From a virus, in the IMG/VR virus record IMGVR_UViG_3300007541_008474, positions 1-30,359 of that record: a DNA stretch of 30,359 nucleotides; one strand, given 5' to 3'. This document shows, piece by piece, positions 1 to 30,359 of the stretch; within the stretch, counting starts at the first letter, position 1; each line of letters begins with the position of its first letter. The notes under the pieces were generated by a model. The model searched no databases. It had not been told where the DNA came from and worked only from the letters and a program-made list of their open reading frames with translations. A program made the position numbers and the translations under genes.

Positions 1-161
1 TCGTCGGCATAGTTGGACAAGTAAAACTCTTTGACCTCAGACTCACTCAACCAGCCTATGAGTTCATTCAGAACATCTTCGGGATCGAGAAGGCCATCCT
101 CGATCTTCTCAGCCAGGAGGTTAGTGTATTCGCGACTACGTTTCAGGGGATGATAATACAT
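1..161 (-). CDS. Small hypothetical protein, C-terminus outside window
   Basis: Open frame of 53 codons starting at the ATG complementary to 159-161 and running off the left edge. The visible N-terminus begins MYYHPLKRSREYTN and is rich in acidic and hydrophobic residues, with no motif I recognise. GGAG lies 7 nt before the ATG. It starts 2 nt after the stop of the SWIM-type gene, so the two are probably co-transcribed. Small proteins of this sort are common in T4-like marine phages; the function is unknown. Confidence 0.7.
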   Translation of the reverse strand, partial: MYYHPLKRSREYTNLLAEKIEDGLLDPEDVLNELIGWLSESEVKEFYLSNYAD

Positions 162-163
162 GA

Positions 164-544
164 TCAGGCTCCAATTGAAAGTTTGGCTTTGACGATTCGG
201 CTATGTTTACAATACTTGTGATACTGGAATCCAATACAATCGCAGGTTACATTCAGACCCTGTACCTGCACCTGATAGGTCTTGCCCGTGGACTTGCTTT
301 TCACGGAAAAGACTCTGAGGTCAATTTTGGTCTTGGGAGCATCGTACCCAATGATATTGGGCTTGAAGATCTGGCTAACAGGAAATTCAGGATTGCCTGT
401 TCGGATGCAGACATAGTTGTTATCCAACCAAGCAGGGTTCTGGACTACTATGCCCGTGTGAGTGGACTCTTGATATTTTACGCCTAGGAGATTGCTAAGA
501 TGTCGAGTCCGGATCTCAGCCCTGGCACCAATTTGGAAGTTCAT
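164..544 (-). CDS. Small SWIM-type zinc-finger protein
   Basis: A 126-aa protein whose C-terminus carries C101-D-C103 and C112-K-H114, i.e. a CxC-x8-CxH array. This matches the SWIM zinc-finger signature, a module known for DNA or protein binding in recombination factors and transposases. The rest is short beta-rich sequence with no catalytic domain visible. The ATG at 544 lies only 6 nt downstream of a strong -10 box, and no other early Met or Shine-Dalgarno site exists, so the mRNA may be leaderless. A role in DNA binding is inferred from the motif alone. Confidence 0.75.
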   Translation of the reverse strand: MNFQIGARAEIRTRHLSNLLGVKYQESTHTGIVVQNPAWLDNNYVCIRTGNPEFPVSQIFKPNIIGYDAPKTKIDLRVFSVKSKSTGKTYQVQVQGLNVTCDCIGFQYHKYCKHSRIVKAKLSIGA

Positions 545-550
545 GATACG

Positions 551-579
551 ATATTAACAGAAAAGGGCCTGTTTGTCAA
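551..579 (-). promoter_or_regulatory. Sigma70-type early promoter inside a terminator
   Basis: On the minus strand TTGACA (579-574) is followed after 17 nt by TAATAT (556-551). It belongs to a family of near-identical promoters in this window. The predicted start falls at about 544, the A of the SWIM gene's ATG. The -35 box lies inside a terminator-like hairpin (562-586). Confidence 0.8.
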
Positions 580-586
580 GCCCTTT
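562..586 (-). terminator. Intrinsic terminator overlapping a promoter
   Basis: In minus-strand RNA a 10-bp stem, AAAGGGCUUG with CAGGCCCUUU (one G-U pair), closes a 5-nt loop and runs into UUUU C U G. It would end leftward transcription coming from 620-1309. The -35 box of the next promoter sits in its 5' arm and loop. Confidence 0.6.
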
Positions 587-619
587 GTGTGAAATATTTT
601 CTTCAATGAAATCAATGAC

Positions 620-802
620 CTAGCCTTCCTCCCGCTCGATTTCACGCATCTTTCGGTCAAATTTTTCTTGGTTTAGCAACCCTTGTTCGCCCAGGCTGTC
701 TATGGCCTGCACTATTCCGACATCTATGCCCTTGATGAAGCAGGCATAACAGGCTAGAAGCATGAGTATGATTTGGACGACCGTCCAGGCTGTATCAGAC
801 AT
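620..802 (-). CDS. Small single-span membrane protein
   Basis: A 60-aa protein with one hydrophobic segment at residues 6-24 (WTVVQIILMLLACYACFIKG) followed by a charged tail ending in REIEREEG. It starts 3 nt after the stop of the SprT-like gene and so is probably read from the same mRNA. There is no recognised domain. It could be a small inner-membrane effector, but nothing in the sequence says what it acts on. Confidence 0.65.
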   Translation of the reverse strand: MSDTAWTVVQIILMLLACYACFIKGIDVGIVQAIDSLGEQGLLNQEKFDRKMREIEREEG

Positions 803-805
803 TAT

Positions 806-1309
806 TCAATCCTTTGGTTGTGGATACCAGGTACCCGCTTCGGTTTCAAAAAAATCGTATAGGTTGCTTGCCTGGAGAAATTTTGCTACCAGACTATTCT
901 CCAATCCATACGCTTCGATTTCCCAGGGATGATCCCAGTAGTCGACATCATCATCATATGGTACGCCATGCCAGGTAGTCACAAACTTTCTTTTGACTAC
1001 CTTATCTTTGAGCTGGCCGTATGCGAATTGTTTGGCGTGTACCATTTCGTGGGCCAGTGTGGTTATGATCGAAAGTCTGGTTCGGTCCTTGTTTAGTAGT
1101 TCAATTTCAAAGTCTCTGGGGCGTGAAAGATCAGCGATATCGCTGGGCCCGCAGAAACCACTGGCAGAGAGTTCATGAGTGCAGATGATTCTAAAGGTTA
1201 GATGTGGTAACATCTTGTGACCGAAAAGATTGGACGCAAATGATCTCGCGGCCTTTCTCATCACAGATGCAAACTTACGATCTCGGGTTCCTCTTACAGT
1301 TACTTGCAT
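806..1309 (-). CDS. SprT-like zinc metalloprotease-family protein
   Basis: A 167-aa protein with H87-E-M-V-H91 inside TTLAHEMVHAKQFAYG, the HExxH zinc site, preceded by a beta strand and followed by a WHG segment and an EIEAYG segment near residues 132-135. This is the layout of SprT/Spartan-like domains. Small SprT-like proteins are frequent in T4-like marine phages; the substrate is unknown. A CATAAATA late-promoter motif lies about 22 nt upstream, with an AGGAGGG ribosome-binding site between them, suggesting late expression apart from the upstream replication genes. Confidence 0.75.
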   Translation of the reverse strand: MQVTVRGTRDRKFASVMRKAARSFASNLFGHKMLPHLTFRIICTHELSASGFCGPSDIADLSRPRDFEIELLNKDRTRLSIITTLAHEMVHAKQFAYGQLKDKVVKRKFVTTWHGVPYDDDVDYWDHPWEIEAYGLENSLVAKFLQASNLYDFFETEAGTWYPQPKD

Positions 1310-1330
1310 TTGGCTTCCCTCCTTCGTAAG

Positions 1331-1338
1331 TATTTATG
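1331..1338 (-). promoter_or_regulatory. T4-like late promoter motif
   Basis: The minus strand reads CATAAATA, matching the NATAAATA form of the T4-type late promoter. With the usual spacing the start would fall near 1325, leaving a short leader that still contains AGGAGGG before the ATG at 1309. Confidence 0.5.
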
Positions 1339-1340
1339 AC

Positions 1341-1487
1341 TTAGTCAGTAAAGTAGCGTGGCTCGTGTTCGTGTGGGTCAATGACTTCCTCAGGCACAGG
1401 TTGTGTCTCGGGCTCAGGTTCGGTCTCGGGCTCAGTATCTGTGCTTGGAATGTGAAATACTGGTGTAACACTAAAAGGATGCTGCAT
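1341..1487 (-). CDS. Small acidic Pro/Glu-repeat protein
   Basis: A 48-aa open frame (ATG at 1487, TAA at 1341) whose middle is a run of Thr-Glu-Pro and Glu-Pro-Glu units, followed by a His/Glu segment (DPHEHEPRYF). AGGAA lies upstream, overlapping the end of the gp41 gene. Low complexity and high negative charge suggest a disordered protein, possibly a DNA mimic or binding tail; that is speculation. It is the last gene before the late promoter. Confidence 0.55.
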   Translation of the reverse strand: MQHPFSVTPVFHIPSTDTEPETEPEPETQPVPEEVIDPHEHEPRYFTD

Positions 1488-1496
1488 GGCTAGTTC

Positions 1497-2897
1497 CTAG
1501 AATTTGAGAGAACTATAATCGGGACCTGCTTTCCTATTTCCTGGATTGTATGATGAAACCTTATCGATGTCAAGGTTCGTAGTACCTTTCGATCCTTTAT
1601 TGATATTCGTCTGGGCTGAACTCTCCAGATCGAACAATCTCATCTTGGCTCTGTCAACACCAATGACAAACTTTCGGTTCATGGTCGGATCGTTATAACG
1701 ATTCTTGAGCTGCTTGACCAAAAGTTGCCCCATGGCTTCCAGATCCTCAGTACTGATTAGTGCAAACATGAAGTCTACTGTGGCTGGCAAACCAAAAGAC
1801 TCTGAGGTATCGGTAAGCTCAACTTCGGTATTTCCATAACCACCTCGAGTCGTCTGTGTGGCACTTAGTATGGGTACGTCGTGCTCAACGGCCATGCCAC
1901 GTAATTCTTCGGCTATGCTCTTGATCAGAGTATAGCTATTGATGTTGGCACCAGATTTGAATCTGGAGCTGGCACAGATATTTAGGTAATCTATGACTAT
2001 GAGATCTGGTCTAAAGTTGCGCTTGAGCTGTAGTTCTTTGAGCAGACTTTTGAAGTGTCCCGTGTGTGCTCCCGCGGTTGGATATTCCTTGATGATTAGA
2101 TTACCCTGAGCCTTTTCTCTGATCTTGGCTACACGATTTTCAAAGATAGGGCGCGGCAAATCTTTGAGACTGTCCATGGTAACATTCATCAAATTGGCAT
2201 CAATTCTTTCGGCAATTCTCTCTTCGGCCATCTCCATGGTAATGTATAGCACATTCTTGCCCTGACTCAGTGTACTAGCCGCTACATGACACATGAACAG
2301 ACTCTTACCAACACCAGTGCCTGCCAGGACGACATTCAGAGTCTTGTTGGGCATACCGCCATTGGTAATCTTGTTCATCATTTCTAAATCAAAGGGTATA
2401 CGATTTTCTACCTTGTGATAGAAATCATATCTGAGACTGGCATCCTGCAAATAGTCATGGCCCACACGACGATCAAATGCCACACCCAGAGCTTCAGATA
2501 ACAGTGTTGGTATGGCATCCTTGCTATGGTTTGTGTCCTTGCCATCGGCAATGGCAATGCTTTTCAGGATGGCATTGTATACTGCTCGGTCCTTGCAAAA
2601 GTTTTCTGTCTCGGTTAGGAGCCAGTTGTTGTCTGCAGTACTGGGCTCTAGTTCCTGAACAATGGCCATGCGCTGGCCATATTCATTCTCATTGAGGTTG
2701 CGTTTGTTCTGCAACTCAACGGTTATGACTTCAGTGTTGGGGCTACTATTATATTCTTTATAGAAGTTTTCAATGATAACAAAGATGTCACGTTCAGAGC
2801 TATCTCTGAAATATTCGGGCTTTACAAAGGGGAGAACTGTTCTGGCATAGTCATTATTGTGGATCAAACTGCTGAGGATCAAGGTCTCGATCTTCAT
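1497..2897 (-). CDS. 41: Replicative DNA helicase, T4 gp41 / DnaB family
   Basis: A 466-aa protein with the DnaB-type RecA fold: Walker A GTGVGKS at residues 193-199, Walker B LIVIDYLN near 300, and downstream TQTTRGG. The N-terminal 140 residues form the helical domain typical of gp41. It unwinds DNA 5' to 3' as a hexamer ahead of gp43 and works with primase gp61, which is not in this window. It starts inside the preceding 109-aa gene, 44 nt before that gene's stop, with AAGGA at good spacing, so translational coupling is likely. Confidence 0.93.
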   Translation of the reverse strand: MKIETLILSSLIHNNDYARTVLPFVKPEYFRDSSERDIFVIIENFYKEYNSSPNTEVITVELQNKRNLNENEYGQRMAIVQELEPSTADNNWLLTETENFCKDRAVYNAILKSIAIADGKDTNHSKDAIPTLLSEALGVAFDRRVGHDYLQDASLRYDFYHKVENRIPFDLEMMNKITNGGMPNKTLNVVLAGTGVGKSLFMCHVAASTLSQGKNVLYITMEMAEERIAERIDANLMNVTMDSLKDLPRPIFENRVAKIREKAQGNLIIKEYPTAGAHTGHFKSLLKELQLKRNFRPDLIVIDYLNICASSRFKSGANINSYTLIKSIAEELRGMAVEHDVPILSATQTTRGGYGNTEVELTDTSESFGLPATVDFMFALISTEDLEAMGQLLVKQLKNRYNDPTMNRKFVIGVDRAKMRLFDLESSAQTNINKGSKGTTNLDIDKVSSYNPGNRKAGPDYSSLKF

Positions 2898-3183
2898 TAC
2901 GGTCCTTCATGAAATTTACTGCGCGCTCTACCATGGTTGCAAGAATGTCCTGTAGTACAGACTCAAAATGAGCCTGGTCCTTACCATAGGGGTCTAGATT
3001 GTCTGGCTTTTGCAGAACCTGATAATCCACAGCCATGCCACCCAGAGGATCTGTTGGATGATCGGCTATGCTCTTGAATGCTATGTAGGTATCTTTCCAG
3101 GGTCCTTCGGTAATCACTACACCCCAGTGTTCTGTACCATGTCTCCAATGTTCAAACATCACTGGCTGCGTCGAACTCATCAT
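2854..3183 (-). CDS. Conserved hypothetical protein between uvsX and gp41
   Basis: A 109-aa soluble protein, rich in acidic and aromatic residues, ending in DRDLDPQQFDPQ. Two Met codons stand in tandem; GAGGAG is better spaced for the second (3180). It overlaps uvsX by 32 nt at its start and gp41 by 44 nt at its end, which is unusually tight packing. Its place between recombinase and helicase hints at a replication-linked role, for instance as a loader or mediator, but no domain is recognisable. Confidence 0.75.
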   Translation of the reverse strand: MMSSTQPVMFEHWRHGTEHWGVVITEGPWKDTYIAFKSIADHPTDPLGGMAVDYQVLQKPDNLDPYGKDQAHFESVLQDILATMVERAVNFMKDRNEDRDLDPQQFDPQ

Positions 3184-4213
3184 TCAGCTCCTCTACACTA
3201 ATGTCATTGGCTACCAGATCACTGGCACTGATTCTGTACTTGGTTTCAATCCAGTCTCTGAATGTCTTGTCTGACATAATTGGCAACCAAAACTCTTTGG
3301 TATATGTGTCCTTGTGTCTGTACTTCTTGTCGGAACCCGCGTGTGCATACCAGCCATTGCTGGGTTTGACTACATGCCCACTCTGTAATGCAATGTCCAA
3401 CAAACCAGACCAGGTACTGATACCACCCTCGAAGCTGACTTCAATGGGAATCTTGCTCTTTTCACGAACATGCCGACTCTTTTCAACATTGATGATAAAA
3501 TTATAACCAACCAGTTCAGTACCTTCTTTTTCCTGCTGGCGCCCAATGATATAAATGTTGTCGGCGCTATAGTATACGCCTGTACCGCCACTGACAACAT
3601 CCTTGGGGAACATACCAATTTCTTTGTAGGTATGATTTACCACAACCATGGGAATGTCTTTGATGGTCAGATGAGGTGTAACCATTCTGAATAGACTCTT
3701 TAGCTGCTTGGCTCGACTCATGTCGGCTACGCTCTTGCCTTCCAGGGCATCTTCAACCTCTTTCTTACTGGCCAGATTGCCTACACTGTCCACAATGATG
3801 ATCAGATGATCACCACGTTCAATGTTATTGAGCTGAGCCATGCTATCATGCTTGAGTTGCTCAATATCAGTTATGGGCGTATGTAGTACCCTGTCGGTAG
3901 AGATACCGAAGCTATCAAAATAAGACTGAGGACTACCAAACTCAGAATCATAAAATAACACAACAGCATCTTCATACTTGTCCAGATATGCCTTAGCGCA
4001 CATTAGAGAGAATGCGGTCTTGAAATGCTTGGACGGGCCCGCAAAAACCGTCAGACCAGGTGTAAGTCCACCATCCAATTTGCCGCTAAGTGCAACATTG
4101 ATCATGGGGACATTGGTCTGTATCATATCCTTGGCACTGAAGAATTTACTTTTGTTCAGTACCTCAGTGTCTTTGATTGTACTATTCTTCTTCAACTTAT
4201 CGATGAGGCTCAT
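3152..4213 (-). CDS. uvsX: UvsX RecA-like recombinase
   Basis: A 353-aa RecA-family ATPase. Walker A is GPSKHFKT (residues 59-66), close to T4 UvsX, and Walker B is LIIIVDS. The GGTGVYYS segment matches the DNA-binding loop region and the C-terminus is acidic. UvsX forms filaments on single-stranded DNA and drives strand exchange for recombination-dependent replication and repair. AAGGAG stands 6 nt before the ATG. It lies downstream of gp43 in the same operon. Confidence 0.93.
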   Translation of the reverse strand: MSLIDKLKKNSTIKDTEVLNKSKFFSAKDMIQTNVPMINVALSGKLDGGLTPGLTVFAGPSKHFKTAFSLMCAKAYLDKYEDAVVLFYDSEFGSPQSYFDSFGISTDRVLHTPITDIEQLKHDSMAQLNNIERGDHLIIIVDSVGNLASKKEVEDALEGKSVADMSRAKQLKSLFRMVTPHLTIKDIPMVVVNHTYKEIGMFPKDVVSGGTGVYYSADNIYIIGRQQEKEGTELVGYNFIINVEKSRHVREKSKIPIEVSFEGGISTWSGLLDIALQSGHVVKPSNGWYAHAGSDKKYRHKDTYTKEFWLPIMSDKTFRDWIETKYRISASDLVANDISVEELNDEFDAASDV

Positions 4214-4275
4214 AACTTCTCCTTGGCAACATAGGCCATGATTCTAGTATGTGTACGTATAAAATGCGATACCAT

Positions 4276-6765
4276 TTAGCCAAAAAGGTCCTCTAGGGTA
4301 GCCTGTGGCTTGATACTCCAGCCTATGCCGCTTAGTATGGTATTCAGGGGTTCAATAAAGGATTTCTGGAACATGGTTTCGTGATCAATGAATTTTTCCA
4401 GACCAAATTCACGGGGAATACTACCAATGAATCCTATGGCATTCTCTCCGATGTGATTTGGTGTCTTTAGATACAGGAACTTGATCTTGTCGCCTTCACG
4501 TATCTGCTCATAGCGTTTTTCCAGACCCTGCTTCTTCAGATGCCAGTTATACAAAAGGCTGGCTCTGACGTGCATGGGAGTAGCCTTGACATAGATTGAG
4601 GTTGAGCTGGCATACTGTTCTAGTCCACTGACACCTCGGGGAAAGGCAATCTGCTCGGGACTAAGATTCTTGTACTCGGCTTCAACCTTGCTAATATAGG
4701 CATGCAGATCCAGCTCGGTCTTGGTCAGGCAAATCTTTACAGCCTCCTTGAGCTTCTCTCTGACATACTCGGGAGTACTGCTCCGAACAATTTCCAGGCC
4801 CATGACCTTGAGCTTGGGTTCGGCATAGGTAACTCCTTCACTGTCCAGCACATTCAGAGCATATCGCTTCTTGGCTACCCAGATGCCACGGTCTGCAATG
4901 ACTTCACGCTTGAAGAATATCTTTTGTTCATAGGCATTGGTATAGTCTGCCAGACCCTTACAGGCTCGATTCAGAACTTCTTCGATCTTTTCCTCACAGA
5001 TCTTATTCAGGATGCTAAGTACCTTTTCCTTGCTCTGATCTTTATAAAATTTATTTACCAAAGTACTCATGGTCACATAGCAGCTATCAGTGTCTGAATA
5101 GAAGCTATAATCGGCATCTTTGGTGCCACAGACCTTGTTTAGCCAGGCATTGAGTTCACGACCAACTACCTGAATGATATACTGGCCTGTCATGGTAATG
5201 CCTTCGGCGATCTTAGAGTCATAGAATCTAAAATACTCATTGGCCCAGGCGCCATAGAGACTGTTCATCTGAATCTTTCGTGCCATCTGGAAATTATTGA
5301 ACTTGGCAATCTGATTCTGATGATAGGGTTGCTTGGTAAGCTCATACTGTGTCTGTGCTTCCAGCATCTGCTTCTTGTACTTCTTGCGATCATCAAACAG
5401 CTTTTGCACAATCTCAGGGAATACACCCAGCTTGTCTGTTCTGAACATGGCACCATTTGATGTCATGCAAACTTTATTGGTTTTCAGATGATCAAGGTCA
5501 GGTGTTCGATCCAGTAATGCATCAACAGTAACATCGGTCTGTCCTGGTATGAGTGTCTCAGGACTTAGATTGTACTGCATGATGATACTGGGATACAGGC
5601 TAGTGGCATCAAAGCTAATTACCCAATCATACTGTCCAGGGCGCGGCTCTTTGACATAGGCACCAACAATCTGTCTGGCTGGTTTATTTTCACGCTGATG
5701 AACAACAATGTTCTTGTTCCAGAGATGATTGTATAGGATACAATCCCAGGTCCGAACTGCGGAAAATACATCACTGATGTTACACTTGGCATCATAGGCC
5801 ATGGTCAGGATGAGCTCAATGAGCTTCATCTTACCTTCGAGCTGGTCAACAAGCTCGGTATCAACCACGTTATACTCTACGAACTTTTGCCAGTCATTGG
5901 TATAGAAATCTCTGAAGCTATCATATTCATCATAGCTAAGTTTTTCCTTGCCCAATTCTACCTTGGCAATGTAGTCTAGCTTGTAGCTCTCCTGTGCAGT
6001 ATAGGTAAATTTCTTGTACAGATCCAGATAGTCCAGAGTATTGATACCCTGAAGCTCCATGATGATCTGTGTCTTACCCATCTTTTCAATTTCACGATCA
6101 TTGATGCGATTCCAGGGGCTCAGAGTATTGGTTAGCTCATCGCCCAGAACACGACGCATGCGATTTACCAGATAGGCAATGTCAAAGAACTCTACGTTCC
6201 AGCCTGTGATGATATGAGGATAGTCGTCAGTCCAGAACTTTAGAAATTTCTTGAACAGATCATATTCATTCTTGCACTGAACATACTGATGGTTTTCCTG
6301 TGTAGGCTCAGCAGGACGGGCACCAAAGGTAACAATCTGCTTGGTGGAATAGTTCTGCATTGTAATGAGCAAAACTTCTTCTATGGGATTTTTCACATCA
6401 GGAAAACCATGTTCAGCCGTAGACTCAATGTCCAGACTGAAGATGCGCATCTGATGTATATCGAAATCTATTTCACCAGGAAAGGTTTCAGTGATATACT
6501 GATAGGCAAAGTTGGTATTGCCATAGATTTCAAAGCCGTCGACATCGCCATATTTCTTGACATAGTCTTTGGCATCATTGATGCTGTCAAAGCGAATGCT
6601 TTCCAGCGGCTTGCCGAATAGGCTGTAATGTGAACTTGTAGGATTGCGGCTTGGTACCCAGAGAGTAGGTTTGAAGTCTACCCGTTCCTGAACTATCTTG
6701 CCGCCATTGATACCACGAACCAGCAGCTTGTTACCAAACTGCTGGATGTTTGTGTAGAAACGCAT
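4276..6765 (-). CDS. 43: DNA polymerase, T4 gp43 family B
   Basis: An 829-aa replicative polymerase. The exonuclease has D112/E114 (Exo I, LDIEST), D195 (Exo II) and Y298-x3-D302 (Exo III). The polymerase has motif A SFDATSLYPS with D386, motif B KIQMNSLYG near 498-505 and motif C YSDTDS with D558/D560, followed by KKRY. All catalytic residues are present, so it should be an active proofreading enzyme. The upstream 20 nt have no good Shine-Dalgarno site, which may mean coupling to spoVR or translational control. It lies directly after the SpoVR gene. Confidence 0.96.
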   Translation of the reverse strand: MRFYTNIQQFGNKLLVRGINGGKIVQERVDFKPTLWVPSRNPTSSHYSLFGKPLESIRFDSINDAKDYVKKYGDVDGFEIYGNTNFAYQYITETFPGEIDFDIHQMRIFSLDIESTAEHGFPDVKNPIEEVLLITMQNYSTKQIVTFGARPAEPTQENHQYVQCKNEYDLFKKFLKFWTDDYPHIITGWNVEFFDIAYLVNRMRRVLGDELTNTLSPWNRINDREIEKMGKTQIIMELQGINTLDYLDLYKKFTYTAQESYKLDYIAKVELGKEKLSYDEYDSFRDFYTNDWQKFVEYNVVDTELVDQLEGKMKLIELILTMAYDAKCNISDVFSAVRTWDCILYNHLWNKNIVVHQRENKPARQIVGAYVKEPRPGQYDWVISFDATSLYPSIIMQYNLSPETLIPGQTDVTVDALLDRTPDLDHLKTNKVCMTSNGAMFRTDKLGVFPEIVQKLFDDRKKYKKQMLEAQTQYELTKQPYHQNQIAKFNNFQMARKIQMNSLYGAWANEYFRFYDSKIAEGITMTGQYIIQVVGRELNAWLNKVCGTKDADYSFYSDTDSCYVTMSTLVNKFYKDQSKEKVLSILNKICEEKIEEVLNRACKGLADYTNAYEQKIFFKREVIADRGIWVAKKRYALNVLDSEGVTYAEPKLKVMGLEIVRSSTPEYVREKLKEAVKICLTKTELDLHAYISKVEAEYKNLSPEQIAFPRGVSGLEQYASSTSIYVKATPMHVRASLLYNWHLKKQGLEKRYEQIREGDKIKFLYLKTPNHIGENAIGFIGSIPREFGLEKFIDHETMFQKSFIEPLNTILSGIGWSIKPQATLEDLFG

Positions 6766-6768
6766 AAT

Positions 6769-8289
6769 TTAGCAAATAACGATGTTTGATGGAAGTGATG
6801 AAGCTGAAGCACTACGGTTGATTGGATCACCACGACTGTCTACCATGATAACAGGATAGCCGCCCCAGAGCTTTTCGATATGAGGCATCATCTTTTGAAT
6901 GTTATCGAGCTTTCGGCCCCGATGTTCAGTGTATTGTAGCAACAATGTACGACTTTTGCGATTGACTTGTTTGACTTCGATCTGTGGTACACTGGCCGCT
7001 CGGAGATACTGATCTGCCAGCATTTCACGAATGCGCTCAAAACCTGAGTCATTGTGTATGGCCTTGACCACATACTTGTCCTTGTCGGCGCGATCATCCC
7101 AGACGCTGAACAGTTTCTGCTGACGAATCACTTCGGGACTTAGCCATTGACGTATGAAGCTTTCGTCTCTGAACTCAGCCACGGCCTCCAGAATTAGTTC
7201 ACGTGAAGTCTTGCCTTTGATTAGTTTACCAAACCAACGCTGATCCTCGGCTGTTGGATTTTCGCACATGCGTTGTATGTCACGCAGCATGGCAAAGCCA
7301 AAGCTATAAGGATTGATACCGCTATAGTAAGGTTTGTCATAATCGGGTTGATACAGTACATTGGTGTGCAATTGCAAAAACTCCAGATGCGCACCCTGTG
7401 TGGTCAGGCCTTTTTCATGAAGTCGGTTCAGAATCTCGTAGTGGGTTAGACTAGCGAATCCTTCGTTCATGACCTTGGTCTGAGCCTGAGGATAAAAATA
7501 CTGAGCAATTTTTCTGACAATGCGTAGTATCTCACGCTGCCAGACCTCGATTTCTGGACTATACTTTTCAAAGAAGTATAGCAGATTCTCTTCGGGTTGC
7601 TCAGGGAAGGGCTTGGTCGCCGCGTCTTTCTTCTTGTTATTCTTGCTCTCTGGAGTGATACGGTAAAGCTCGTTTACCTGAGATTGCAGGTACTCGGCGC
7701 GATCCCGCGCACGATCTTTCTCGGCCTGAACGTTCAGCTTGGTCGGACGCTGATAACGATTGACACCGTAGTCCATGAGAGCATGACAGCTATCTATCCA
7801 TGCCTCAACTTCGGAATGTCCATATCTGGCCTCGGCCTGGTCAATATAGTCCCTGGCAAAGATCAGATAATCGACAATGCTGCTTGCATCTGTCCATTGC
7901 TTGAACAGATAATTGTTCTTGAAGAAATGATTATGGCCAAAGGCCGCGTGAGCTATGACCAGAGCCTGCGTGGTCATGCTATTGTCTTCCATGAGATAGT
8001 TGATGCAGGGACTGCTGTTGATGACTAGCTCATAGGCCAGGCCACTATGGCCCTTCTGATAATTTCTTTGTTCACTGATAAAGTGCTTACCAAAACTCCA
8101 ATGCTTATAATAGATGGGCATGCCTACACTGGTATAGGCATCCAGCATCTGTTCACTGCTGATAATTTCTAGCTGGTTAGGATAGTAATCCAGACCAAGT
8201 TCGTCTCTGGCTACTTGTTCACAGGCGTCATAGACATCATCTAACTGCTTGAAAGTCCAGTCGCTTCCTGACCATAATGGGTTACTCAT
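6769..8289 (-). CDS. spoVR: SpoVR-family protein (YcgB-like)
   Basis: A 506-aa protein homologous to SpoVR/YcgB over its length. It has SGLAYELVINSSPCINYLME, HAAFGHNHFF, the WQREILRIVRKIAQYFYPQ block and MNEGFASLTHYEILNRL. The conserved His and Glu suggest a metal site of unknown chemistry. In Bacillus SpoVR affects spore cortex; in enterobacteria YcgB belongs to the stationary-phase set with YeaG and YeaH. Here it follows the yeaH-like gene by 1 nt, with AAGGA upstream, keeping the bacterial trio together in a phage replication operon. Confidence 0.92.
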   Translation of the reverse strand: MSNPLWSGSDWTFKQLDDVYDACEQVARDELGLDYYPNQLEIISSEQMLDAYTSVGMPIYYKHWSFGKHFISEQRNYQKGHSGLAYELVINSSPCINYLMEDNSMTTQALVIAHAAFGHNHFFKNNYLFKQWTDASSIVDYLIFARDYIDQAEARYGHSEVEAWIDSCHALMDYGVNRYQRPTKLNVQAEKDRARDRAEYLQSQVNELYRITPESKNNKKKDAATKPFPEQPEENLLYFFEKYSPEIEVWQREILRIVRKIAQYFYPQAQTKVMNEGFASLTHYEILNRLHEKGLTTQGAHLEFLQLHTNVLYQPDYDKPYYSGINPYSFGFAMLRDIQRMCENPTAEDQRWFGKLIKGKTSRELILEAVAEFRDESFIRQWLSPEVIRQQKLFSVWDDRADKDKYVVKAIHNDSGFERIREMLADQYLRAASVPQIEVKQVNRKSRTLLLQYTEHRGRKLDNIQKMMPHIEKLWGGYPVIMVDSRGDPINRSASASSLPSNIVIC

Positions 8290-8290
8290 G

Positions 8291-9565
8291 TTAGTCCTTC
8301 AAAAAGAAACTGCGGAAAACTTCCAGTACACTGGATTCATTATACAGTTTTTCCATGCTCAGGTTATCAAACTCATCTTGCAGATCTTCTAGATCGCCCC
8401 AGAGTTGCGATTGACCTTGCAGGCTTCCAACCAGCTGGTTCATGGCTCCATAGTCACGCATGATCTCAACATAGGCCATGAACTGAGCTTTCTTCAGTAT
8501 GGGTCCTAGTTTGTTACGTACGGCTTTGCCATCGTCTCCGACGTTATCACCATCACTGGCCTGAGCCAGGTAGACATTCCAGTTATCCTTGTAACGCTCT
8601 TTGATGATACGATCACACAGATCATAGGCTGTACTAACAACTGTACCACCGCTTTCACGCTTGGTGAAGAATTCTTCTTCGTTACATTCCTCAGCAGTTT
8701 CATGATGACGAACGAACACTACATCAATGTTCTTGTATCTGCGTTGCAGAAACAGGTGCAAGAGTATGAAGAATTTCTTGGCTATGGTCTTTTCACGCTC
8801 GCCCATGCTAAAGCTAACGTCTAGAATACAGAACACCACGGCCTGTGTAATAGGCTTGGGTACAGCCACATAATTGTTGAACCTAAGATCAACATTGTCC
8901 AGAAATCCTACGGCATTGGAGCGAACACGAAGCCTGCGAATCTCTTCGGTAATCTCAGCACGACGTTCTTCGTCTGTGGTATTTTCAAGCTCGGCTTCAA
9001 GTTCATGAATTTTCTTGAGCTTGGGATACTTGAGAGCAATACGTCGGCTTAGACCAGCCATGGCGGTTCGTTCAATGTTCAGGTTACTGGGCAGGCCTGC
9101 AGTTGTAAACCCTGCACGCTGCTTCTGAACCGAAGTCATTTGCTTTTCGGATTTCTTGATGAGATCGGGTAGCTCCAGATCCTCAAAAATCAGATCCAGA
9201 TATTCGTCATAGCTTAGCAGGAACTGAAATTCATCGTCGCCGCCTTGCCCACGAGCTCCTTTGGTACCACGGCCACCGCCAGACCCAGACTTGGGTTTGT
9301 CGATGTGATCACCAGGAACATAGTCTTTGTTACCAGGTAAAACATAATCCCAGTCACCACTGTCCTGTTTATGACCAAATCTGGGCTCGTCAGTTCCAAT
9401 ACCAGGAAGACTGATTTCCTGTTCACCAGTATCAGAAATGCTGCGTTTGGTAATATGCTTTTTCGCAGCTTCTCTGATCTGTTTCTTGAAGCGATCCAAG
9501 AACCTCTGACGATTGCTGAGGTTCTTTTTGCCAGGATTTTTCCTGCGATCGATAATAATCGGCAT
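8291..9565 (-). CDS. yeaH: YeaH/YhbH family VWA protein (DUF444)
   Basis: A 424-aa protein. The N-terminus is basic (RRKNPGKKNLSNRQRFLDRF), then comes a Gly-rich linker, and the C-terminal half is a von Willebrand A-like domain with the metal-site motif D-V-S-F-S in ILDVSFSMGE. Motifs FVRHHETAEE and ESGGTVVSTAYD are typical of the family. In E. coli YeaH is encoded with kinase YeaG and may be its partner. It starts 3 nt after the prkA stop and has only a weak ribosome-binding site, so it is probably translationally coupled. Confidence 0.92.
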   Translation of the reverse strand: MPIIIDRRKNPGKKNLSNRQRFLDRFKKQIREAAKKHITKRSISDTGEQEISLPGIGTDEPRFGHKQDSGDWDYVLPGNKDYVPGDHIDKPKSGSGGGRGTKGARGQGGDDEFQFLLSYDEYLDLIFEDLELPDLIKKSEKQMTSVQKQRAGFTTAGLPSNLNIERTAMAGLSRRIALKYPKLKKIHELEAELENTTDEERRAEITEEIRRLRVRSNAVGFLDNVDLRFNNYVAVPKPITQAVVFCILDVSFSMGEREKTIAKKFFILLHLFLQRRYKNIDVVFVRHHETAEECNEEEFFTKRESGGTVVSTAYDLCDRIIKERYKDNWNVYLAQASDGDNVGDDGKAVRNKLGPILKKAQFMAYVEIMRDYGAMNQLVGSLQGQSQLWGDLEDLQDEFDNLSMEKLYNESSVLEVFRSFFLKD

Positions 9566-9568
9566 GGT

Positions 9569-11518
9569 TTAGCCCGCCTTGTTTACTCGCATGTACCATT
9601 CGACCAGACGCTTGACCTGTTTGGCTGTATAACCTTTTTCCATCATACGACCAACAAAGTCATCGTGTTTCTTCTGGTCGGACTGTGTTGCCTTGGCTCC
9701 GAAGCTAATTACTGGTAACAGATCCTCGGTGCTGGCAAACATTTTCTTCTCGATTACCTTGCGAAGCTTCTCATAGCTGGTCCAGGCAACTTCGCCGCCT
9801 GTCTTGGCTCGCTGGCGCAGGGTAAACTGAACAACCTCATTACGGAAGTCCTTGGGATTGGCAATACCTGCAGGCTTCTCAATCTTCTCGAGCTCGGTGT
9901 TCAGGACACCACGATCAAACAACTGTCCTGTATCAGGATCCTTGAAGTCAATTTCCTGCATCCAATGATCAGCGTACTCAATGTAACGATCGAAAAGATT
10001 CTGACCATAGTCATTGTAGGCTTCCAGATAATTTTGCTGGATCTCATTGCCAATGAATTCAGCATAATCCTTGATCAGGTAGCTCTTGATAAAGCCCAGG
10101 TAACGCGCTTCGGTGTCGGCACTAAACTGTTCACGACGAATGGCTTCTTCCAGAACTAACATTAGATGCACTGGATCGGCTGCGACTTCCTCGGGATCAT
10201 GGTTGAAGGTCTTGCTCAGGATCTTGAACGCAAAACGTGTACTGATTCCGTTCATGCCTTCATCAACACCTGCAACATCACGGTATTCCTGCATGCTCTT
10301 GCTGCGTGGGTCTGTCTCTTTGATGTTCTGTCCATCATAGACGCGCATTTTGCTATAAGGATTACTGTTCTCATGTTCCTTGAGACGAGTCAGTACACAA
10401 AACTCTGAAAGCAATTTCAGGGTCAGTGGAGCGCAACTGGCCTTGCGAAGGTCTGAACTTTCTAACATCTTGGTATAGATGCTCTGCTCTTCGCTAACAC
10501 GCAAGCAGTATGGTACCTTGATGACACAGATACGATCCAGGAAGGCTTCATTGTTCTTGTTGTTCTTGAAGGTCTGCCATTCAGACTCGTTACTGTGAGC
10601 CAGGACCACACCATTGAAAGGAATGGCGCTAATTGCCTCAGTACCCACATAATTGCCTTCCTGAGTAGCAGTCAGCAATGGATGCAGGACCTTGATAGGT
10701 GCCTTGAACATCTCAACAAATTCCATGAGACCCTGGTTACCACGGCACAGGGCACCGCTGAAGCTATAGCTGTCTGGATCATTCTGGCTGAAGTGTTCCA
10801 GCTTACGAATGTCAGTCTTACCAACCAGGCTGCTAATGTCCTGATTATTTTCATCACCAGGCTCGGTCTTGACAACTGCAATCTGTTCAAGTTTGCTGGG
10901 CATGAGCTTGACAACACTGAACTTGCTTAGGTCGCCGTTGAACTCTTTGAGGCGCTTGGTAGCCCAGGGACTGGGAATGGTATTCAGATAACGCTTATTG
11001 ATACCAAACTGGTCAGCCATGACCTTGTGATAACGACTATGGCTAAACAGGCCCAGTGGTGATTCAAACACTGGACTGATTTCGTCTTCTGTGGCTAGTA
11101 CATAGACAGGGAATGTCTCCATGAGTTCCTTGAGACGTTCTGCCAGACTTGATTTACCACCACCAACAGGACCCAGAAGGTACAGGATCTGTTTGCGTTC
11201 TTCCAGCCCCTGGGCAGCATGTTTGAAGTATCCAACAATGCGCTCAATGGTATCTTCCATGCCATAGAAGTCTCTGAACGCTGGATAGGTTTTGATGGTA
11301 CGATTCAAGAAGATGCGACTCAGTCGTGTATCTTCACTGGTGTCAACGAATTCTGGTTCGCCAATGGCTTTTACCATACGCTCAGGAGCGGTAGCATAGG
11401 CCATGTGATCCTGTTTACACAATTCCAAATACTCAGGAACTGTCAGGCGTTCAGAACGGGTTTCCGACCAGTTGTTCTGAAATAGGTTGGCGATATCCAG
11501 CTTATTGTCCTTTTCCAT
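9569..11518 (-). CDS. prkA: PrkA/YeaG AAA+ serine protein kinase
   Basis: A 649-aa protein of normal family length. The N-terminal AAA domain has Walker A GPVGGGKS (residues 116-123) and the conserved start YLELCKQDHMAYATAPERM. The region FRGNQG-like LCRGNQGLMEFVEMFKAP and the C-terminal PrkA domain (residues about 400-640) are also present. Family members phosphorylate proteins under starvation and may have Lon-like activity. GAGGA precedes the ATG by 8 nt. It heads the trio and follows speD, so it should be made early with the replication proteins. The targets cannot be read from sequence. Confidence 0.94.
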   Translation of the reverse strand: MEKDNKLDIANLFQNNWSETRSERLTVPEYLELCKQDHMAYATAPERMVKAIGEPEFVDTSEDTRLSRIFLNRTIKTYPAFRDFYGMEDTIERIVGYFKHAAQGLEERKQILYLLGPVGGGKSSLAERLKELMETFPVYVLATEDEISPVFESPLGLFSHSRYHKVMADQFGINKRYLNTIPSPWATKRLKEFNGDLSKFSVVKLMPSKLEQIAVVKTEPGDENNQDISSLVGKTDIRKLEHFSQNDPDSYSFSGALCRGNQGLMEFVEMFKAPIKVLHPLLTATQEGNYVGTEAISAIPFNGVVLAHSNESEWQTFKNNKNNEAFLDRICVIKVPYCLRVSEEQSIYTKMLESSDLRKASCAPLTLKLLSEFCVLTRLKEHENSNPYSKMRVYDGQNIKETDPRSKSMQEYRDVAGVDEGMNGISTRFAFKILSKTFNHDPEEVAADPVHLMLVLEEAIRREQFSADTEARYLGFIKSYLIKDYAEFIGNEIQQNYLEAYNDYGQNLFDRYIEYADHWMQEIDFKDPDTGQLFDRGVLNTELEKIEKPAGIANPKDFRNEVVQFTLRQRAKTGGEVAWTSYEKLRKVIEKKMFASTEDLLPVISFGAKATQSDQKKHDDFVGRMMEKGYTAKQVKRLVEWYMRVNKAG

Positions 11519-11552
11519 TAATATGTCCTCATAACGGTGATTGAAAGGATAC

Positions 11553-11924
11553 CTATACTGGTATTTCGGTTAGACAAGTTTCTCTATCTAAATACTTATA
11601 CTCTAGTTTTACTGGATCAAATTCTCGAATCTTGTCCAGCACAACATTGGGGTCTAGATCGCTGCAGGTATAAACATCTAATTGCAGCAGACCTGGATCT
11701 GACTCATCCCAGACATGTAATGCAATATGACTGGTTTCTATGATTACTACACCAGTTACTCCACGATTTCCTGGTACATCCAGGTAGGTAGTAATTGGAC
11801 CCTGAAGAATTTTCATGCCAATATCTGTTACCATCTGAGTAAGCCAGCCATGTACCCAGTTTGGATCACTGGGAGTATTTCTGGTTTCAGCTCTGATAAT
11901 CAGATGCAGGTGCCTATTAGCCAT
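11553..11924 (-). CDS. speD: S-adenosylmethionine decarboxylase proenzyme (SpeD)
   Basis: A 123-aa protein of the short bacterial/archaeal AdoMetDC class. The self-cleavage serine that becomes the pyruvoyl group is S65 in ETSHIALHVW; catalytic H70 and C87 (VYTCSD) are also in place. The residue before the serine is Thr, where the Thermotoga enzyme has Glu, which may affect processing. The enzyme makes decarboxylated AdoMet, the aminopropyl donor for spermidine. AGGAGG stands 6 nt before the ATG. SpeD is a known auxiliary gene of marine T4-like phages. It is the first gene of the leftward replication operon. Confidence 0.93.
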   Translation of the reverse strand: MANRHLHLIIRAETRNTPSDPNWVHGWLTQMVTDIGMKILQGPITTYLDVPGNRGVTGVVIIETSHIALHVWDESDPGLLQLDVYTCSDLDPNVVLDKIREFDPVKLEYKYLDRETCLTEIPV

Positions 11925-11934
11925 GGGTCCTCCT

Positions 11935-11942
11935 GATAAATA
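11935..11942 (+). promoter_or_regulatory. T4-like late promoter for the rightward cassette
   Basis: GATAAATA on the plus strand matches NATAAATA and lies 45 nt before the ATG at 11987. It is the only such motif pointing into the only plus-strand gene cassette. It sits in the 62-nt space between divergent speD and the 38-aa gene. Confidence 0.6.
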
Positions 11943-11986
11943 AATGGCTAGTTATGAATACTTGACAACACATCTAAGGAGCAATC

Positions 11987-12103
11987 ATGCTTGAAGCAAT
12001 TTTCTGGATGATAATTGGAGCATTCATAGGCTGGAATCTACCACAACCTGAATTCGCCAAAAACATACAGTCCAAAATTCTGAAGCTCATGGGCCGTGAA
12101 TAA
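11987..12103 (+). CDS. 38-aa single-span membrane protein
   Basis: A short frame MLEAIFWMIIGAFIGWNLPQ followed by a basic amphipathic tail. AAGGAG ends 5 nt before the ATG, a near-ideal ribosome-binding site, which supports translation despite the size. One membrane span with an N-out or N-in short end is seen. It opens a three-gene plus-strand cassette behind a late promoter; small late membrane proteins in phages are often virion components, holins or holin partners. Function is inferred from context only. Confidence 0.7.
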   Translation: MLEAIFWMIIGAFIGWNLPQPEFAKNIQSKILKLMGRE

Positions 12104-12130
12104 GTGGAACATGAACTAGGATATATCAAA

Positions 12131-12406
12131 ATGGACTTCTTTTCATTTCTGGCAGAAGTCGGATTCCCCATAGCTGCATCACTGGCTGCTGGTTATTTCG
12201 TATTTCTCACTATAAAGTTCATTCTAGCATCTGTTACTGATACTGTCAATGGTTTAACAGTAATTATTGACAATTTGGATACTAGAGTTGATACCATGAC
12301 AAACGATCTCCAAAGAGTTGACGTAAAAATCAGTCACGCTCTGGGTGTCGAACCTGACTACGACCGAATCAGTCGAGCCGAGCAAAAAGACCACAGGAGA
12401 GACTAA
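12131..12406 (+). CDS. Small membrane protein, paralogue of the next gene
   Basis: A 91-aa protein with an N-terminal membrane span (GFPIAASLAAGYFVFLTIKF) and a heptad-like helical C-terminus (DTVNGLTVIIDNLDTRVDTM) ending in charged residues. I chose the ATG at 12131 because a GTG at 12104 abuts the previous stop with no ribosome-binding site, whereas AGGAT precedes 12131. The GFPxxAxxxxGYFVF motif recurs in the next gene, showing duplication. The layout, one anchor plus coiled coil, resembles YvrJ/BhlA-like or holin-type phage proteins. Confidence 0.75.
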   Translation: MDFFSFLAEVGFPIAASLAAGYFVFLTIKFILASVTDTVNGLTVIIDNLDTRVDTMTNDLQRVDVKISHALGVEPDYDRISRAEQKDHRRD

Positions 12407-12711
12407 TGGAAGACTTAGCCGTTCTAATCGGTAAGTATGGATTCCCAGTTATTGCTGCCTGTGGTATGGGGTACTTCGTCTTTTATATATGGACCTGGGT
12501 CACTAAGGAAGTCAAACCTGTACTATCTGAGAACAAAAAGACTCTGCTCTTACTCATAGATCGTATACGACTTCTGGACAATGATATAATTAGATTGAAT
12601 CAGAAGGTCACAACCATTCTTCAGCTCCGTGGCAAAGCCATTGAGAAAGAAAGAATACTCATAGAGAGAGAATTGAATAATGTGGATGACCCAAAATCAG
12701 GTAAATCATAG
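12406..12711 (+). CDS. Small membrane protein, holin-like layout
   Basis: A 101-aa protein with GFPVIAACGMGYFVFYIWTW as its N-terminal span and a long polar helix (LLLIDRIRLLDNDIIRLNQK) likely to form a coiled coil. The ATG overlaps the preceding stop (TAATG), and AGGAGA lies just upstream, so translation is coupled. It is a diverged copy of the 91-aa gene before it. The pair could form a hetero-oligomeric membrane complex; whether this is a lysis or virion role is not known. Confidence 0.75.
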   Translation: MEDLAVLIGKYGFPVIAACGMGYFVFYIWTWVTKEVKPVLSENKKTLLLLIDRIRLLDNDIIRLNQKVTTILQLRGKAIEKERILIERELNNVDDPKSGKS

Positions 12712-12727
12712 CATAGATTTGTGGGTA

Positions 12728-12753
12728 GCGTATAGCCTTTTTTGGTTATACGC
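12728..12753. terminator. Strong hairpin between convergent genes
   Basis: GCGTATAGCC and GGTTATACGC form a 10-bp stem (one G-U in plus-strand RNA) around a TTTTTT loop. It lies between the plus-strand cassette and the convergent exported-protein gene. No U-run follows on either strand, so it may act as a transcript end stabiliser or depend on other factors. Confidence 0.6.
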
Positions 12754-12770
12754 TCCTTACATGCTCTTGC

Positions 12771-13169
12771 CTAAAGAGGGCGTTTGCCAGTCTTAGTCCC
12801 TGGTTCAGAGGACTTGGATGAATCAATTTCATAGGCCGTGGCATCAGTACCTGAGCCTACAACACAGGCATGTTTACCATCTACTAATAGTATGGACCAG
12901 CTGCCTTTTTCTGGATTGACTGCTAATACCCATCCAGCCTGGCCCTGCCCAACCTGACTCATGCCTGTAAATATTACCTGCTCGCCATGCTGTTTCTGAA
13001 CAAACTCCATGGTCTTATCCATCTTGTTACAGACAACACGTAATCCGTTGTTTGGCATATACCAACCATCTTTGCCCATTTCTCTGCCCTGTTCGGGGCC
13101 AGGAATTCCCTGGGCAGTCGCGGAACCAATCATCGCCACACTTGCTACGGAAGCCAGAAATTTTTTCAT
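12771..13169 (-). CDS. Exported hypothetical protein
   Basis: A 132-aa protein with a classical signal peptide: MKKFLASVASVAMIGSATAQ with probable cleavage after ATA or TAQ. The mature part has two Cys (VVCNKM, HACVVG) that could form a disulfide, and ends in a Ser/Lys-rich disordered tail. GGAG precedes the start. Exported proteins of this type occur in T4-like marine phages with unknown role; the periplasm is the likely location. Confidence 0.7.
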   Translation of the reverse strand: MKKFLASVASVAMIGSATAQGIPGPEQGREMGKDGWYMPNNGLRVVCNKMDKTMEFVQKQHGEQVIFTGMSQVGQGQAGWVLAVNPEKGSWSILLVDGKHACVVGSGTDATAYEIDSSKSSEPGTKTGKRPL

Positions 13170-13195
13170 GGCATGCTCCAGTTGGTTGAAAAAAC

Positions 13196-13750
13196 TTATA
13201 GTAGACGACTGTGTTTGGGTAAACCAGCAGTCAGGTATTCCATCTGATCGGCTAGGATGTTTCTGTTCTGTAAAATAATGTTCTCATAATGATTTGGAAC
13301 ATAGGGAACATACAGAAGTTCTAGTCCTGATTCTTTCAGAGTCTTGTTGTCCTTTTTGCTGTTACAGGTACGGCAAGCAGTAACAACATTCATCCAGGTA
13401 TCAGTACCACCACGGCTTCGTGGCAGGATATGATCACGACTTAGTTTGGCTGAGTTTTGATGCACTGCACCACAATAGGCGCACATCATTCTGTCACGAC
13501 CAAACAGGGTTCGGTTACTCAATGCAACCTTGCTATGCTTTTCTGGCACAAAGCCATGACCTTTGATAGCAATGATACTGGTACTTTCAATGTAGCTCTT
13601 GTCGCCTGTGCGCTGAATTCCGCCGTGATATTTACAAACAACCTCGCCCATGTACCAGGCTACGCTATCTGTTGCATGATAGCTAATTGCTTCTTCGTAA
13701 CTGATCCACTGTCGTGGGGTTCCGCCAATATCCAAGGCTAGGATAGCCAT
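13196..13750 (-). CDS. HNH endonuclease
   Basis: A 184-aa protein with a C-terminal HNH nuclease domain: zinc-binding C90-x2-C93 (CAYCG), catalytic D106-H107 in SRDHILPRSRGG, N121, and the second knuckle C126-x2-C129 followed by NSKK. Residues 1-85 form a separate beta-rich domain that may recognise a target. It resembles bacterial McrA-like and phage free-standing HNH enzymes. A homing role is possible, but no intron or cut gene is visible nearby. DNA processing or host DNA degradation are alternatives. Confidence 0.88.
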   Translation of the reverse strand: MAILALDIGGTPRQWISYEEAISYHATDSVAWYMGEVVCKYHGGIQRTGDKSYIESTSIIAIKGHGFVPEKHSKVALSNRTLFGRDRMMCAYCGAVHQNSAKLSRDHILPRSRGGTDTWMNVVTACRTCNSKKDNKTLKESGLELLYVPYVPNHYENIILQNRNILADQMEYLTAGLPKHSRLL

Positions 13751-13769
13751 TTGAAAATCCCTCTGTTAT

Positions 13770-13991
13770 CTACTTCTTGGTTCTGTACAACCCTCGGTCC
13801 AGAACGTCCGTATCTTCCCAAATACTGGTTCTGGCATGATGGCTTCGATCTTCGATCGGAAAACTTAGTAATGAGTGCGGACCGTATTTTTCTTCGATTA
13901 TGCGTTTGGCATCAAGCGGGCACGATGCCCAGATATGATAGTGATCAACAACGCCTCTATCAGTTCTAACCTTGGCCTCGAAAATACGCAT
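13770..13991 (-). CDS. Small hypothetical protein
   Basis: A 73-aa soluble protein (start MRIFEAKVRTDRG) with a compact alpha/beta look: beta-strand VVDHYHIWASCPLDAKRIIEEKYG resembles small phage proteins that modify or bind other proteins, but I recognise no family. AAGGCGG lies before the ATG. It lies between the Gly tRNA and the HNH gene, 19 nt from the latter, and is probably early. Confidence 0.6.
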   Translation of the reverse strand: MRIFEAKVRTDRGVVDHYHIWASCPLDAKRIIEEKYGPHSLLSFPIEDRSHHARTSIWEDTDVLDRGLYRTKK

Positions 13992-14010
13992 AGGTCCGCC
14001 TTTTATTTTT

Positions 14011-14086
14011 TGGAGCGGGTAACGAGACTCGAACTCGTGACATCTTCCTTGGCAAGGAAGTGCTCTACCAACTGAGCTACACCCGC
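14011..14086 (-). tRNA. tRNA-Gly (GCC)
   Basis: Full cloverleaf: acceptor GCGGGTG/TACCCGC, D-arm GCTCAGTTGGTAGAGC, anticodon loop TTGCCAA closed by CUUCC/GGAAG, T-loop TTCGAGT, encoded CCA. It stands alone, 4 nt downstream of the 55-aa gene, and is presumably processed from that transcript. Confidence 0.97.
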
Positions 14087-14090
14087 GATG

Positions 14091-14258
14091 TTAATATCTA
14101 TAAAACTTCTCCTGGTTGACTTTTCGGAAATTGAATAAACGGTTTCGTTCGCACCAGGAGCAGCCACCATGATGGCGACAACTTCGGCTCAGATACTGTT
14201 CATGTCCATCTGGTACCGTTTTGCTGGTACCGCGTTCTTTTCTATAGGTTCTTGACAT
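14091..14258 (-). CDS. 55-aa basic Cys/His-rich protein
   Basis: A short frame starting MSRTYRKERGTSK with a cluster C27-R-H-H, C33, C36 (CRHHGGCSWC), likely to bind zinc, and a basic tail. AGGAGA precedes the ATG and a near-consensus promoter lies 22 nt further up. Small proteins beginning MSRT with a similar CSWC motif are familiar from T4-like marine phages. Nucleic-acid binding is a reasonable guess from charge and Cys pattern. Confidence 0.75.
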   Translation of the reverse strand: MSRTYRKERGTSKTVPDGHEQYLSRSCRHHGGCSWCERNRLFNFRKVNQEKFYRY

Positions 14259-14279
14259 TGGCTTCTCCTATTTCAATCA

Positions 14280-14308
14280 ATATTAACGCCTTTCATCCGC
14301 GTTGTCAA
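14280..14308 (-). promoter_or_regulatory. Sigma70-type early promoter
   Basis: Minus strand TTGACA (14308-14303), 17 nt, TAATAT (14285-14280), in the shared GCTTGACAAC context. It drives the 55-aa gene and tRNA-Gly. Confidence 0.8.
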
Positions 14309-14311
14309 GCC

Positions 14312-14605
14312 TTACCAGAACTCTACGGCCCTACCGAAACCTAATACATTGACTCCTAGGAAATAGCAGGCCGTTAGAAACGGAAAGGCTAAACCACGCA
14401 TCCTAGTAGCGAAGAAACTGCACACGCTACCAGCAAAAAAGAATGGGTATATCCAACGCATATCTGGACTCTGGGCACTGATAGCCAGAACCAGACTGGC
14501 TCCCACTGTGAACAGGAAGCCCAGCATTTCGATTTTGAATGCCAGGGGGTTGCTGTTGTAACTTTTTCTCCACCAGGCTCGTATCTCATCAATCTTTGAA
14601 AACAT
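14312..14605 (-). CDS. Three-span membrane protein
   Basis: A 97-aa protein with a basic N-terminus (KIDEIRAWWRKSYNSNP) and three hydrophobic segments near residues 29-45, 51-66 and 73-90. No transporter signature is clear. It overlaps the end of the GNAT-like gene by 17 nt. Similar small multi-span proteins occur in T4-like marine phages; function unknown. Confidence 0.7.
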   Translation of the reverse strand: MFSKIDEIRAWWRKSYNSNPLAFKIEMLGFLFTVGASLVLAISAQSPDMRWIYPFFFAGSVCSFFATRMRGLAFPFLTACYFLGVNVLGFGRAVEFW

Positions 14606-15029
14606 ATTCGAAGTTCACTGTTTCAGTATTCATTCTAAATTCTGTGGCACCATTCTTTAGGTGAAATCTTCGAGCAAGTTCAGTGTGTGGACTCAGAGTA
14701 ACAAACCTGGTTATGTGTGGCATGCTTTCTCTGATGTATTTGGATACTTCAAGTATGATGTCGCGACCAGCTCCAGGCTTGTAACTCCAGACTGTATAGA
14801 ATACAGCGGTGTCGGGACTTAGACATTCTACAAATAGTTCTGATTCGGTACTGGGAACATGACCCAGGTAGCTAACACAGATAACTGCTGCAGGGTGTGG
14901 TCTCTCAAGCACAAACACATCACGATTTGTACCTATGCGTTGGTCATGAGGTATAAAGGGACGCACAGGATCGTCACGCAGAAGCGCAAAATACGCATCA
15001 TTGGAACTTAGTAATCTGGTCAGGGTCAT
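14589..15029 (-). CDS. GNAT-like acetyltransferase-fold protein
   Basis: A 146-aa protein. Strands AVICVSYLGHV and AVFYTVWSYKPGAG, then a helix (REDIILEVSKYI-type) and FVTLSPHTELARRFHLKNGA match the order of the GNAT fold, but the acetyl-CoA loop Q/RxxGxG/A is only approximate (KPGAGRD). Activity is therefore uncertain. Its ATG overlaps the stop of the dehydrogenase gene (ATGA), so it is probably co-translated with the two amino-acid enzymes and may modify an amine or amino acid. Confidence 0.6.
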   Translation of the reverse strand: MTLTRLLSSNDAYFALLRDDPVRPFIPHDQRIGTNRDVFVLERPHPAAVICVSYLGHVPSTESELFVECLSPDTAVFYTVWSYKPGAGRDIILEVSKYIRESMPHITRFVTLSPHTELARRFHLKNGATEFRMNTETVNFEYVFKD

Positions 15030-16039
15030 GTTATCTCCCTATAGGCTTGATTATACTTACCATTCCAGATTAGATCAAAGTTCAGATCTTCCTGTTTGAT
15101 CCAGCCCATGGTCTTTGGCAACTGGTTATGTAACCAAAGATTTAGAACATTGATGACACCATCACCAGTGCTTCGCTGTATGGCTGTATGCTCATCAGTG
15201 CAGGTAATTACGTTGTTGTATTCACGAACTGTATACTGACCCTTGATCCAGCCTGTGGCTGTAATTAGAATTCGAACTTCGTCCTGTATGGTCTGGGGAA
15301 CATGATCCTTGAACAATTTTACAAATGTATCAAATTCTTTGGCCATGTTCAGATCGTCATGCAGGAACTTCATGTGGCTCCAGTGTCCAGGCCAGCGCAG
15401 AGTTCTGTATAGTACTCCGTCGGCTCGACCCAACCAGGTTTCGGCCAGGCTACCAATACCACCGCTGGTAGTAGCAGCTTCCAGAGTCTGTCCACGATGA
15501 GTTACAAAGTCAACATACTGCAGGGGTGCAATCTCAGTCAGCACACCATTGAAAATTGCTGTGCAGGGATGTATGTATTCGTTGATTAGTCCTTCGGCGC
15601 TCCAGGTGCGATAGTACTGCATCTGGTTGGTTGCGTTCACAGGCAAGGCACCTACCATGATCTGAATGTTACGAACAGTATTAAATTCTTTGGCTAGGTT
15701 ATTTGCTATAATACTTACCATGCCTGGTGCCAGACCACACTGGGTAACAAAGCGTCCATGTGTCAGAGTCTTGACAAAATCTGTAACCTGCACACTCTCA
15801 GTCAGGTCAAAGTAGTCTTTGCCGTGGTCATTGCACACGCTGGCAATCTGTTTGTTTAGACTGAATGGTGTGGTTGCCAGGATACCGTCGTTCTGGGAAA
15901 TGATTCCACGAAGAACAGTTTCATCGCTTAGATCATGACCTGTGGTGATATCAAAGCCCTGCACATCCCAACCATCTTTGAAAAGACGATCCAGGACATA
16001 GCTTCCGATATGGCCCAGACCCAGAATTGCTAGTTTCAT
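15026..16039 (-). CDS. Saccharopine/lysine dehydrogenase-like oxidoreductase
   Basis: A 337-aa protein with an N-terminal Rossmann motif GLGHIGS (residues 7-13) for NAD(P). Family motifs are DYFDLTES, CGLAPGMVSIIANNLA, TSGGIGSLAETW and YRTLRWPGHWSHMKFL. These fit the saccharopine-dehydrogenase-like superfamily, nearest in length to L-lysine dehydrogenases; carboxyspermidine dehydrogenases are related but longer. The reaction is likely reductive or oxidative handling of a lysine-like amine. It follows the FAD enzyme by 9 nt, suggesting a shared pathway. The exact substrate cannot be assigned. Confidence 0.85.
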   Translation of the reverse strand: MKLAILGLGHIGSYVLDRLFKDGWDVQGFDITTGHDLSDETVLRGIISQNDGILATTPFSLNKQIASVCNDHGKDYFDLTESVQVTDFVKTLTHGRFVTQCGLAPGMVSIIANNLAKEFNTVRNIQIMVGALPVNATNQMQYYRTWSAEGLINEYIHPCTAIFNGVLTEIAPLQYVDFVTHRGQTLEAATTSGGIGSLAETWLGRADGVLYRTLRWPGHWSHMKFLHDDLNMAKEFDTFVKLFKDHVPQTIQDEVRILITATGWIKGQYTVREYNNVITCTDEHTAIQRSTGDGVINVLNLWLHNQLPKTMGWIKQEDLNFDLIWNGKYNQAYREIT

Positions 16040-16048
16040 ATGTTTACC

Positions 16049-17110
16049 TCAGATTACGTATTTTTCAATGTCGGGCTTACGATTCAATTCATAGGCACTA
16101 AGGTCCAGAGTTGGCTGATCCTGTATCATTAGCGATACCTGATGACCTACTGCAGGACTGTGCATGAGTCCGCGCCCAGTAAATCCTGTTGCGAAATAAA
16201 TGTTGCCACGTTTATCAATGATGGCATTGTTATCTATGGTGCTTGAATCATAGTAGCCGCTCCAGGCACCCTGGCATCTGGCGGCTTCGAATATGCCTGG
16301 AAATCTGTGATACAGTAATTCCCAGACCCGATCCCAGCTTTGCAAATCAGGTTCTAGATCTGGGGCTGACCAGGTACCGTTGCCATCGTAGCCAACTATG
16401 TACTGATTGCCCTCGGGACGAATATAGATTCCTGTGATTAGATCTGCCACCAAGGGCAGACTAGGAATATGCTGTGCTGGACTGCTGACATGAAATACAG
16501 TGTGCTTGTGTCCAGCCACAGGAATGTCTAGTCCAAAATGTCGTCCTACCTGGCCTGTCCAGCATCCCGAGGCCAGTACTATGGCATCGGCACGGTCATG
16601 GTCAGCCTGCAGGCCGTCCAGCCAGTTCCAGTTTGCACCAGCTGCTCGAGCCTCGGTAACAAACCAGGAATGCAGGGTAGTAGGATCTATCCAGCCTTCG
16701 CTTTGGTCAAAGGTCTGGCATCCACGCCAGACATCGTCTACGTTTAGATAATCATGCAGAGTTTTTAGCTGATCGGGACGCAGGCAACGAGTGCTGGCTC
16801 CGTGCTTTTTCTGTAGTCTAAAACTAGAACGACAATCCTGAGCCTGATCTGCACCAAACAGCATCAGGTAGCCATTGCCTGTAAATTTTAGACCAGGTAT
16901 GTTTTTGATAAAGTCGATGCTGTATCGACTCATCTGTATGTTGGTTGCTGTACTATACTGACTTCGAAGTCCACCGCAACTACGAGCAAAACTGCTCTGA
17001 CTCAGTAGTCTATCTTTTTCGAAGACCTGAACTTCAATGCCAGGTGTTCTGGTAAGATGATAGGCAATGCTGGCTCCAATAATGCCACCGCCTAGGATAT
17101 GGACTCGCAT
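16049..17110 (-). CDS. FAD-dependent amino-acid/amine oxidoreductase (DAO family)
   Basis: A 353-aa protein with the FAD ADP-binding motif GGGIIGASIAYHL (residues 7-19), the E at the end of the second strand (QVFEKD), SFARSCGGLRSQYS and the C-terminal FATGFTGRGLMHSPAVG that contacts the flavin. This is the DAO / sarcosine oxidase-like / glycine oxidase group, which oxidises amines or amino acids with release of an imine. Its length is normal for the group. It lies directly after tRNA-Phe and upstream of the dehydrogenase-like gene. Confidence 0.88.
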   Translation of the reverse strand: MRVHILGGGIIGASIAYHLTRTPGIEVQVFEKDRLLSQSSFARSCGGLRSQYSTATNIQMSRYSIDFIKNIPGLKFTGNGYLMLFGADQAQDCRSSFRLQKKHGASTRCLRPDQLKTLHDYLNVDDVWRGCQTFDQSEGWIDPTTLHSWFVTEARAAGANWNWLDGLQADHDRADAIVLASGCWTGQVGRHFGLDIPVAGHKHTVFHVSSPAQHIPSLPLVADLITGIYIRPEGNQYIVGYDGNGTWSAPDLEPDLQSWDRVWELLYHRFPGIFEAARCQGAWSGYYDSSTIDNNAIIDKRGNIYFATGFTGRGLMHSPAVGHQVSLMIQDQPTLDLSAYELNRKPDIEKYVI

Positions 17111-17124
17111 AGGTACTCCATTTG

Positions 17125-17200
17125 TGGTGCCGGCTCCTGGTTACGCTCCAGGCTCTCAGGTTCTTCAGACCAGCGCTTTCACTAGATTAGCTTAGCCGGC
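17125..17200 (-). tRNA. tRNA-Phe (GAA) with atypical D- and T-loops
   Basis: Arm sizes are those of a normal cloverleaf: acceptor GCCGGCT/AGCCGGC, discriminator A, CCA, T-stem CCTGG/CCAGG, anticodon loop CTGAAGA giving GAA. The anticodon stem has one T-T mismatch. The T-loop is AGCGTAA instead of TTCRANY and the D-loop lacks the G18-G19 pair, so the usual elbow contacts are missing. It may be a functional but odd tRNA or a decaying or tRNA-like molecule. Confidence 0.7.
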
Positions 17201-17213
17201 GTAATTCTATGTT

Positions 17214-17343
17214 GATCCATTGTGGGAGGGATTTCGAAACCCTCATTTCGCTGCACTCTAACCTCTAAGCTACTGCCCCGGTGGAGCAGGTGGGACTCGA
17301 ACCCACGCCTCGCTGCGTGTTATCCATTACACTACCACGGATC
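17214..17343 (-). ncRNA. Twin tRNA-like elements lacking anticodon arms
   Basis: On the minus strand two tRNA-like units stand in tandem. Unit A has D-arm GTGTAATGGATAACAC and T-arm GTGGGTTCGAGTCCCAC. Unit B has D-like GCTTAGAGGTTAGAGT and T-arm GAGGGTTTCGAAATCCCTC. In both, only about 10 nt beginning GCAGCGA separate D- and T-arms, so there is no anticodon arm. The 3' acceptor strand of A (CTGCTCC) pairs with the 5' strand of B (GGGGCAG) across ACC, and the 5' strand of A (GATCCGTGG) pairs with CCAC-AAT-GGATC at the 3' end of B. It could be a folded unit of the neighbouring RNA or two tRNA pseudogenes. Confidence 0.6.
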
Positions 17344-17389
17344 GCCGGAGTCATGACTTCCGACTATGGTCGAGGGTAATTACTCCTGA

Positions 17390-17477
17390 ACCATATTGAA
17401 ACACACTTAAACAGTCCTTCAACGCTAGTCGCTATCTCCCTTACTATCGGGCGGAACTGTATGTGCTTCAATATGGC
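17390..17477 (-). repeat. Repeat hairpin 1 of the large RNA
   Basis: Minus-strand arms GCCATATTGAAGCACA (17477-17462) and TGTGTTTCAATATGGT (17405-17390) pair over 16 bp with two G-U pairs. The enclosed 56 nt contain a further ACAGU/ACUGU stem. On the plus strand the same positions would be A-C clashes, so the RNA is read leftward. Confidence 0.85.
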
Positions 17478-17596
17478 CAGTAGGGCAGGGGATGGATGCA
17501 TCTTCCGTTTCAAACGATAGTCCGGACTATCTACGCGGTCGAAGTTGATCTTTAGTCTGCAACCTCACCAAGTCGGCTCACGGTTACTTCCTACTC

Positions 17597-17698
17597 ACCA
17601 TATTGAAACACACTCATCAAACTCCCTAGGCGGTTACTCTAGGTCCTATCGCTTTTCGAACCGTAGACCAATACGGCAGGAATGTGCTTCAATATAGT
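17597..17698 (-). repeat. Repeat hairpin 2 of the large RNA
   Basis: Arms ACTATATTGAAGCACA and TGTGTTTCAATATGGT pair over 16 bp with U-G and G-U wobbles at different positions from copy 1. The interior holds CCGUA/UACGG and CCUAG/CUAGG hairpins. Confidence 0.85.
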
Positions 17699-17818
17699 TG
17701 CCGGTTACAAAATCCGGCGTTACATTTTCGGAGTAACTGTTCTACCTATCCCGTCACCGACTTCGTTTAAGACTCGCCGCCTTTATACACGCTGATGGCC
17801 ACGTGTTATGGTATTACT

Positions 17819-17942
17819 ACCATATTGAAACACACTGCACTATTTGCTATGCTCATGCGGGATAGTCTAGAATTACCGCAGTTATATACATAGTTACTCA
17901 GGCATGATCGAGCCCATGGCTTACAATGTGCTTCAATATGGT
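17819..17942 (-). repeat. Repeat hairpin 3 of the large RNA
   Basis: Arms ACCATATTGAAGCACA and TGTGTTTCAATATGGT pair over 16 bp with one G-U pair. The longer interior contains nested stems CUAUG/CAUAG and UGCGG/CCGCA. Confidence 0.85.
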
Positions 17943-18212
17943 GTCGGCTACTCATTCCCATGAGCCCCAACTTGAGTTGTTACCCTGTCCATACCATTCG
18001 AGGCTGGTAAGACCCTCGCATACGTTTTACCCTTTCGGATGAATAGCCCGAAGGGAGGTAGGTATGGGCACCTAAGACTACTCACGCAAGTCTTATAACG
18101 CCTACTTACTAACCGGCGTAGGGCCGGGGATACTGCCGGGGCACACAGGGCTGTTATTTAAGAACTGGCGGCGACTTTACGAAAAAGTCTCCTCCCGCCG
18201 TTCCCCCATGAT

Positions 18213-18289
18213 TGGTGCCCTGAGAGGGACTCGAACCCCCAAAATTTAGTTCCTAAGACTAACACGTATACCTATTCCGTCACCAGGGC
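18213..18289 (-). tRNA. tRNA-Leu (TAG) with short variable region
   Basis: Acceptor GCCCTGG/TCAGGGC, anticodon arm TTAGT-CTTAGGA-ACTAA giving TAG, T-loop TTCGAGT, CCA encoded. The D-arm is Leu-like. The variable region is only about 6 nt, whereas bacterial tRNA-Leu normally has a long arm. It lies directly upstream of the large RNA. Confidence 0.85.
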
Positions 18290-18298
18290 AGTATTTTT

Positions 18299-18387
18299 TG
18301 GTGGGCCCTGGTGGTAACGCTCCACTTGTCTACTTCCTATCGGTTTTCTGACGACGGATTTACAGTCCGCTGATAGGGGCAGGTCCC
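18299..18387 (-). tRNA. tRNA-Tyr (GTA)-like, D-arm missing
   Basis: The anticodon arm GCGGA-CTGTAAA-TCCGT is that of tRNA-Tyr. Acceptor GGGACCT pairs with AGGGCCC (one mismatch), followed by A and CCA. Only 10 nt stand where the D-arm should be; CCTATC in it can pair with GATAGG in the 27-nt variable region. The T-loop is AGCGTTA, the same type as in tRNA-Phe here. Total 89 nt, a type II size. Confidence 0.6.
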
Positions 18388-18399
18388 AGATTTGCTTCT

Positions 18400-18428
18400 A
18401 TGTTAACATCTGTATATATTACTGTCAA
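18400..18428 (-). promoter_or_regulatory. Sigma70-type early promoter for tRNA-Tyr, tRNA-Leu and the large RNA
   Basis: Minus strand TTGACA (18428-18423), 17 nt, TAACAT (18405-18400). It starts just above the Tyr tRNA and would drive the whole RNA block 18387-17125. Confidence 0.75.
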
Positions 18429-18437
18429 GTACTTTTT

Positions 18438-18511
18438 TGGCCTCGGTGGACGGATTCGAACCGCCATAACCGGTTTTGGAGACCGACGTAATGCCTTTAT
18501 ACTACACCGAG
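18438..18511 (-). tRNA. tRNA-Trp (CCA)
   Basis: Acceptor CTCGGTG/CACCGAG, anticodon loop CTCCAAA with stem TCGGT/ACCGG, T-loop TTCGAAT, CCA encoded. Confidence 0.96.
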
Positions 18512-18516
18512 AATAC

Positions 18517-18592
18517 TGGTGCTGAATGTCGGATTCGAACTGACGACCTACCGCTTACAAGGCGGTTGCTCTACCAACTGAGCTAATTCAGC
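18517..18592 (-). tRNA. tRNA-Thr (TGT)
   Basis: Canonical cloverleaf: acceptor GCTGAAT/ATTCAGC, D-arm GCTCAGTTGGTAGAGC, anticodon arm ACCGC-CTTGTAA-GCGGT, CCA encoded. Confidence 0.97.
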
Positions 18593-18597
18593 ATAAC

Positions 18598-18671
18598 TGG
18601 GGTGTTGTGGGGAATCGAACCCTCTCTACCTGTTTCACGGACAGGGGTGCATCCACTACACTAACAACACC
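18598..18671 (-). tRNA. tRNA-His (GTG) with C33
   Basis: The extra 5' G pairs with C73 (GGTGTTGT/ACAACACC), the His hallmark. Anticodon arm CCTGT-CCGTGAA-ACAGG gives GTG, but position 33 is C instead of the near-universal U. The T-stem is short and poorly paired (AGGG/CCCC). CCA encoded. Confidence 0.88.
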
Positions 18672-18676
18672 ATTAC

Positions 18677-18750
18677 TGGTCTCGGATGCAAGAATCGAAC
18701 TTGCGCCTCATGCTCCCAAAGCACGAATGATACCATTTCACCAATCCGAG
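18677..18750 (-). tRNA. tRNA-Pro (TGG)
   Basis: Acceptor CTCGGAT/ATCCGAG, anticodon arm CGTGC-TTTGGGA-GCATG, T-loop TTCGATT, CCA encoded. Confidence 0.95.
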
Positions 18751-18754
18751 TATC

Positions 18755-18830
18755 TGGTGGGCGATGAGAGTCTCGAACTCCCGACCTACACGGTGTAAAC
18801 GTGCCGCTCTACCAACTGAGCTAACCGCCC
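18755..18830 (-). tRNA. tRNA-Val (TAC)
   Basis: Acceptor GGGCGGT/ATCGCCC, D-arm GCTCAGTTGGTAGAGC, anticodon arm GCACG-TTTACAC-CGTGT, T-loop TTCGAGA, CCA encoded. Confidence 0.97.
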
Positions 18831-18837
18831 CATAAAC

Positions 18838-18910
18838 TGGAGCGGGCGAAGGGATTCGAACCCTCTCCATCAGCTTGGAAGGCTGAGTCCTCTCCCAGGA
18901 GAACACCCGC
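18838..18910 (-). tRNA. tRNA-Gly (TCC)
   Basis: Acceptor GCGGGTG/CGCCCGC, anticodon arm TCAGC-CTTCCAA-GCTGA, T-loop TTCGAAT, CCA encoded. With the GCC isoacceptor at 14011 all Gly codons can be read. Confidence 0.96.
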
Positions 18911-18917
18911 ATAAACT

Positions 18918-18992
18918 TGGCACACCGTATGGGAATCGAACCCATCTTTCCACCTTGAAAGGGTGGCGACCTAACCAATAGTCGAACGGTGC
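18918..18992 (-). tRNA. tRNA-Glu (TTC)
   Basis: Acceptor GCACCGT/ACGGTGT (G-U at the end), discriminator G, anticodon arm CCACC-CTTTCAA-GGTGG, T-loop TTCGATT, CCA encoded. Confidence 0.95.
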
Positions 18993-18998
18993 ATATAC

Positions 18999-19073
18999 TG
19001 GCGGTCTGTACGGGAGTCGAACCCGTCTCTGCGGCGTGACAAGCCGCTATACTAACCGATATACTAACAGACC
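18999..19073 (-). tRNA. tRNA-Asp (GTC)
   Basis: Acceptor GGTCTGT/ACAGACC, discriminator G, anticodon arm GCGGC-TTGTCAC-GCCGC, T-loop TTCGACT, CCA encoded. Confidence 0.97.
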
Positions 19074-19081
19074 AAATTCTT

Positions 19082-19156
19082 TGGTGGACCAGCGGAGGAT
19101 CGAACTCCGACTTTCGCGGTGCAAACGCGATGTGCTACCATTATCACTACCAGCCC
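19082..19156 (-). tRNA. tRNA-Ala (TGC)
   Basis: Anticodon arm TCGCG-TTTGCAC-CGCGA. Acceptor GGGCTGG/CTGGTCC pairs with three G-U pairs, more than usual; a G3-U70 pair, the alanine identity element, is among them. T-loop TTCGATC, CCA encoded. Confidence 0.93.
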
Positions 19157-19159
19157 TAA

Positions 19160-19232
19160 CATATTCAAGCACACTGCTCATCGGCTTTCCTGTGGGCGGC
19201 CATTTGTCTGTTCGGCAATGTGCTTGAATATG
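19160..19232 (-). repeat. Fourth copy of the repeat stem, between two tRNAs
   Basis: CATATTCAAGCACA and TGTGCTTGAATATG form a perfect 14-bp stem around 45 nt, between tRNA-Asn and tRNA-Ala. It is the same stem as in the large RNA, with compensating changes (TTCAAG for TTGAAG). Its base overlaps the encoded CCA of tRNA-Asn. Confidence 0.8.
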
Positions 19233-19306
19233 GCTCCAGAGGGTGGGATCGAACCACCGACCAACAGATTAACAGTCTGCTGCTACTACCGCTGAGCTAC
19301 TCTGGA
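19231..19306 (-). tRNA. tRNA-Asn (GTT)
   Basis: Acceptor TCCAGAG/CTCTGGA, anticodon arm GCAGA-CTGTTAA-TCTGT, T-loop TTCGATC, CCA encoded and shared with the hairpin downstream of it. Confidence 0.97.
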
Positions 19307-19324
19307 ATATCTACTACAACTATA

Positions 19325-19352
19325 ATTCTAGCACCTTGATGCTAGTTGTCAA
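19325..19352 (-). promoter_or_regulatory. Sigma70-type promoter with internal dyad
   Basis: Minus strand TTGACA (19352-19347), 16 nt, TAGAAT (19330-19325), firing into tRNA-Asn and the tRNAs below. The spacer holds an inverted repeat CTAGCA-N6-TGCTAG (19328-19345) that reaches into the -10, and ACAACTA/TAGTTGT flanks it: a possible operator. Confidence 0.7.
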
Positions 19353-19359
19353 GCATTTT

Positions 19360-19448
19360 TGGAGGAGGGCTGGTAGAATCGAACTCCAACCGCTTCAGCG
19401 GTCCATCTGTTTTCAAGACAGTGCTAGGCCCAGCCTAGTTAACCCTCC
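19360..19448 (-). tRNA. tRNA-Ser (TGA)
   Basis: Type II tRNA of 89 nt: acceptor GGAGGGT/GCCCTCC, anticodon loop CTTGAAA, long variable arm ACCGCT/AGCGGT, T-loop TTCGATT, CCA encoded. Confidence 0.95.
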
Positions 19449-19453
19449 ATGTT

Positions 19454-19529
19454 TGGTTCCAGATAGTGGACTCGAACCACTGACCTAACGATTATCGGTC
19501 GTTTGCTCTACCAGCTGAGCTAATCTGGA
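19454..19529 (-). tRNA. tRNA-Ile (GAT) with C33
   Basis: Acceptor TCCAGAT/ATCTGGA, D-arm GCTCAGCTGGTAGAGC, anticodon arm AACGA-CCGATAA-TCGTT giving GAT. Position 33 is C rather than U, as in tRNA-His of this array. CCA encoded. Confidence 0.92.
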
Positions 19530-19530
19530 T

Positions 19531-19605
19531 TGGTTGCGGGAGATGGATTCGAACCATCGATCTCTAGGTTATGAGCCTAGTGAGTTGCCACTTCTCTACC
19601 CCGCG
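19531..19605 (-). tRNA. Initiator tRNA-fMet (CAT)
   Basis: Acceptor CGCGGGG/TCCCGCA shows the C1-A72 mismatch and the D-stem has A11-U24, both initiator marks. Anticodon arm CTAGG-CTCATAA-CCTAG keeps two of the three G-C pairs usual in initiators. CCA encoded. Confidence 0.9.
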
Positions 19606-19611
19606 CTTGTA

Positions 19612-19703
19612 TGGTGGAAGGTGTGGGATTCGAACCCACGGACCCAGTTTCCTGAATCGACGGTTTAGCAAACCGCTGCCTTCGGCCTCTCAGCCAACCT
19701 TCC
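19612..19703 (-). tRNA. tRNA-Ser (GCT)
   Basis: Type II tRNA of 92 nt: acceptor GGAAGGT/ACCTTCC, anticodon arm GCGGT-TTGCTAA-ACCGT, long variable arm, T-loop TTCGAAT, CCA encoded. Confidence 0.96.
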
Positions 19704-19717
19704 ATGTTTTTTGTTTC

Positions 19718-19793
19718 TGGCCCGGCCGGCAGGAATCGAACCCACATCGGACGCTTTAGAAGAACGTTGCCTTATCCATTAGACCACGGCCGG
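19718..19793 (-). tRNA. tRNA-Arg (TCT)
   Basis: Acceptor CCGGCCG/CGGCCGG, anticodon arm ACGTT-CTTCTAA-AGCGT, T-loop TTCGATT, CCA encoded. Confidence 0.95.
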
Positions 19794-19821
19794 AAAATCT
19801 GGCATTCAATTGTAAAAGATC

Positions 19822-19899
19822 TGGAGTTGAGGGTCGGATTCGAACCGACGACTTTAGTGCTTTGCAGGCACTTGCATTGGGCCTCTCTGCCACCCCAAC
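19822..19899 (-). tRNA. tRNA-Cys (GCA)
   Basis: Acceptor GTTGGGG/CCTCAAC, anticodon arm AGTGC-CTGCAAA-GCACT, T-loop TTCGAAT, CCA encoded. First tRNA of the leftward array. Confidence 0.95.
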
Positions 19900-19919
19900 A
19901 TATCTCGTAAGATGACTCT

Positions 19920-19948
19920 ATATTAAAGCCTGGGTTACTGTTTGTCAA
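19920..19948 (-). promoter_or_regulatory. Sigma70-type early promoter at the head of the tRNA array
   Basis: Minus strand TTGACA (19948-19943), 17 nt, TAATAT (19925-19920), GCTTGACAAA context, 21 nt above tRNA-Cys. Confidence 0.8.
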
Positions 19949-19989
19949 GCATTTTCTTGAAAATTATTTTCTGCTTGTAAATCAAGTAC

Positions 19990-20535
19990 CTAGGGCGGTC
20001 CAGGCTGTCCATGTCCAGGCAAGGGCCTGATTAGTGGATCCGTGTCTGCACCTGGTGGCAAACGGGGAGGATTCTTGGGAACCATTTCCTGCTTATAGTT
20101 CCATTCATACAGCAACATCTCTCCAGGGTCCTGCGTCATGCCACGTTGCTCGGGCTTTTTCTCCTTGCCTACAACCTTCTTGCCAGCCTTCATTTTTCTC
20201 TGGCCCTCGGTCATCTTCTTTTCCAGCTCCTTGGTCCAGGGCTTCATGTACAGCGTAGGATGTTCTTCATTGGGCTCCTTGACCAGGAAATAGGCCCAGG
20301 GCTTGTTTACCTTCATGGCTATGATCTCAACTTCAACATCGGGAAAGCCATGTCTGGGTGTTCCCCAGAGCTTGTCTATGGTATGCCAGCTAAAGCCAAC
20401 ATTGAAGACCAGCAATGGTATGAGTATGAAAACAATCCAGTTCTTTTTGAGTCTGATAGCTGCTATAATAGTTACTATGGCCATGGCCATGAGGCTGGCC
20501 ACCAAACTCGCCAATAAGATACTTACTCCTGTCAT
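19990..20535 (-). CDS. Membrane protein of the ExbBD-like cluster
   Basis: I start this 181-aa protein at the ATG overlapping the previous stop (ATGA, 20535), giving MTGVSILLASLVAS; a longer frame would overlap the upstream gene by 73 nt. Two hydrophobic segments lie near residues 4-24 and 31-48, followed by a mainly polar domain with a Lys-rich stretch and a Pro-rich C-terminus (PPRLPPGADTDP). No family is recognised. Tight coupling to the ExbD-like gene suggests a third component of the same complex. Confidence 0.7.
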   Translation of the reverse strand: MTGVSILLASLVASLMAMAIVTIIAAIRLKKNWIVFILIPLLVFNVGFSWHTIDKLWGTPRHGFPDVEVEIIAMKVNKPWAYFLVKEPNEEHPTLYMKPWTKELEKKMTEGQRKMKAGKKVVGKEKKPEQRGMTQDPGEMLLYEWNYKQEMVPKNPPRLPPGADTDPLIRPLPGHGQPGPP

Positions 20536-21176
20536 GGTGACCCCGCTGGTGTTCGGTTCAGTCTTACAATGTCCAGGATATTTTCTCCGACATCTGCAAA
20601 CCAACCTCGTGGATTGTCTGTGATACGAAACTTATAGAAATTTCGTACTTCACCAGGGCCCTGACTGAATTTCAGTGTCTGTTTATAGACAACTGCATAG
20701 GGGTTGAGCTTGATGACCTCTACGGTTACGTCAACCTCGGGGTCTGCCAGCTCTCCATTGTTATCTGTATTTTTACGATAGGCCATGACAGCCACACCGT
20801 ATTCTCCAGGTATGATACCACGCAGGCTAACAACTTCGCGATTCAGCTCCACGGTTACAAATTCATCATTGACTATGACATAGTCATTGGCCATGCCCAG
20901 ATCGTCACGATCCAGATTCATGATCCCAACATCTCTGGTCTGGTAACTAACTGTGTTACCTGCAGGATCACTGACCCAGAGATCGAAATCGTCTCGGTTC
21001 TTGTCATGCCAGGTAAGTATGATATGATACTCGGCTGGAACTATGACATTCCCATTCTTGGCCTTGGGGTTGATCATGATCAGTGCTATTAGAAATAGAA
21101 ACACTACTCCGATCAGAATATTGAACAGCAGGTCAACAAAGGCCAGATTGCTGACAAATTTATTTCTGGAGGCCAT
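20532..21176 (-). CDS. ExbD/TolR/MotB-like stator protein
   Basis: A 214-aa protein with a short cytoplasmic N-terminus and one span starting FVDLLFNILIGVVFLFLIAL. D15 at the head of the span lies where ExbD, TolR and MotB carry the proton-relay Asp. The large C-terminal part is beta-rich (HIILTWHDKNRDDFDLWVSD) and probably periplasmic; it is not the OmpA domain of MotB. It overlaps the ExbB-like gene by 17 nt. Together they look like a proton-driven two-protein motor; what it pulls or pushes is unknown. Confidence 0.75.
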   Translation of the reverse strand: MASRNKFVSNLAFVDLLFNILIGVVFLFLIALIMINPKAKNGNVIVPAEYHIILTWHDKNRDDFDLWVSDPAGNTVSYQTRDVGIMNLDRDDLGMANDYVIVNDEFVTVELNREVVSLRGIIPGEYGVAVMAYRKNTDNNGELADPEVDVTVEVIKLNPYAVVYKQTLKFSQGPGEVRNFYKFRITDNPRGWFADVGENILDIVRLNRTPAGSP

Positions 21177-21627
21177 CGCGCATATACTCCAGGTTCATGA
21201 GCTGGCTCTTCAGAAAGATACTGGATATGAGACCAATCAGTGTGGTGTACAATGCTGTACTCATGCCCTGAGCCATGCTGGACAATGCCTGTTGCAGGCT
21301 TGCTGTATTGTTGACATCAATGTTATTGAATGATGTTCCAAGCATGAGCAAGAAGCCAACCACAGTACCTACCATACCCAGAGCCATGCAGGTCTCGGCG
21401 ATATACCAGCCAACTTCGAGTCGGCGGCCAATCTTGGTTGGGTCTGTAATTCTATGCCAGAAGCCAATGAAAATACTGGTAATAGCCCAGAGCGGCAAAA
21501 TTAGAAAACTAAGTTTTGTTGCATCTGCTGTCCAAATTTCTGCATGCAAACCAAAATAAACTGCTATACTAACTACCAATACTTGCAGACAGAATAAAAG
21601 CCACCATTGCATTGTTGCTTTATTCAC
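21160..21627 (-). CDS. MotA/TolQ/ExbB-like proton channel protein
   Basis: A 155-aa protein with four likely spans: residues about 8-26, 40-56, 77-97 and 124-142. The last two, AETCMALGMVGTVVGFLLML and MSTALYTTLIGLISSIF, match the pore helices of the MotA/TolQ/ExbB family, including the small-residue GxxGTxxG pattern and a Thr in the final helix. It lacks the large cytoplasmic domain of MotA. It is translated just ahead of the ExbD-like protein, the usual order in exbB-exbD and tolQ-tolR. Confidence 0.8.
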   Translation of the reverse strand: MNKATMQWWLLFCLQVLVVSIAVYFGLHAEIWTADATKLSFLILPLWAITSIFIGFWHRITDPTKIGRRLEVGWYIAETCMALGMVGTVVGFLLMLGTSFNNIDVNNTASLQQALSSMAQGMSTALYTTLIGLISSIFLKSQLMNLEYMRDGLQK

Positions 21628-21639
21628 GTCGTCTCTCCG

Positions 21640-22044
21640 TTAGGTTTTCAGGAAACTTGTGTCGAAAGTATCAGGGTCATCAACCAACTGGTTGGCATTT
21701 ACTTCGGTCCATTTGCCGTCGATTTTGACCTCGATTTTTACTTTACGCAAACTCGCTTCTAACTGTCGTTCCTGTTCTAACAGTTGGCCTGTACGACGCA
21801 TGCTTTCCATTCTGAGCCAGCGTTGAAACTTGTCTGAGCTGGCCATTTTCTGAAAGGCTTCGCGTTTGTTGTCTAGCTGACTTCGACTGGCTTCGGAATA
21901 TCCATGAGCTCCGCTGGGGCGATGAGTACAGTGCACAGCCGACGAAGTTTTGTTTCGTTTCTGTCCACCTGCCCCTGTACCTTTGGTATAGCTCCAGTCT
22001 AAATCACGAGCCGTTACACTAAACAATGGGTCTGCGTTCGACAT
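21640..22044 (-). CDS. GGQ-domain release-factor-like protein
   Basis: A 134-aa protein with the peptidyl-tRNA hydrolysis motif in TKGTGAGGQKRNKTSSAVH, GGQ at residues 26-28. It lacks the codon-recognition domains of RF1/RF2 and is the size of ArfB/YaeJ or RF-H-like proteins. Such proteins free stalled ribosomes. The C-terminus is a charged helix, then an acidic tail, unlike the basic mRNA-channel tail of ArfB, so stalled-ribosome binding may differ. GGGAG precedes the ATG. Short GGQ proteins are known in T4-like marine phages. Confidence 0.88.
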   Translation of the reverse strand: MSNADPLFSVTARDLDWSYTKGTGAGGQKRNKTSSAVHCTHRPSGAHGYSEASRSQLDNKREAFQKMASSDKFQRWLRMESMRRTGQLLEQERQLEASLRKVKIEVKIDGKWTEVNANQLVDDPDTFDTSFLKT

Positions 22045-22086
22045 ATTTATCTCCCGAAATTATATAGGAACTGCTCACTCACCGGA

Positions 22087-23004
22087 TCATGTTTGAAACA
22101 CGTAGGTCACATCCTTGTTCTTGACCGGACGAAGGTTGCCCAGGGGGCTCCGGAAGCCAACCAGGGCATCCAACTTCAGGCCTGCGTGCTCTTGGAAAAC
22201 GTCGGCCACTAGATCGCACTTCTTGAAGTTCATTACATTCCAGGCACTCAAGCCTTGGGGACGTAATCTTGCAAGACAGTCACGAATAAGCGGCCTAAAC
22301 CAATTTTCCGACCAGTCAGCATAGCTATTGTGACGATTATAGCTTTGCCGGCTATCATCCGTATAAACTTCTAGATTGAAATACGGAGGACTGGTTAGCA
22401 CTACATCAAAAATTGGACCAGTTTTCCAACATTCCTCAGCAGGCATGTTATGTAACGTCACCTGGTCTTCAATCTCCAAGAACCTTACCAATCTTCGTAG
22501 ATTGAGATAGGTCTCAGTGTTGGGCTCGCACCCAACATACTTCCAACCGTTGGCTACAGTCCCTAACATCCTTCCACCCCAGCCAGCACAGGGGTCAAAT
22601 AAACGACCCTCACGCTTGCCTGTCATCTGACAAATCTGTTTACTAAAATGCGGTCTATAAAAACTAGAATTTGGTAGACCTGCTCGCATATAAACTGCTC
22701 GACGAATCCAGCTCAGCCAGAGCTGGCTCATGCTTTTTCGACCCCAGTCTAATACCGACTCCATGAGTGCAGTATCCATCCAGGCGTCACGAAAACATAC
22801 TCCTTTGTCATTCCTTATGTCCCAGAAGTTTGGGAAGAAATGCTGACAAAGTTTGATGCCAGGTTGAAACTGGCTACCAGTCTTGTATTCCCGAACACCC
22901 TTGAGTCTGGCCCAGTCTACCCAGAGTTCTTCCTTGGTGTACGAATACTCGTAGTTCAGACTCTGCAATTCCTGGACACTGATGTTCGGATCTAATGGCT
23001 TCAT
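22087..23004 (-). CDS. DNA methyltransferase (N4-cytosine/N6-adenine type)
   Basis: A 305-aa protein with AdoMet motif I FDPCAGWGGRMLG (residues 136-148), an acidic residue after strand 2 (VGCEPN), and catalytic motif IV DVVLTSPPYF with SPPY at 205-208. SPPY favours N4-cytosine or N6-adenine amino methylation. The order, motif I then IV, is that of the gamma-like or helicase-free type II enzymes; about 130 N-terminal residues could read the target. Its ATG overlaps the stop of the nuclease-like gene, so the two form one unit. Confidence 0.88.
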   Translation of the reverse strand: MKPLDPNISVQELQSLNYEYSYTKEELWVDWARLKGVREYKTGSQFQPGIKLCQHFFPNFWDIRNDKGVCFRDAWMDTALMESVLDWGRKSMSQLWLSWIRRAVYMRAGLPNSSFYRPHFSKQICQMTGKREGRLFDPCAGWGGRMLGTVANGWKYVGCEPNTETYLNLRRLVRFLEIEDQVTLHNMPAEECWKTGPIFDVVLTSPPYFNLEVYTDDSRQSYNRHNSYADWSENWFRPLIRDCLARLRPQGLSAWNVMNFKKCDLVADVFQEHAGLKLDALVGFRSPLGNLRPVKNKDVTYVFQT

Positions 23005-23534
23005 AAGACTTTCAATGCACCTAATTCACGTAAAGTGTTCTCATTTCCATAGTAGCAATAAGTGCCACTGTCGGCATTCTGTCCGCCATGCTGTCGCTGA
23101 AATACCTTGGCATCACAAAGTGTACGAACCTGAGACTTGTTTAGTTTCCAGATCTCTACTCTGAAAGGATACAGCATGACAAACCATATTTCTTCGTAGT
23201 CCTGATCGGGTCGGATCTGCAGAAATGTAAACTTTTCCGAATCCTTGATCAGCATACTACCCTTGATCTCTACCTGGCAACCATTGATCCTTCGATCATA
23301 GTCTGTATTGGTTGCACGTTCTACTTCATATCCCATGCCACGCAGAATACACTCTGTAATCTTTTCATATCGACTACCCTTCTGCTTGGGTAATAGGTTT
23401 TTGAGCTTTCTGAATGGACTCGTCATATAACGAGGATCTTCGGGCTCTTCTTGTAAAAGTTCAGGATCGATAAAACCTATGACATCGGCCTGATTCTTGC
23501 CTGGGCTGAAACTTTTCATTGCTGTGGTTCCCAT
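23001..23534 (-). CDS. PD-(D/E)XK-type nuclease candidate
   Basis: A 177-aa protein. After the helix GSRYEKITECILRGMGYEVE come D78/D80 (TDYDRR) and E89-I-K91 (GCQVEIKGS), which fit the PD-(D/E)XK nuclease core, followed by a strand FTFLQIRPDQ. Restriction endonucleases use this fold, and the gene overlaps an amino-methyltransferase by 4 nt, as in type II restriction-modification operons. An in-frame Met at 23519 is an alternative start; neither has a strong ribosome-binding site. Sequence specificity is unknown. Confidence 0.72.
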   Translation of the reverse strand: MGTTAMKSFSPGKNQADVIGFIDPELLQEEPEDPRYMTSPFRKLKNLLPKQKGSRYEKITECILRGMGYEVERATNTDYDRRINGCQVEIKGSMLIKDSEKFTFLQIRPDQDYEEIWFVMLYPFRVEIWKLNKSQVRTLCDAKVFQRQHGGQNADSGTYCYYGNENTLRELGALKVL

Positions 23535-23552
23535 ACAGGTTCATTGATAAAT

Positions 23553-23630
<78 letters not shown>

Positions 23631-23638
23631 AATACTGC

Positions 23639-24211
23639 TTAGTCTACTCCCTGAGGACCGTTGCCATTTCTAAAGCCAACATGTCCTCCCTGTGCCTGAA
23701 TTCTCTCGTAAAGATCTTCGAGAGTGATTGGTGCAAAATCTGTGCACTCAACCGACACATTGTAATAATTGGGGTCAATTCTGCCCCCTTGTATTTGTAC
23801 ACGATTTGCATGAAGATGTCCGTGAACATTACAGCCAAACCTAGCAAGGCTGTCTGGATGCACAGGCACATGGCTAAACATAATTCCATTGAGCACATGG
23901 TATGCACGAATGTCATCAAAGTAAGCCGCGTAATCATCAAGTTTGAAGATGTCGTGGTTGCCTTTGATAAGCACCTTGCGTCCGTTGAGTCTGTCAAGTA
24001 ACCTAAGGTACTTACGATTGATGACAACATCACCAAGGTAGTAAACACGGTCGTTTGGACTAACCCGTTCGTTGTTGCGAGCAACCATGACTTCGTTCAT
24101 TTCTTCCGCCGAAGCAAAAGGCCTGAGCGGAGTACCATCTGCCCGCTTGAATACGGTGCAGGTTTTTTCGTGGCCGAAGTGCTGATCACTCCAGACCCAT
24201 GTTTTTGACAT
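23639..24211 (-). CDS. Calcineurin-like metallophosphoesterase
   Basis: A 190-aa protein with all metal-binding motifs of the superfamily: D9-x-H11 (WSDQHFGH), G60-D61, GNHD (84-87), H113 in FSHVPVHP and GHLH (131-134). Two-metal phosphoesterases of this size act on nucleotides, RNA ends or phosphoproteins; small phage members are common. The track-visible reading frame in +1 over the same DNA is a shadow. It stands between two tRNA genes, 8 nt from tRNA-Met. Confidence 0.9.
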   Translation of the reverse strand: MSKTWVWSDQHFGHEKTCTVFKRADGTPLRPFASAEEMNEVMVARNNERVSPNDRVYYLGDVVINRKYLRLLDRLNGRKVLIKGNHDIFKLDDYAAYFDDIRAYHVLNGIMFSHVPVHPDSLARFGCNVHGHLHANRVQIQGGRIDPNYYNVSVECTDFAPITLEDLYERIQAQGGHVGFRNGNGPQGVD

Positions 24212-24246
24212 TATGTCGCCTTTCTAAACATGATAATAATTGATTT

Positions 24247-24341
24247 TGGTAGTAGGTAAAGGTATCGAACCTTTCCGTTCCAGCCCATCTGACCAGTCTC
24301 CGGGGTTTATAAGACCCCGCCGCACACCTGTGCTACCTACC
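24247..24341 (-). tRNA. Type II tRNA with TAT anticodon
   Basis: 95 nt with acceptor GGTAGGT/ACCTACT (one G-U), D-arm GCAC-AGGT-GTGC with a very small loop, anticodon arm GGGGT-CTTATAA-ACCCC, a 27-nt variable region, T-arm AAAGG-TTCGATA-CCTTT and CCA. A 7-nt loop gives anticodon TAT (Ile, AUA), yet long variable regions belong to Leu, Ser and Tyr. Identity is therefore open. Confidence 0.8.
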
Positions 24342-24349
24342 GACTAAAA

Positions 24350-24694
24350 TCAATAATTGGGTACTGGTACTGTTCGGTGGCAACTTACAATTACGTTCTC
24401 TAGCTCACCCGTATATGGGTTTGTAATTGTTGCCTGACAGCTGGAAGGTACTACTTGAACTTGAGGCTGAGGCGTCTGATATATTACTGTCGGCGCCTGC
24501 TCGACGACCACTGCCCTTGACTGATTGGCTATGATTGCTCCGAGAACAATCCCTGCAACTGCAGGCCCAACCCATCGGGCTCCATGACTATGGTGATGGT
24601 GATGACCATGATGACGGTGATGGCCATAACCACCAGCCAGTACTGAGCCACTGATACCCAGGGCTAGAACTGCTGCAGTAAGTTTTTTGACCAT
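24350..24694 (-). CDS. His-rich exported protein
   Basis: A 114-aa protein starting MVKKLTAAVLALGISGSVLA, a signal peptide with cleavage near ALA/G. I use the ATG at 24694 because GGAGAG stands 6 nt before it; an ATG at 24709 lies on top of that ribosome-binding site. The mature N-terminus is a Gly/His run (GHHRHHGHHHHHSHG) likely to bind Ni, Zn or Cu, followed by a hydrophobic segment (VGPAVAGIVLGAIIA) and a C-terminal part with two Cys (SSCQATITN, VSCHR). It is probably periplasmic or membrane-attached; function unknown. Confidence 0.75.
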   Translation of the reverse strand: MVKKLTAAVLALGISGSVLAGGYGHHRHHGHHHHHSHGARWVGPAVAGIVLGAIIANQSRAVVVEQAPTVIYQTPQPQVQVVPSSCQATITNPYTGELENVIVSCHRTVPVPNY

Positions 24695-24724
24695 TGCATC
24701 TCTCCACAAAATTGTTGATGCTTA

Positions 24725-24753
24725 ATTATATATACCTTTCGGCCTGTTGTCAA
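24725..24753 (-). promoter_or_regulatory. Perfect consensus sigma70 promoter
   Basis: Minus strand TTGACA (24753-24748), 17 nt, TATAAT (24730-24725): both hexamers match the consensus. It lies 30 nt above the His-rich protein's ATG. Confidence 0.88.
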
Positions 24754-24779
24754 GCGAAATTTTGCCTGAAAACCAGGAT

Positions 24780-24956
24780 TCAGAGGCTGTTTGGGTTGAT
24801 CAGGGGTAGATGAAGCACGTATTCAACCAGATCTTCGGGGGTTCTCTGTACCCCGCGTTCGGCCAGGTATGCGCTTACATAACCAGCCTTGCGCTGTGTA
24901 TCTGTGACCAGAAACAGGACTTCGCCTCTGAAACGGACTTGCCAAATTGGTTCCAT
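24780..24956 (-). CDS. 58-aa hypothetical early protein
   Basis: A short frame beginning MEPIWQVRFRGEVLFLVTDT (TGA at 24780), preceded by GAGGTA and a promoter of the window's family. It looks like a small alpha/beta protein with a strand-rich start and a helix (EDLVEYVLHL). I recognise no family. Its own promoter supports it as a real early gene. Confidence 0.65.
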   Translation of the reverse strand: MEPIWQVRFRGEVLFLVTDTQRKAGYVSAYLAERGVQRTPEDLVEYVLHLPLINPNSL

Positions 24957-24984
24957 GATTACCTCGAATGGTTAGTGTACAGTG

Positions 24985-25013
24985 ATTCTAGCAGTACTTG
25001 GCGTTGTTGTCAA
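24985..25013 (-). promoter_or_regulatory. Sigma70-type early promoter
   Basis: Minus strand TTGACA (25013-25008), 17 nt, TAGAAT (24990-24985), in the gap between the PiT gene and the 58-aa gene. Confidence 0.8.
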
Positions 25014-25019
25014 GACCGT

Positions 25020-26012
25020 TTAGATATGTGTGGCCATGTAGTAAAAGGCACTGGCCAATAAAGCACTACAGGGAATGGTCAGAACCCAGGCTACCAATAT
25101 GTCCCTGGCCTTTTTCCATTTGACATGAGGTTCGGGTTCGCTGGCGCCAGACCCCAGAATAGCACCTGTAATGATGTGCGTGGTACTAACTGGTACACCC
25201 ATGGCGCTGGCTGTAAATAACATGACACTGCCACCAGACTCGGCTGCGAATCCCTGTCTGGGACTGAGCTCGGTAAGTTTGAACCCCAGTGTCTGTACAA
25301 TCCTCCAACCACCAAACAGTGTACCCAGACCCATGACCGCAAAACTGATAACTATGGCCCACATGGGAATCGGATCGCCCTGGGCAATCAGTCCAGAGCT
25401 TAGCAAAATTAGGAAGATGATACCTGCGGTTTTCTGTGCATCATTGGCTCCATGACCCATGCTATAGGCCGCGGCACTGAGTAATTGCAGTTTCCTAAAC
25501 CACCAGTCCTGTCTTTCAGAACCTTGTGGCCAGATATTTCGAATAGCAGTGTTCACTCCTGCACCAAAGGCAAAGCCTATGATTGGAGCCGCTACAATAA
25601 AAGTAGCTATCTTTATGAGATTGTCTTGCTGGACTACATCCCAACCGTTGGCTGTCCAGGCAGCTCCTACCAGGCCACCAATAAGGGCATGACTAGAGCT
25701 GGTTGGCATACCAAACAACCAGGTTATGAGATTCCAGACTATGGCACCCGCCAGACAACCAAAAACCGTGAACAGGGTAATGTATTGTGGTAATACTATG
25801 CCCTTGCCTATGGTTGCAGCAACCTTGAAGGTTATGAAAAACATGACGCCAAAATTACAGACTGCGGCCATGATGACCGCTTGCTTGGCTGTTAGAGTAC
25901 CTGTGGCAACTACAGTAGCGATGCTGTTTGCAGCATCATGAAACCCATTTGTAAAATCAAAAATTAGAGCAACACCAATCAGGACAATTGCCCATATCAA
26001 AATACTATCCAT
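25020..26012 (-). CDS. pit: PiT-family inorganic phosphate transporter
   Basis: A 330-aa membrane protein with the two inverted PiT signatures: FDFTNGFHDAANSIATVVAT near residues 19-38 and SMGHGANDAQKTAG in the second half, plus GMPTSSSHALIGGLVG and GVPVSTTHIITGAILG. About nine spans are expected; the large loop of bacterial PitA is shortened. It should import phosphate (as metal-phosphate) with protons. AGGTG precedes the ATG. It is probably expressed with the small genes above it to feed nucleotide synthesis. Confidence 0.93.
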   Translation of the reverse strand: MDSILIWAIVLIGVALIFDFTNGFHDAANSIATVVATGTLTAKQAVIMAAVCNFGVMFFITFKVAATIGKGIVLPQYITLFTVFGCLAGAIVWNLITWLFGMPTSSSHALIGGLVGAAWTANGWDVVQQDNLIKIATFIVAAPIIGFAFGAGVNTAIRNIWPQGSERQDWWFRKLQLLSAAAYSMGHGANDAQKTAGIIFLILLSSGLIAQGDPIPMWAIVISFAVMGLGTLFGGWRIVQTLGFKLTELSPRQGFAAESGGSVMLFTASAMGVPVSTTHIITGAILGSGASEPEPHVKWKKARDILVAWVLTIPCSALLASAFYYMATHI

Positions 26013-26088
26013 GAAAAATCACACCTATAATAATACCAAACATTGGAATAACCAAAAGGCTTAGTCCAAATAAGACTAACAATGCCAT
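26005..26088 (-). CDS. Possible 27-aa hydrophobic peptide
   Basis: A 27-codon frame, MALLVLFGLSLLVIPMFGII then GVIFHG, that is one continuous membrane span and ends inside the start of the PiT gene. No ribosome-binding site is seen. It could be a leader peptide coupling translation to PiT, or chance. Confidence 0.3.
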   Translation of the reverse strand: MALLVLFGLSLLVIPMFGIIIGVIFHG

Positions 26089-26095
26089 GAAGAAA

Positions 26096-26275
26096 TCAAG
26101 TATTCTCATTGTCTTTTCTGTTTCGTTTCTGCATATCAGTCCAGGCTTCATCTTCGGCCTGGGTTACTTCATGTTCGGGATAACAGGGATCGGGCTTCTT
26201 GAAGATACGATCCCAGTTATTTGCAAATTGTCGATCATCTATGTCACGGGGCCGCTGCTTGCTGCCTTTGCTCAT
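26096..26275 (-). CDS. 59-aa conserved small phage protein
   Basis: A charged 59-aa protein starting MSKGSKQRPRDIDDRQFANN and containing WDRIFKKP, then an acidic stretch and a basic end. Proteins with this start and the NWDRIF motif are familiar in T4-like marine phages. Function unknown. It starts 3 nt before the stop of the basic protein upstream and so shares its transcript. Confidence 0.75.
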   Translation of the reverse strand: MSKGSKQRPRDIDDRQFANNWDRIFKKPDPCYPEHEVTQAEDEAWTDMQKRNRKDNENT

Positions 26276-26278
26276 GTA

Positions 26279-26422
26279 TCATCTCCCCTGTCCACGATAG
26301 GGCTTGAAACTGCGTTTCTTAGACTTATTCAGGCTGCTGCTACGAATTTTGCCACCCTGGCTTGTTCGTTTGCTGATTGACTCGTGAGTCTTTTTATTAG
26401 TAACCCCTGTTTGTTTGGCCAT
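26279..26422 (-). CDS. 47-aa highly basic conserved phage protein
   Basis: A Lys/Arg/Ser-rich protein of 47 aa starting MAKQTGVTNKKTHESISKRT and ending KKRSFKPYRGQGR. The C-terminal YRGQGR is a recognisable mark of a small protein family of T4-like marine phages. Its charge (pI very high) suggests nucleic-acid or ribosome binding. It begins 2 nt after the membrane-protein gene. Confidence 0.78.
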   Translation of the reverse strand: MAKQTGVTNKKTHESISKRTSQGGKIRSSSLNKSKKRSFKPYRGQGR

Positions 26423-26423
26423 G

Positions 26424-26687
26424 TTAGCTCCAGTATTTTATAGCCAGACCGATTAGATAAATGACAGTGATTCCTGCGTTCAGAACAATTAGACTCCATT
26501 CACGCCAAAACCACCCGACTGTCATCCAGGCAAAATTGCCCAGAGTGAATAGAACTACGTTCAAAGGATACAACCAATTACCGCTGGTTAGAACTGATCC
26601 GCCTATGAGCAGAGCAGTTGCTAACCATTTTATATATTGCGTTGGATCAGGTTTGCTGCTTTCTGATTTGTCCGAGAATCCAGACAT
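26424..26687 (-). CDS. Small three-span membrane protein
   Basis: I place the start at 26687 (MSGFSDKSESSKPDPTQYIK) because GGAG lies 7 nt upstream; a Met at 26705 has none. The 87-aa product has hydrophobic segments near residues 22-37, 43-58 and 66-83. It overlaps the end of the epimerase gene by 41 nt. Similar proteins occur in T4-like marine phages; function unknown. Confidence 0.72.
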   Translation of the reverse strand: MSGFSDKSESSKPDPTQYIKWLATALLIGGSVLTSGNWLYPLNVVLFTLGNFAWMTVGWFWREWSLIVLNAGITVIYLIGLAIKYWS

Positions 26688-27690
26688 AGGTTCGCTCCAG
26701 TCCATTATATAGTTTACTACTTGGTGCCCAGCCCAGTTTTTCCTGGATCAGACGGTTGTCACTGTTACGACCGCGAACACCCTGCGGGGCGTCAAGGTTA
26801 TGATGCCTCTGTATGGGTTTGCCTGAGATCATGGCAACATAGGTTACTAGCTGATTGATACTAACCATTTCATCGCTGCCAATGTTCACAGGACCTGAGA
26901 AGTTAGAGTGCATGAGTCTGTAGGTACCTTCGATACATTCATCGATGTATAGGAAACTACGTGTCTGATTTCCATCTCCCCAGACTTCAATCTCGCCAGT
27001 GCTTTGAGCAATCTTTCTGCAGATAGCCGCAGGTGCCTTTTCACGACCACCATCCCAGGTTCCCTGAGGACCAAAGATATTGTGGTAGCGTGCAATCCTT
27101 ACAGGTATGCCATGATTGCGTTCAAAGGCCAGATATAGGCGTTCACTGAACAATTTTTCCCAGCCATATTCTGAATCTGGCTCTGCAGGATAGGCACTGT
27201 CCTCGGCACAGTTAGGATTGTCTGGATCTTCCTGGTTATAGGCTGGATACATGCAGGCACTGGAACTATAGAACACACGAGTCATGTTGTGCTTCTTGCG
27301 TTCGTTTCTTTCCTGTATGGCTCCCAGCAGATTTAGATTGATCAGAGCACTGTTGTGCATGATGTCTGCATCGTGCTCTTTGGTAAAGATGTATCCTGCT
27401 CCACCCATGTCTGCGGCAAACTGATAGATTTCGTCGAAACTTTCTTTGTCGAACATCAGATTGAAGTCGCGATATGGACCGCCAGCTTCAACACCAGGCC
27501 ACTTCAGACTTTCGGCAACAACACGACCATCTCGGAGATCCTGAAGCCAAAAATCATGAGCCTCAGTTGGCTCGAAATCAGGACGCTTTACATCGACACC
27601 TCGAACCCAGTATCCCTGGCGTCTGAGGAATTTTACCATGTGTGAACCTATGAAGCCACCTGCTCCATAGACGAGTGCTTTTTTAGGCAT
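26647..27690 (-). CDS. GDP-mannose 3,5-epimerase-like sugar-nucleotide enzyme
   Basis: A 347-aa short-chain dehydrogenase/epimerase with NAD motif GAGGFIGS (9-16), catalytic Y175-x3-K179 (YGWEK) and C146 in SSSACMYPA, the Cys used by plant GDP-mannose 3,5-epimerase. The blocks FAADMGGAGYI, RYHNIFGPQGTWDGGREKAP and WGDGNQTRSFLYIDEC are close to plant GME. The enzyme turns GDP-mannose into GDP-L-galactose or GDP-L-gulose. In a phage it may serve glycosylation of capsid or DNA, or alter host surface sugars. No transferase is visible nearby. Confidence 0.88.
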   Translation of the reverse strand: MPKKALVYGAGGFIGSHMVKFLRRQGYWVRGVDVKRPDFEPTEAHDFWLQDLRDGRVVAESLKWPGVEAGGPYRDFNLMFDKESFDEIYQFAADMGGAGYIFTKEHDADIMHNSALINLNLLGAIQERNERKKHNMTRVFYSSSACMYPAYNQEDPDNPNCAEDSAYPAEPDSEYGWEKLFSERLYLAFERNHGIPVRIARYHNIFGPQGTWDGGREKAPAAICRKIAQSTGEIEVWGDGNQTRSFLYIDECIEGTYRLMHSNFSGPVNIGSDEMVSINQLVTYVAMISGKPIQRHHNLDAPQGVRGRNSDNRLIQEKLGWAPSSKLYNGLERTYVWILGQIRKQQT

Positions 27691-27703
27691 GAATTCTCCT
27701 TAG

Positions 27704-27988
27704 TTAGACTAATTGAATCCCCGAGCCAAACATGGTGTTGTATTGGTTATAAAGTTCGTCTACAGGTGTCTCTTGCCAGACAACGAAGCTTCGATCCACC
27801 ACCACTGTATGGTCTCGGGCATACTGTGCATATGGTAACAGACCAACCATGATTTGGTTTGGATCGGTTCGTGAAGGCATGAGGGAAATCATTGCGGGTT
27901 TTTTGAGAACTAGGCTTGTCGTGGCGCCGTCTGTGACGTCAGCGATTAGTTCTTCCCCAGAGGTCAATTTGACAATACGGATACTCAT
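27704..27988 (-). CDS. Small LSM/SH3-barrel-like conserved phage protein
   Basis: A 94-aa beta-rich protein. Its opening MSIRIVKLTSGEELIADV resembles the first strands of Sm-like (LSM) barrels, followed by LKKPAMISLMPSR and NQYNTMFGSG near the C-terminus. A protein with the same pattern is widespread in T4-like marine phages. RNA binding is an inference from fold resemblance. CTGGAG lies 6 nt before the ATG. A TATAAATA octamer just above is discussed separately. Confidence 0.75.
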   Translation of the reverse strand: MSIRIVKLTSGEELIADVTDGATTSLVLKKPAMISLMPSRTDPNQIMVGLLPYAQYARDHTVVVDRSFVVWQETPVDELYNQYNTMFGSGIQLV

Positions 27989-28000
27989 TATATACTCCAG

Positions 28001-28008
28001 TATTTATA
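28001..28008 (-). promoter_or_regulatory. Exact T4 late-promoter octamer, weak candidate
   Basis: Minus strand TATAAATA. The predicted start would fall inside the ribosome-binding site of the gene at 27988, which argues against use, though the octamer follows a terminator hairpin directly. Confidence 0.35.
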
Positions 28009-28014
28009 TAAGTT

Positions 28015-28034
28015 AGGGGGCGAAATTGCCCCCT
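28015..28034 (-). terminator. GC-rich hairpin after the Hsp20 cluster
   Basis: AGGGGGC and GCCCCCT form a 7-bp stem around AATTTC. It lies 6 nt after the stop of the 41-aa gene, so it probably ends the leftward clamp-loader/regA/hsp20 transcript; the U-tract is weak (TAACTTAT). Confidence 0.6.
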
Positions 28035-28039
28035 ATTTA

Positions 28040-28165
28040 CTACTTTTTACGATAAGGTTGAGTGAAATCCCATTCTTCACCTAGTTCTGATACGAAGCTT
28101 AGGTGTTCATCCAGAGCTACAATACAACACAGAGCTAATAGGATTACAAAGGTTGCAGCCAACAT
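28040..28165 (-). CDS. 41-aa single-span membrane protein
   Basis: A short frame whose ATG overlaps the hsp20 stop (TAATG), strongly suggesting coupled translation. It reads MLAATFVILLALCCIVALDE and then a polar tail. The one span plus two adjacent Cys suggest a membrane peptide or lipoprotein-like anchor; no family recognised. Confidence 0.65.
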   Translation of the reverse strand: MLAATFVILLALCCIVALDEHLSFVSELGEEWDFTQPYRKK

Positions 28166-28641
28166 TATTTGCCTTCACGCAAGAATTGTTTAGTGTCAGG
28201 TGTTTCCACCTCAATTTTGACTTTCTTGTGTTCAGGTATGATACGATCCAAAAAGATACGAAGCATGCCATTTAGATATGCAGCGTTCTTGACTTCAACA
28301 GCATCCTGAATCATGAAGGTGCGTGTAAAATGACGAGCAGCGATACCTTTCCATAGATAGTCACCAGCATCTTCATCGTTGGCTACCTTGCCTTCGATGA
28401 TGAGCTTGTTATCTTCCAGAGTAATTTCAATATCGTTCTGACCAAAGCCAGCTACAGCCATTTCGATAACATACTTGTTATCCGCTGTTTTCTTGATATT
28501 GTATGGAGGATAATTTGGAACGTTCTTGGTTAGATCTTCGTGAAACTTGGTCATGCGGCTAAAACTGTCGTCAAAACCAACAAGGAACTTATCCATGTTT
28601 TTGAACATGTCTTGGCCGAATACATCCTTTAGGTGTGTCAT
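28165..28641 (-). CDS. hsp20: Small heat-shock protein Hsp20 / alpha-crystallin family
   Basis: A 158-aa protein with an N-terminal Phe-rich arm (residues 1-45), an alpha-crystallin domain (about 47-140: YNIKKTADNKYVIEMAVAGF, then LIIEGKV, FTRTFMI) and a C-terminal tail. The conserved A-x-x-x-G-x-L of the last strand appears as AAYLNGMLRIF. It is IbpA-like and should hold unfolding proteins, perhaps structural ones during assembly. Hsp20 is a hallmark gene of T4-like marine phages. AGGAG precedes the ATG. Confidence 0.94.
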   Translation of the reverse strand: MTHLKDVFGQDMFKNMDKFLVGFDDSFSRMTKFHEDLTKNVPNYPPYNIKKTADNKYVIEMAVAGFGQNDIEITLEDNKLIIEGKVANDEDAGDYLWKGIAARHFTRTFMIQDAVEVKNAAYLNGMLRIFLDRIIPEHKKVKIEVETPDTKQFLREGK

Positions 28642-28756
28642 AGTAGTTCTCCTTTTCAGCGAGAGTTAGTGATTTTGCCAACCCATGTGGCGTTGGCACC
28701 AGTGGATATTTTACTAGCCTTCACTGGCATGCTAGTTCCCATCCCGAGGGAATTCG
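28642..28756 (-). other. Structured 115-nt leader between regA and hsp20
   Basis: No open frame. Three hairpins can form in minus-strand RNA: UUCCC/GGGAA, CCAGUG/CACUGG and GCCAAC/GUUGGC. No U-tract and no clear promoter boxes are seen. It may be an mRNA processing or translational control region. Confidence 0.5.
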
Positions 28757-29194
28757 TTAGTCTACTCGATTGTGATCGGTTTTCTTTTTACCGATGTTAT
28801 ACTTGGTTTCGAGTTTCCAGTTGTTCTTGTCACGATAGCTAATCACCTTGATCTGATTCAGCGGCGCCTGATGTCTGATACTTTCAGCATCAACTACTTT
28901 TACCAGGCCCCAGTCCACCAGCAGCTTGGCAATTGTATTACGTCTCTCTAGATCATTGTCGGTTAGATCAGCAGGTTTTCCATCTAAAACAAACAGCTCT
29001 TTGAAATGCACTATAAAGTAACGTCCTTGCTTGTGAAGGATATGGCAGCTCTGGTATAATGTGTTATCTTTTCTTGAAGCCACACCAATGCGAGTCAGAG
29101 TTTCACGTACTTTCAGAAAATCATCGGGCTGGTTTAGACTGATTTCCAAGGGCATGTAGCCAGGGAAATCTATCTTGAAAAAGTCTTCAGCCAT
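28757..29194 (-). CDS. regA: RegA translational repressor
   Basis: A 145-aa protein aligned to T4 RegA: PDDFLKVRETLTRIGVASRK, LYQSCHILHKQGRYFIVHFKE, LLVDWGLVKVV and KVISYRDKNNWKLETKYNIG. RegA binds ribosome-binding sites of early mRNAs and its own. About 20 residues are added at the N-terminus and a basic tail at the end. It overlaps the gp62 gene by 8 nt, the conserved 44-62-regA order. Confidence 0.94.
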   Translation of the reverse strand: MAEDFFKIDFPGYMPLEISLNQPDDFLKVRETLTRIGVASRKDNTLYQSCHILHKQGRYFIVHFKELFVLDGKPADLTDNDLERRNTIAKLLVDWGLVKVVDAESIRHQAPLNQIKVISYRDKNNWKLETKYNIGKKKTDHNRVD

Positions 29195-29636
29195 TTATTC
29201 CACCCTTTCTTAGTCTTTTTTTCATAGTTTCAATGTCTGCTTCAGCGAGTAGGGGTAGAACTTGGCGAGCTTTATCAGTGCTATAACCATAGTATTCTTT
29301 GATGACATCTACTGCATCCACAGCCTCGGCCTTGATCCATTTATTGAATCTTTTGCGGGCTCTTATGATATTTATAAGAAAGTCATGTTGTAGTTTACGG
29401 TCCAGATGAGCACGCGAATTCATCTCATTGGCATAGATCACTGTATCCGAGCCCATGCTTAGGCTGCGATTTATCATGAAAGCATTGTATTGCTTCTCCG
29501 CAAATTCATCTACCATGAGATTCTCTTTGGTTTCGCAGATTGCTCGGCTCCAGTCAAAGGGACTTAGTTTGACTTCTTTGACCTTTTCTTCGACATAGAC
29601 TGGACGATCTGCTACTTCATCGTCAAAGAATTTCAT
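29187..29636 (-). CDS. 62: Clamp-loader small subunit, T4 gp62
   Basis: I start this 149-aa protein at MKFFDDEVADRP, where the ATG overlaps the gp44 stop (ATGA); a longer frame from 29675 would run into gp44. It is helical and basic at the end (ETMKKRLRKGG). Similarity to T4 gp62 is weak by eye, but position between gp44 and regA is diagnostic. It joins four gp44 subunits to load the sliding clamp gp45. Confidence 0.85.
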   Translation of the reverse strand: MKFFDDEVADRPVYVEEKVKEVKLSPFDWSRAICETKENLMVDEFAEKQYNAFMINRSLSMGSDTVIYANEMNSRAHLDRKLQHDFLINIIRARKRFNKWIKAEAVDAVDVIKEYYGYSTDKARQVLPLLAEADIETMKKRLRKGGING

Positions 29637-30359
29637 GATTTGAATTCCATGGTTGCCATGACCTCGGTCAGGCAAGCCACAAGATTGATTTCCTGATCCA
29701 CAACAAAAGCACTCTTGTACTGATAGTCAGCCAAAAGCATGACCAATTGTGGTACTGTGCTCACTCTGTCAGTAAGTCCATCATAGATTTTTCTAAAGAT
29801 TGTGCTGGGCTCGGTATCTGAGTTCTCTACAACCCAGCGACGCATGGCCTTCCAATCTTTTTCCTGCAAGGACTTGACTAGCTCAGTAAAATTAGCATCG
29901 CTGAGATTGTTCAGGATACCACTGTCAATGACACCAGCCACACTATATTTCTGAAGTTCATTTAGTGTTCGACGATAGTCAGGAAAATGCTTTTCAACAA
30001 CTCGGGCTACAACCTTGAGGTCGGCTTCGATGTTTTCGTTCTGTAGAATAAACTTGACTCTGTTGAAAAACTTGGATGCAATCTTGGGCTTTTCGTCCTT
30101 GGCAATCCTAAACTCAAACACAGCACAACGACTATGCAAGGGAGCAATGATTCTGTTCTTGAAATTACAGGTAAAGATGAATCTGCAATTAGCACTGAAC
30201 TCTTCGATGAATGCTCGCAAAGCTGGCTGAGTACTGTTTGGATTCAGATAGTCAGCCTCATCTAGGATCACAACCTTGGTGCCGCCACCAAAACTAACTG
30301 TGCTGGCAAATTGCTTGATCTTGGTTCTGAGAACATCAATACCCGACTCCTCGGAACCA
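29633..30359 (-). CDS. 44: Clamp-loader large subunit, T4 gp44, N-terminus outside window
   Basis: The frame is open to the right edge. Visible parts are Walker B VVILDEADYLN, the sensor 1 region FIFTCNFKNRII, the arginine-finger segment LHSRCAVFEF and the helical collar domain. Walker A lies beyond the edge. This AAA+ ATPase opens and loads the gp45 clamp. The upstream residues (LRTKIKQFASTVSF) match gp44 just before Walker B. Confidence 0.92.
   Translation of the reverse strand, partial: GSEESGIDVLRTKIKQFASTVSFGGGTKVVILDEADYLNPNSTQPALRAFIEEFSANCRFIFTCNFKNRIIAPLHSRCAVFEFRIAKDEKPKIASKFFNRVKFILQNENIEADLKVVARVVEKHFPDYRRTLNELQKYSVAGVIDSGILNNLSDANFTELVKSLQEKDWKAMRRWVVENSDTEPSTIFRKIYDGLTDRVSTVPQLVMLLADYQYKSAFVVDQEINLVACLTEVMATMEFKS

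Follow-up and report, generated by a model that had tools for sequence, protein, structure and literature searches.

In this study it was found that a T4-like phage genome carries a full-length copy of the bacterial gene trio prkA-yeaH-spoVR directly beside its replication genes, and that this trio moves laterally among unrelated large phages as one cassette. Both the trio and its placement were confirmed to be real and to exceed chance by far. In bacteria the YeaG-YeaH-SpoVR trio is widespread and affects starvation survival, while its biochemistry is without agreement. It is tempting to speculate, with a confidence that falls a little short of even, that the phage-borne YeaG-YeaH-SpoVR machine is one cassette, exchanged among large phages and transcribed with replication genes, which tunes the starvation physiology of the host.

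The trio and its genomic neighbourhood

The analysed sequence is IMG/VR record IMGVR_UViG_3300007541_008474, positions 1 to 30,359, and the whole stretch of 30,359 nt is called the window in the following. The trio occupies positions 6769-11518 on the minus strand, and all three genes are full length with intact motifs. The trio and its surroundings comprise the following features:

12221..12249, minus strand: promoter-like site TTGACA-17-TAGAAT with TG preceding the second hexamer, upstream of speD (consensus scan, 11/12 matches)
11553..11924, minus strand: speD-like S-adenosylmethionine decarboxylase (Pfam PF02675, 7.7e-15)
9569..11518, minus strand: prkA (yeaG) homologue, 649 aa, AAA+ domain and PrkA C-terminal domain
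8291..9565, minus strand: yeaH (DUF444) homologue, 424 aa, C-terminal von Willebrand A (vWA) domain with MIDAS motif
6769..8289, minus strand: spoVR (ycgB) homologue, 506 aa
4276..6765, minus strand: T4-like family B DNA polymerase (gp43; phrog_262, E 0), directly downstream of spoVR
3152..4213, minus strand: uvsX recombinase (phrog_97, 5.8e-93)
1497..2897, minus strand: gp41-like replicative helicase (phrog_19, 2.3e-132)

By coordinates, 34 bp separate speD from prkA, 3 bp prkA from yeaH, 1 bp yeaH from spoVR and 3 bp spoVR from the polymerase gene, and UvsX and gp41 lie beyond. The gaps of 1-3 bp and the promoter-like site before speD suggest that the trio is co-transcribed with the replication genes, in an operon of which speD would be the first gene and the DNA polymerase the end; the consensus match of the promoter-like site is by itself no evidence of function. 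Clamp-loader and RegA-type genes were also found near the trio, and the best named relatives of the polymerase belong to Synechococcus phages (49-51% identity). With such hallmark genes around it and with its genes in phage clades, the trio belongs to a phage genome and not to host DNA. The identical arrangement was present in three further IMG/VR contigs (L002, L003 and L004) at 99-100% identity, so that an assembly chimera of a single record was ruled out. At the DNA level, the best matches of the window to named phages were confined to a tRNA cluster, and an Rfam search of six trio loci revealed no RNA except one tRNA.

PrkA matched nearly the whole profiles PF08298 (AAA_PrkA, 7.7e-174) and PF06798 (PrkA C-terminal domain, 6.2e-67) and passed the NCBIfam equivalog PRK15455 with 1179 bits (curated cut-off 576). 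YeaH covered nearly the whole profile PF04285 (DUF444, 2.1e-136) and passed the curated cut-off of PRK05325, while SpoVR matched nearly whole PF04293 (1.6e-160) and SpoVR_C PF24755 (1.5e-9) and reached 723.6 bits against PRK11767 (cut-off 679). Coordinates, Pfam and NCBIfam thus bear out the initial annotation of an intact, full-length bacterial-type trio between speD and the DNA polymerase. Families, order, strand and conserved motifs are the same as in the Pseudomonas-type three-gene operon, but the bacterial trio is not embedded in a putative phage operon that ends in a DNA polymerase. In E. coli, ycgB is kept apart from yeaG-yeaH, unlike the contiguous trio of the window.

The trio moves laterally among large phages

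Viral contigs with the trio fall into about 42 sequence lineages, and their genes are almost always ordered as in bacteria. The complete set, on a single strand and ordered PrkA-YeaH-SpoVR, was found at 138 of 155 loci in viruses and at 76 of 80 in bacteria; many loci short of the full ordered trio end near a contig edge. Isolated phages with PrkA include the Thermus phages YS40, TMA, phiLo, MN1 and Lalka8, in which the proteins are annotated as serine kinase, SpoVR, and conserved or vWA protein, and the whole trio was identified in YS40, phiLo, MN1 and Lalka8. The trio is therefore not peculiar to one phage, as might have been taken from the initial annotation. The Thermus phages differ from the window in PrkA identity (about 25-27%) and gene order (YeaH-SpoVR-PrkA), and they form an unrelated phage group. 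Homologues of all three proteins are also encoded by the uncultured huge phages LR745206, LR756504 and LR756502 (634-642 kb; PrkA about 60-63% identical), which belong to different phage lineages and share the gene order of the window where the genes are contiguous; in LR756502 spoVR lies far from the rest, and in LR756504 it carries an intein. From the Eastern Tropical North Pacific oxygen minimum zone, spoVR has been described as a viral auxiliary gene (PMC8940887); in the jumbo phage RsoM2USA, SpoVR was reported together with PrkA (PMC8504454). In the parts of these two reports that were accessible, spoVR and prkA are treated singly, as sporulation or replication genes, and a three-gene unit is not described.

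In all three trees the window genes fell into matching phage-only clades beside jumbo phages (279-578 kb), and not beside a bacterial donor. PrkA of the window nests in the phage clade, although it shares 66-69% identity with the closest bacterial forms that were detected. The idea that the trio came straight from a bacterial host, by a recent direct capture, found no support in this phylogeny, which gives a phage-only clade common to jumbo phages. The trio was absent from close T4-like relatives, which characterizes it as a mobile accessory cassette. Of the loss of the module without effect in close relatives, which the initial annotation had named as evidence against its reading, the loss itself was seen. 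In the T4-like contig L008 the trio occurs at a different site, again adjoining replication genes (pho4-prkA-yeaH-spoVR-gp59-gp32). No constant fourth partner gene was found over the 42 lineages, the commonest neighbours being ClpP-like (6), ligase-like (5) and HNH (5) genes.

The trio is under purifying selection. Between the window and contig L084, dN/dS was 0.064 for PrkA, 0.087 for YeaH and 0.054 for SpoVR, and it was similarly low for uvsX (0.052). Odd prkA lengths in L035-like loci had raised the possibility of a recoded stop or frameshift. This was rejected, since the tblastn match had run through an upstream stop and the intact ORF starts later. Enterobacter phage LAU1 has yeaG-yeaH at the end of its record, and this is probably host DNA: in the tree its PrkA falls inside the Gammaproteobacteria, in the company of Vibrionaceae and Ferrimonas, which indicates that host DNA does enter phage records.

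Motifs and predicted folds of the three proteins

Individual sites in PrkA and SpoVR are listed below, with coordinates computed from residue numbers:

11150..11173, minus strand: Walker A motif GPVGGGKS, PrkA residues 116-123 (K122 corresponds to E. coli K116)
7933..7950, minus strand: HAAFGH motif at SpoVR residues 114-119, predicted to form the first half of a zincin-like metal site
7453..7467, minus strand: SpoVR motif NEGFA, residues 275-279, with E276 as predicted third metal ligand

The window PrkA is identical to E. coli YeaG at 430 of 643 aligned residues. The lysine of the Walker A motif is kept in 87/87 viral and 79/79 bacterial alignment rows. YeaG is inactivated by mutation of K116, R232 or K426 (PMC4664914), and the equivalent residues K122, R238 and K432 are kept in all 87 viral rows; the inactivating changes in catalytic residues that the initial annotation had named as evidence against its reading were therefore not found. 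In the alignment, the Thermus-phage forms have an Asp at the position of K426. Among solved structures, sequence search retrieved 9xip, 9xiq and 9xir as relatives of PrkA (E 5e-51).

YeaH and SpoVR had no meaningful match among solved structures by sequence search. The structure model of YeaH (pLDDT 79) gave a fold search filled by vWA domains (Z about 15-17), including NorD (9qhe) from the AAA+/vWA pair NorQ-NorD. Its MIDAS (DxSxS, T, D) is complete, with D249, S251, S253, T308 and D338 invariant.

In its structure model (pLDDT 88) SpoVR looks like a zincin-like fold with near-invariant motifs and without the Glu of HExxH, a likeness that is new in this analysis. The matches of the fold comparison were dominated by zincin peptidases from many families, including Colwellia lipoprotein 3o0y, M1 peptidases, DPP III, ACE, MATCAP and oligoendopeptidase F. 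The top match was 3o0y with Z 13.1 over 201 residues, a value that helical models can reach by chance, and Foldseek alone yielded a best E of 0.96. H114 is present in 157 of 158 SpoVR sequences, and G118, H119, E276 and A279 are present in all 158. HxxxGH and [NH]EGxA persist down to the Thermus-phage forms at about 25% identity. E276 lies within helix 272-292 of the model, and the third-ligand motif NExxA of (M1-like) gluzincins is present in SpoVR as [NH]EGxA on a helix; hhalign aligned NEGFA to the M1 NExxA. The profile alignment to M1 scored 39.8 (best of 40 column shuffles 22.5), with an hhalign probability of only 22.7%. The hhalign placement of the SpoVR helix around 250-270 on the M1 HExxH helix is probably wrong; an alternative alignment sets VIAHAAFGHN on vIAHE-LAHQ, at noise level when taken alone.

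Likewise new is that, of the four intein insertion sites found in SpoVR, three lie within the two motifs: the intein of another phage sits inside HAAFGH, and those of a huge phage and a bacterium sit inside or at the end of NEGFA. Residues H114, H119 and E276 are predicted to bind a metal, and this putative site, backed by the intein insertion sites, provides a vague "sporulation protein" with testable ligands. HExxH with the catalytic Glu is absent from the conserved motif, and any HExxH string occurs in only 1 of 158 sequences. The general-base position is Ala or Val (HAAFGH; HVLGH-type in Thermus phages), so that a classical zincin mechanism is unexpected and SpoVR need not be an enzyme.

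Possible functions of the phage-borne trio

Many large phages carry the trio as a complete, mobile and selected unit. This points to joint action of the three proteins and to an advantage for phages in controlling the stress state. We infer that they form a complex. In the proposed mechanism PrkA would be the AAA+ ATPase motor, YeaH its vWA adaptor and SpoVR a zincin-like metalloprotein with or on which both act; PrkA-YeaH might either load or remodel the SpoVR metal site or feed client proteins to SpoVR. NorQ-NorD-type pairs may serve as an analogy, since there, too, the genes for an AAA+ ATPase and a vWA protein go together with that of a possible metalloprotein; the analogy does not imply that PrkA is of the same AAA+ class or that metal is inserted. 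The more specific version, SpoVR as a metalloenzyme with M1-like zincin fold and altered catalytic chemistry and PrkA-YeaH as its dedicated AAA+/vWA partner, is tentative and rather doubtful. If true, what now passes for a "sporulation/stress kinase" trio would represent a novel type of metalloenzyme machine driven by ATP, and large phages would be spreading a switch of host physiology.

In nitrogen-starved E. coli, metabolism is quiesced jointly by YeaG and YeaH (PMC10954441, PMC4664914). The phage trio may affect its host likewise and impose or tune such a "metabolic brake" and starvation tolerance, and a nutrient-limited host would therefore keep making phage. A reprogramming of metabolism, or sustained productivity of starved cells, as the initial annotation had proposed, is plausible. 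However, the E. coli brake slows metabolism, and its advantage for a lytic phage is not obvious; in addition, close T4-like relatives manage without the trio.

Alternatively, the trio could be a split AAA+ metalloprotease, akin to FtsH/YME1, although its peptidase would be a polypeptide of its own: PrkA would unfold, YeaH select and SpoVR cut clients, and the phage would clear host regulators. Bacillus anthracis PrkA was described as resembling the YME1 clade III AAA+ but lacking the protease residues, and had negligible protease activity (PMC13001217); weak protease activity of B. subtilis PrkA is cited in the same report, according to which a contaminant may account for it. The modelled fold and motifs of SpoVR resemble zincin peptidases, but with the general-base Glu replaced by Ala or Val this reading is unlikely.

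According to the usual annotation, PrkA would be a Ser/Thr kinase that phosphorylates host proteins and rewires metabolism, with YeaH and SpoVR as regulators or targets. The E. coli YeaG has been described as a kinase, and K426 in its C-terminal domain, the counterpart of the conserved K432, is needed for complementation (PMC4664914). In contrast, purified B. anthracis PrkA was inactive as a kinase, explained by a kinase-like domain without P-loop (PMC13001217), so that a kinase role is doubtful and should not be assumed. In addition, the Thermus-phage forms lack K426, and the well-defined part of PrkA is the AAA+ ATPase domain. This explanation is quite unlikely.

It is distinctly improbable that the phage copy disturbs the host YeaG-YeaH, or an abortive stress or toxin-antitoxin response, e.g., by mixed, poisoned complexes. 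The greater divergence of YeaH than of PrkA from the E. coli form (41% versus 67% identity) would fit, but the functional motifs are intact, unlike in a dominant negative, and comparison of the trio with known defence proteins yielded no match beyond a weak AAA+ one.

A phage-intrinsic task, in which the trio would act not on host physiology but as an AAA+/vWA system that remodels replication or head proteins of the phage itself, could be read from its position beside the polymerase in the window and gp59/gp32 in L008, and from Thermus phage Lalka8, where portal/head genes flank it on one side and terminase on the other. The very mixed neighbours across lineages and the replication of T4-like relatives without the trio make this very unlikely. 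Lastly, passenger DNA without benefit, for which LAU1 offers a precedent, has a negligible probability, as the window trio belongs to a phage clade, occurs in several samples and is under strong purifying selection, the dN/dS values of 0.05-0.09 already contradicting it.

Gene order and conservation of the trio

By its gene content the window, an IMG/VR virus record of 30,359 bases, appears to be a piece of a T4-like phage genome, with a family B DNA polymerase, UvsX, a gp41-type helicase, a clamp-loader fragment and a RegA-type translational regulator; HSP20 and 19 tRNAs are also encoded. The best named relatives of the polymerase belong to Synechococcus phages (49-51% identity). On the minus strand the gene order is speD, prkA, yeaH, spoVR and polB, with gaps of 34, 3, 1 and 3 bp, and three further contigs share this arrangement at 99-100% identity. 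The locus comprises:

6769-11518, minus strand: prkA (yeaG), yeaH (DUF444) and spoVR (ycgB)
12249-12221, minus strand: strong promoter-like site preceding speD

Using Pfam and NCBIfam it was verified that PrkA, YeaH and SpoVR are each full length, as had been proposed in the initial annotation together with their intact motifs and their position between speD and polB. The mutants K116A, R232A and K426A of E. coli YeaG had lost function (PMC4664914). The equivalent residues of the window PrkA, K122, R238 and K432, are present and kept in all 87 distinct viral rows, so that the inactivating changes considered in the initial annotation were not found. The MIDAS residues of YeaH were invariant. 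The contig L084 carries the nearest relative of the trio (locus L005), and its PrkA, YeaH and SpoVR are 92, 81 and 87% identical to those of the window. The respective dN/dS values of 0.064, 0.087 and 0.054, which are rough because synonymous sites were near saturation, were similar to that of uvsX (0.052) and below that of polB (0.138). Purifying selection thus acts on the trio.

Distribution and origin of the trio

A scan of viral contigs yielded 129 relatives with the PrkA query and 119 with the SpoVR query. The three genes were present in the order PrkA-YeaH-SpoVR in 138 of the 155 viral loci read, which include some overlapping stretches of one contig; thinning left 71 loci, corresponding to about 42 lineages at 85% identity. 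A terminase scored above the cut-off in 12 of the 23 trio-bearing records tested, among them contigs 415 and 578 kb long. In the deposited Thermus phages YS40, phiLo, MN1 and Lalka8 each gene of the trio carries its own annotation, but in contrast to the window the order is YeaH-SpoVR-PrkA, and PrkA is about 25-27% identical. The trio is also present in huge-phage records, and viral spoVR and prkA are mentioned in earlier papers (PMC8940887, PMC8504454). Therefore, the trio in phages does not represent a new kind of module; in the literature searched, with partial coverage, no paper was found that describes prkA, yeaH and spoVR together as a single viral unit. In three jumbo-phage lineages (L035, L099, L106 and relatives) an elongation factor G-like gene (699 aa), named from the sequence alone, closely follows the trio, at least 59 bp downstream of spoVR.

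In the PrkA tree the window and L005 were joined with a support of 100, followed outward by groups of six viral rows (98) and eleven viral rows (99) and by an all-viral group of 33 rows (87). The SpoVR and YeaH trees gave matching neighbours, namely L005, then the loci L006-L008 and L010 where complete, and farther away the jumbo contigs L011, L016 and L017, with L018 and L100. The PrkA proteins of the nearest phages were 79-92% identical to that of the window, versus 69% for the nearest bacterial form among the matches listed. Taken together, these results show that the module travels as a unit. Judged from these relationships, the trio most likely entered the T4-like lineage of the window from the phage pool, and not recently from a bacterium. 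The viral/bacterial label switches several times on the tree, and thus several exchanges occurred overall. In the deposited genome of Enterobacter phage LAU1 (L318, MN688132.1), yeaG-yeaH lie at the end (1-3308); they cluster with chromosomal genes of Gammaproteobacteria and probably represent host DNA.

Among T4-like contigs with a polymerase at least 55% identical, the trio lies beside polB only in the window's own genotype and in L084. Of the 41 trio-free loci, 29 were readable over 2 kb or more upstream of polB. A search of 20 records of relatives, the longest 181 kb, did not reveal PrkA, although these may be fragments. The initial annotation had named loss from close relatives without effect as evidence against the module; the absence itself was seen, and the trio is accessory. 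In two of the loci (L159, L168) a cyclase-like gene, named from the sequence by eye, replaces the trio upstream of polB. Further differences were found in L084 and in L008, which is T4-like by gp59 and gp32 and has the trio between a PHO4 phosphate transporter gene and gp59:

L084, 2092-2934: dimethylarginine dimethylaminohydrolase (DDAH)-like gene upstream of prkA, in place of speD
L084, 6220-8898: 2.7 kb cassette dividing the trio between yeaH and spoVR, with a MazE-like antitoxin-type protein and, on the other strand, a 305-aa protein without family match
L008, 8025-9023: PHO4 gene directly before prkA
Window, 25020-26012: PHO4 gene, 65% identical to the L008 copy

The cassette therefore occurs at two places, beside polB and between PHO4 and gp59, both of which are replication-gene neighbourhoods of T4-like phages. 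The DDAH-like gene and speD may both touch arginine or polyamine metabolism, and the PHO4 transporter and the trio may move in the same gene pool.

A predicted metal site and inteins in SpoVR

The SpoVR model was good (pLDDT 88), and Foldseek alone gave no convincing match with it. A second-look alignment retrieved zincin peptidases of many families, with a Colwellia lipoprotein (Z 13.1, 201 residues, rmsd 3.8 Å) and also M1 peptidases at the top. Such Z values can be reached by chance for helical models, and therefore other evidence was sought. Six residues were near-invariant in 158 sequences (H114 and Y328 in 157; G118, H119, E276 and A279 in all), and the Thermus phages have the motif forms HVLGH and HEGFA. 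A SpoVR profile aligned with 20 M1 peptidase sequences with a score of 39.8 (E 9e-4), placing NEGxA on NExxA; the controls reached 22.5 (best of 40 column shuffles), 19.8 (reversed profile) and 16-25 (unrelated pairs), and hhalign's own probability was only 22.7%. With no catalytic Glu at the HExxH position, SpoVR fails as a classical zincin peptidase. What remains is a predicted metal site of different chemistry, or else a role in binding.

In-frame inteins were found at four different sites of SpoVR, in phages and one bacterium:

Inside the HAAxGH motif (HAA/xGH): L018 (13775-14740), L155
Inside the NEGxA motif (NEG/xA): huge phage LR756504
Just after NEGWA: Competibacteraceae bacterium (LAGLIDADG, E 5e-22)
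After residue 52: L012, L013, L100
Coordinates of intein-bearing spoVR genes: L321, 16459-18372; L257, 9165-11405

Two inteins passed the TIGR01445 cut-off and that of L013 was below it; the L018 insert had no family match and was called only because it begins with Cys and ends in GN-Cys. Comparable inserts were not found in PrkA or YeaH, and no paper on inteins together with SpoVR was found in the literature searched. Inteins favour conserved active sites. Three of the four sites fall within the two SpoVR motifs and thus support a functional site, but this support is not independent of conservation.

Putative function and further genes of the window

PrkA belongs to the AAA+ proteins, and the structure of a relative has been solved (9xip). 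For B. anthracis PrkA no kinase activity and negligible protease activity were reported (PMC13001217), and the kinase label is weak. YeaH was modelled as a vWA domain protein (pLDDT 79). In E. coli, YeaG and YeaH jointly serve as a "metabolic brake" under nitrogen starvation (PMC10954441). As the best account, an AAA+ motor (PrkA) and a vWA adaptor (YeaH) would act, in a putative complex, with or on a metalloprotein (SpoVR). The phage would steer host stress physiology through the trio, and in a nutrient-poor host it could benefit by keeping the cell alive and productive.

Elsewhere in the window, three adjoining genes form a metabolic cluster unusual in a phage, and two others could encode a proton-channel-like pair:

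16049-17110, minus strand: FAD-dependent oxidoreductase (DAO)
15026-16039, minus strand: saccharopine dehydrogenase C-terminal-like protein
14589-15029, minus strand: weak, sub-threshold malonyl-CoA decarboxylase match
21160-21627, minus strand: MotA/TolQ/ExbB-like membrane protein (Pfam 1.6e-9; weak ZorA matches in PADLOC, 6e-7)
20532-21176, minus strand: following gene, protein with a likely membrane helix at its start
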